Below, piece by piece: positions 1 through 64,000 of a stretch of 64,000 nt of DNA. The position numbers were made by a program, and so were the translations under genes. The notes under the pieces were generated by a model that worked only from the letters and a program-made list of their open reading frames with translations, did no database searches and was not told the DNA's origin. Each line of letters starts with the position of its first letter. Positions within the stretch are counted from its first letter, which is position 1. This DNA is from Proteromonas lacertae (taxonomy: Eukaryota; Sar; Bigyra; Opalinata; Proteromonadidae). The DNA lies in contig NGBS01000586.1 in the NCBI GenBank assembly GCA_002245135.1, positions 62,001 through 126,000 of the forward strand, read 5' to 3'.

Positions 1-3000
1 CAACTATTGAAACATTAAATCAAACTATTAATCAATATAAATCATTAGCAAATGATAAAGATGAAACAATAGAGAAGAATCGTAATGAAATATCCAATCT
101 AACTAACGATTTGAATGATATAAAATCAGAATTTACCACATTACAACAAGAATATAAATCATTAGAATCAATAAAGAAGAATCAAGATACTGAATTAGAA
201 GATGTTACACAATCTGCTAGTGGATTATCTCAACAATTAGATGCATGTAAAACAACTATTGAATCAATGAATGATTCAATAGAACATTACAAATCTGAAT
301 TAAATGAAAGAGATAATACAATAGAATCATTAAAACATGAAATTGATGATTATAAAGATAAATTAAGCAGTTTAGATGAATCATTGAATCAATTAGAAGA
401 AGAAAATAATGAATTGAAATCCAATAAATCTGAAATGGAGAATAAAATATTAGAATTAGTAGAAGAGAATAAGAATATATCATCTTCATTAGAAACAATA
501 CAATCATCAAACACATCATTAAATGAGAGTATTGAACAATATAAACAGATTATTGAGAAAGATAATGCAATTAATTGATAAACAAAAGAGTGAAATCAGT
601 AATTTAACCTCCAAAGTGAATGATATGGAGAATGAATTAGCTTTATTAAAGGATAATAATATACCAGTTACAATCAGATAATGATGAGAATAATCAACAA
701 ATAAAGTCATTAAATGACCAAATAACCAATATGCAATCACATTGTACAAGATTAAAACAATTAACAGAAGAGAAAGAGAAAGAAAATAATGATCTTAAAA
801 CTGAATTGAATAATCTAACAGAAGAAAAAGGATCATTACAAAACCAATATAATGAATTAAGTGAAGAAAAGAAAGTAAATGATGAAAAGATTGAAAAATT
901 AAGTAAAGAAATAGAATCAATAAATGAAAAGAATAATGGTTTAGAAGATAATATTAAGACTTTAGAAGATAAAGTAAAAGAATATGAAGAAATCATTAAT
1001 AATAATGAGAATAAGATAAAAGAATTAGAGCAAAATATAAATGAAGAAAAGAACCAAAATGATGAGCAATTGAGTTTAATAGGTAAATATGAGAATGAAT
1101 TAAGACTTACCAATGAGAATCTAGAAACAGTAAAACGAGAATCAGAATCATCTATTAATATATTACATATTGATTTAGAGAATGTAGCTGTAGAAAGAAA
1201 TGAATTGAGAGATAAACTAGAGAATAGTGAGAATAATTACCAGTTATTAAATAATGAATATATTAAATTAGAAGATAGTTATAACGAAATCAAGAAGAGC
1301 TATGATGAATTAACATCAACTAAAGAATCAAATGAAAAAACAATGAATGAACAGATTGAAAAGATTAACAGTTTAACATCCAGTATTGAAGATAAAGATA
1401 ATGAAATTAAACAATTGAATGATGAATTAGAATCATTTAAATCAACATTTAGTGAGAAAGAAGGTAATATTAACAATTTGAGTGATGAAAATGAGAAACT
1501 AAAGAACAAATTGAATGAAATAGAAGAAGAATTAAAGAATAAAGAAGAAGAATTATCTCAAATAACCACCAAATTAACTTCAAAATCCAATGATTATGAC
1601 ATATTACAATCATCCTATGATAATCTAGTAAAAGAGAAAGAAGATGTAGATAAAGTGAATGAAGAATCATTAATAAAGATATCTCAACTGAATGAGCAAG
1701 TTCAACAATATAATATAATGATTGATAATATGAATGGAAGCGTATCTGATAAAGACAATTATATAGTTGAATTAAAGACATCTTTAGATGAAAAGATAAA
1801 TGAATATGAAATAAAAGAAAAAGAAAATGAATTATTGAAAAAGAATAATGAAGAATTAAACAATGAAATTGAAGTAAATAATAATGAGATAAAAGAATTA
1901 AATGAAGAAATTGAATTATTGAAATCTCAAGTGTTATCATCGAATTCAATAAGTAATAATCTACAAACTGAAATTGAAAATTTGAAAAGTACAATAGAAC
2001 AAAATGAGAATGAGATGTATAAGATGCAAAGTGACTTAAACAACTACAAACTAAACAAGAATGAAAATGAGAAATTGATAGAAGAATATAAAGAACAGAT
2101 GAATGAACTAGAGACTGAAATATCCAACAAATCTGAAGAAATTGAAAGATTAAGTAATGAATTGAATGATACAAAATCAACATTAGAAACTACAGCAAAC
2201 GAATTGAATGAAACATCAGAACAAAAGAATCAATTAGAAAATGAATTAAAAGAATTAACAAGTAAGAATGAAGAGAATGAAAGTAAACTAGAATCATTAT
2301 CCAATGAATATGAAAGAATTATTACAGAGAATGGAGAATTAAATACCAAAATAGCTGAATTAGAAACATCCTTAGAATCATCAGTTGTTAATAACAATGA
2401 ATTAACAGAGAAAGTTAATCAATTACAAGAGAGTAATAGTACATTAGAAGAATTAAAGAGTGAATTAGAAACTTTAAAGAATAATAATGAAGAAACTATT
2501 AATGATCAAATAGAAAAGATTAACTCATTAACATCAGAATTAGAAGGTAAAACAAGTGAATTAGAAACAACAACTACAAGATTAGAGGAATTGAATAAAG
2601 AGAATGAAGTAATGAAGAATGAATTAGAATCAGTAAATGAGAAATTAGAAGAAACAACATCATTATTAACATCAACACAACCAGAATTAGCTCAATCAAA
2701 AGAAGAAAATGAAGAATTAAAATCCAAACTATACGAGTTACAATCAAATTATGAAACTGCTACACTAAATCTCAATGATAAGACAAATGCATTTGATGAA
2801 TTAGAAGAAGAATTCAATAAACTACAATCTGATAAGAGTGAAGTAGATCAACAGAATGAAGAATATCAACAAAAGATAAAGTCATTATCTGATGAATTAG
2901 ATGATGAGAAATCAAATAGAAAATCAGCAGAATCGTTGAATAGTAACTTAAAGACTGAAATGGAGAATCTTAAATCTGTTATATCACAGAATGAAAATAC

Positions 3001-6000
3001 CATAACTTCATTACAATCAGCAATGAATGAATATAAGCAATATAAGATAAAATCTGATGAATTATTCAGTAAGACAAATACAAAATTGAATGAAATAAAG
3101 GAAGAAAAAGAGAAAGCTGAATTATTAATAGCAGAATTACAATCTGATTTAAGTGAAAAGAACAGTTTAATATCTGATCAAGAATTAAAGATTCAACAAT
3201 ATGAGAATGAATTAGAATCTATTCAAAATGATTATACTGAAACTGCAACATTAAAGAGCAAAGAAGAGGAAGAATTACATGAAAAAGAAGAGAAATTGAT
3301 TGAATATACAAATGAGAATGAACAATTAAAGACTGAAAATAATGAATTAAATGAGAAATTAGAGGAAGTTGAAAAGAATTTAAAAGAAATGACTAATCAA
3401 TATAATGATATTACATCTCAATATAATGAAGTAAATGAAATTAAAGAAGAATTAGAAAAAGTAAAAGAGGATAATGAATTGAAAATAAGTGAATTAGAAA
3501 AAGAATTAGAAGAAAAGAATAGTGCTTTAGAAACAAATGAAGAAAGTATAAAAGAATTGAATATAAAAGTAGAAGAAATGAGTAATGAAATAAGTGAAAA
3601 AGATAATAAGATAGAAGAAATGACAAATGAATTGATTGAAACAAAGACATCTTTAGATGAAAAGATAAATGATTATGAAATAAAAGAAAAAGAAAATGAA
3701 TTATTGAAAGAGAATAATGAAGAATTAAACAATGAAATTGAAGTAAATAATAATGAGATAAAAGAATTAAATGAAGAAATTGAATTATTGAAATCTCAAG
3801 TGTTATCATCGAATTCAATAAGTAATAATCTACAAACTGAAATTGAAAATTTGAAAAGTACAATAGAACAAAATGAGAATGAGATGTATAAGATGCAAAG
3901 TGACTTAAACAACTACAAACTAAACAAGAATGAAAATGAGAAATTGATAGAAGAATATAAAGAACAGATGAATGAACTAGAGACTGAAATATCCAACAAA
4001 TCTGAAGAAATTGACAGAATGAAAGAAGAAAAAGACAATTTAGAAGAAAATAAATCTACAGAAATAAAGTCAAAAGAAGAAGAAATCTCAGAATTAACCT
4101 TACAACTAGAAAATGAAAAGAATCAAAAGAATCAATTAGAATCACAGTTAGAAGATAAATGTAGCGAAATATCAACATTTCAAGCAACAATAGAAGAAAC
4201 TAATACTAAAAACAACGAATTATTAAAGGAAATAGAAGAAAAAAACAATGAAAAAGACATTTTAACCTCCAAAATAGAAGAATTAGATAATCAATGTAAA
4301 GAAATAGAAGAAGCTAAGAATAAGTTAGAGAATATGAAAGAAAACAGTGAATTAACCGTTAGTGAGCAAATTGAAAAGATAAACAGTTTAACTACAGAAT
4401 TAGAAGGAAAAGATAATGAAATTAATGAATTAAAATCATCATTATCTGAAGTAGAGAATAATTTATCATCTAAAGTTAGTGAATTAGAATTATTAACACA
4501 ACAAAGAGATAAATTACATATTGATTTAGAAGCAGTTGCTATTGAGAGAAATGAATTAAAAGAAGAATTAGAAAAGACAAAAGAGGATAATGAATTGAAA
4601 ATAAGTGAATTAGAAAAAGAATTAGAAGAAAAGAATAGTGCTTTAGAAACAAATGAAGAAAGTATAAAAGAATTGAATATAAAAGTAGAGGAAATGGCAA
4701 ATGAATTGATTGAAACAAAGACATCCTTAGATGAAAAGATAAATGAAATAAGTGAAAAAGACAATAAAATGGAAGAAATGTCTAACGAAATAGTAGAAAA
4801 GGGTAATAAGATGGATGAATTAACAAAGGAATTAAATGAAACAAAGATATTATTAGAAGAAAAGACAAGAGAATATGAAAATCAGATATCTGAGAAAGGA
4901 AGTAAATTAAGTGAAAATGAAAGTTTATTAAGTGAATTACAATCAAAGATAAGTGATTTAGAAAAAGAATTAGAAGAAAAGAATGTAAGATTGGAAAATG
5001 ATGTTTTAAATATCAATGAATTAGAGACTAAAATAGAAACAATGAACAATGAGATAACTGAGAAGGACAATAAGATTGAAGAAATGGCAAATGAATTGAA
5101 TGAAACAAAGACATCCTTAGATGAAAAGATAAATGATTATGAAATAAAAGAAAAAGAAAATGAATTATTGAAAAAGAATAATGAAGAATTAAACAATGAA
5201 ATTGAAGTAAATAATAATGAGATAAAAGAATTAAATGAAAAATTAGAATCATTCAACTTAAGTAATGAAGAATATACTCAAAAACTATCACAATTAGAAA
5301 CACAATTAGAAGAAAAATCAAATGAAAATGACAGTTTACAATCAACAATAGAAGGATTAAACAAAGATAAAGAAGATTTAGAATCAACATTAAACAGTAT
5401 TAATGTCTCCTTAGAAAGTAAAGAGCATGAAATGAACGAGCTACATGATACAATAGAGAGATATAAATCAATGACTGGTGATAAAGAAGGTGAAATATCC
5501 AAGATGATTGAAGAAAAACAGAAGTTAATAGATGAATTAGAACAATCTCATAATGATTTGAATATATTGAAATCATCTTATGATGACTTAGTTAATATTC
5601 ATAATGAGAATATACAGACAATCACTGACTTAAATGAAGAAATGGAAACGTATAAAAACAGAATTGCTGAGATTGAAGTAGATATAGAGAATAAAGACAA
5701 TGAAATAAATGAATTAAAATCAAGTTTAGAAGAGAAAGAGAATGAAATTAATAATATGAAGGCTGATATTGAACAGAAAGAGAATGATATAAATGTATTG
5801 AAATCATCACAACAATATAAAGATAATGAAAAGAATGAATATAAGATGACATTAGAAGTAAAAGAAAATGAAATCAAAGAATTAAAGTCACAAATACAAC
5901 AGAAAGAAGAGGAAATATTAGAGTTACAATCAACTATAGAATCAAATGAAATAAAGTATAATGAATTAGAGAAAGTAAAAGAAGAATGTGATGAGGAAAT

Positions 6001-9000
6001 AAACAAGAATAAACAGTTAATTGATGAATTGAATGAACAATTAAATGAGATTAAATCACATCATGAATCATCAACAACTATTAATTCCACTCTTCAAAAT
6101 GAAATTGATAATTATAAGAAAGAAATAAAGGAATTGAAACAAAAGATGGAAGAACAATCTAACGAATTATCTAGTAATGAAAGTGAATTATTCTCATTAA
6201 AAGAGAAATGTAATGAATTAGAAGAGAGAAACAATAATAACATATTCTCCTTAAAACAAGCTAATGATCAAAACATCGAATTAAATAATGTAATGAAGAA
6301 ATTATACAAAGAAAAAGATGATTTAGAAAATCAAATAAATGAATATAAAGAACAATTAGAAAACTTGAGTCCTGAGTTTGGTAAATTAAAGACATCCTAT
6401 AGTGAATTAGAAAAGAAATATTCTGATTTACATGATGAATATGAGTTTATTACAGTTGATAACTCAGAACAAAAAGAACAGATTGAATCATTAAATAAAC
6501 AAATCACAAAGTTAATGGAACAAAATAGCTCCTTAACTGAAGATTTAGTAGAAGAAAATAGAATAAATAATGAATATGAAGCAACAATAACTTCATTAAA
6601 TAATGACTTAAAACAATTCAAAGTAGAAATTGAACAACTGAAATTAGACAATAATATGTTAATACAGAAATCTAATGAAGATAATGAAAGATATATTGCA
6701 GAAGTGAAATCAACAACTGAAGAATATGAAGCTCAATTAGATGCAATGAGAAAAGATAATGAAATAAAAGAAGCATCTTATAATACAAGAATATCTGAAT
6801 TAGATGTAAGAATCAAAGAATTAGAAGGTGAAAAATCAAAATTAGAAGATGAATTAGAAATAAAGAATAGAAACCATGAAGAACAATTGATTAAGATTAA
6901 TGAAGATTGCAGCTTACAATCTAACCAATTCAATGAACAGATTGATTTATTCCAAGCTGAAATAGCTAAAACCTCGCAAACTATTGAGTTTTTACAGAGA
7001 GAATTAGATGCTAAAGTGACTGAATTATCTGATGAATTAGATGAAGCTGAAAAAGAGAAAGAAGATTTAATAGTAAAACACAATGAAGAAATTGAAGATT
7101 TAACTAAACAATATGAATCAAAGATAACTGAACTTATTCAACAGTATAGTGATGAAATATCTGATAAAGAATTAGAGAATAAGAATAAATTAGATGAATT
7201 GAAAGAACAACATGATGCTGAGATTCAAGCACTTAACTTTAGTAATCAAAAGAAGCTAGATGAAATAAGAACAGAATCAAATGAACAAGCTAAAGAATTA
7301 GAAGGAATGATAAAATCATTACAAGAAGCAAATAAATCATTATCATCTCAATTAGAAGGTGATAAAAAGACATTGAATGAGAAATTAGAGGAATTATTAC
7401 AAGCTAAAATGAACTTAGAAACTGAAATATTTGCAGTAACTGATGAGAAAGATAATGAGATTGAGAATTTAAAGAAAGAAATGGAAAATAGAGATAAAGA
7501 ATATCAACATAAATATGATGAATTGGAGAGAGATTATGTAGCAGTAAAAGGTAAATATGAATATTTAACATTTGAATTTAATGATAGTAAAGAAATTGAT
7601 CAACAAAGTCAATTACAAATTGAGAAATTAAATACAGATATAAAGGAATTAAAAATAACTCATAGTCAAGAAATAGAAAAGTTAAATATTAAACATGAAG
7701 AAGATATTGAAGAAATAAACAAACAGCACCAAGCCGAGCTTGATGAAGTAAGTCAACAATACCAAGAGAATGTGAATAATTACAAAGATAGAATCTGTCG
7801 ATTAGAAAGTGATTATTCAGCTTCAACAATGAAAGCAGAAAAATGGGATAATGAAAGAAATGAATTAAAACAAGAAATTATTGATTTAAAGAAGAAATTT
7901 GATGATTTAGTTACTAATGATAATTCAACAATTGAACAATTAAAGAAACAGAGTGAAGATTTATCCTCTTCTAATATGGAATTAAAGGCAAAACAAGTAG
8001 AAATGACAAAGAAATATGAACAACATATTGATAGATTAGGTAATGAATTAGAAGCTACTAAATCATTGAATAAAGATATATTAATGAAGAATGAAAGATC
8101 TTCTAAAGATTATGAATCTCAAATATCTAAATTGAACTATCAATTGGAGAAATGTGAAGTGTGTAAGAATAGTTATGAGAAAATGGTGAATGAATTATCA
8201 TCAGTATTGAAACAATTGAAAGATAACAATTCTCAACAAATACAACACTTGTATCAAGAATTAGAGAATACTCATAAGTCCAAACAAGGCACTGAGGTAA
8301 CAATCGATGATTATAAGAGCAAATTGAATATATTACAACAGAAATATGAATCTGCCTTGAAAACATTAAATCAGAACGATGAATATATAAAACAACTAGA
8401 AAATGAAATTGAAGAGATTAAGAAGAAGTATAATGACAAAGAGAATGAGTTGAATGAATTACACAACAAAGCTGATGAAGATAAGAAGAATAATGAAAAT
8501 ACCATAAAATCGTTGAAAGAGAAATGTGATTCATACCAGAATGATTATAATATAATACAATCAAAATACACAGAAATATTAAAGAATTATGAAGAATTAC
8601 ATGATGAAAATGAAAAACTCATCGCTGAACATAACTCATTGCTTGATTCAAAAGAGAAGTTGATAACTGAACATAATTCTTTGATTGACTCATCTAAGAG
8701 AACAATCAATGAATTACAAGAACAATTGAAATATTTACAAGTGAAATTAGACAATAACCAATTATTGAACCAAAATGACAAATCACAGATTAAAAATTTA
8801 CAATCTCAAGTAGAAGACTTAAAGAATGATAAGATTGAATTAAATAACCATATTAAAGAAATAACTGCTAAATATCAAAAACAATTATCAGATATGATGG
8901 AATTGCATCAACAAGAATTAGACGCATCAGCAATGAAGACAAGTACAGAAACCTTAATGAGTTCAAAGATGGAAGAAGATAAAGCCATTCAAGAATTAAC

Positions 9001-11203
9001 TCATGAATATGAACAGAAGTTAATGAATATGGAATATGAAAGAGATAGTTTAGAAGAAAAGATTGAAATACTAAACAACACAATAGAAAGTATGAAAAAA
9101 CAATTTTCAGATAAAGAAAGTGATTTTGGTGAAACATTAAACCAAATGAATAACTCTATGAAGAACTTAGCAATGGATAATAACAAATTAGCTGATAAGA
9201 TAATCAATAAAGAACAATACAATAAGAAAATACAGAAGGAATTAGATGAAATGACAAGATTATATGAATCATTAAGAATTGAATATGAGAAGATGATGAA
9301 GAAAGATAATGAAGAGAAAGATTCATTTGAATCAACTATTGATAAGAAGAATAGTATAATTGAAGAATTGAATAATCAATTGAAAGACTTGAGATCTGAT
9401 AAGAATGAGATAATTAATGAACATTCATCCACTATTACAACCTATAATGATAAATTAGAAGTATTAGTAAATCAATATGAAGTGAAATTGAAGAATATTA
9501 CGCAAGAGTTGAAGGATGTGCAAGCAAAGAATAAAGAATATTTGAATCAAATAAAAGAATTAGAAAGTAAATTGAATGATATTAAAGAACACAATGATAA
9601 TTTGTCATTGAATAAAACAGATTTAGTTTCAAAATTAGATTCGTTACAACATGAAAATACAATATTACACAATAAGATACAAGAATTAAACCAATCATTA
9701 GCTGAAACTGAGAATACCAATGAAGAATTAGATAGTAAAGTAAAACAATTAAATCAGCAAGTATTTACACTAGAAAATCAAAATAAAGACCATCAAAGCC
9801 ATATTCAGAACTTACTAGACTCAATGAAACTAGTACAAATAGAAAATGGCAATTTACAAGAAAAAATAAAGGAATTATCATCTTCAACATCTCAATCACA
9901 AGATGAAATAAATAAACAGAATATTGAAAAAGAGAAATTATTAGGTCAAATCAAATTATTAGAGAATCAAAGTGGTTATTCAGATAAAATGGTTAATGAT
10001 TTAAAGAAAGAAATAGAATCACTAACAAAAGACAATAAAACACTCTCTGATCAAATAAGCGGAATTAAGAAGATGTATGAAGATAGAGAAGATGAATTCA
10101 ACAATAAAATCCATTCAATGAATAATCAATATGAAGAAATCAATAAACAATTAACAGAACAATTAAATACAACAACTGAAACATTGAATAATGAATTAAA
10201 AGATAGTCAAAATCAATTGAATGAAATTAATAATAAATATAAATCATTATATCAAGAATATACTAAGTTAGAATCTGATTATAGTGAATTAGAATCAGAT
10301 TATAATATTCAAATAAACAAACAGAAATCATTAGAAGATGAATATGAGAAACAAATTAACAATTACAACCGTTTACAAGAAGAATATAACAATCGAAATA
10401 AAGAAATAGAATCATTAGAAAATGAGTTAAATAAACATAAGAAAGATAATGAATCAATTGATAAGCAATATAAACTAATGGTCGATGAATTATCCAATAA
10501 AAAGAGTGATTTAGAGAAGATGACTAAACAATATGAGACAATAAAGAAAGCTAATTCAATACTAGTAGATTCAATCAATAATAAAGACTCTAATTATGAT
10601 TCACAGAAAGCAGTAATAGATTCAAATACAACTAACTTATTAATATTGCAATCAGAATTGAATTCAATGGAAATAGAAATGAATCAATTGAAGAATACAA
10701 TCAAAGAGAAAGATAGAATGATTGGTGAATTAAAAGCAGTTAAATTAACAGGTCAAGATGACTGTATTAAATCATATAAAAGCAGATGTGAACAGTTGCA
10801 ATCTGAGAATTTAACAATTAATAAAGCGTTAAGAACAAGTGCAAAACAATTGAAAGATTTACAGCAACAGATTAAAGATAAAGAATTACAGATTGAGACT
10901 CTGGAAGAGAATTTCAATATTTTATTCTCCACTAATAAAAAGAATGAAGATGATTTATATGATTGTAAGATATTATTAGAAAGTGAAACATCTAAATTAA
11001 CAGAATTAACAGCAAAATATGAATTATTAAAACAACAGAATAAGAAATTGAATGACTATAATCAAAATATAGAGAATGAATATAAGAATTTGTGTATTAG
11101 AACAAATAAGATTGATCTTGAAAATGTTCCAACACCAAACAGAACACCAAGCCGAACTCCGCAAAGAACACCAAGTAGAACACCACAAAGAACTCCAAAG
11201 TAG
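1..11203 (+). CDS. Giant coiled-coil protein, 3' part (5' end outside window)
   Basis: Reading is open from position 3 and, after two one-base frame breaks (near 565 and 655), runs without an intron to a TAG at 11201, giving about 3,730 visible residues. The protein is almost wholly heptad-like coiled coil rich in Glu, Lys, Asn, Leu and Ser, with no transmembrane segment. It ends in a short basic tail of repeated R-T-P-S/R-T-P-Q units (about 11128-11200), which looks like a phosphorylatable or microtubule/nucleic-acid contact tail. Proteins of this build act as golgins, centrosomal or basal-body tethers or cytoskeletal scaffolds, but nothing here identifies which. The unbroken 10.5 kb exon contrasts with the intron-dense neighbours. 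The second break falls in a stretch that repeats an intact sequence near 1230-1250, where the same codons are in frame. That argues for a one-base insertion rather than a real gene boundary. Confidence 0.8.
1778..2145 (+). repeat. Intragenic duplication, copy A (about 368 bp)
   Basis: This block of the coiled-coil gene recurs nearly base for base at 3647-4014 (offset 1869 bp), with only a few differences that I can see. It includes identical third-codon positions. A shorter third copy lies at 5111-5240. Such identity inside a fast-evolving coiled coil indicates very recent duplication or gene conversion. Confidence 0.9.
3446..3580 (+). repeat. Second intragenic duplication, copy 1
   Basis: This segment of about 135 bp recurs at 4562-4696 (offset 1116 bp) with only a few differences. 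Together with copies A-C it shows that the region 1.7-5.3 kb has been reshuffled repeatedly. Confidence 0.85.
3647..4014 (+). repeat. Intragenic duplication, copy B
   Basis: Near-identical partner of 1778-2145. The match begins at the codons for T-S-L-D-E-K and ends within S-E-E-I-D/E. Flanking sequence diverges at once on both sides. Confidence 0.9.
4562..4696 (+). repeat. Second intragenic duplication, copy 2
   Basis: Partner of 3446-3580, in the same reading frame, keeping the coiled-coil register. Confidence 0.85.
5111..5240 (+). repeat. Intragenic duplication, partial copy C
   Basis: Matches the first 130 bp or so of copies A and B almost exactly, then diverges where A and B continue. 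It shares particular substitutions with both copies, as expected after repeated unequal exchange. Confidence 0.85.
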
Positions 11204-11318
11204 ATTTTATATATAAATATATATGTTTTTTATTTATATTTATTTTTTGATAAATTGTTGAATTTTGGGTATTAAAAAATAACATTCAAATAAAAATCAA
11301 TTAATGATATATAATTAT

Positions 11319-12594
11319 TTAAGCATTATTTCTTGTCTTTTCACAAGCAATACCACTGAATCCATCAAAACATTGACATAATCCACTTGTTTCATCACAA
11401 CTTCCTCTTCCACTACAAGAAATAAATGAATCTCCATCAATTTTTTGAGTTGCTGAATTTAAAGGATCAACATTAATTGAAGTTGCTGTCATTGTTAAAG
11501 TTGAAGATAGTGGAGTTGTTCCTGTAGCAGTTGAATAGCTTCAAATGATTCTGGTTTGTTTTTCATTGTTATTGTACAATAACCAAGAGTATTTGTGTGG
11601 AGTTGGTCCTGTACATCCATTGTTCTCATTACTTGCTGTTAAATCTAATTCAATATAAGGAGTTGTAATATCAATTGAATCAATAGTATTTCCTGTACAT
11701 TTAATTGACACTTTTGATTGTGATAATGGTGGAATTGAGATAATTGCTCTTCTAATATCTTCATTTGCCTCACTAATTGAACTAGGAGTTTTACATATAT
11801 CAGCTCTTTTTGGTATTAATGGAGTTGTATAAGTTACACCATCATAAACCATTTTATAAGAATGTTCATTAATAGTATTAGCATTAATAAGATCAGTACT
11901 ACCTGCAGTATTGTTATTTTGAATGTATAAGTATAACTTCCCTTTGTAACTGGATCAATTCCTTTAGGACATATTCTACTTCCACAACTAATACCAGTCC
12001 AACCTTTATCACATTCACAAACACCAAACTTCTGATATTCCCAACCACTTGGTAAAGCTGGATTAGCACTATTCTTTATTATACTTGCTTCACTACTTAA
12101 ACACATACCATGTCCACTGCAAGCTAATCCATCAGCAGATGCTGGACAACTTCTTCGTTGACAGGCACTACCTTCAAATCCACTGTTACATTTACATAAA
12201 CCACTATTTCTATCACATATACCAGCGTTGGAACACTCTGCATAACGATGTGCTCTTTTTTTGTGTGTTATTACATAACCAGTATTTTCATCAATTCCTA
12301 CAACTGGACTCCATTCGTTTAATACTGGATGAGCAGTACCAGCTGTTGTTGTAATACTTCCATCGTGATCTAAATCACCTGGTAATAAATCAACAAAAGC
12401 ATCACTGTATGGACAACTTCCTATTTATTTTATATTACGAATATAATAACTATACTCAAATTACAGTTTGCACCTCCCCAACCTGGATAGCAACTGCATT
12501 TATCACCTGTTTCACATTCACCGTGTCCATAGCAAAAATTTTCACAACAAAGTGTGAGTGATAAAGAGATAATAAAAACAAAAATAAATTTCAT
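11319..12594 (-). CDS. Secreted EGF-repeat protein
   Basis: Starts at an ATG (12594-12592) followed by a clear signal peptide (MKFIFVFIISLSLTLC). An EGF module comes at once (C-x3-GxGEC...CSCYPGWGGANC), two more in the middle (CSNAGICDRNSGLCKC and CSGHGMC...CECDKGWTGISC), and one at the C-terminus (CSGRGSCDETSGLCQCFDGFSG). Linkers carry the pattern R-S-C-P or R-I-C-P-K-G-I-D-P. There is no transmembrane segment, so it is probably secreted or wall-bound. Three short introns restore the frame: one near 12428-12462 (donor GTATAG), 11903-11937 (35 nt), and one near 11536-11581. The stop is TAA at 11321-11319. EGF proteins with a CP-x-G-x-DP linker are, to my knowledge, typical of stramenopile surface proteins. 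Function unknown: adhesion or wall protein is inference. Confidence 0.75.
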
Positions 12595-12688
12595 ATTACT
12601 GTTGAAATGACTATATTTTCAATAACATTTGGGACAAAATATATTTTCAAAAATAAACAACAATAACAATGATAACATTACAATATAT

Positions 12689-14635
12689 CTATTTTAACAA
12701 ATTCTCCATATCAACATACTGCTTCTTCAACCATTCTTTAATATCTTCAGTGAGATAACTTCCAACTTTCTCAAAACACATCTTATTATACTCAATAAGC
12801 CATTTCTTTTCTTTATCACTCAATAATGTTGGTTCAATCATACTACTCTGAAGAGGTACATATGTTAAAGGCTCCATTTTTATAAATCCATTTCCACAAT
12901 CCACAACAATCTCTGTATTTTCAATTCTAATACCATATTCATTATCTTTATAATATCCAGGTTCATCTGTAATAGTCATCCCTGGTAAGAATCCATTCGT
13001 ATAATTACCATTCGCTCTAGGACCTATCCCTTGTGGTCCTTCATGTACAGATAAATAACTACCAACCCATGTCCAACACCATGTCCAAAGTCTTTACCAA
13101 TTTCCCACAAATATTCTCTAGCAAATGCATCATAACATGTTCCACTATTACCAACTGGACATACTTTACTACAAACACCAATATGACCTTTCAATACACG
13201 AGTAAACATATCTTTAACTTCATTATTAATATTATTACTATAACATACAGTTCTTGTTATATCAGTAGTACCATCTAGATATTGTCCACCAGTGTCGATT
13301 AGTATTACATCATCTTTCAATACTTTACGATTACTTTCAGCTGTTGGAATATAATGAACAATAGAACCATTTGGTCCACTACCAATAATTGATGGGAAAC
13401 TTAATCCTTTATTTAGTTTCTGTTTATATCGATTATTATTGAACATATCACTTATCTTTAATTCATCTAAATCACCATCTTTATAACTGTTGTTTTTGAT
13501 TGTATTTTCTAACCAATATAATGATTCACACATTGCTATAGCATCACGTATATGACAATCTTTCATTCCTTTAATTTCAGTTTCATTTTTTATACTACAT
13601 AATATTGTAGCTGGATCTATTCTTTCAATGAATCTATCTGGATTTGTTAAGTATTGTTTGGAGATTAATTTTATATTACAGGTTGATGGATCAATCCAGA
13701 CTTTCTTCGTTGGATTTACTTTTAATAAATTATCAACATATGTAAAGATAGTTTCATAAGGTTTGACTATTATGTTGTTATTATTTAAATATTTCTTTGT
13801 TGTTTCATCTTTTACTTTTTCTGGATTGATAAATAGAATACTTTCATTTTCACTGATTATTGCATAACTTATACTATTAAGAATAAAATTAAAAAATTAA
13901 AAATAAATATTATAATATACAGTAATGGATTATATTCAATATCATTTCCTCTAAGATTATATAACCAACAAATAGCATGTAATGCACTTAATATTAAATA
14001 ATCACTGTTGTTCGATTTCATCATTTTTCTGACTTCTGTTACTTTATCTTTGTATGTTTTCCCACAATATTCTATTGGATGGATTACTGCTTCGTCACTT
14101 GGGTATTTTGGACGATCTGTCCATAGCTTATCTATGAGATTTGGACCTTCATAGCTAATCTCAATATTGTGAGTGTTTAATTTAGTTTGAAGTGCTTTAA
14201 ATATTTTGAAGTTGAATAATGAACCATCCATACCAACTACACTTTTAGCTGGCATATTTTCAACAATCCAATTTGATAAAGTTGTTTCTCCTGGTGCCAT
14301 TTTCATCATCTTCCATCCTTCTGGTAGTTCTTTTTCTGCTTGTAAATAAAAACGACTATCTGTCCAACATAAAGCTTCAGTTTCGGTGATTAAACCTGAA
14401 AATACAATATAAAGTTAATAAAAATACCAATCCCATTTTCTCCCTTGAATTCTGAGATAAATTGCAATCTTTTATCAGCTTCACAGACATATTCAGTATC
14501 ATGATCGTCATTTGAAGGTACAATATAGGCATTGTAGTTGTATTCTTTCATTAAATTTCGTAATGCTTGTACTTTTGATGTCATTTGTGAATAGGATCTT
14601 CTAATCAAATTACTTAACATAAAAGAATATTCCAA
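12689..14635 (-). CDS. XPNPEP1: Xaa-Pro aminopeptidase P (M24B metallopeptidase)
   Basis: Cytosolic or mitochondrial aminopeptidase P, which removes N-terminal residues preceding proline. It has the creatinase-like N domain, then the pita-bread catalytic domain with all metal ligands visible: DTGGQYLDGTTDITRT (two Asp), GHGVGHG (His), ITDEPGYY (Glu) and GIRIENTEIV (Glu). Introns at 14396-14427 and 13874-13920 are removed in frame. One base appears to be missing near 13065, just after GHGVGHG: the next frame continues directly with GSYLSVHEGPQGIG, exactly as the family requires. The first 16 residues (upstream Met, then LSNLIRRSYSQM) could serve as a mitochondrial presequence, with internal Met as alternative starts. 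Ends in TAG. Confidence 0.93.
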
Positions 14636-14823
14636 AGCTTGACTGGAATTTGTGAAATATATTCGTTTTCAAATCAAAATAGATTTAAATTATTCTCATT
14701 TATTCCTTATGCATGAGTCATATTCTTATTATATCATTTTATTTTACTTAGATACGGTAAATAAAGTATAGCAAGAAGAAAATCAAATTGCCATCCTGAG
14801 ATTAATAATAGTTACTTTATTTT

Positions 14824-16319
14824 TTATTTCTTACATTTCCTACATCCACTGTAGTGAGGATCTCTTTGTGGTGTCCAATACATGCAAGTGTATGATTCAT
14901 TTTTTGCTTTAACAGGATTTCTAAAGTTTGGAAGAGAAATAATTGTATTAAATATGTCTTTACCAATGATACTAAGAAATTCAATTGATAAATGATTGTT
15001 ATCAACGTATATTACTTTATTATCATATACAACTAAGCATTTATCACCATTGTAATAGTATTTCCCAAAATTAAGCTGTTTTATCTTATCCTTGTTTTTA
15101 AATTCCCCTAAATAGAATGGTGGTGATTTAATACAGTTTTTATTGACATATTCATAAGTTCTTTTATTAAGAATTAGTGTTTCTGATGGAGTGGTAGTAA
15201 AGGATGGATTATCATCAACAACTAGGATGTAGAATCATATTTTTTACTTATCATAGTCTTTTTGTAAATCACTTTTGCATCTCTCCTTAATTTTATTAAT
15301 GCTGCAATTACTACTATTATTGCTATTAAACCTAATTTGATAGGAGATATGTATTTATATAGATTAGTATTAAAGTGTAAAGGCCTTTCTATGGCTATAA
15401 ATAATATGTATGAAAAGAAGAACATAAGCAAACACTTTAAATAAACTTTATCACATGGCATTAATACTAATATTGGGAAATGTACCAGATACAATGAGAA
15501 TGATATTTCTCCGCATTTCCTAACCATTTTTGACTCTAATATTATGTTATAATCATTGTTCTCTTTTAAAATTAAAATTGTTGCTAAAACAGGTAAAATG
15601 GAATAAAATCCAGGATAATTCATATATTTATTATAATAATTTGATAATACAATCAATACAATTAATGAAATATTTGAGGCCTTAATATAAGCAATTCTGC
15701 CTTCAAATACTTTAATAATACCACCTGCTAGTAATTGCCATGCTCTTGAGAATAATAGGAAATAAGAAAATGACTTATTTATATATGTGTATTTTACACA
15801 TATAAACAACGATGTCATAAAAAGTGATAAGATAACGGCAATTATTTTATAATTATAAAGCAAATATATTATGAGAGGGTAGAAGAAATAAAACTGTTCT
15901 TCTAATGACAATGACCAGTAGTGAAGAATGGGAGTCTGCTTTTGGAATGACTTATAATAATCTAATGATTGAATGTAGTAGTTGGTATTGGCATTGAACA
16001 ACATAGCCCATATACAATCTTTATATACCCTAATTTTGTATGATAACTCATTACTTCTGTACAACATCACTGCAACTGCAATTATCACAAAAATTGAATT
16101 AGGAAGTATTCTTTTACACCTGTTGCTATAAAAATTGATGAAGCTGAAAGTATCATTTTGGATGTTCTTAAAAATTATTCCAGTGATCAAATAACCAGAT
16201 ATAACAAAAAATATATCTACACCTATATACCCTCCACACAAATACTTCAGATCGCAATGATAGAAAATAACTACTAAAACAGCAAATCCTCTTAATCCTT
16301 CAATATCATTCCTAAACAT
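14824..16319 (-). CDS. OafA/YrhL-type membrane acyltransferase with remnant SGNH tail, frame-broken
   Basis: Acyltransferase family 3 integral membrane protein, expected to move an acyl group onto a surface glycan. The N-terminus (MFRNDIEGLRGFAVLVVIFYH) and the GVDIFFVISGYLITG segment are diagnostic; about ten hydrophobic segments follow to about residue 350. A stop at 15222 is bypassed by one base, and a second frame continues for about 135 residues to TAA at 14824, ending with YVDNNHLS, the catalytic Asp-x-x-His region of the SGNH esterase domain that follows these enzymes in bacteria. The GDSH nucleophile part of that domain is missing, so the tail is a remnant or a strongly shortened domain. 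The form with SGNH is commonest in bacteria, so horizontal origin is possible. No intron is needed, unlike the neighbours. Confidence 0.75.
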
Positions 16320-16642
16320 GATTTACAACTGATAAATATTCTGGAAAATTCTGTATTTTATTTCTTCGGTTTTCTAGCGAAGTTATAGATCCCAATGCTA
16401 TAAGCAACAAGTAATTATGGATTTTATGATAATTAATTACTAAATATGGGAATATCATTGCAAAACATTGATCTTCTTAATCTACTGTGTAAGTCAAATA
16501 TGTGAAAATTTCAAGTATCTATGTGTATGAATGTTTTAGGCTTTATATTAATGTTTATAAAGCATTATTATACTTACAAACATAAATCAATCAATAAAAA
16601 ATGAAACAATGTGATAATGATAATAATAATGCTGATATTTAT
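16320..16642 (-). other. Intergenic, nothing recognised
   Basis: About 320 bp of AT-rich sequence between the start of the acyltransferase gene and the stop of the next minus-strand gene. I see no open frame of coding character, tRNA or repeat. It presumably holds the acyltransferase promoter and the terminator of its neighbour. Confidence 0.5.
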
Positions 16643-18434
16643 TTAATATTCATCAGCAAATGATTTATTAGGAGTACTCCCTGTAGCAAATCTCGAATTA
16701 ATTCTTGCAGGTGGTGCTCCACCTGTACTACTACTAAACATAGGTTTTTTAAATGAAAATCCACTTGTACTACTTGATGATGAAGGTGGTAATTTTGAAC
16801 CTGTGGTTCTACCATAAGATCCATAATCACTATTATAACTAGAGGTAGTTGTCTTTGGTTTAGTCGTTGAATTGACTCTATTATAAAACGAAGTATTTGC
16901 TGTTGTTGATGATGATGATGACCTTGGAGGTGTTTTAGTTGATGTATTTCTACTAGAATAACTTGATGTATATTTTGATGATGTTGATGATGATGATGAT
17001 GATGATGATATTGGTTTATTAGTTGTAGATTGTGGTGATGGATGTTTCTTTTTATAACTAATAATAGCTGAAGTTACAATAACAGTAATTACTGATGCAA
17101 CTATTAGTGTAATATATAATTGTCTTTGTTGTACTATATTACCACATTCTACTCTTCCTGATGTTAAGTCATCTTCAATAAGTGTTTTGAGTGGTACAAC
17201 AGAGTTGTATATCTTAGATAATCGATGAGGAAACCATGTATTAGATGATGAATATATCTGATAGATAGAAGCGTGGAATTCTTTTTCATAATATAATTTA
17301 ATGGAGAGTGTATAAGATCGAGATGGATGGAAATGTTCAATTAAACAAGTACACATTGATATTATACTATTTGGATATATATTAATAAATATTATACGGA
17401 TGAAACGAGAATTTATTAATTGCTAAACTATCTCCAACATAATAGAATGGTTCTCTTAATCCATAATTAATAGCATCATACTATAATATATATATATATA
17501 TAATAATATATATACTTGTATTAATAGATTATCAGGATCACATATATAATTAAATATACTAATATCAATATCAATATTGACTGGTATTTCCCAAGAATCG
17601 AGGGTATATTTCAGTATATTCCTTCCAACGGTCAAATAATAATTCAGCATTTCTCTCTGGTGTGATTGGATGGAATATGATAGTATCCATTGAAAAGTAA
17701 TCATTATCACTCATTGTAATATACTTTTGAATTGGTAAAGTATAGTGGAATATGATTAATGCATTGGATTTGTGTAAGTTTAATGATTGGATGATAGTTG
17801 GTAAGGAGGAAGTTAATGGTAAATCTTTTAATATGAAGATTGACATACCTGGACACATTGAGATGTATTTTTCTAAGATTTTTTCAATTTTGGCTTTTAA
17901 CATTAAAGGATCGTTTAGTTTTAATAATGTTGATACACTATAGATTTATATGAAATGCATAGATATGTCTTATATATATAATATACGGTAAATAAACGAA
18001 GGATTTGTATGTACTTGATCTATAATAAATGAATAATTATATTAAAATGTATACATTAATGATCTTTTGATAATATCATCCATAATAATTTGATTTGTTC
18101 CAAGTGGATCAATTGTGTATAACATTTGGCACGGACGAGGTGTTTGTCTATTGTACCATGCTGAAATTGTATTAAACATGGATTTTGTCTGGCGTGGATA
18201 GTGTGGCATCCTTTCTTGAAGAAGTCTTTCGAGTGATGTTAACGGGTGAGTTATTAGTTGACAATTTGCTGATGAACCTTCATAATCTTTCCCAATAGAG
18301 ATAATATAGTCGTCAAGCTGCTTCTCAATATCAGATGAGCTAACTACTGGTCCATTGTTGTCTATATTAAAAGAATAAGCTAAGCACAACAGTTGCACTG
18401 CAATAAAAACGATTTTGATAGTTTTCATAGACAT
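16643..18434 (-). CDS. Membrane-anchored torsin-like pseudo-ATPase B
   Basis: Signal peptide (IKIVFIAVQLLCLAYSF), lumenal torsin-like domain, one membrane span (LYITLIVASVITVIVTSAII) and a Ser-rich cytosolic tail of about 130 residues. Four short introns (18020-18054, 17938-17986, 17481-17515, 17367-17397) and one base to skip near 17590 (a GGG run) join the exons. At the P-loop position it has TIDPLGTNQ, with no GxxxxGK[TS]. The Walker B site reads CPGMSIFILKDLPLTSSLP. The segment FHPITPERNAELLFDRWKE matches its tandem paralogue upstream (18606-20238) and, more loosely, the gene at 38223. Torsins have the same arrangement with a Cys just before Walker B. Loss of ATP-binding residues suggests a partner or cofactor rather than an ATPase. 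The assignment to the torsin clade is inference from motif order. Confidence 0.6.
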
Positions 18435-18605
18435 AAATCAAGTATTACAGATAAAATGACAATTGTAATTTGAATTTTAAATATTCAAGCCTATGTCAAG
18501 CTGTTGTTGTTGTTTTTGTAAAAATTAAATAATAATCTATTTATTTGGTTGAAACAAAACAAATATCTGTTATATATAATAAAACAATATGATATAAATG
18601 TTTAA

Positions 18606-20238
18606 TTATTCATCAAGTTCTAATGATCTACTACTATCACTAGCTTGAGAGACTATTGATGGACGAGATAATGAATCCTTTCTTCTTCTAGATAATTTTG
18701 ATTTTGGATGGATTGGAGTTACACCAATTGACAATGCTCTTCCTTTTGGAGCTCTTGCTCGAGGTGATTTGGGATATACTACTTGTCCACTATATCTCCT
18801 TAAATGACTGATCTTTTTGATATTACTATTATAACTTGGAATATTCTTTTCTTCATCATCATCATCTTTCTCTTCATCTTTCTTCCAAGAGTGTAACAGA
18901 CACTTTATAAATATAATCACTAACACAACTTCAACACATAAAGCAGAGACAATTTCAAATGAAACAGAGAAGGCAGAAGTTGAAAATATGGAGATATATG
19001 AGACAATATTATCACATTCAATTTTACCAAATTTCACTTCTTCTTGTACAAGTCTTTCAAATGGACGGTCATGAGTATAAGTTTTTGAATAATATAATAT
19101 ACTATATAAATAATAATAATAATATATACATCATATTATATTCTAAATAGAATTGTCTCAATGTTGCATATACTGCATCATTTTGAACATATATATTGAG
19201 TGATAAATAGTAAGATGTTTGTGGTCTATAATGTTGAACTAAACATTCACATAATGATTTAATAGTGTGAATTAAATAAGAGATATCTTTAGAGTAATAG
19301 AATGTTTCATCTGTATCAGTATCTTTGTTTAAAAATATCATTTTATTATACTATAATTAAATATATTAAAAGAAATACTTCAACAATATGTGAATTGGGA
19401 TTTACTAAATATTCAAAGAATGATTTATCTAAATATATATTCACTTTCTGATCTAGATATCTTGGTCTATCTCCTACTGTTTCTTTCCATTGTTGTTTTA
19501 AATATTCTAAATTCTTAGCAGGTGTTAGTGGATGAAATATTAACATATCGGATGATTTTATTGATGGACTATTTGACATTGTTCTATATTTATCTAACTC
19601 AATTCGATAATTAAATATAAATATAGCCGTTTCAGGGAATGCTGATGTTTTGATTAATGCTGGTAAGGAGGAGGTTAGAGGTAATTTGTCAAATTTGAAG
19701 ATTTGGAAGTTTGGGCATAATTCTACATATTTGTCATTTATTATCTTCAAATATTTATTCTTAGTGAGTGGACCAACATTTTCTAATAAGCCAACTGGTA
19801 TTTCTCCAACTGATGTGAAATATTCATCTCTATGAATGACATATTATTATATATATACACGAAAAAATCTGTAATTAAATCACTCAATGTATCTTGATTG
19901 TATCCTGTTGGATCTAACGTCTTAATGAATAAAGGTTCATGGACCTCTGGATTTTTATACCAAGTTGATATTGAATCATTTAATGATTTGACTTGGAATG
20001 GATAATGCGAGAATTGCTCTTGTAATTGTATGAAAAGTGAAGATATTGGTTGATTTTTCATGTGGCAATTCACACTCTTATTAACAAAATCCTTTCCAAT
20101 GGATTCAATGTATTTATCAAGTCTATTTTCTATTTCTTCTTTCGGTAATTTGTCTTCCTTGGTTGCTTTAAAATCACCAAGAACTGCAACAAATAATAGA
20201 GAGAAAATAATAAGCTTTGAAGATAATTTGATAGTCAT
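18606..20238 (-). CDS. Membrane-anchored torsin-like pseudo-ATPase A
   Basis: Tandem paralogue of the gene at 16643-18434, with the same domain order: signal peptide (LIIFSLLFVAVLGDF), lumenal AAA+-like domain, a membrane span near 18930 (VSALCVEVVLVIIFIKCLL) and a basic Ser/Arg-rich cytosolic tail ending LELDE. Introns at 19830-19858 (29 nt), 19351-19378 (28 nt) and 19102-19129 (28 nt). The P-loop position is TLDPTGYNQDT, lacking Gly-Lys-Thr. Walker B reads CPNFQIFKFDKLPLTSSLP, and the sensor strand AIFIFNYRI resembles AIFIFLSN of torsins. Conserved Cys residues (SVNC near the N-terminus, IEC before the membrane) may form a lumenal disulfide. The frame is clean, so the gene looks intact. Likely in ER or nuclear-envelope membranes (inference). 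Confidence 0.62.
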
Positions 20239-20388
20239 TACTGCTTAATATTATGGATTAAATTTAAAATGAAATTAGAAATTTGAATTTGATGTAATTT
20301 ACTGTAATATTTGATGAGAATTACATTTTTGTTGAAAACACAAAAACTCTCACAAAACAACTTATTATTCACATTTAAAGAAAATTGA

Positions 20389-21516
20389 TTACTTAGTCGG
20401 TTCTTCTACTTTCTTACATCTGTGTCTCATATACCAAGAACAGTCTTTCTTGGTTATATCCTTAGAATACCACTTTTCTTCACCTTTATTCATCCTCTCA
20501 CCCAATTCTGTCACTAAACTCCTCAATTCTTTTTCAAAATTACTCTTCAAATTCATTTTTGCTAATTTATCTCTCAAATCAGTATGAATCTAAATATATA
20601 TATTATATTATATACCTTTAAACCACTATGTAATATCTTAAATGCATGTCCTCTCAACTCAGTAGGATTAGCATCATATTTAACAGCATAATCAATATAT
20701 TTCAAAAACAATTCATCTTGAGTTACTAATTTCCCATCTTTATCACATCCGTGATTACATATCGAAGGATCTTCTAATATTGCTTCACCTAACATTACAC
20801 CATCTACACCAGTATCTTTAATACAGCGATCTATATCATCATAACATTCTATTCCACCATTTGCAAAAACTGGAATTTTTAATGATTCTTTTATTCGTTT
20901 TATTACATTCCAATTACACTCACCAACTCTTTCTTTGTTTTGTTCTTTTGTTCTTCCATGGACTGTTAATAAAGAACATCCACTTTTTTCTATTAATTGA
21001 GCTAATTCTAAGGTTTTATCAAAGTCTGGAAATATTCTTATTTTACATGTTACTGGAATAGTTAAATTTAAATGTAGAGTTTCAACTATGTTTTGTATTC
21101 GCTTAAAATCATCCATTAGATATGCACCATAATGACCTTTCCTGGCTATTCCTTGTGGACAACCTAAATTAATATCAACAGCTTCACAATATTTTTCAAC
21201 CATTTTACCGGCTTTTAACATGTAATCTGCATCATCTCCTGCTAACTATAGAAATAAATGCAATTTTGTTATTATACTTGTATTATTAAAGGCCTATCTT
21301 CTTCATCTATAACAAAATTTGTAGAGAAGTATTTCGCATTTGTACACATCATTTTAGCATTAAGCATAGGAGAATAACATAAATCACAGTTAAAATCTCT
21401 TACTAAACGACGAAAACTTATATCAGACATCTCCACCTACTTTTATAACTAAAAAATAATACCATTGGTGCTAAAATAGTTTTTGGATTTCCTAATTTAG
21501 TCAAAATATCAGCCAT
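20389..21516 (-). CDS. DUS1: tRNA-dihydrouridine synthase, DUS1 type
   Basis: FMN-dependent reduction of uridine in the tRNA D-loop. It begins MADILTKLGNPKTILAPM and continues after a 26-nt intron with VEMSDISFRRLVRDF. Next come CDLCYSPMLNAKM, then QLAGDDADYM and the active-site motif DINLGCPQ with the catalytic Cys, and later FANGGIECYDD of the FMN phosphate site. Introns at 21437-21462, 21246-21277 and 20590-20615 all keep frame. The C-terminal CSWYMRHRCKK segment resembles that of DUS1 homologues. Length (about 346 residues) is slightly short for eukaryotic DUS1, lacking a long C-terminal extension. Stop TAA at 20391-20389. Confidence 0.92.
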
Positions 21517-21953
21517 TTAAGAAAAACAGACAAAAATTAATAATTTCAAAAATTATAGTCGTTTCAGTTTTAATGAATTTGTCTTTTGTGAAGTAAATAA
21601 ATACTCAACAGGTTTAAAATAATGATTAAAATCTTATAGTTTGATAAAATTTAATCGATTAAAAATACTGTTTAGAAAAAGTTAAAAAATGAAAATATTG
21701 TGAATAAATGAAATTAGAAGTTAATATGATTTTCATAGTAAAGGTTAACACTAAATTTAGAGAAATAAATATGTATGTAAAACTACAATATTCTATAATT
21801 CACATTATCTTTGCATTTTATAACTCTCATCCAACTGAAGTCTTATTAGTCTAAGTATACTACGAGATATTTAATGAAATTAATCAACCAATAAAAATGC
21901 AGCATATTAACCAATAAAATAGCAGATATTATCATTTCACTAAACTTCACAAT
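21517..21953. other. Divergent intergenic region
   Basis: About 440 bp separate the starts of DUS1 (minus) and the next gene (plus), so it should carry both promoters. It is strongly AT-rich with scattered A and T runs. I see no coding frame, RNA gene or clear repeat in it. Confidence 0.5.
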
Positions 21954-22419
21954 ATGGTTAAACAGGGAAAGAGAAAATATGGTAAATCCAATGATGCTAA
22001 ATTTAGAGAACTTTTTGGTGAATATGGACACAAGGTTAGGATATTAGCTGAAATGAGTAGGTTAAGTGAGAAACAGGTAAGAAGGAATTTGGATAAAATA
22101 GAAAAAGGTGAAACTATTGGTATAAGAGGATATGGTAAAGCTAAGAATTTCACTACTGGGATGAAGAGAGAAATTGATGTTTTGGCAAAGGATGAAAATA
22201 TCACTAGTTCATTTGAAAAAGAAGTGGAGAGTTTATCAGAATGAAAGTGAAATAGATTCTGATAATGAAATATCAGAAGGTTTAAACAATTTATCATTAT
22301 CTTATGAAGATAATCACTATGGATTTGTTAATGATGGTATTTCAGAATATCTTCCCAATCTTCCACCAATTCCTGATTTGGAATTGAGTTGCTTTGATCA
22401 TCCAACCGATTTTGCATAG
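21954..22419 (+). CDS. Small basic/acidic protein, possible helix-turn-helix, frame-broken
   Basis: Not recognised. The first 96 residues are basic and helical (MVKQGKRKYGKSNDAKFREL, then GHKVRILAEMSRLSEKQVRR), with a spacing that would fit a helix-turn-helix, followed by a Gly/Lys-rich loop. At about 22240 the frame must move by one base, after which an acidic tail continues (ESEIDSDNEISEGLNNLSL ... LPPIPDLELSCFDHP) to TAG at 22419. A DNA-binding head with an acidic tail would suit a transcription factor, but that is a guess. No intron is needed. Confidence 0.5.
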
Positions 22420-22625
22420 ATGGCAATATGCAAAACCCTTATTGTTAAGGTTATTTGAAATCATAATAGATGATTCTCGAAGAGATGATGTATGGTTTTT
22501 AATAATCTTAATAATTAGCGATTCTTATCGTAATATGTGTTTTGGGATTATGTGAGGATTAATAAATCATTCAAAAGCTGTTTTTTTACAGTAAAAAATC
22601 GTTTCTATTTCTAAAAATAGCAAAT

Positions 22626-25392
22626 ATGTCGAATTATTCGTATATTGGTGTTGATTTAGGTTCATATTACTATAAAGTTGGTAGAGTAAAGGAACCTAAT
22701 CATGTTGTGGAAATAGTGCCAAACAAACTTGATAAACGATCTTCTAGGTATTTATATGTAAGTAATGTAATAAATAGATCAGCAATAGGATTTTCAAAAG
22801 GTAAGAAATGTCCTGTAGGTCAAAAAATAGTATTTCTATATGATTTAAATTATAGCCTGCTAAAGATGTGAAAAATTCTTTAATAGATGGCAAAGATATT
22901 TTTGCAAAAGCATTTGATGGTAAAAACTTTGAAAGAATACAAAATGCTTATAAACCGTTTATTCTCTCAAAAAATCAATATAATGTGCCTATATTTACAG
23001 TATAAATTCTATTTTTTTAATTTTAGGTAAATTATTATGAAGATAGTTTGAAATATAATGGTAAAGATATATATCTAAACTATTTTTATAACATTTATGA
23101 TATGATCCAAGCAAGAGATGCTGATAGTAATACAAAGGATAGTAATAAAAATCAAAATTGGATATTAAGTGTATATTTTTATGAAATAATAATATATTGT
23201 TTAGTATCCAATTAATTACTCTAAAGAACAAAGAGATGAGTTAAAATGTTTATGTAATTTTAAAGTGGAAGAATCATCAGTTAGTTGTTGTGATATTATC
23301 GATGAAAGTACTGCTTATGCTTTATGTTATGGATATGAAAATAATACAAAAATTGAAGATACAGAGATTAATTTGTTAGTAGATATTGGATATATAAATG
23401 TAACTGTTACTTGTGCAAAATATGAAAAAGTATGAATATAATTGGTCTTTATGTAATAGGATAAATGTACTGTATTAGGAACTTCTATATCTGATGAAAT
23501 TTGTGGAAGAAATATTGATAAGTTGATGGTTGATTCAATTAAAGAAGAGATATTCAATGATAAAGATTTTAAAGTATTAAAAGACATATTTGATTATAAA
23601 CCAGATTATTTATATAAAGTGCAAAATGCTGTAATAACTGCAAAAGAAAAACTTTCAACTGATGGAAACAGTGATGTATATTCTATAAATATAAATTATA
23701 TGAAAATAGATAAAAATAGAAGTGAGTGATTTATATGATTCAGATGATTTTGAGAGTAATTATAGTAAAGATAAACTCAACAGTTTATTAATTGGTAACA
23801 ATTATAAAGAAAAAATATTCAAATTGTTAAATCAATGTTTGAAGAACAGTCATATTCGAAGTGAATATATTTCATCAATAGTAATAGCTGGTGGAACTTG
23901 CAGAATTCCATTTATTCAAGAAGCGTTGAAAGAATATTTAAATACAAAAATAGGAAGAAAAGGAGAATTGAAAAAGACTATAAATATGGATGAACATATA
24001 GCAAATGGGATATGTTATTATAGTTTGATTAAAAGTGATATATGGAAATATTCATTAGTAGTTGATAGTAAAGATTTATTTAATCCTGATTTAATGAAAA
24101 AAGAAATAATAAAACAAAAAATCAGAAATGTTTATGGAATAGTCAAATCAGAAATATCGAAGATAATGAAAAAAGAATATTTAGAAGATATTAAAGAAAT
24201 AATAAAAGAAGAGAGTTATCTAGCATTGGAAATTGTGAATAATTATGATAATTATGACAAGTTCTATTCAGCTGTGCAATATGATAAACATCTTCAAGAA
24301 GCAGATAAAAAGAGAAATGATCTAGAAACGAGTTTGTATGATTATCAACATGAAGTAGAAAAACTGAAGAATGAAGAATTAAAGAAAGAAATAATGGATT
24401 GGATTAGTAAGCAAATAGAAAAACTTCATACAGATAAAGCACTAAGAATGATGGATAAAGTATTAGAATATGAAAATGTGTTTGTTAGTGTAATTTATAA
24501 TCATCTATAGGATTTAGAAAATGAAAGGATTAATCAAAAGTATAAGGCAAGAGATATTAATGTTAAATTATGGTATAATTATTTTAACATTATTTTAATA
24601 TTGTAGTAATTGTGCGACTAAGATTCATTCTGATGATTCAAATTATCAAGAACTATTATCTGATATGGAAAGTATGAATTTAGAATCATTACCAATTAAT
24701 CAAGTAGCAAATACAGGTTCATCTAAATTAAAACTATCAGAATTAATCAAAGATTACAAAAGTGAAATGTATATATTTATATTTTATTCATGTTTAGATC
24801 AAAATGGGAAAGATTATTAAAAGAAATGCCAAAAATCAATGATTATGATGTGAAGAATGATTTAAAGAATAAGAAGAGTTTAGAAGAAAGAAATAATGTA
24901 GTGAATGATTCAATATCATTAGATGATTTGAAAAGTTCAATTGACGATACTTATAAGTTATTTACTGATATATTAAGTAATACAATTACAGCAATGGATA
25001 AAACTATGTATTAATAATATTTATGTAAAATGTAGAAATGAAATCAAGGAAGATTACAAAGACGTTGATGTTAATAAAGATACATTATTCATAAGTATTG
25101 AAGGATTGAAGGAGACATTCAATAAAAGGAATGAAACTTCAGCATATTTAGCTTATATAATAGATAAATACAATGTATATAATAAAATGTTATGAATATT
25201 ATTTAGATGATTATTATTACAAATGAAAGTATTATTTCATCAAAGAAGAAGAGTATGAGTATATTTGGATGGCTGAGAAGAAACAATTCTAAAATATTAC
25301 CTGAAGGTGAAAATAGTAAGAGTGGTAAAAAAGTAGTGATAAAAGAAGATGTTACATTTACTTTGCCTTCTTCAAATGAATATAGTAAATAA
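22626..25392 (+). CDS. Divergent Hsp70/Hsp110-family protein
   Basis: About 830 residues once nine short introns (22830-22855, 23000-23026, 23171-23204, 23430-23459, 24484-24510, 24573-24606, 24769-24797, 25008-25035, 25175-25206) are removed. Actin-fold ATPase signatures: phosphate-1 loop IGVDLGSYYYKVG; DIIDESTAYALCYGYE, equivalent to IINEPTAAALAYG; phosphate-2 LLVDIGYINVTVTC, lacking the usual GGGT; adenosine motif IVIAGGTCRIPFIQEALK. A helical, lysine-rich C-terminal region follows. There is no signal peptide and no KDEL or EEVD terminus, so it is more like a cytosolic Hsp110-type nucleotide-exchange factor than BiP. One extra A in a run near 23713 breaks the frame; removing it gives KIEVSDLYDSDDF, the expected family sequence. 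The loss of GGGT suggests weak or no ATP hydrolysis. Confidence 0.75.
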
Positions 25393-25550
25393 CTAGCATT
25401 AAAAAATTATTACTGCCTATTACATATTTATTATATAAATTGCCTTCTTTGTGTTTTGTGAAATAAAAGTTCCATAAAACGAATATATTTTTGAAATAAA
25501 AAATAAAAAAATTATTCGTTATTTTTAGTTTCTTTTTTAAAAATTAGAAA

Positions 25551-27096
25551 ATGAAGTTATTGTTTTTGTGTTTAATAGTTTCTTTAGATTATTCTTTTGC
25601 TTTGTTACTCAAAGATAAACTTTCAACTAGTGATAGTTGGAGAGTTTTAGAGAGATTTTGTTTTCACAAAGAAAAAGAAAAACCATCTATGCTAGAGTAT
25701 AGTCATTATAATATTCGAATAGAGGAGAGATATATCCAAAGTATAATAACACAATCAAACCTTCTATTTTGTTATTCTCTACATCTTATAATCCAGATTA
25801 TATAGAAGGATCGTCACAATCATGTCTGTCGAAGTTTTCAAAAGCCTCCTACAGATATACTTACGATGAAAGAGATACTGTGGTTCAAATAAGAATAAAC
25901 TTTACGCATTCTGATTATGAGTGTTATTATATCGTACTATCAGCGTGTGACACGACAACAGACTCTATATATAATCAAGGGGAGATTAATGTAGATTATA
26001 GGCTGCAATTACTGAATGGAGGTAATTCATGGCATAAATTACTGTCTGCAGATGAAAAGGGGTTATTGGAAATATGTTTAATATTTTAGTATAAAATATA
26101 TTTTCTTATTAAATAGTGTAATTCAAGTAATATTATGTATATTAATAAGAAAAACTGAATTGGCATTATTAAAAATAGACAAATTCCATTATACTGTACA
26201 AATGTTAAAATGGAGTATTGATATTCTGTTTATAACATATTTGGTGTTTGTTTTATATTATCTATACTATGGAGATTCTGGTACAAAATTAACATTTCTA
26301 AGGGTGTTATTTAACATTGGAATAAGTAGTGTTGAAATTATTTTAGTGTTGTTATTAATACTATTAGCAAAAGGATGGACTATAACATGTAGAAAAATAT
26401 CACATCTAGTATTTTTATAATGTTATTTATAATATATTGAAATAGGGAAGAATGAAAATATGTATTTATTTCTGTATTTACACTTGGTTAACTATTTATT
26501 GTATATTATGGAGAGAAGCAGTACAAAGTGTATATGATACAATCACATTATTTGATAATGCACCTGGTTATCTACTAATAGTAGTGAAAGGATTAGTTAT
26601 TATGTGGTTTTGTTATGCAATTTATATTACACTAAGTAAAACGAAAACAAAAAGACATTTTTATTATAAATTCTTCTTATTTTCGATTATTTGGTTATTA
26701 TTTCATTTTATATTGCCTTTATGTATTGATCATGCTAATGAAAGGAAGAAATATACTATTTATTATACTTTAATATTTGTTTTTACAACCCTAATACAGT
26801 TGTTATTGTCAATACTGTATTATCCATGTAGATGTAATAAGTCATTCCCTTTTCATCAGAAAACAGCAGATATGAGAAATATTGATGAACAAGTAGAATA
26901 TACAGTAAGTGGTAAAGCTCGTATATATTTCTTTTATATATTTTTCATTTAAATAGTAAATTCTTGCAGATTATCTAAATTATTTGAAAGACAATCCAAT
27001 ATATTGTCTACAATGATTCATGAGATGACATCTGAATATAGAGCTACTTTCCGTACAGTTCAGTATGGTAAACAAGGTGGTAAAGAGAGTATATAG
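25551..27096 (+). CDS. GPR180/TMEM145-like seven-transmembrane protein (GOST-type)
   Basis: Signal peptide (MKLLFLCLIVSLDYSFALLL), then a lumenal beta-rich domain starting KDKLSTSDSWRVLERFCF, as in GPR180/TMEM145, then about seven membrane spans. The strongest signature is LLLILLAKGWTITCRKIS, the characteristic loop after span 3 in this family. Further spans follow, and a basic C-terminal tail ends at TAG 27094-27096. Introns at 26089-26116, 26409-26445 and 26921-26956. A single base is missing or extra between about 25690 and 25730, after which the lumenal domain continues in another frame. The family is linked to Golgi/endosomal sorting and, in animals, to signalling. Ligand and role here are unknown. 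Confidence 0.75.
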
Positions 27097-27392
27097 ATGT
27101 ATTTATATAATTATTAGAATTAAATAGAACAATTAGCGATTTCTTTTAGGACATTATCATTAATGATGAATGTCTTTTTTTCATGTGTATTTATTAAATT
27201 ATTTTTTTTATTTATGCTTGATTATTTGATGGTTAAAACAACAATACATTTTAATACATTAATACAACTGTATAATTGTTTTGTTTCTGTTATAATGAAT
27301 ATCGAAAAGAGGAAGAAAGATGCTTATATAAAAGCTAGAGCATATCAAAACTTTAAGTATTATACATACTTTTAAATGATAGAAATTCCGAA

Positions 27393-28968
27393 ATGGCCAA
27401 GAAAAGCTCTCCAATCAAATCTCGTTATCCTTTAGATAATTTTAGCTTTTCTATACCTTTAAAGCCATTTTCTGGAAGTCTACCAACAGGTTATGAAAAG
27501 AAAATAACAAGAGAATATGCAACAAAGTATCTAGATCATTTAGGAGCATTACCAACAGAAGATAATATTCAAGCTGTACTTGCTAATCATAATTTAGATG
27601 AATGTACACTTTGTGCTGGTTCATTTCAAGGAGGTAGTTTAGAAGATGCAATATTCATTACTACTTCACCAGTAAGGAAGATACAACTAGAATACAAAAA
27701 GAATTTACCTCCAGTTCAATCATCTAAAGAAATTGAAACATCTCCAATTAAATCTCGTCCTTCTTCCCAAGCATATTCCTCAAAACCAACAACAACGCAT
27801 GGACAGAGAATTGAATCTAATTTACTATCATTTCAGAAGATAAAAGAAAGACATTTATATCCATATTCTTCAAAATATAAGAAATTACCATCTCTTCTAT
27901 CATCATTACCATTATCATCTTCATCCTCTCAAATATCATTATCATCAAATGAACAAATAGAGAAATATGCATTGTATATATATATATATATAATTTATTA
28001 TAGGTTAAAGTTTCCAAGTATTGATATAGTATATGAAAATGATGGAAGTATAAAAGAGAACATATACTCGGTTGGAATGAATGAATTATCAGAACCATTG
28101 AAAATAGATCAATATATAATAGATGACTGTATTAAACAGTTTATTAAATCAATTCCAAAGAGATATTTAGATGAACATCTATCTCAAACAGAAAGACTTG
28201 CTTTAAAGAATTTATTAAGTTCAAAAGAAGTATGTCAATTAATATATAATTTATCATATTATTTGTATATATTATTTATATTTAATATTATTATAATTAG
28301 ATTTCATTTATTATATTTGTCATTTGAATGGAAACTATCCGTTGATGAACCATCCAATACAACTCTTTATAACGATATAAATATATTATTCGACAAACTC
28401 ATCGATAAATGTAGAAACAAGAGAAAACATACAACAATATTTCTACCATTTATTATTCTATGCATTAAAGTTTCCATTGAAGAGATATTTACTAGGAAAT
28501 ATCCTGGTTGGTTTAAGAATAATACTATATATAGCTCACAAACATTAGATATCTTCGCGTCTGAGATAACTAACATATTAGATCCTCATGGTTTGTATGA
28601 TAGAATTGCTTATTTTGAATCAGATGCTGATGCGATGAGAGCAATTTCTTCACATAAAACAACAAGTAATTCCATTAACAAATTTACTGTTTCTCCATTT
28701 ATTACTAAGACAATGAAGGATAGTGATTCGAGTATTATTAGGAAAATGAAAATAGTTGGAAAATGGGATAAATCTGTACAGTCTGAAAGTGCAGAGAATT
28801 TGAATGTTAATCTGAAGAAAGATGTTATTACAAGTAAAAGAAAGAGTATTGTTATTATGTTTATTGTTTTTTTATTTAATAGAATTACTACATCAGATTG
28901 ATGATGAGACTATAATTGACACTAATTTTGCTGCTTCTTTAAAACCTCGTCATAGTAAGAAATTGTAA
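27393..28968 (+). CDS. Unrecognised intracellular protein, about 490 residues
   Basis: I do not recognise this protein. It starts MAKKSSPIKSRYPLDNFSF and has a Ser/Pro-rich linker (residues about 100-190). A helical region follows (IDDCIKQFIKSIPKRYLDEH, VSIEEIFTRKYPGWFKNN), and it ends SLKPRHSKKL. There is no signal peptide or membrane span. Three introns (27974-28003, 28265-28300, 28846-28882) fit the local pattern. The first two are multiples of three without stops, so the unspliced frame reads through and could mislead annotation. The S-P-I-K-S-R motif occurs twice (near residues 6 and 118). The upstream neighbour ends 296 bp away; that gap holds only a weak 70-codon frame. Confidence 0.6.
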
Positions 28969-29076
28969 AAACATATTCGTTCTTTTGTAAATATTTATAT
29001 TTATTCCAAACAAACATTTGATGTATATGTAAATAGTAATAAGATTTGTTAATTAGTTTGTTTTTTTTGTTCTTTT

Positions 29077-29769
29077 TTAAATTGCAAATGGTTTTAACAT
29101 TATTGTATCAGGATTAAAATCATCATCATCAACTTTCTTTGACTTAACAACAGGATTATTAACAGGAGGTGTAATTACAAAAGCTTCAACATATTGTTGT
29201 TGTTGTAACTGTTCTTCTTCACTTTGTTGGTTGGAATATGCATTGAAATATGTTCTATCTATCTTCTTTCCTTTAGCAGCATCATGAATATCAACTGGAT
29301 CAATAAATAACCATAATCCTGTGAAACACACAACACCTAATGCTAAAGCACCAGGTACTTTCTCAATATCACTAGAATATACAGTAAATTGCATATGATT
29401 GGAAGTTTCTAACAATCCAATTGGTTGAAATGACATGATCAAAGAGTTGATGACTCTATCAAATCCAATGGTTAGAATTGTTTTACACCATTTATACCCA
29501 CCACAAGTTGATCTTCCATAGCTAGTTTCACCAACTGCATAATGTTTAATTTTCACAACATAGTAGTTTATAGACTTTCTAACAATGAAATAGTTGAATA
29601 TGGAATTATTCAATGTGAGATTATCATTTCTTTCTAATTCAGTATCATCTCTTACTTCTTTTCGATTATATCCAACAATAATATCTTTCCTTTCTGGCCA
29701 ATCTACTCCATTCCTAAACAATGCAATGATTGTTTCACGCACAGCATCGACTAAATTGATTTTTCTCAT
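29077..29769 (-). CDS. Unrecognised single-exon protein with one membrane span
   Basis: 230 residues, ATG at 29769, stop TAA at 29079-29077. The N-terminal half is mixed helix and strand with a small cysteine cluster (STCGGYKWCKT). The segment VPGALALGVVCFTGLWLFI (about residues 150-168) looks like a membrane span. The tail is Gln-rich, then has Pro/Val and an acidic KKVDDDDFNPD patch. No intron. I cannot assign a family; the tail-side location of the span suggests a membrane-bound adaptor, but this is speculation. Confidence 0.6.
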   Translation of the reverse strand: MRKINLVDAVRETIIALFRNGVDWPERKDIIVGYNRKEVRDDTELERNDNLTLNNSIFNYFIVRKSINYYVVKIKHYAVGETSYGRSTCGGYKWCKTILTIGFDRVINSLIMSFQPIGLLETSNHMQFTVYSSDIEKVPGALALGVVCFTGLWLFIDPVDIHDAAKGKKIDRTYFNAYSNQQSEEEQLQQQQYVEAFVITPPVNNPVVKSKKVDDDDFNPDTIMLKPFAI

Positions 29770-30063
29770 TTCAAATGTTGATTGTTGGTAGTGTTTTTTT
29801 GGAACTATTCCGCCAAATAAAATATTTTAACCAATAAAATTTCAGTTGTTCAACATTTAAATTTTTTATAACTATAATCCATTTAATTAATTCTATACAA
29901 TATTTCTGTATATTATCTTCTCATTAATAATATTATTTCTATTTATCATAATATTAACTGTATACTAATCGAAAAAATTCTACAAACAGCAAAAATGTTA
30001 TACATATAATGAAATAAACAGAAAAATAATAATTCCGGCTCGATAAAGCTTGGAAATACAAAA

Positions 30064-31489
30064 ATGAATTGGGAAGTATTTAACAAAGCTACACTTATCG
30101 AAATTGTCAAAACATTATCTAAGAATGTAGATGAAAGTATAAAAGCTATTTATATTTGTTGAACAGATATTACTAATGAAATTTTTCTATCTTTTTCATC
30201 AAAACTATCACCATCGTGTATAAAATTTTCATTATAATACTTTTTATTAGCAATTGCGAATTCACCTAAGAAATCAAAATCTGAAAAATCAAAAAGACAG
30301 TTTGATATGTCAAAATTCCATCAGAGACATGTAGCATTAAAGATATTTTACGATGGAAGAAAATATGATGGATTTGCATCTCAGAATGAAACAGATAATA
30401 CAGTTGAAGCAAAACTATTTCATGCATTGACTAAAAGTTGCTTAATATCTAATCGTGAATCTTCTCATTACTCTCGTTGTGGTAGAACAGATAAGGGAGT
30501 TAGTGCCAGTTGTCAAACTATAGGAATCTATATAAGAACAAATCTAAAGAAAGGTTGTGAATTTGTTGATGATAATAAGATAGAAGATGATGGTAAAGAA
30601 ATTGAAGAATTGGATTATTGTAAAGTATAATTATTTAATAATAATATATATATTCATCATAATAGATATTGAATAGTATATTACCCAATGATATTCGAAT
30701 ACTTGGATGGTGTCCAGTCAAATTAGATTTTAATGCAAGATTTGGAACTAAATCAAGAACTTACAGATATTATTTTGTAAGAAGAAATTTAGATATAAAC
30801 ATAATGTTAGAAAGTTCAAAGAAATATATTGGTGAACATGATTTTAGACACTTTTGCAAAATAGATTTAGGAAATGTTACTAATTTTGTTAGAACAATTA
30901 TTCGCACTGATTTTGTGAAGATGACTGATGGAGATAGAGATGATGAAGGTAAAGAAATTTGGTATTTTGAAATTGAAGGTCAAGCATTTTTATGGCATCA
31001 AGTGAGATATTTAGTTGCAATTTTGTTTTTAATTGGATCACATTTAGAAGAACCAACTGTATTTATTGTTTTTTTATGCTTATATTTTAGTTGATTGATG
31101 AATTGTTAGATATAAAAAGTAATCCTTCAATTTGTGATTACAATATGGCTTTAGAATATCCATTATGTTTATGGAAATGTAATTATCCCGATGATTTAGA
31201 ATTTACAATTAGTGATGAGTCTTATAAGAATTTAATTACTTCTTTAGAGAACAAATGGGAAGAATTGACTCTTCAATTATCACAATATACTGATTTAATG
31301 AAAGAAATAAAGAAATTGAAAAGTTTTGGTGTTGTTTTACCTTGCTCTTATAAAGATGTGAGATATAATTCATATAAACCATTGAAATCTAGACCCAAAA
31401 GGAGTATTTAAATAGTTATTGTTATATAATGAATAGAATGTTATGAAGAAAGATTGGAAGAATTAAATAAGAAGAGAAAAATAGAGTAA
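30064..31489 (+). CDS. PUS3: tRNA pseudouridine synthase PUS3/DEG1 (TruA family)
   Basis: Makes pseudouridine at positions 38/39 of the tRNA anticodon arm. The N-terminal leader (MNWEVFNKATLIEIVKTLSK) leads into FHQRHVALKIFYDGRKYDGF, then the catalytic motif SRCGRTDKGVSA with its nucleophilic Asp, NSILPNDIRILGW, and the late motif GQAFLWHQVRYLVAILF. The C-terminal YEERLEELNKKRK is typical of DEG1. Five introns: 30137-30166, 30218-30250, 30625-30665, 31059-31090 and 31404-31436. The first two flank a 51-nt exon that would be missed without splicing. Stop TAA at 31487. Confidence 0.93.
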
Positions 31490-31632
31490 ATGATAATTAT
31501 AGGTGATATATAATATATTTTTTTATTTTCATATCTTTTTTTATTGAAGAAAACACGAAATCCAAAATTTAAAGAAATTATATTCGTTTTAATATATTTG
31601 GCTTGATTAGTCATATTTCTTTTTTTGGATTT

Positions 31633-34600
31633 ATGAAGACTGTAGACCAAATTTTAGATGAATTGGAAGAAGATGAGGAATTTGATAGATCATATTGCGA
31701 TATAGACACTTTATTAAGGATGTCTTTTGACGAGTTAGAGTATTGTTAATCTGTTGATTTGTTAGTTTATCTGAATATGATAAATACATAGATCCAAATT
31801 TAGCTTATTATGAAAGCACTCCATATGAGTTGATAGAGAAGTTGATCAACTTTTTAGAAGCAACAAGACCAAAAACACCAGATGTATATTATTTATAGAT
31901 AATCTATGTTTTTAATAGACATTATCAGCATCAGATACAGCAGATGATAGTTATGCAGGTAGATCTGAATCTGTTTCTTATGACTCAATGACCAATATGT
32001 TTGATGATTATACCAATCAAATAAAAGCTGTAGAAAAGGTGATTAACAAAGTAATGTGTCCCAAATACCCAGATTTATACAATCCACTCACAAATCTTGA
32101 TCAATCCAATACACATACAAAATCAGCAACAAGAATACAAGTCATGATGGATAATAGATTCCAAAAATGTGCAACAGCAGAATCAGGATTATTACAGTTA
32201 AACAAAATGGAAAATATTTCAAGTCAATTATTACTAAATTCACAAAATATAAAGAATGGTCCAGGATATCCAACCTCATTATGTTGTTTATCAAATATAA
32301 TAGCAATAGGTACAAACTCATCAATGATATTGTTGTATGATAACAAGGAAAATCCAATCACAGTTTTAGGCTCGAGTCCAAGACTCGAACCAATATGGAG
32401 CAGTTACATCGATTTGTGGGAATGAAAAGAATCATATTCTATATGTTGGCCATTTATCTGGTAAAATAAACATATGGGATTATAATAAAAAACAATTGAA
32501 CAAAACGGTCGATGGAATTTTCAAATCTCCAGTGATATACTTAAAGACATGGAGTAATGGGTTTATATCTTGTGATAGTAATGGAAAATGTGTTTATTGT
32601 TCAGTTACAAAGAAATTATTAATGACTGCAGTAGATACAACCGTAATTCCTTCAAAATATGGTCCAATATTATCAGCATCAATATATAACAACAATGATA
32701 ATAATAATAGTAAAGAAGGAGAAAGCAAAGAAGATTTCTCCTTAATAGCAATAGCAACCTATGAGAAAGTATTTATTTTATCGTTATTGGATTTGAATAA
32801 GGTTTTATCTGAATGGAATGCTCCTGATTCGTGTCATGCAATTAGTTCAGTGAGTTGGTACAAAATAAGAAGTCAAGGGTTTGAACTAATACCAGTATTA
32901 ACATGTTTAATTACTTGGGGAAATCATCTGCAATTATTATCTGTTCAATATAAAGATAATAAACATAATATTGAATTAATAAATCATATTAAATTTGAAT
33001 ATACTATTTATACACAAAGACTGTTTAATGATCATACAATTGTGTATTTAACATCAGAAAAATCAATAATTATATTTGATTTAATAGCATTAGATGAAAT
33101 AGATGTAATTAGTGTAAAAGACTTGAAATTTGTTTATTCTATGTTAAAGAACTTGGAGAATAACAAAGATAATTATGTCAATTATGAAAATACAATTGGT
33201 TGTATTTCTGATAGTTTATATCTATTATGTTTAACATCGCTAAGTCATTTATACACTGTAAATATCAAAACAAGAATTCAAAATTGTATAGAGAAAAAAG
33301 ATTGGTTAATTGGATTTAATATTATATTAGATTATTATAAAACAAACCCTGATAATTCTATGTTGGATATATTTTTACAATATTTCGATTTGTATTTAGA
33401 TTATTCATTTAATTCTAAACAAATACAAGAGAATGGAGGTAGTATCAATTATTTTAAAATAATAGCTGGTGTTTGTTGTGAATATAGTATTGGAATAAGA
33501 CAATCTTATTTATTGACTCAATTAGCTTATAAAAGATTTGAAGAAGTAAATCAAACGAATATATATATTCAAATATTATCAAGTTATATTGTCTGTTTAA
33601 TAGATATTACTATTCCACCACCAATATTGACTCAAATCATTGAATATTTCTGTGATCACGATTTACCTGATTTAGCTCAAGAATGGTTATTTAGATTAGA
33701 TATTAATGTATATGATAGAGAAGAAGCGTTTGAAGTTGTTACAAACCATCAATTACTATTAGCTTTAATCAATTTATCATGTAAACACTATCACTCATAT
33801 AATATCGCATTAGAGAAGTTATTTTTAATATTGAATAATGTCCATACAACAGATTTAGTTAAAACTCAAATACAATCATTGATAATTACTATATTATCTT
33901 ATAGCTGTGATAATTATCCATTTCCTAATGATATTGATTGTGTTATGAGTAATAATAATCTCTCTCAAGTAATTGATGTGATATTTAAAAAAGATTGCCC
34001 AGAAAACCCTGAACCCTGTTATCGATTATGTTATATATTGCCTATTAATTTGACATTATTATTGAAAGTGATTCAAATATGTTATAATCGAGGTAATGAT
34101 TTAACAACAGAACTTAAAATATCCAATATTTGTACTATCTTAGGTGAATTTTTATTCAATGATAGTTCATATATAGAATTAGATTCATCTTATGACTCTT
34201 CTTATTTTATTCATTATTATACATTCCTTATTAAAATGTTAATTGATCATGTTGATTGTGTATTACCCAATAATCTAACTACCTCTTGTATTGTCTATTT
34301 ATTACAAGCAACGAAAGGAAATATATCATTATACAGTCCTTATACAAATGAAGAATGTTTATGTAAAATCATAGATAATGTTGATATAAATCACTATGAT
34401 CCAGTTCAAACATTATATGCAATCCAAGAAATAGGATTGAAACAACCTGAATTAAGAATATTGAAGAAAATGAATAGATATGGAGATGTAATTAAGCTAC
34501 TATTAGATGATGCTGAAGAGAGAAATTCAACGAAAGAAGTGTTTAGTTATTTAACTGATTGTATTGAACAACAAACATCATCTTCTGCATCTACAAGTGA

Positions 34601-35795
34601 ATCTGCTGATAATACTACTACTATTAATGCTGAATCTAATTCAAATTCTTCTTCTTCTTCTTCTTCTTCTCTTGAGTTGTATAATTCAATTCAACCATTC
34701 ATTACACCACTTGTAAAGAAGAATATTCATCAAACTATCAGATTATTACTACAAATCCCAGAAACTGATTTCAAAATAATCATAGCACATATGAAATTAG
34801 ATAGCATCTATTACCTCTTTATAAGGGAATTATTAACCTATCAACAAGATACTGAATATATGTTGCAACTTCAATCAAAAGGTGTTGAAATACCTGAAGA
34901 TATTGAACTTCAATATTTCAAAGAATTATGTATGTATTGTCCATCTGAAGTATTAAATTTCGCTCAGAAGCATTTAGATTTACCAATTAATGTCTGTATT
35001 AAATACTGTGAAGATTATAATATCATTGATTGTACTGCTTTCTTATATGAAAGAGTTGGTAATTCTCAAGGAGCAATTGATTTATTAATAAGAGGATTTA
35101 ATGGATTATCAGAAGAAATGGTGAATATATTACAATCTTCATCATTATTAGAAGATGCGAAGAAAGTAGAAGTGATTAATCATTCATTTACATTGTATTT
35201 GTCCGTTTCACAAGATTTGTGTGTCAAACATAGTAAATTATGTATTCAAACAAATGAAGATTATTACCAAGGTTATTGGTTTTCTATATTTGATGTAATC
35301 ATTGAAACACAGAGAAGAATAAAGAAATTAACTTCGTCTTTATTCCAACCAGTTTTAAGCGAAGGACAAAAATGTTTAAATCAAATCTCAACTGATGTTA
35401 TGAATTATGTAAATGTAATGAGTCAATATGTTTCATTAACATTAATAGTTGATAGAATAGTAACTAAACACAAATCTGATACATTTGGTGGATTTAGAGC
35501 AACTATTTTAGATTTAATTGACACTTCTATATTTGAAACAAATCTTTTAACAATTTGCAATAAACTATTTGCTGATGATAATTGGAGAAGTGTAAGATAC
35601 TTGAAGTATGCAAGAACTAGATCATTACCAGCTCCAAATCCAATATGTCCAATATGTCACATTAATATTAAATATAATGAGAAGATTCATATTGTAGTAT
35701 TTAGCTGTGGACATGCTTATCATTCTAATTGTTTGAATGATTCAAAACAATGTACAGTTTGTTATGGTCAAAGAAGAAGAATTAATAGAAAATAA
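31633..35795 (+). CDS. VPS8: CORVET tethering subunit VPS8
   Basis: Endosomal Rab5-effector tether. About 1,350 residues. The acidic N-terminus (ILDELEEDEEF) is followed by a WD40-type propeller (PTSLCCLSNIIAIGTNSSMI, then SGKINIWDYNKKQLNK), a long alpha-solenoid, and a C-terminal RING-type zinc finger (CPICHINIKYNEK ... FSCGHAYHSNCLND ... CTVC). WFSIFDVIIETQRR is the solenoid/RING junction. Introns at 31740-31765 and 31884-31918; the rest is one exon. One extra C near 32387 breaks the frame. Deleting it yields EQYGAVTSICGNEKNHILYV, matching the family, so the gene is judged intact. A Ser run at about 34650 is coded by a TCT microsatellite. Confidence 0.9.
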
Positions 35796-35852
35796 ATAAA
35801 TAATATATATTTTTATTGTTTTATTATTGTTTTTTTAATTAATTTTTATATT

Positions 35853-36638
35853 TTACTCATTTACTTTTCTTTTTTTATTTGCAGGAGGTGATGAAGGATT
35901 TAACGAACCTTTTGTATTATTATTATTATTATTATTACAATTTACAGAATTATTTGACGAAATATCTTCATCTATAGTTGTTGTACTTGACGAAGATTCT
36001 GGTGAATTGTGAGAGGTTAGAGGTGAAACGATATATGTAGGTCCAAGATGTCCTAAAGGTATTACACCAGTGGTATAAACCGGCTTGATGTCTGGAGGAG
36101 AAGGTGGAATTACTATTCCTGATAATTTGGGAATTATGGAATGATATTTATTGACTTTGGGTGTACGTTTCTATTTTTAAATATACAAATATCATATATA
36201 CGACATTCTTTGGCCTATCTGGACAAATTTTGATGTGAAAAGATATAGTAGCTTCCGTGGCTAAATGATTAGGATTATAAGGACATTTCACAGACTAGTA
36301 ATATTAAAATAATCTTAATATGATATATAAGGAAATAATTATTAAATATATATATACTGGAGAACCTTTTGGAATATCAACTTTTTCTAGTTTTTCAAAA
36401 GAGCTGGGAGATGACTATAAATAATATTAAATAATGAAAGAAAGTAATTATACAAAATCATCTTCCTTTGGTTCTACTACTATGCTTAATTTTCTTTTAA
36501 GACGTTTTTCAACAGGTCTCTATGCATTAATCAATTAATATACTTCTTTTGGGGTAAAATGTGGACCTTCTGATTTTTCTCTATTTAAAAAAGCATTATG
36601 TAAAATGTATACTCAGGAGATGTTGGATCTTCACTCAT
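35853..36638 (-). CDS. Small CHHC zinc-finger protein (U11-48K/GTSF1-like)
   Basis: Six exons that only become visible when five introns are removed: 36581-36612, 36520-36543 (24 nt), 36415-36453, 36295-36357 and 36171-36201. The protein starts MSEDPTSPEEEKSEGP. After about 65 residues it has one CHHC finger, CPYNPNHLATEATISFHIKIC (C-x5-H ... H-x3-C), then KRTPKVNKYHSIIPKL, a Ser/Thr-rich tail with an Asn run from a trinucleotide repeat, and a basic end KKRKVNE that may be a nuclear localisation signal. CHHC fingers occur in the U11-48K protein that contacts U12-type 5' splice sites, in TRM13, and in GTSF1-type piRNA proteins; the sequence here does not decide between them. The gene lies tail-to-tail with VPS8, 58 bp away. 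Confidence 0.72.
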
Positions 36639-36816
36639 GATCTATTAGTCTCATATACTTAACAAGAATAAAGGACAAATAATTTTGCGAATCAAACTAA
36701 AAATTACACTTGAGCGCATTAAGCGTTTTATTTTTTATATTTTAAATAGAAACTTAAGAATAAATCAATTTAGAGTCTTTTTAGTAATTTGAATAATAGG
36801 ATATTTAAATAACAAG

Positions 36817-38115
36817 ATGAGTGCAGGACGTCCTCATAAACTAGCACCAATCAATGGTGATGGAACCCAAGTCAAAAGAATAAAATCATCGTTGCCAGTA
36901 AAGATTAAATCAAACAACGATGACATTTTAGATGAAAGTGTGTCAAAGAAAACATTACCACCCATAAATGCTTCACAAGCAGACAAACAGAAATTATGTT
37001 TAGAAATATTAACATCAGGATATGTTCAAGCATATGTTGATTTCTTTTATTTAACCAATAGACCTGATCCTCATCCAGATCCAACTAACGATGAGGAATT
37101 AGAAATTATCGTTCCACCAGAAGATTTAATAAGAATAAAGGATTTATTAACAGAAGCAGAATCTTCTAGAAGATCGGGTGATACTAAAGAAGTATTTAGA
37201 TGTTTTGGTACATTAGCTGAATATTATCAAGATCAAAAAGATTTAAAAACTTCCATATATTTCTATGAAAAATGTCTTGAACTAGCCAAATTGACAAACG
37301 ATGTTCAAGCTGAAATGGAATCTACTCACCATCTAGGTATTGCCTATGATAAGAGTGGTGATGAAGAAGGATCCATTGCATTACATGAACAGCACTTAGC
37401 ATTAGCTACAGAAGTTAACGATAAAAGCCACATTGTTTTAGCAAATGAATCTTTATATCGATTATATGAAACAAAAGCAATAAGATTTGAAAGTGAAGAG
37501 AATTTAGATCAAGCGCTCATTAATTATACCAAATGTCTAAGTTGTGCATCTGCAGCAGGTAATGAAGAATGGGAAATGGTATGTAATTATAGAATAGGTA
37601 AAACATTGATATTATTAAACAGATGTGAAGAGTCATTATCTTATTTAACTAACTATTATCATATTAGCAGAAGAATGAAGAATCTCAAAGCACAAGGTCA
37701 AGCCTGCTCGATATTAGGTGCTGCATATCAAGCTTTAGGTAAACAAGATCTAGCTATTAAGCATTTGAAGAGTTTCTTAGAATTGGCTGAAGATTTGAAA
37801 GATTTAAATGCAATGAGTGAAGCTTGTTATAGTTTGGGTGTTATATATAATAATAAAGGAGAATTTTCAACTGCTGTACAATTCTTCACTAGAAACTTTG
37901 AATTGGTGAAGAGCATTATTCACGATTTACATGGTGATATGAGTTTATATTCAAATGCAAGAGTTGCTTTGGGTATGGCTCAAGGAAACTATGATATGAA
38001 TGCTTATATTAGTGCTATTAATACAGATTATTGGAAGTTGTTGAGATGGAAGATTTCTAGAATTCCACTTGTAGATAGAAAAACACCTGATAATGATGAA
38101 TATGGACCTCTTTAA
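36817..38115 (+). CDS. TTC29: TTC29-like tetratricopeptide protein
   Basis: 432 residues in a single exon. The disordered basic N-terminus (MSAGRPHKLAPINGDGTQ) leads to the segment LEILTSGYVQAYVDFFYL, seen at the start of TTC29. Six to seven TPR repeats follow (for example HHLGIAYDKSGDEEGSIALH, CSILGAAYQALGKQDLAIKH and CYSLGVIYNNKGEFSTAVQF). TTC29 is needed for axonemal dynein assembly or transport, so its presence says that the organism builds motile cilia or flagella. The start lies 178 bp from the divergently transcribed CHHC gene, so the two probably share a promoter region. Confidence 0.82.
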   Translation: MSAGRPHKLAPINGDGTQVKRIKSSLPVKIKSNNDDILDESVSKKTLPPINASQADKQKLCLEILTSGYVQAYVDFFYLTNRPDPHPDPTNDEELEIIVPPEDLIRIKDLLTEAESSRRSGDTKEVFRCFGTLAEYYQDQKDLKTSIYFYEKCLELAKLTNDVQAEMESTHHLGIAYDKSGDEEGSIALHEQHLALATEVNDKSHIVLANESLYRLYETKAIRFESEENLDQALINYTKCLSCASAAGNEEWEMVCNYRIGKTLILLNRCEESLSYLTNYYHISRRMKNLKAQGQACSILGAAYQALGKQDLAIKHLKSFLELAEDLKDLNAMSEACYSLGVIYNNKGEFSTAVQFFTRNFELVKSIIHDLHGDMSLYSNARVALGMAQGNYDMNAYISAINTDYWKLLRWKISRIPLVDRKTPDNDEYGPL

Positions 38116-38222
38116 AATTGTTTTTATTATTTATTTACTTTTTATATTGTTATTCTGTTGGATTTAAATTGAAATACATTTCTAGTGTATTGAAGAGTGT
38201 ATTTTAGTGTATTAATATAAAA

Positions 38223-39315
38223 ATGAAAATTCTTCTCTTTATATGTTTATTCGTGTGTATCTTTTCCTTTAATTTAGATGATTTAAAGACGTGTATTATA
38301 AATATTCTTTTATTAATAGCATTTAAAGATGCTTTTGATAATGTGAAGTGTTTTCTCACATATCAGGAATATGCACCAAGAAAAATAAAAGAAAATCTAC
38401 AAAAAGAACTACTTGTGCATGATGAAGTTAGACAAAGTCTGATTAGAAGAATTTCATATTATGTAAACCTCCATTCGTATAAAATACATTCATTATTATC
38501 ATAATAGACCATCTGAAATTCTTAAAGTAAGTGTATATGGTTTATCGAAGACAGGAAAGACATTTACTTCAGAATTAATTATCAAATCAATATTCAAGCA
38601 AAATAGTCCAGGATATATAGTCTACAACATACCTTCAGATAATATATCACTTCAAAAACTAAAAACAATTTTAGAAGAATCTTTATTGAAAAGGATGAAA
38701 TTATGTCATGATGTCTTATTATTGGTAGTTGATGGCTTGACAAGTAAATATAAAGACCTTCTCGAAATGATTTCAATATCTGAAATGAGTGAAACAAAGA
38801 TAATAATACTGTTTTTATACACAATTTCAAATGATGAATATAATCAAATAAACAACACTAAAAATAGAAATTATAATTTTCTATTATATCATCCTTATTA
38901 TCCTGAAGATGTTAGAAATATACTGACTTATAGATGGAATGAATATTTATTAAATGAAAAGAGTCATTATAATTTAATTGATATAAAAATAGATGAATCA
39001 TTTTTTGAATTTATAGCTAAATCTACAACAAGGATCATTGAATATTATCAAGATGATTATTCACAGAATGTATTTGAAATAGATACAAAGATAATTAAAT
39101 CGATAGATAAGGTTTGCTCTTGTTTATTGAAGAATTTACCAATTCATTACTCCAAATTCTCTAAACTACAGATATCTTATGAAAATGAGTTTATTGCTCA
39201 ATTGTATAATAGTGTTGAAGATGAATATTCAGTTATGAAATCTAAAGAACCTATTGAAAATGTATTATCCAATATTTTATCAACAAATGTCATTGAATGT
39301 GATGTATTTAATTAG
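38223..39315 (+). CDS. Soluble torsin-like AAA+ ATPase with intact P-loop
   Basis: Third member of the torsin-like set. Signal peptide (MKILLFICLFVCIFSFN), introns at 38293-38319 and 38477-38507, then the Walker A motif VYGLSKTGKTFTSEL (GxxxxGKT). Walker B-like LCHDVLLLVVDGL is preceded by a Cys as in torsins; sensor-1-like KIIILFLYTISN follows, then LLYHPYYPEDVRNILTYRW, which aligns with FHPLTPAKNLEYLKQQW of the anchored paralogues at 16643-20238. The protein ends IECDVFN, stopping exactly where the paralogues go into their membrane span, so it should be soluble in the lumen. The catalytic Glu after the Walker B Asp is Gly here, so hydrolysis is uncertain. No retention signal seen. Confidence 0.62.
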
Positions 39316-39438
39316 TAATTTATGTTTTTATTTTGTTATTTTTGTATTTAGTTGAATGAATAAAGAGATATAAAACCAACAATGTTATTTAAGCTTGATT
39401 ACCTCAAATCTATATAATTTATATTTTGAATTATCTCA

Positions 39439-39883
39439 ATGACTATTGGTTGGGGTACAATTATCATGATAATACTGTTTGTATTATGTGGTCTAATAAT
39501 ATTTGCAGGACAATATACTGACTATTCAGGGTATCTTTCGTGTGATTTACAAATTTAGTCTTATTACGTTAGCAAGTGTGTTATTATGGATTGTTGTATT
39601 TGTAATACTGTTACTTTTGAGAAAAAATCCAAAGGATCCAGATTTTAAGCAATGGAATGTATATTGTTGTTATATTATTGTTGTTCCCTTAATAATTATA
39701 TAGGAGTATCAAAGAAAAGATATTGAATTATATGTCTTCTTTGCATTTATGGTGTTGAATCTAATTTTAGCTATTGTTGGTCTTATTGTTACTCATTTTT
39801 CAATTCCACTTTATGTATTATACACATGTAATATACTTAAATAGGGTTTTCATGTAGATGTAAAGTCTCATCGTTTAACATAG
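39439..39883 (+). CDS. Small three-span membrane protein, TMEM218-like
   Basis: About 113 residues. Span 1 is MIILFVLCGLIIFA, span 2 is ITLASVLLWIVVFVILLLL, followed by a hydrophilic RKNPKDPDFKQWNEYQRKD, and span 3 is FMVLNLILAIVGLIV, ending PLYGFHVDVKSHRLT. Introns at 39531-39558, 39659-39703 and 39815-39844. An alternative first intron (about 39481-39508) is possible but would destroy span 1. Size, span layout and the -PLY- end resemble TMEM218, a ciliary transition-zone protein. This would suit the nearby TTC29, but similarity is weak and other small membrane proteins remain possible. Confidence 0.45.
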
Positions 39884-40199
39884 AAATCATATTAAAATGA
39901 GATTATTTCATTAATTTAACAGAATATATATATGTAGTTATTTTATGTGTGTTGTGTAGTTATGAGTATTTCGATTTTTAAGTCAATTTCATATCTTAAA
40001 TCTCAGTTACTATAAAATAAACGTATATACCATCCTATTACTAAAAAAGTAAGACTTATGATTTTCAACTGTAAGGTATATATCGCGGATTTTTAAATAG
40101 AAAAATATTATGAAAAATGACAGTTATAAAATAACCCCCATAAAGTAACTCATCTTTGATATTTGTTGAATATTTCTCTAGTCTTTTGAATTTAAGAAG
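39884..40199 (+). other. Intergenic, nothing recognised
   Basis: About 316 bp of AT-rich sequence without coding character, ahead of the first surface-protein gene. It presumably contains that gene's promoter. No repeats shared with the spacers before the second and third paralogues were noticed by eye. Confidence 0.5.
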
Positions 40200-43100
40200 A
40201 TGAAATCTTTAGTTTATCTTGTGATGGTTATATGTATCATTTTATGTTATAGAATAAATAGTCTTAACTGGATTTTCATTTGCAGGATCTATAAGAGGAT
40301 CTGAAAATATCCTAAAATCTAACATTGCTGAATTTACTCCAAAGAAAGTATCAGATAGCAACATCTGTAACTATCAACCTCAACTGCCAGTAGCATCAGC
40401 AGCAGATGGAGATGTACTTTATTTGTTTAATGGAAAATATGTTAAAATCGCAAAACTCTCTCATCCAATGTTTGAGAAAGATGATATTGCTACTTTTGTC
40501 AGAGTATTGTGCAGTACAGAAATTGAAAGAATAGATATTAACAATCAAGTAAGAGGACCTACATACATTTTGAAAGAGCTTGTAATTGAAGACTATAAAT
40601 ACAAGTTTTCTAAAGAAGAAATTTTGAAATACGAACAGAATTTTACAGGATGTGATGTTACATACAATGTCACATATACAAAGAATGATGTTGAAAAACT
40701 TTGTCAAAATGTAAATAAATATATAAACGAGAAAATTAGCTTACTTGTAAATAAATTTCCAAAGTATATTTATTTGAATGGAAATATATTCATACAACCA
40801 CAGAGTATTTTATTTAATTGCTATATATATTTATTTAGGCAGTGCAAGAATGACTAAAATGATAAATGATATATCATTAGATTTACATTATTTTAATTCA
40901 CTCCATCTTTACATGTTGAATGAAGATTCTGCAGTTGGAATAATTAAAGACTATTATTATCTATATATTTTCAATAATAAATATAACGATGTAACTTATG
41001 ATGGATTTAAAGTTGAGAAACTTCCATTAAATGCTATTGATGATACAGGTATATGTTATTATGTTATATATTTATATATTAGAAGAAATGAGAGTATATT
41101 CAGTAGGTAATATTCAATGTACACAGTTAAAATCTTCAGATAATGTTGGTTATTGTTTTATGTATGATCAAACTCCAACTGCTGCAGAAATATTAGCATA
41201 TGGAGATGAAAAATCAACCAGTTGTATATATCCATATTTATTTATTATATAATAGTAAGTGAAAGTAGTGTTAAATCAACTATAGAGTCATATATAACAG
41301 AGAGAGTTAATGTTAATTTGGATGATATTTACAATGAATATTATCGTAATTTAGAAGAATGTTCTGGTAATATTTACCATCCTGAGAGTTTACCAACAAT
41401 GAGTGTGAATAATAACGATGTTAGTGGAAATGATTATGGTTCTAAGTAGTGTTAATTATTATCTCACTAATAAATATGTTACATATATGACAAAGACTAG
41501 AGGGTAATACATATTATCAACGACTAGTTTATGATGTGAGAATTACTAATGAGAACGAGTGTAATTCAACAATTACTATCGGTAAATTAAATGATCAATC
41601 ATCAGTAATATTCTTTTCTGATAGTTTCAGATACAGCGAAATTGATAAAGACAAATCGAGTTTAGAGTTCAAATATTACACTTGTGAGTATATATATCTA
41701 TTCTATTTCTTTTATTATATTATAGTCAATTGAAAGATATTGATACATCAGCAAAAACAACATATTATGAAGATTACTGTGCAGTAGTTAAGAATTCAAT
41801 TCACTCAGATTCAAACTGTAATGCTAAATTGACTGGTAGTACAATAGCTCTTGAATGTGAATATCAATTAACTGATAAAGATGGTAATAAATCACCTGTT
41901 GAATATTTAATTACTTTTACTAAAGATGATGAAGGGTCTAAAGGTATTGATAGAATAGTTTCAGAGTCAATTACATCATATCCAATACCGTTGAGACGAT
42001 CATTCATATTAAATGATGACTTTTATTCAGGAGATAATTATATTGGTTCAATTGATGAATATAGTAATAGTTTGAAAGTAGAGATATTTGATAAATATAT
42101 AGAACATTTTAGTATATATCAATTGTTGTTATTTTATCTAATAGGTAATTATTCATTCACATATTATAAAGGTAATGGATTGTGTTTATATATGAAACCA
42201 TCATCTAAAGATGAAATTTATACATATTATGGATTTAGTAATAATAACAATTTTCCATTGTTAGGAACTTCTAGTGATAAAGTTACATTTATATCAAAAG
42301 ATGAAGAGTTCAGAATATTAAAGAATAGAACATTAAGTCATTTGAATTACATATTCAATTACAACACAGAATTGGATTTAGTTGGACAAAGTGGAAAATT
42401 GACTTACTAAAGATACTGAAAATGAGAATTACAATTATGTAGTGTTGTTAAGTGATAAAAAGTTAAGTATTATTAAATCTTATAAAACAGAAGATGGATT
42501 TGATACATATAAATTAATATATAATATTCAAGCTGTTAATAATAATCCATATGTAATCAATGTTACTGGTTTAGATTATTCAGCAAGTACTTTCAAATTA
42601 TCCAATCATACATGTTATACTACAGAACAAGAAGTAGAAGAAGATGGTAAGAAAGAGGAATGTGGAAATTATAACAAGATTTATACATATAATGAGAAGA
42701 TAAAGACATATTCAAAATTAAATGAAACAATTCTTGAAGTACCATTTGTTACTAACATAAGATATAGTGATGGTGATCATCTAACAATAAAAATAGATGA
42801 TGTTAGTATTTACATTTATAAAAAAGGTATATATATTATTACATTATATACTTTCTCTAGATAAAAGTGAAATTGATAAAAAAATAGCAGAAAGTTTAAG
42901 AACATATAAAATGAAAGATCATACATATGGTATTTATAGTGAAGAAGGTAGTTCTATTTCATTTTTTGGTGTATCTCCTGCTTACATGTTCAATTTCTAC
43001 TATTCAGACAGTATTAATAATTGTGGAATAACTACTAATCAAATTAATCAATTTATTGAAACTTCTGATAATTATACTACATTTAAAACAGAAACTAATG

Positions 43101-44895
43101 ACAACTATCAAGATTTATATGAATTCTGCTTTTCAGTTAGATTTGATGATAAAAGTGTATATTGTGCTGGAAGAATCATATGAAGGTAATGTTTTAATTG
43201 ATGAATATGTAAATGCAGCACCATTAGTTTTATTACCAAGTGTTAGTATATGAATATATTTCATTTTATATATTATAGCTTTCAGTTCAATCAAAAGCAA
43301 TATGAGTGAAATAATTGATAAATGTTCAACAAACTTTAAGAAGGCAATTAATGAAAAAGCTGAAGAAAGCAAATATAGTAATAAATGTAATAATGGAAAT
43401 AGATTACTATTTGAAGAGGAGATATTGCTTAACGTTCAAAATAAACAAAGTAAAGCTGAAAATGCTGCTGAAGAAGATAATAATAATAATAAAGATACAA
43501 ATACTCAAGAAGATGTAACTACTCCAGAAGTTGATGATTCAAAACCTGCAATAAATAAGACATGTGCTGGTTATTATGAAACTTCAGAAATTGAATCAAA
43601 ACTTTCATATTCTTATTATGGTATATTCTTAACAAATACAAAGATGATTATTGATGTTAGATATGAAAAAGTTAATGATAATACTAAAGAGAAGAAATAT
43701 GTTTATAATGTTATTCTTTATAATGATAGTATATATTAATATTTTAATATGTATTTCATATAGAAGAATCATCATCAGTACATATTCAATTAAGAAAATT
43801 AGATACTGTTGAAAGTAAGTTGGTATATAAGGCTAATGATGAAGAAAAATCATTTGAAGAATTAGATAATGATGATAGTAATAAAGATGATTTCTTTAAA
43901 GATAACAAACCAGAGATATTTAGCATAACAAACACATCAATAATACTTAAGAATGTAGGTGATATAAAAGAAGTTAATTTAACTATAGCTGATACAGAAA
44001 AGGTATTAAACTTATCAGTTGTAGCATTCCATCCAAAGCCAATACCAAATGATGTTAATTTCTTTGATTCTTTCACAGAAAATAATAATCAATATTATGT
44101 ATATAAGGTTTATGATACATTATTTGTACAATTAGTTTACAGTGAGAATGGTACTTATTTAGTAGAATTTGGTTCTAATCGATATTTAACTACTTCAAAA
44201 AGAATATTAATTGATATTAGTAAAATTAGTAATAGATATGTTTTATTACAGACTGGTGAAATAGCTAAAAAGGATGAAGATAATAACTTCAGTGCAGAAA
44301 GTGCTGTTCAAAGTCCAAAGCCAGAACCAAAACAACCAGATGAAATAGTTGAAGTAGCAGAAACTAAAACAAATGAAGTATCAAATGAAGTAAAAAATGA
44401 AATTAACAGTATTCCAACTCAAGCGCCAGCTACTGAAATTGTTGTAGAGAAAGAAAAATCTGTTGGAGGAAATGGTATTGCATTGATTGTAATATTTACA
44501 CTCATTATCATCGTTGTAGTTGCATTTGTTATAATTGGTGTATTTGTTCCACCAAAATATTACAGTAAATACTTTAACAAATCCAAAGTGGATGAAGGTG
44601 ATAAACCAACCTATGATCCTGTTGAAGAATTCCATAATCCAGCTGAAGTAGATAATAAGCCAATGCAAGTGGAGATGGTTGAAACAAAACCAGTAGAAGA
44701 AGAACAACCTAAAGCAGATGAAGCAAAACCTGTTGAAGAAACTACAGCAGTAAAACCACAATTATTAGAACCAAAACCAGCAGATGAACCAAAGCCTGAA
44801 CCACCAAATTCTACTGAAGAAAGTAAACCAGAAGAAGTAAAACCGACTGGCAGACAGGAAAGCCTGAAGAAACAAAACCAACTGATAGTAATTAG
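40200..44895 (+). CDS. Large type I membrane protein, repeat family member D
   Basis: First of three tandem paralogues. Signal peptide MKSLVYLVMVICIILCY, a Cys-containing, Asn/Lys/Tyr-rich ectodomain of about 1,250 residues, a membrane span (IALIVIFTLIIIVVVAFVII) and a Pro/Glu/Lys-rich cytosolic tail of KPxE units. Nine short introns. The ectodomain contains recurrent units about 1 kb apart, with cores such as NKYVTYMTKTRG...YQRLVYDV (41460-41540), YKLIYNIQAVNNNPYVINV (42500-42570) and YYGIFLTNTKMIIDVRYEK (43612-43670). Frame breaks of one base occur near 41447, 41501, 42395, 43170 and 44870. With the last corrected, the tail ends KPEETKPTDSN at TAG 44895; uncorrected it gains an implausible hydrophobic end at 44935. 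Role unknown; I would expect adhesion or recognition. Confidence 0.6.
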
Positions 44896-45124
44896 TCACA
44901 ATTTAATTATTATTATCATTTTATTATATCCATGATATTATACTTACTATTAATATTGTTTTTTTTTGATTTAATGAGATAGAAATAAGGAATTTCATAT
45001 ATGGAGAATTTTTGAAATTTTTAAAAAATACAATACAACCATTAATACACTGTATTAATTGAAATTTTTGTTATTTACTCATATTGTCAAATGAGTAATC
45101 CCTGTTATATTTTCTACTTGGGTT

Positions 45125-48100
45125 ATGTATATATTCCATTTATGCTTGTTAGACTTTCTCTCGATAGTCAACTGTATGAAAGAAAATCCAATAGTCCAAA
45201 GTTCATTCAGAGAAAACGTGGAATCGAGCTTGATAAAACCAAAAGCTAATAATGATGATGGTAGTTCCAAAAATATACCAACAGGTTTTATAAATAATGG
45301 CAACTTCGAAATATTACAGCTATTAAATGGAACTCACATGTGTATTGTTTCATATGATGAAAAATCACCAAAGAAAATTTCAGATACAAAATCATTAGTA
45401 AAATTAATCAAACGGAAGAAAAAGGAGTAGAATTATTAGGAATTGATGGAAATTACTCATTATTCAAATTTTCTAATGAGGATCCATTAACAGGCTGTAA
45501 TTTCAATACATCACAAACCTACACTTATTCGTATGTATTTACATGTTATTACACTCTATAGAGAAGTAAAAGAACAATGTGATGGAATAGTAAGACGAAT
45601 TGAAGGATTGCTAAAAAATGATATTGATTTTCAAGGAGTAAATGATTTAAGTATTATTCTATTATATATATTCTTTGTTTAGGTCTTTCAGAGGTTAACC
45701 ATATTATTGAAAATATTCAATTAGAGTTATACCCAATTAAATCCAAAAGTTTTATGCTTTTAGTTGAAGAAGAACATCAACTGACTTTAATGTCAAATAT
45801 CAATAATTTTATGTATCTTTATAGTTGTGAAAATGATTATAATTGTAATTTGGAAAAGAGTGAATCTGGTATAATTACAGATGAAGATGAATATACTCAG
45901 TTTATGTATACTGGACTTCAGTGTAGTATGTTATATCCAGAAGATTATAAGATATATTGTGAATCAAAAAACATGGATTTGGGAATATTACATCGTCTTA
46001 TCTCTCTTTACAATACTACTTTGAGTATAATATAATAGCATAATTATAATGTATATAGAATCATCTAGAGATGTTCAATATTCTACAGAAGTGTTCATCC
46101 AACAGCATGCTGAGAAGAATATAAATGAATTTATTGATTCTATAAAAGATGGTTTAAACAAAACTACAATTAAAGAGAATAACAATTTAGTAGAATATAA
46201 ATTACCAGAAATAAAATTAGTAAAAACAGAAGGATATGATTATGGCAGTTACAGTGAAGATAAAAGAATTTATTTAACTAATAATTATTATGTGGAAATC
46301 GATAAGAATACTAAATCATTAATAAGAAGAGTATATGATGTTGAAATAAAAGAAGAAGAAAAATGTAATACATATAAAGATGAAAAGATATTAAAGACTT
46401 TTAAAATAGATTTTAAAGGATTAAAATATGAAGAATCAGGTGAAATTCCTTCTGACGAAGAGATTTTTAATACATATGCACCATGTAATTTGACAAGCAG
46501 ATTCTACAGCTGCTCGTATATTTAAATTATTATTTTACATCATTAGAGAACTTAATAATGCCTGTAATAGTTTGTTTAATAACTTATGTGGAAAAACAAT
46601 ACTTGATCCATTTACATTAGAAAAGAGAGATAATGAATATGTTAGAAAAGATAGTTCTGGTAATAATTTAAAGATATCAAGTATTATTTTCTTATTATTT
46701 TATGTATAGATTCTGCTGAAGTGACTAAGATAGTAAATGGATTATATTTTACATCATATCCAATTGCATCTGGAGTAATCGTAGATATAGGAAGTATTAA
46801 AGTATACATGGCATATGATAGAGAACTAGGTAGGTTTTATGAAAATAAATATTCCATTTCAAATGAAGTTTTGAATGAAACAATTGTACATTATAGTATG
46901 TGTAGTATAAATATATTTAAATAGGCAATTATTCTAGTTTGGAAGATAATATTTGGCTTTTCAGAAAAGCAGATAATCCAAATAAAATATATAATGGTTT
47001 AAATTATCCAAATTGGAATAAAAGAGAAGAATATGAAGCTGAGACTTTTAGAAGTATATACAACATATATTTGTTTTTAATATTTTCTAGATGGTGATGA
47101 TGCAATTAACAGATATAGAAACGATTATATAAATGGTATTAAAAGAATAATTGGAGAAAAATTAGTAAAGACATCATATTATGGATATTATCATGGTAAT
47201 AATTATGTTTTTTTATTAGGAGAAAAACAGCTTGCATTTGTATTTAGTAACACTGCAAAGAATTATAAAAATGATGATGTTTTTAAATTGATATATAATT
47301 ACGAATTAGTGGATGGTAATCCTCATATATTGAATGTAACAAGTTTGGATTATATAAAATCATCATTTTTATTATCTCCAACTACAGCAACAGCTATATG
47401 TGGGGGAAATGAATTTAATACATCAATTCCTCACAGTTTAAATGATAGTACATGTGAAATTGAAATTGAAAAACTTACATGTTTTTATTCAACTCCATTT
47501 ATTGTTACTATTAATGTGTATGAAAGCTATGATGATAAAATATATGATATTCATTCAAAGTATTTTAATTTTGTACTAATGAAAAGATGTATTATATTTA
47601 TTCTATTTATTTAAATAGCTCGTTCATTGATGAATAGAATGATTGATTCTCCACTACAAACAACTCCAATTACTTCTCACACATTCGCAATTATTAATGA
47701 TAATAGTATAAATGCAATTACTCCAGGATTTATATATGAAAGATCTGGAAAATGTGGAGAAAATACTGTTCATAATATTACTGAGTTTAAAGATGAAGAT
47801 AGTTATACTGTAATTAACAGTAGTTCAAAAGAAGTTCGTTATTGTTTAAATGTTACATATGATGTTAATAGTGCATATTGTACTTATGATAAACCTACCA
47901 ATAATAGATTTATAAGTTTATACAGTGATGAGTATAACAGATATCCAAAGAAGAGTATTAGTTATATTTTATATTCATATTTAGGATTTGAATCAATAAT
48001 GGAGAGTATAAACGCTACATTTGATGAATGTTTGAATGAAACATTAGAAAGAGCTGATAAATGGGTTAGTGATATTCTGAATCAATGTAATAATGAAGTG

Positions 48101-49373
48101 AAGGCAAAAAGTATAGAAAAAAAAAGAAAAGTATTTTCAGGATTAATTGAAGATGATGATGATGAAAGAATGTTAGAAAATCCAACCAAACCTGATACTG
48201 ACATTGCAGGAATATATGAATATGGAAGTGTTGTTAATAGCAAAAATGAAATATATCAAGGTTATTTCATTACTCCCACAAATTTAATATACATTTCAAA
48301 AAGAAAAGACTGTAGTAATGTAAGAGACAAAGATGGGATAAAAAATTGTGAAATAAAATACATATATGACATAGATATTCAAAATAATGTTATTGAATGG
48401 GATGATGATGGTTTTAACAGGAATATTAGTTTTATTCACTACAGTATTAATAGTAAATATCATAAACAATTTATAAAAGATTTTGTAAATGGAAAAATAG
48501 AAGATCCATTTGATGTAACAAAACCTAAAATCGAATCTAAGGATAATAATGTTATTAAAATAAGTGGTATAAGTAAAAACCCATTGACATTCACAAGATA
48601 TAGTATTTTATTATTACTTTTATATTATAGATACAACTATTGTAAATTCATTATCAGAAATAGCTATTGGCATCAAAAACATACCAGCTCCCAAAAGTTT
48701 TTATGATAAAGTTACTACTGATGATATTGATTATTATGCTTGGGGATTTGGAAATGAAAGATTCTCAATGACAATTAGTAAAGAGATGAGCTCAATATCA
48801 TCTACTCCAGGTATAGTAGAAAAATATAAATATTATTTATTTAATGATAATAAATGTAGAAAATTATCTAATGAATATATTACATCTTCAGAAATAATTG
48901 ATTGTGATAATAATTATAATACAACATTTAATTCAGTTGAAACAACAATTCAAAAAGAAATAGGAAGCTTGAATTTAGAAATATATTCTTATTTGAGTAA
49001 TTTACCGAATGTAACACAAGAAGATAATTATAGAGATGAAGAAATTCCATCAGATAATGATAATAATGGTGATGATGAAACAGAAGACTTTTATGAAGGA
49101 AGTGATGGATATGTAATTGGCAAAGATGAAGATGATGGTTTATCTGGTGGTGAAATAGCAGCAATTGTTATAGCCTGTGTTGTATTTGTTTGTATTATCA
49201 TCGCAATCGTATATTTCTGTGCTTGTAGAAGAAAAAAAGAAAAGCATGTATCAAGTGGACCATATGAAGATGCTCCTGCTAGTATTTATACTCATAAAGT
49301 ATCAGTTAATGGTGATAAAGTTGAAGGATTTCAACCTAAAGCTAATAAATCATTCATTACAGTTAAAGCATAA
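45125..49373 (+). CDS. Large type I membrane protein, repeat family member E
   Basis: Second tandem paralogue, best preserved. Signal peptide MYIFHLCLLDFLSIVNC, about four units in the ectodomain, an acidic stalk (DEEIPSDNDNNGDDETED), the span EIAAIVIACVVFVCIIIAIVYF, a CACRRKK stop-transfer and a short tail ending NKSFITVKA. Nine introns of about 28-38 nt keep the frame; only one frame break is needed (near 45410, an A run). Unit cores: RIYLTNNYYVEIDKNTKSLI (46267), FKLIYNYELVDGNPHILNVT (47282) and YQGYFITPTNLIYISKRKDC (48254). Cys and N-glycosylation motifs (N-x-S/T) are frequent, in keeping with a secreted fold. I recognise no known domain. Confidence 0.68.
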
Positions 49374-49575
49374 ATATACAATGCTATTATTATTATTATT
49401 ATACTGAATTTGAAATGTTTTTGTTGATATTCACATATATCATCTTCTGTAGTAAGTTTATGTTGATTTAGAATACTTATTGAGAAAAGAGAATAAAAAA
49501 CAAAAAACACTCTAAAACGGCTAGTTTCTACAGTTATTTTTCTTTTTTAATTCCAAAAGCGAAGCACTCAATAGA

Positions 49576-52500
49576 ATGACCCAAATTCATCAAACATTAT
49601 TTTATGTATATCCTATACTTATTTTATCATAGTATTTATTTTATTTATCGTTTTTGTCAAAATTGATGGCTTAGATATTAATCGTTCCAATAGTATAATT
49701 ATGTTCTATTTATTTTGAATAGATAAATTTTCACAACAATCGTCGAAATCTTCTGATTTACACAACATTCCTTATGGTGCTTTTATTAGTTCACCTTCTT
49801 ATTTATTGTCACAAAAATTATTTGGAATAATTTCTTACTCCAATTCAGGTAACTCAAGAGAAACTAACAAAATTAGTGTATTCTTACCATACAGAGAGTA
49901 GTAATTTTACAGATAAACCAAATGATGTAATACTTGATCATTTAGATAGTCAAAACTCCTTTATTTATATACCTAACACTATTTTATCGTCATTTGGAGA
50001 AGGCTGTGAAGTAGAAGGTAATTATCATATAATAAAGTATGTTTTAAATTATAATATATATAGAAATTTAATAAATAAATGCGAAGAAGTCAATGAATTT
50101 GTTAATTCCACAATAAATGATTACACACCGGATCTTATTCAGTACAATGCTACCCATATAATAACAGATGATACTTCCAATCGAAGTAATACCACGCAGT
50201 TCAGAAGAAGTCGATCATTTACTCAAAACCATGAATTACGATTTTTATCCAATGAAATGTGATAGTTGTAGTGGAATTATTGATAATACTTATATGGTAT
50301 TGTTAGATGATAAAATAATCTCTGTTACAATGAATTCTGAAAAAGATTATGAAATTAACAATGAAATGATGAAAATATCCTCTAATAATTCAATTTCCAA
50401 TATAAAAAATCATAATCTATACTGTACAATGTTAGATGAAGAAGACACAGTGATTTATTGTATAAAGAGTGATGAAAAGAAAGATAATATAATAGAGATT
50501 ATATTAACAGGAAAAACACTAAAAATTGAATCAAAGAGCCATGTTGTGGATGAATATATAAAATATATACATGAAATCACTCACAATACCATAAAATATT
50601 TCCAAAACATTTCATCAACAACTGCAAAGAGATACTTGTATGAGAAGAAGAATCAAAAAGACATTACCATTAATACATATCCATTGATGAGTGAAAAATC
50701 ATCGTTTATTGATTCAAAAGATAATGAATAAATATGTGATAGTGAATGGTAGAAATATAATGAAATTAGAATCAATTGAAAAGGTTGATAGTAGTAATAA
50801 TTATACAATGATAAATTATCATATAGAGTTAGATACTGATTATTTAAAGAATGAAGGTAGTTATAGTGTTTTAGATGGAGATATATACTACTTTATGATG
50901 TCTAAAGATGAAAATATCTATTACAAATCCAATATACCACCAACTGGAAGTATTAATTATGATGAACTAATAAAATCAACATTTGAAGATGAGAAAATAA
51001 TCATTCAAAAATCGATTGATTCAATAAATGAAATGGTAAATGAAGTTACACTTTCAGTTGAACAATATAATATAAGATATGGAATAGTAAATATAGAAGA
51101 AGAAAATGGTAATATAATTTTAGTGATTTACACTGGTAATGATGAATATGTAGAGATGTATAATGTGGAGAATAATTTGTTCAAATTAGTGTATAAATTA
51201 GATAAAATAGAAGAAGTAAAAAACAAATATAATGTTGAAAGATTAAATGAAGATAAATCTCAAATCAAGTTTGCTTCTAATTCACCATATATCAAGAAAT
51301 GTAATAATGCATTTGATTCATCTAAGTCATATTCCATAAAAGAAATAAAAGAGATTTGTCCAACAATAATAGAATCATTTGTCAATAAGAATATGAATTT
51401 GAAATTACCATTTACACTTGAATCAACAGTGAAGATTAATGAAGATAAACATATCATTAAGAAAACTCATAATTGAAAGAACAAATGAGAAAACAGTTGA
51501 GAGATTATTAAATGATGAAAATAGAATAGAATTGATAGAGAATATAATCAATACATCATTACAAACAACAAAAATCAATTTAGCGAATAAATATGAAATG
51601 AAAAACGATGTGAATAAGTTAATATATTATTTATCATCTAAATATGTTATGAGTATTAATTATGATAGTTATTGTAGTGTTTATATTGATAAAATCAATA
51701 AAACATTATTAAGGAATGAAATAACTACATTTGTAGAGTCTAAAGATGATAAAGATAATAATAATAAGGAGAATTATAACTGTTTCAACTTTAAAGACAA
51801 TGAAAAGTATGTTTATTGCTTGAAATACTCAATGAAGAATGACTTCTTAGATATAAGTAGTATTTTGGATGATAAATTATTTGATCATTTCATTAGAAGA
51901 GAGAATGATAAAGAAATAAGAATAGATGAAGTTAAAGAATTAAAGGATTGTTATGTAAACATCAAAAAAATAATTCAGAATGAGATAGAAAAAGAGAAAG
52001 AGATAAATGAAAAATATGAAGAGATATTATTAAAGAATAACAATAGAATAATGATGAATAAAGAGAAGATGATAAAGACAAATGATGTTGAAAATGAAAA
52101 TGAAGAAAAAGATGGTGATAAGTTAGTTGAAGTATATGGTATTTATGAAAGTAATAATAATAATAATAATGGTTATTATAAGGGATTATATATTTCTAAT
52201 ACTCACTTATATCATACCATTAAAATCAATAGAAATACACTTCAAATATCATACGATATATCAATCATTAGAAATGAAGAAATGTATAAAATAAAGATAT
52301 TGAACATTGATGAAAAGAATACTGGTTTGTATAACGAAAATAATGAATTTAAACAAATACAAGTGAATGATATTCCAACACAATTTACTGAATTATTAAT
52401 GCCTATAGCTGTAGGTAAAGAGTATGAAATGAAAATATCAGATAAACACTACATTTTGCAGATCAAAGATTCATTATCTGTTGATTTAATCAAGTGTAAT

Positions 52501-53238
52501 GAAGATAATGTAAAATCAATATTGAAACTGGTGGTTTTATCAACAAAACCAGTTACAAAGCCATTTCATAATGAATTTTCATACAATAACAATATATTAA
52601 ATGTGTTTTATTCTAAAGGATTTTATCTAACAACTGAAGAAAGAGATAATTACTTTTATAAGAATAGTATTCAATTGAATAATGATGATAAAACTGAAAA
52701 TTATAATGGTAATAGTACTTATACTAAATTCTGTGATGATTATTATGTATTTGATATTAATAATAATAAAATATATTCAAGTAACAGTGATTATATTCAA
52801 TACTTCAATTATGTAAATAATATTTATATTCCTTCTATTTATAGTGATAAATTAACTATATTAAAAGATTCATTAACTTATATTCAAAATATAACCAAAC
52901 CAATACAATATGTAATTGATAATTTAATTGAACCAGAAGTAATGAATTATACTCAACCAGACGATAATAATAATGACAACGATGGTGGTGATGGTGATAA
53001 TGGAAAAGGAAAATATAAATTTAGTACAATGGAGATTCTTGCTATAGTCTTTGGTTCTTTGTTTGTCGTTATTGTTATTGGAATAACAGTTTGGTCTTGT
53101 ATTAATTGTTATAAAGATAAACAGGCATTGAAAGAGATAGAACTAGAGGAGATGAATAGGATATATAGAGAAAAGAATGGATTTACACCTTCTACAAACA
53201 AAGAGTTTATTAAAATACAAATGATGCCTAAAGTGTAA
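49576..53238 (+). CDS. Large type I membrane protein, repeat family member F
   Basis: Third tandem paralogue. The start is uncertain: the ATG at 49576 is followed by a hydrophobic stretch, but the first splice does not hold frame. Introns near 49711-49740 and 49860-49887 fit; beyond that there are none for 3.3 kb, unlike the two sister genes with nine each. Frame breaks near 50160, 50722 and 51465. Unit cores: YMVLLDDKIISVTMNSEKDY (50291), NNLFKLVYKLDKIEEVKN (51173) and YYKGLYISNTHLYHTIKINR (52174). The membrane span is MEILAIVFGSLFVVIVIGITV, and the tail ends NKEFIKIQMMPKV, echoing NKSFITVKA of its neighbour. Either active or an early pseudogene. Confidence 0.55.
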
Positions 53239-53488
53239 AAAAGAAATTTGTCTCTCTTTTCTTTATTATATAAATTATATGATTATATTGTTAAATTTGT
53301 TTTTCTTTAATAAAATTGAACGATTATATTCTATATTATTTGCTGTATATCTTATTATGCCAATGATGTAATGATGAAAGTTAAATGCCATTTTAAAGAG
53401 GGAGCATTTTCAAGAAAACAAATTGAAACACAAAAACACATTTTCGAACCAAGCTTTTCAAATCCAAATTATTATTTAGATTTACTCC

Positions 53489-54086
53489 ATGATTAAATTC
53501 TTTATAATGGTGAACAAGCAGGGACAAACCCGTCTTGCGCAGTACTATGATTTCTTAGAAATGAATGAGAGAACGACATTAGAAGCTGAAGCTGTGAGAA
53601 GATGTCTTTCAAAACCCCAAGATTTTGTATCACTCTTATTAATTCATTTAATAATAATAGTGTTCATTCATAGAATTCAGAGGCTACAAGATTGTCTGTA
53701 GACGTTATGCATCTTTGTATTTCATGGTTGGCTTCAATCCAGAAGATCAAGATGTATATACTCAAATTATTCAAACCATAAAATAGAATGAGATGGCAAT
53801 TTATGAGTTCATTCACACTTACGTTGAGAGTTTAGATATATTATTAAACAAAGTCGTATATTCATATTATCATTATTATAAAATAGACTGAATTAGATAT
53901 ATCCACTTTTTGTTATTGATTAATTCTTCATTTCCTTAATTTCTTTAGATTATGATGAATATTGACAGAGCCTATATGCTTCTAGATGAAATGTTGAATA
54001 ATGGCTACATTGTTGACACAAATAGAAAAAATTGTTTTAAACCTGTTAATTTAATGGATAAAGTGTTAGAAAAATCAGCAAAGTAA
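53489..54086 (+). CDS. AP4S1: AP-4 adaptor complex sigma subunit
   Basis: Small chain of a clathrin-type adaptor for trans-Golgi/endosome sorting. [20 protein letters not shown] opens the longin-like fold, then [68 protein letters not shown] and [12 protein letters not shown]. The IYEFIH and NGYIVDTN segments fit AP-4 better than AP-1 to AP-3. Introns at 53627-53660, 53754-53786, 53856-53886 and the unusual 53899-53948. The length (about 150 residues) and every conserved block are right once these are removed. Stop TAA at 54084-54086. Confidence 0.9.
53899..53948 (+). other. Probable U12-type AT-AG intron in the AP-4 sigma gene
   Basis: To keep the invariant ELDIM segment in frame the intron must begin after GAT at 53898. 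Its 5' end reads ATATCCACTTTT, against the U12 consensus ATATCCTTT. TTCCTTAAT at 53932-53940 matches the U12 branch site TTCCTTAAC, 9 nt before the closing AG, which is about the expected distance. No GT donor in the segment gives a workable frame. All other introns in the window are ordinary, mostly GTATA...TAG. Confidence 0.82.
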
Positions 54087-54233
54087 GAAATTTAATATAT
54101 TATTATAAAAGTAATACATGTAATTATCGTTTGTTGATTACAAATTGTTTTTTGTGTTATTATTGAATGACAATATTTGATTGACTCAAACTTTCATTTC
54201 CCGCCTCATCTTTCTTTTTTTGTCTTTTTATCT

Positions 54234-54997
54234 ATGGAGGAATCACATAAACGTAAAATAGGTATTTATCCCAACAAATTTGCTTTATATGCTAATATTT
54301 ATAGATGTGATTGATGTTATGGATGATTCTAAGTATACTTTTGTGAATCTTACATATTTGTATAGCAATTCTATAAATACTAAATCTAATACATCCATGT
54401 ATTGTAATTATGTTTTATAAAACCAATAGTTGTCAAATATGTACTAAGAACAAAAAAGATGAACAAACTATCAAATGTACTAAATGTTCTCAATCATATC
54501 ATGAATCATGGTAATTTCATTTGTATTATATATATAGTTTGGACGATAGTATTGAAGATCCTTTCATTTGTGAAAAGTGTCAGTATTTAAAATCATCTCT
54601 ATAATCTAGAAAATCGGATGAAGAACCTCAAAATAAAAGAATTAAAGTATTTATATATGTTGGTTATTAATTGGTAAATAGAAAGAAGAAAAACCATTAG
54701 TTGGTCCAATTAAGATGAATAAAGAGTATGGAATAAGTAATGAATCACTATATTATATAATGGAAGTATATATCTTTATAATTCTTTAATAATATATTGA
54801 TAAATAGACACATCAATTATTAAATTATGTTTATTCAGTTGTAGAAATAAAGCCTTGCACAATTGACTTTTTAATTGAACAAATAAAATCAAATACAATG
54901 TCTTTATATATTTCAGAGACGTTTACTAACATTGTATCTTTTATTGTTGATGATTGTGGAGATAACATTTATACAGAAGAAGATGGTATATTTATAA

Positions 54998-55032
<35 letters not shown>

Positions 55033-57724
55033 TTATATAGATGTTGAAGATGAATCATCTTGTATTGATAAACAGTTGTATAAAGGTGGAAGTTTTTCAT
55101 CCTTTTGTACTTTAAACAGTTGGTTATATATTTATCGTTTATTTGTAATAAGATATGCAGATGAGTTGAAAATTCCAGATAATGTGATGAATATAGTGAA
55201 TAGTTGTTATGATCATGAATTTACTGATTTAAGTATAGATGAAAGAAGTGTTTTGTTGTATTATATAATGGAGAATCTATATGATTGTGAAAAAGTAATA
55301 GATTTTATAAATAACCAAGTAACAGAACAAAATTCTATATATACACAACATTTAAACAATTTGAAAGAAATTAGAGAATCAATAAAGTCAGTAAAAGAGA
55401 AAGGAAAAGATATAACAGTAAAAATCAAAGCAATATCATCAGTTTTGTCACAGTTTAGCTCAAATAGTTCAAATAATTTATGGTATTTAAGAGATGATCA
55501 ATTAACATCAAATTTCAATTTTGAAGATGATGAAAAAAGAATTGAAAATTTAACCATTCCAGAATCTCTAACTAAATTCTTAGATGAAAATAAAGAGTTT
55601 GAAATCTATAATAAAATGATGATACAAGCTAAAAATGACAGATTTAAACAATTAAAAAGAAGATTTCAAGCAGAAAAAGAGTTATGTGAAAATGAAGGAA
55701 AGAAATTTGATGTAAGAAATTATTTAATCACAATCCAATCAAAACAAAAGACTTTCAGTACAAAATTGAAATTCCATTTTCAACAATTATTAAACGATAA
55801 AAACCCTGATTTATTGAATGAAGCTTTTAAATATGGATTATGTGATAGATATGTTAAGAAATTTGCTTATCCAATAGTTGTTATTTATATGATATTAAAT
55901 GAATTATATAAAAGTGCAAGATTATACAGAGATCCAGATGAGATTATTAATAAGAAAATAAGTGATGAAAATGAGGATTTTGATAGATTATTAATGAAGA
56001 ATGCTGTTAGAATAAAACCAATTGGAGATGATTCTAATGGAAATAGATATTTTATATTACCTTTTGATAGTTCGAAGTTATATTTTTGTCATTATTCTTT
56101 TTCGAATTTTAATAGTAGTATATATATAATGTATTTATGATAATTTCATAGTTTATACATTTGAACCAACTGATGTAAAATGTAAATGGTATTATTATGA
56201 TGGTTTTAAAGAGATAAATGACTTTTATATACACCTTGATCATTCATGCAAAGAATTGAGATTGAATATTGAAAAGCATCTCACTTTCTTTGAATTAGAT
56301 AATTCGTCATTAGCTAAAAGATATAGAAAGAGTCTGTATATATATAATATTATGTTTTATAATAGAGATGCTGTAAATATTGAAGATATTGATATAGGAA
56401 TTGAGTCATTAATTGGAATATTATCATCATTAGAAGAAAGTATTCATGACAAATTGATCTTCAAAAATATAAAATGGAAAGATGAATATGAGAATTGGAT
56501 AAAAGATTTAAGCAAATGTGATAATATGAAAGGTATATTTAAACAAGTGAATGTGTTTAACGATTTTCTAAATGATATACAAACGAATTATAATGAAGAT
56601 AAGTTAATAAAAGCATTATGGAAAGATGAAGGGTTGAAAAGTAGATGGATTTCTGTATAATATATTTATTTGTTTATTTTTTATATTGAATTTAGTTAAT
56701 GGATCCTTCTCCAACATTTGGTTCTTTTCATGTTGCATTAATAATTTTACAAAATGTTATTAATCGTTCAAACTTTAAGAAGATTCATGTAGTTAAACCT
56801 ATTAAAAATAAAGAAAAGGACAAAGAAAAAGAGAGTGAAAATACAAAAAAGAAAGATTTCTCATCTCCAGGTATATACAGAAATCTTAGAAAAAGAGATA
56901 ATAAGCCAAAAGAATCGAAATTAAGTGATAAAATAAGATGTGCTGAATGTCATGACACAGGAGGAAACTTGGTACATTGTTATGATTGTAACAGATATTT
57001 CCATTCAGATTGTATTGATCAAAATGAAGATGGAGAATATATATGTTATGAATGTCAGAATAATGATAATGAAGATGATGAAGATGAAGATGAGAATGAA
57101 AACGTATTAATATTATTTCCATTATAATAATAATTATTATTAAATAGAGTGGAAGTGATAGTGATGATTGGGATAATAAATGTGGAGTTTGTCACAGATC
57201 AGGAGATTTATTATGTTGTGATGGATGTACTGCAGCTTTTCACTTGAAATGTATTGGTTTGAATAAAGTACCAGAAGATGATTGGTATTGTGATAAATGT
57301 ACAAAGATTGCTGAGAAAGTAAAAGGTAAAAAGAGTAAAGATAAAGAATCAGGAGATAGTGAAGAAGAGGAAGAAAGTGAAGAGGATAATAGCGAAAGTT
57401 CTTGTACAATATGTGGTGTTGGTGGAAGTTTAATATGCTGTGATAAATGTCCAAAATGTTATCATTTGAAATGTGTGAATTTAACTGTATAATTATATTA
57501 TATTATATTATTATGTTTATTTCAATCTATAGGATGTTCCTGAAGGAGAATGGATTTGTCCAAGATGTAATAGTGATAAATGTGTGATGTGTAATGAAGA
57601 AAAAGGTAAAGGAGAGGTTGTATATTGTCAAATATGTAAAAATATGTTTCATATTGATTGCTTAGGAATAAGAAGAATTCCCACTGGTTATTGGTCATGT
57701 AAAAATTGTCGTCTTAAAGCCTAA
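54234..57724 (+). CDS. DDT/WHIM chromatin-remodelling factor with multiple PHD fingers
   Basis: Resembles the large subunit of ISWI-type remodellers (BAZ1/ACF1 type). In order: an N-terminal PHD finger (CQICTKNKKDEQTIKCTKC); a DDT-like region (SFSSFCTLNSWLYIYRLFVI); a long helical region; a WHIM motif (VRIKPIGDDSNGNRYFILPF); then a C-terminal block of four PHD fingers (CAECHDTGGNLVHCYDCNRY, CGVCHRSGDLLCCDGCTAAF, CTICGVGGSLICCDKCPKCY, CVMCNEEKGKGEVVYCQICK). Ten or so short introns keep frame. There is one in-frame TAA at 54602-54604, between the first finger and the rest, with a consistent frame on both sides. So either a base error, or the first finger is a separate small gene. Stop TAA at 57722. 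Confidence 0.8.
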
Positions 57725-57817
57725 TTAGAATAATAAATATAGATTTACTTTTATTTCAATTAAAAACAAAATAAATCATAAATCTAAAGTATAAAGAGAA
57801 AAAAACACAAAATATTA

Positions 57818-60800
57818 CTATTCTTTTCCTTCTCTGACAGTACTGCTTCTCATTGGAGGAGGATCGCTTGATTTACTCTCACCACCTTTTCTAGGATTTG
57901 GAATGTAAGAAAACTGTTTACTTGACCCACTCATCAATAAATCACTTTCACAAGCATAACACCTCCTTTGATTTCCAGCATTAGGTCTATGACACCTGGG
58001 GCACATATGAACTTCACTCCAATCAATATAAGGATTTTGATAACTGCAAATTTCGCAATATTGTTTCCTTTTATTCAAAAAGTTACAAAATGGACATGTA
58101 AACATTCCTGTTCTATCAAATTCTTCTTTCTTCTTCTCATAATCAGTAAAAGCACCAACAGGAACTACAGGATTGTAAGTTAAATGTGGAAATCCTCCTA
58201 CTCCTCTCATTGGCATTGTTTGATAACCCATTCCACCAAAATATTGAGGTTGTTGTTGTTGTTGTCCATACACTGGTAATGTCTGTGAATAAGGTGATTG
58301 ATTGTAATAATTATCATTATAATTATTTGATTTGAATGATTCTGGTGATGGTATATGCAATGTATCTAAGAAATAAGGTAATGAACAATAACCCAATTCA
58401 TTTGGATCAATTGCATTCATTAGAATATTCAATTGTTTGGGAGATAAGTTATATCCTTCTCTGTTAAGGTAATTATATAAATCTCTGACATTTAATCGAT
58501 CATTCACTGAAATACGTTTAAGTTCTTCATAGATATCATAATATCTTCCTAATTCTTTGATTCTATCTTTAACAATTATTTCAATTTCTCTAATTTCTTT
58601 ATTTCCTTTACTGCCTCTTAAGTCATTATCATTAAACTTTGATTCTGATGTTAAACTATCTTCGACTAATTGAATACCATCACTTATCCTTCTAATAAAT
58701 TGTTCTACATCAATTCCACCACCACCATTTGGTAAACTAAACCATTTCATTATACATTCCCATTCTCTATCATTCAACTTCTGTCCAACAGCTTCAAGAG
58801 CACTCCTGAATTCTCTTTTTGTAACATCCCCTTTACCTTCTTTTTTGCCTGTTTCTTTATCCAAATATAAGTGATAAGTTTTACTAAGTTTCTCCAAAGT
58901 TTCTCTGAATTGTGATATTACATTTGGATATCTTTTAACCCAATCACTAAGTCTTTTTATAATTTCATCTATTAAAGTTGAATCTTCTAATGATTTATAA
59001 TTTGGTAATAATTTTGCTAAAAATTCTTCATAATCAATTGTTCCATCATTATTAGCATCAAAGTGTTTAATTACTGCAACTTCTTCTGATTCTTTTAATG
59101 TGGTTATTCCCAGTTCTTTTAATGCTCTAATAAATTCAGCTTTTGATAGTGTTCCACCTCCATTCTTATCAAATCGATCAAACAATCTTCGAACTGAATC
59201 GATATTATCTTCTCTTATTAATGTCTTTAATTTGGCAATAATCTGAGTTACAACGGCATTATCATCAACTCTTTGGTCAGTGGATAAAAAGGCGAAGAAT
59301 TCTTCATAAGAAATTTGTCCGTTTCTATCCAAATCAAATTTGCTGAATAGTATTTCAATATCATCATCATTGGGAGTTGGATCAACTAAAGTACGAATTG
59401 CCTGTCTGAATGTATTTTTATCAATATATCCTTTATGATTCGTATCTAAGGCTTCAAATGCTTTTCTAAACTCTTTTCCTTGAGTTTCTGCTATGATTAT
59501 ACTCTTCTTTAATCTTTCTATTATTTCATCATTTGTTTCAGATGGTAATAAGATTTGAAATAATTTATAATTAATCATTCCTTTTCTATCAGGGTCAAAT
59601 TCAGTAATACAAGTAGCTTTAATTTCATCATTCACTTCAACTTTGTAATCTTTCAAAATACTACAAAAATCTTTGAATTTTATCTCACCTTTACCACTTT
59701 TATCTAATTTCTTAAACTTCTGTTTAATCTCTGGTGTTTTAGATGCAGGAATTGCTTGTTTAATAATTTCCTTTAATCTTGCATAACCAATACTTTTACT
59801 CAACTCTTCATCTTTTATATACTCTACTTTACTCTCTTCATCTTCATTCAAATCATCATCATCAGGTATAAACTGAATTGATACTTGTAACATTGCAACT
59901 GTATCTCCTTTGTTATCTTCTATTCTTACAGGAATTGGACTAGCAATTAATGCTTTTTCTAATAGTTTTTTACTCAATACTTTATGACCAAGTTGTTCAG
60001 ATTGGATTAGTTTATCTCTTATCATTATAAAGTCAATTCCAATATCATTCTGATTGCCTTGATACTTTAACTTTAATACTTTTTTATCAGATTTTATCCA
60101 CTTCATCACTGTACCAGGTATTTGTTGTTTTACTTCCTTTGTTTCATCAGTTTCTTTTGTTGGTAATAACATTACTTTGACTTTACCAGAATCATAGTTA
60201 TACTGTTTAGCTTCATGGATTGTTATGTAAATTGTACCAGCTGTGTCTATTTTGGGTAATTCTTTAGGAATTGAACTGTTATATTCTACACCTTCAGCTT
60301 CTAAATCAATTGGTAATAAATTCAAAGTACCTGATAATAAACCAACTTCTAAATGTCTTCTATTTTCTAACTGTATAAAGAATGTTTCTGAAGAGAGTAT
60401 GTATTTCTTTATATCGCTTATATTCATTGTGGCTGTACCAATATTAATATCACTATGAGGAGCTGTATCATATAAATCAAAGACTAATGAAAGTGAATTA
60501 CCATAATATAAACCTGGAAACTTTAATAATACTTCATTCTCCTCATGATTTGTCCAAATCACTTTGTAGGTTGTGTTTAGACAATTTACATCATTGGATG
60601 ATCTTGTTGAACCTCTGTAGAGCTTACCATCTAATGGAAGAAGTTTAACTGTAACATATGGACGACAATCACCTACTGAAGATAGTTGTACACCTGAAGC
60701 TTCGTTGATTATGACGGTTAAACTACCTTCATTATATAAGTCATTCTCTGTGAGTTTAATGTTTGCTCTTTGCTGATTGGTTAGTTTTCTAAGCAACTGT

Positions 60801-61804
60801 TCTTCATGTATTAAGTTAATGAATTCATCTAAACTTATCTTTCCACTATGATCTAAATCAAACCTTGTAAACTATATTACAAAATACAATAAAATAATCA
60901 TATAATATATACTAGTAAAGCTAATTCTTCATCATTTAAGATTATTTTTTGATTAGTTACATTTGCCATTCCTGCCTTTATTTCAGATTTATCAATTACA
61001 CCATCATGATTCCTATCCATCTGTTTGAAAAAGTCATAAGTATTTGTTCCACGTTTAGATGCTTCATTCACTGCATCTTTTAACTTTTGAATCAACTTAT
61101 CAATTCCATCTAATAAGAAATGGGTTAATCCTTGAATGGTTAAACCTCTATAAATATAAAAGTAACAGAATATACTGCGGTGTTGGAGTCTGTGTTATTT
61201 TACACAACAATTTCGCATAATCATCAGATTTTTCAAACATAAAATAAAATGGTTTATTACTAAATAATGAGTATAAAGTCTTTACTTCAATCTTATCATG
61301 TGAACCAGAAGCACCTAAATTAACAAACAACGATTCAACATTGAAATATTCATTATGACCTAAATCTAAAGCTTTCTTTCTATATTCTGTTTGTATCTTT
61401 GAATAAGCTGTAGATACACCTTCATCACCTTTTAATTTGACATAATCAGTACCATCAGAATGTTTGGATACTTTATTTGGATTAGGAAGACCAGCTGTGT
61501 CTGTATTGAGATTATCCTCCCACCAGATTTGAAAGAATTTGTAATAGTCTACAATTGAACCTTCTAACATCTTTTCTTTTGTACACCATTCTTTCAACTA
61601 ATAAATATAATATAATATATATATATATACTTCATCTAAGAGTAATCTACAATTTGAATCTGTCAATATTCTATGAAACTCTATTATTTCAATATGTCCT
61701 TTCTTCATTCCAATTAATGTTTTGAATTGAATATATTTTAATGAATCATCTGCTAGTTGATCAGCAAAATAGGCTAATGATTGTTCTATTTCTTTAGGTT
61801 TTAA

Positions 61805-61845
<41 letters not shown>

Positions 61846-63012
61846 TAATACGATAATGCAGTTTTAAATTCTTTCACATCTATTTTCTTATCTTTAGATT
61901 CATCTAAATAATCAAATGCAATTTTCAACTCTTTATTTTTATACTTTAACATCAATTTCTCGCATAGTTTCGTAAACATACTTTGGTCCATTTTATTATC
62001 TTTAGAATATTCTTTAATAAAAACATCAAATGTGAGTTGTTTATCAATTAAATAATCTCTTATCACTTTTAAGATAGATTTTGTTAAACTTCCCTATTTA
62101 TTATATATATATTATACAGTCACTACATTTCTCGTTCCAATTTCTGTTTCCAGTACTTTTGGTAGTGAAGTTATTGTTTCACAATGTAATACCCATAAAT
62201 ATACTGGATAATTGTTAAACTTACATATAGGATCATCAATACATACAAACCCTTTCTCTCTATATCTCATTATATCATCATCAGCTATATATGAATATTA
62301 TTATGATTATTATTATTATACATGTTTGTAACTTTAAATCTATAATTGGTGTATCACATGTAGGATCTCTTTTTACATACAAGAATTTTCCAGAATATGT
62401 TTTTACATAATTGTTGAATATATCTTTTAAAGCTACAAAATCTATTCAAAAAAAATAGAATAAGAATGTGAATATATATATATATATATATATACTTTCA
62501 ACTATCAACTGTTTATCAACTTTCTTTGTTGTAACTTTTATATCAACAATTCTTTCTTTTAAAAATTCATTTCGGCAAATATAAGAATCAGAATTCTTCA
62601 AACAATACCAAAATGAACCATTCTTTGACAAAAATCCACCCATTTTGAAAGCTGTTAATCTGTCTTGCAATTTATAAGGAATAAACTTCATTTCTCTATA
62701 TTTTGATTCATTATTACCACTTGTAGCAAATCCAAATGATGTCACACATCTAAAAATCATTTCAATTATAAAAAAATATACCGTTTTATATCTCCAAATA
62801 AATCACTACATTGAAGTCCTAAGAAATTTTGAAATTCAACCAATAATAAATCAGTCTTATTTCCTTTTAGTATTTTATATAAAAATACTAACTGATCTTT
62901 TGTTAATGAGCTAAAGCCAAGGAATCTAACCATCTCACTATCGAATCTACTATAACTCATTACACTTGGTTTTACAGCCATACTTAATCGACGATACTCT
63001 TCAAAGAATCTA

Positions 63013-63052
<40 letters not shown>

Positions 63053-63655
63053 TAAATATACGGATAATCATCCCGTTTGGATAAGAAAAACTTGACTTCC
63101 AGACGGATTTTGTATAAGATTAACTTCATCTCATCTTCATCGTATAAAATGTAGTTCATAAACTCGGCATATGCTATTGTATTACTATTATCTGCATCTA
63201 TTAATTCGAATGCTAGTTTTGCATCATTTTCTGTAATTGTTAGTAAATCAGAAGCACCTAATAATATATCACTATCACTACATATATATACTAAAAATTT
63301 TAGGTAACATATTCTTAAACTCTTCACGGGTTATTGTTCCACTGTAATCTTCATCTGCTGTAAAAAATAAAGTTCTTATTCGCTCTTTAATCAACTCTAA
63401 TTCAGAAATCTTTTGGTTTTTATTCGCTTGCACTTTTTGTTTAATTACTTCTCGAATCTTGTGACCCAACTATATATTAATCATATCAACAAATTTATAT
63501 ACAACATCTGCTTTTATTTTACTCATATATGCTTTATCACTCTTCTCAATAGCGTTTAGTCTTCTTTCATTATTGAATACTACATCTTCTGTTAATTTAC
63601 TATCTTCATAGGGTGGTGGGAAATTAAAAGTAATGTCTTCTGGTGGCTTGAACAT
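57818..63655 (-). CDS. Large multi-EF-hand, C2-domain protein with C-terminal zinc ribbons
   Basis: Starts MFKPPEDITFNFPPPYEDSK and runs through about twelve introns (21-52 nt, several nearly pure AT repeats) into a 3 kb last exon, TAG at 57820-57818, giving about 1,650 residues. EF-hand loops are numerous: DEDYSGTITREEF, DADNSNTIAYAEF, DRNHDGVIDKSEI and DLDHSGKISLDEF in the first half, and DTNHKGYIDKNTF, DLDRNGQISYEEF, DKNGGGTLSKAEF and DANNDGTIDYEEF in the second. Between them sits a C2-like domain (GSLTVIINEASGVQL ... DINIGTATMNISDIKKYIL). The C-terminus has two zinc-ribbon units (CPFCNFLNKRKQYCEIC, CPRCHRPNAGNQRRCYAC). Some EF loops are degenerate. A calcium-sensing scaffold is likely, perhaps of cilium or cortex, but I know no family with this order. 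Confidence 0.75.
61806..61851 (-). repeat. (AT)n tract inside an intron
   Basis: About 35 bp of pure AT dinucleotides fill nearly the whole of this 46-nt intron of the EF-hand/C2 gene. Confidence 0.85.
63010..63061 (-). repeat. (AT)n tract inside an intron
   Basis: A 52-nt intron of the EF-hand/C2 gene consisting almost only of AT dinucleotides; length is likely to vary between strains. A similar tract lies at 62473-62494, and another at 54998-55030 in an intron of the PHD gene. Confidence 0.85.
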
Positions 63656-63948
63656 AATTAAAATTTAAAAATAGAAAAACAAACTTGTTTGAAATAATTC
63701 AAATCTATAATGAAAAGTATAACGAATCATTTCAAATGAATGGTATAGATGAAATATTCTCAAGAATTAATCTATTTTAATTATAATATTTGTAATAGAT
63801 AAAAAGAAGAGTAGAAAAAAGTAAAAATGAAGTAAATGAAGGATATTTAGTTTGTAAAGCTTTAAAGAAATTTTAGTTTTGGTGTTTATTTTTGATGTTT
63901 TTATTCAATGGTTTTGCAACCCCAATTTCTTCTTCGTATTATAAAACA
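63656..63948. other. Divergent intergenic region
   Basis: About 290 bp between the starts of the EF-hand gene (minus) and the gene at 63949 (plus). AT-rich, no coding signal, no RNA gene recognised. It should hold both promoters. Confidence 0.45.
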
Positions 63949-64000
63949 ATGGGTGAAGAACGAGTAACTAAAAATGGAACATTTCTTACTTGGGTTGGTT
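63949..64000 (+). CDS. Start of an unidentified gene, cut by window end
   Basis: An ATG opens MGEERVTKNGTFLTWVG and is still open at the last base. Composition is less AT-rich than the flanking spacer, which is why I treat it as coding. Too short to identify. Confidence 0.4.
   Translation, partial: MGEERVTKNGTFLTWVG

Follow-up and report, generated by a model that had tools for sequence, protein, structure and literature searches.

We found that a stretch of 64,000 nt of contig NGBS01000586.1 from Proteromonas lacertae (hereafter the window; 73.9% A+T, in a genome of 50.2 Mb) encodes three homologous proteins, one of which (C) carries a P-loop and matches the torsins, the two others (A and B) having no P-loop and continuing into a predicted C-terminal membrane span. 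The homology of the trio, the torsin match of C, the absence of a P-loop from A and B and the predicted spans are established directly. Our preferred reading of their function, which we put forward tentatively, is that the three belong to a divergent torsin-clade AAA+ family in which ATP-bound C would be docked on the membrane by the anchored, P-loop-less A and B. The features on which the analysis rests are the following:

38223..39315, plus strand: gene C, P-loop-bearing torsin-like protein of 353 aa, with one intron (38477-38507)
38539..38562, plus strand: Walker A GLSKTGKT of C, aligned with GWTGTGKN of TorsinA
38725..38736, plus strand: VVDG at Walker B of C, which keeps the Asp and lacks the catalytic Glu
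18606..20238, minus strand: gene B, P-loop-less paralogue of 515 aa, with a C-terminal span and a tail
19858-19830, 19378-19351 and 19129-19102, minus strand: the three introns of gene B
19894..19914, minus strand: DPTGYNQ, which B has in place of Walker A
18897..18953, minus strand: predicted transmembrane segment of B (19 residues, mean Kyte-Doolittle hydropathy 2.73)
16643..18434, minus strand: gene A, P-loop-less paralogue with a C-terminal span and a Ser-rich tail, with one frame change
18054-18020, 17986-17938, 17515-17481 and 17397-17367, minus strand: the four introns of gene A
18090..18110, minus strand: DPLGTNQ, which A has in place of Walker A
17057..17113, minus strand: predicted transmembrane segment of A (19 residues, mean Kyte-Doolittle hydropathy 2.46)

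All three genes were recovered where a preliminary description of the window had placed them, A and B on the minus strand and C on the plus strand. Their eight introns, spliced in silico, are of the GT-AG type, 28-49 nt long and 87% A+T when pooled, and in the neighbouring gene, which encodes an M24 peptidase, an intron like these (47 nt) brings the frames together. When the P. lacertae genome was searched in six frames, with introns ignored and at E ≤ 1, the C query matched only itself, with no further copy, and the B query matched only B and A; 9 and 8 candidates, respectively, were scored in these searches, which weak exons may escape.

Relatives were sought in about 5.8 billion proteins, one profile search scoring only the candidates that shared most words. 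Six were recovered outside this genome: P0001, P0002 and P0003 of the C type (58-63% identity to C), P0004 and P0005 of the B type (71 and 66% identity to B) and P0006 of the A type, a 91-aa fragment. This profile search, made to find further relatives, returned only three of them again. Since each type has relatives outside this genome, the divergence of the A, B and C types probably predates this species, as far as these sequences indicate.

Sequence comparison firmly places A, B and C in one family, homologous along the putative lumenal part. The HMM of the C family recovered A at 3.2e-17 and B at 3.9e-11, the best of 2,000 shuffled sequences reaching 1.3e-3; reciprocally, the A/B HMM recovered the second-exon ORF of C at 1.1e-12 and P0001-P0003 at about 1e-11, with none of the 2,000 shuffles at E ≤ 10. 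The searched set comprised 6 family sequences, the shuffles (500 each of A, B, C and P0001) and 109 ORFs of the window (at least 80 aa, ORFs over 2,500 nt left out), and the cross-matches, set against these shuffles and ORFs, rule out chance similarity among the three. In the hhalign comparison, the C family (C and P0001-P0003) aligned with A and B over 307 columns with a probability of 98.3 (E 2.2e-14), which together with the HMM cross-matches speaks against the three being unrelated. Identities over aligned columns were 139/407 for A-B, 74/348 for A-C and 79/342 for B-C. Five Cys columns are common to the trio, four of them present in all six sequences and the fifth lying outside the extent of P0001-P0003. 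Of the features that had been described as common to the trio, the Cys that precedes Walker B and the final IEC/VEC motif were found in all three proteins, and each of them has, in the hydropathy profile, an N-terminal hydrophobic segment that may be the signal peptide described.

The link of C to torsins is good but distant in sequence terms. Torsin (PF06309) was the sole family given for C among 24,736 Pfam families at E ≤ 10 (29.5 bits for a cut-off of 27, E 8.7e-7), in a scan where the HMMER filters discard most matches above about 0.1; A and B obtained no family in the same scan. P0001 (31.3 bits) and P0002 (27.5 bits) were also over the Torsin cut-off, and P0003, which begins after the P-loop, gave no torsin match in Pfam. 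Below the cut-offs, Elong_Iki1 appeared at 0.0066 over the C-terminal part of P0001 and AAA_22 at 0.049 in P0002. NCBIfam returned no family for the two proteins searched. In the PDB, the profile of C and its relatives matched only TorsinA (0.026); in a search with a single sequence, E was 0.18 for TorsinA and 1.2 for a helicase loader. The six-sequence profile including A and B also matched, among 177,635 PDB sequences and at E ≤ 10, only TorsinA (three Torsin-1A sequences, E 0.002, positions 52-170), and in this alignment the Cys before Walker B falls on a TorsinA Cys. The two profiles are 302 and 353 positions long, and the improvement in E from 0.026 to 0.002 is therefore not due to A and B alone.

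The profile of A and B alone found no torsin in the PDB, and these two proteins are therefore torsin-like, on sequence grounds, only through C. We count this result against our preferred reading, together with the lack of a Pfam family for A and B, with the poor structure models and their Foldseek ranking described below, and with the remainder of C past its torsin-like stretch, which gave no match over a cut-off. The small-domain profile retrieved only collybistin (0.42) from the PDB. The designation of the three genes as a torsin-like trio thus holds well for C and only by way of C for A and B, and the profile comparison with torsinA that had been proposed led to the same partition, both C and the family profile reaching torsins. 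A search of the P. lacertae genome with the Torsin family returned nothing at E ≤ 0.001, which argues against a conventional single-exon torsin elsewhere in it; the same search missed C, presumably because its match spans the intron.

At the nucleotide site, GLSKTGKT is present only in C, DPTGYNQ and DPLGTNQ occupying that position in B and A, as previously described. The motif is identical in C, P0001 and P0002, the three C-type sequences that cover the site; P0004-P0006 begin after it, and the absence of the P-loop was read in A and B. The torsin Walker A, GXXXXGKN (PMC7175109), is not matched by C, which has GKT in place of GKN. At Walker B the C type keeps the Asp, followed as D-G or D-S, and lacks the catalytic Glu in 4 of 4 sequences, TorsinA having DE in the PDB alignment. 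The GCK sensor II that torsins carry near Cys280 (PMC4999309) was found in none of the six aligned sequences. Past the Walker B site, A and B both have LPLTSSLP. All five A/B-type sequences (A, B, P0004, P0005 and P0006) have a Lys in the helix region that follows sensor 1, and a Glu occupies the same column in the four C-type ones (C and P0001-P0003); no Arg near sensor 1 is common to A and B. The Lys lies close to the usual site of AAA+ finger residues, and we take it as a possible contact or finger position.

The N-terminal hydrophobic segment has a mean hydropathy of 2.19 in C (over 19 residues) and of 1.98 and 1.92 in the two others. In C, residues 23-41 form a further hydrophobic stretch, weaker than the first (mean 1.41) and only slightly higher than the core segments, which reach 1.2-1.4; the preliminary description of C as a soluble protein is tentative. 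Its statement that only A and B continue into a strong C-terminal span (2.46 and 2.73) and a tail was confirmed. The tail that follows the span is Ser/Thr-rich in A and basic in B, and B has an extra weak hydrophobic segment directly before its span. A and B are thus predicted to be type I proteins with the anchor after the lumenal domain. In both, the alignment with C continues past the FHP motif, into a region for which the label "small domain" rests on the AAA+ assignment.

From these observations we propose the following arrangement. The family would probably be sited in the lumen of the ER or nuclear envelope, as judged by hydropathy. C would bind ATP through its P-loop and would probably have little or no ability to hydrolyze it. 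A and B, with no nucleotide-binding loop, a type I anchor and a cytosolic or nucleoplasmic tail, may have lost the P-loop rather than never having had one. They would dock ATP-bound C by direct, AAA+-type side-by-side contacts, and this docking would couple the lumenal assembly to the partners of the two different tails.

Among the alternatives, the one that survives best, although we consider it unlikely, is that all three proteins are pseudo-AAA+ scaffolds and that the P-loop of C holds ATP as a structural ligand only, with no cycle. It would account for the missing catalytic Glu and GCK of C and for the missing Walker A of A and B, but not readily for a Walker A that is canonical in C and unchanged in the 3 of 3 C-type sequences covering it.

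Rather less probable is a model that builds on the preliminary description, in which C would be an active ATPase, with A and B as activators comparable to LAP1/LULL1, giving a finger residue in trans. A and B are indeed P-loop-less and anchored, and their invariant Lys lies near the usual finger position of AAA+ proteins. However, the Walker B Glu is missing from every C-type sequence and GCK from all six, no Arg is common to A and B after sensor 1, and both can be aligned with C across the small-domain region, a part that is missing in LULL1 (PMC4999309). As C lacks the catalytic Glu, GKN and GCK, an active torsin with activators is unsupported, and we prefer docking to activation because C is without the residues needed for normal hydrolysis. 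What stands of the proposed LAP1/LULL1-like division of labour is that the three proteins form one family, whose members A and B are P-loop-less and have a predicted anchor.

The structure comparison that had been suggested supports, at most, an AAA+ fold. Two AlphaFold models of P0001 were both poor (pLDDT 50.3 with 4 rows and 54.5 with 8 rows), and Foldseek ranked Skd3/CLPB first, with no torsin among the best 50 of 995 matches. Skd3/CLPB and ClpB are mitochondrial or cytosolic unfoldases with pore loops, and ClpB has a motif similar to the FHP that precedes the small domain here. A separate ER-targeted family derived from HSP100/ClpB, torsin-like by convergence in the ER, would fit these first matches, which cover roughly the entire model with the C-terminal beta part included, and the absence of the torsin residues GKN and GCK, but we regard it as improbable, the least probable of the readings considered, as the sequence searches (Pfam and PDB profile) return Torsin and no HSP100 family.

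Compared with animal torsins, C has the N-terminal hydrophobic segment, a torsin-type N-terminal half and the Cys before Walker B, and its weak stretch at residues 23-41 recalls the hydrophobic region of TorsinA (PMC4999309). It differs from them by GKT instead of GKN, by the lack of the Walker B Glu and of GCK, and by running about 75 residues past the part that, on visual comparison, corresponds to the small domain of torsins; the differences of A and B are the missing P-loop and the C-terminal anchor. To LAP1 and LULL1, A and B are similar in being membrane proteins with a lumenal domain that has no nucleotide motifs and, in A and B putatively, is related to AAA+. In contrast to them, A and B are predicted to be type I, keep the small-domain region and can be recognized as paralogues of C. 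Type II topology is the rule for LAP1 and LULL1 (PMC5425593) and LULL1 is without a small domain (PMC4999309), and by prediction A and B show neither feature. The relationship of A or B to LAP1 by sequence was rejected, no Pfam family being returned for either at E ≤ 10. A LAP1 model is included in Pfam.

The preliminary description had regarded torsins as mostly animal proteins. Such statements do exist: in PMC7175109, a review, and PMC6646356, a research paper, torsins are said to be missing from lower eukaryotes or confined to multicellular eukaryotes, and they are called an "animal-specific subfamily" in PMC4210606. Protist torsins, however, have already been published. Kinetoplastids have, according to the accessible text of PMC10903960, two paralogous torsin subfamilies, both with an intact ATPase site. 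The torsin homologues and ERIKA described there resemble the present family in being protist proteins that fall into paralogous subfamilies, of which one in kinetoplastids carries an ER retention signal, whereas no anchored P-loop-less member is described in that text. Protist torsins are thus not new; of anchored P-loop-less torsin paralogues we found no report in the titles, abstracts and accessible passages of the open-licence literature. With the kinetoplastid torsins (PMC10903960), the trio speaks against an animal-only origin.

These comparisons suggest that a torsin with anchored partners can arise within one gene family, and the trio offers a concrete case for testing the origin of the arrangement of a torsin with a degenerate partner. 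It is possible, though we consider it doubtful, that a protist torsin-like gene was duplicated into anchored, nucleotide-free partners independently of LAP1/LULL1 and with the anchor at the opposite end, C then being an ATP-bound clamp under the control of its dead paralogues. If this were true, pairing with a degenerate anchored AAA+ partner would be a recurrent solution in the ER lumen.

Gene A contains one frame change, within its third coding exon at about 17570-17600, that an intron of the trio's type does not explain. The three GT-AG removals that could restore a single frame there have 61-69% A+T, in contrast to 87% for the trio introns, and would cut out conserved segments of the family. 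Eight frame changes without an intron of this type, five +1 and three -1, were picked by eye in the window, and since that of gene A is one of these eight, of both signs, we treat it as probably an assembly error. Programmed +1 frameshifting in gene A is disfavoured. The eight changes are taken as single-base assembly errors or mutations. A brute-force check for GT-AG removals of 20-80 nt gave 3, 10, 2, 12, 5, 4, 3 and 3 frame-joining candidates at the eight places, with an A+T content of 50-77% among those looked at (at most eight per place), and an intron is a possible cause of the frame changes at 15224 and 11836. Among the -1 changes, only that of the M24 peptidase gene falls at what we take to be a well-known conserved motif.

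The window also holds a TTC29-like gene, and the organism therefore probably builds cilia or flagella. Genes for VPS8 and for a Xaa-Pro aminopeptidase are present in the window as well.

Eight changes of reading frame were spotted by eye in the window without an intron of the type found in the three torsin-like genes (short GT-AG, 28-49 nt), five of them +1 and three -1.

Frame changes without an intron of this type
11836, - strand, frame change
13026-13060, - strand, frame change
15224, - strand, frame change
17570-17600, - strand, frame change
32370-32425, + strand, frame change
42403-42410, + strand, frame change
50691-50731, + strand, frame change
51433-51476, + strand, frame change

Some of them fall in conserved genes (M24 peptidase, Acyl_transf_3 and VPS8), and single-base assembly errors are the probable source. 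Introns may be present at some of these sites, because every one (8/8) offers GT-to-AG segments whose deletion would join the frames, although their character is unlike that of the introns in the torsin-like genes. The site of the VPS8 frame change carries a 17-base inverted repeat (32372-32388; two 7-base arms and a 3-base loop), which is G+C-rich against 26% G+C for the window.

Elsewhere, one open frame of 3,517 codons (650-11203, +) looked repetitive and coiled-coil-like by eye, and an HSP70-like ORF (23710-24510, +) matched Pfam HSP70 with 49.7 bits over about 100 residues. The multi-exon genes lying in a row at 40258-56660 (+) possibly form a tandem array encoding secreted proteins; none of the seven ORFs scanned from this run exceeded the Pfam cut-off, the sole weak row being DUF7320 (0.0054, below cut-off). 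Directly upstream of the P-loop-bearing torsin-like gene lies a TTC29-like TPR protein (36793-38115, +), for which the PDB search returned an axonemal inner dynein subunit first and TTC29 next; the source organism therefore probably has cilia or flagella.
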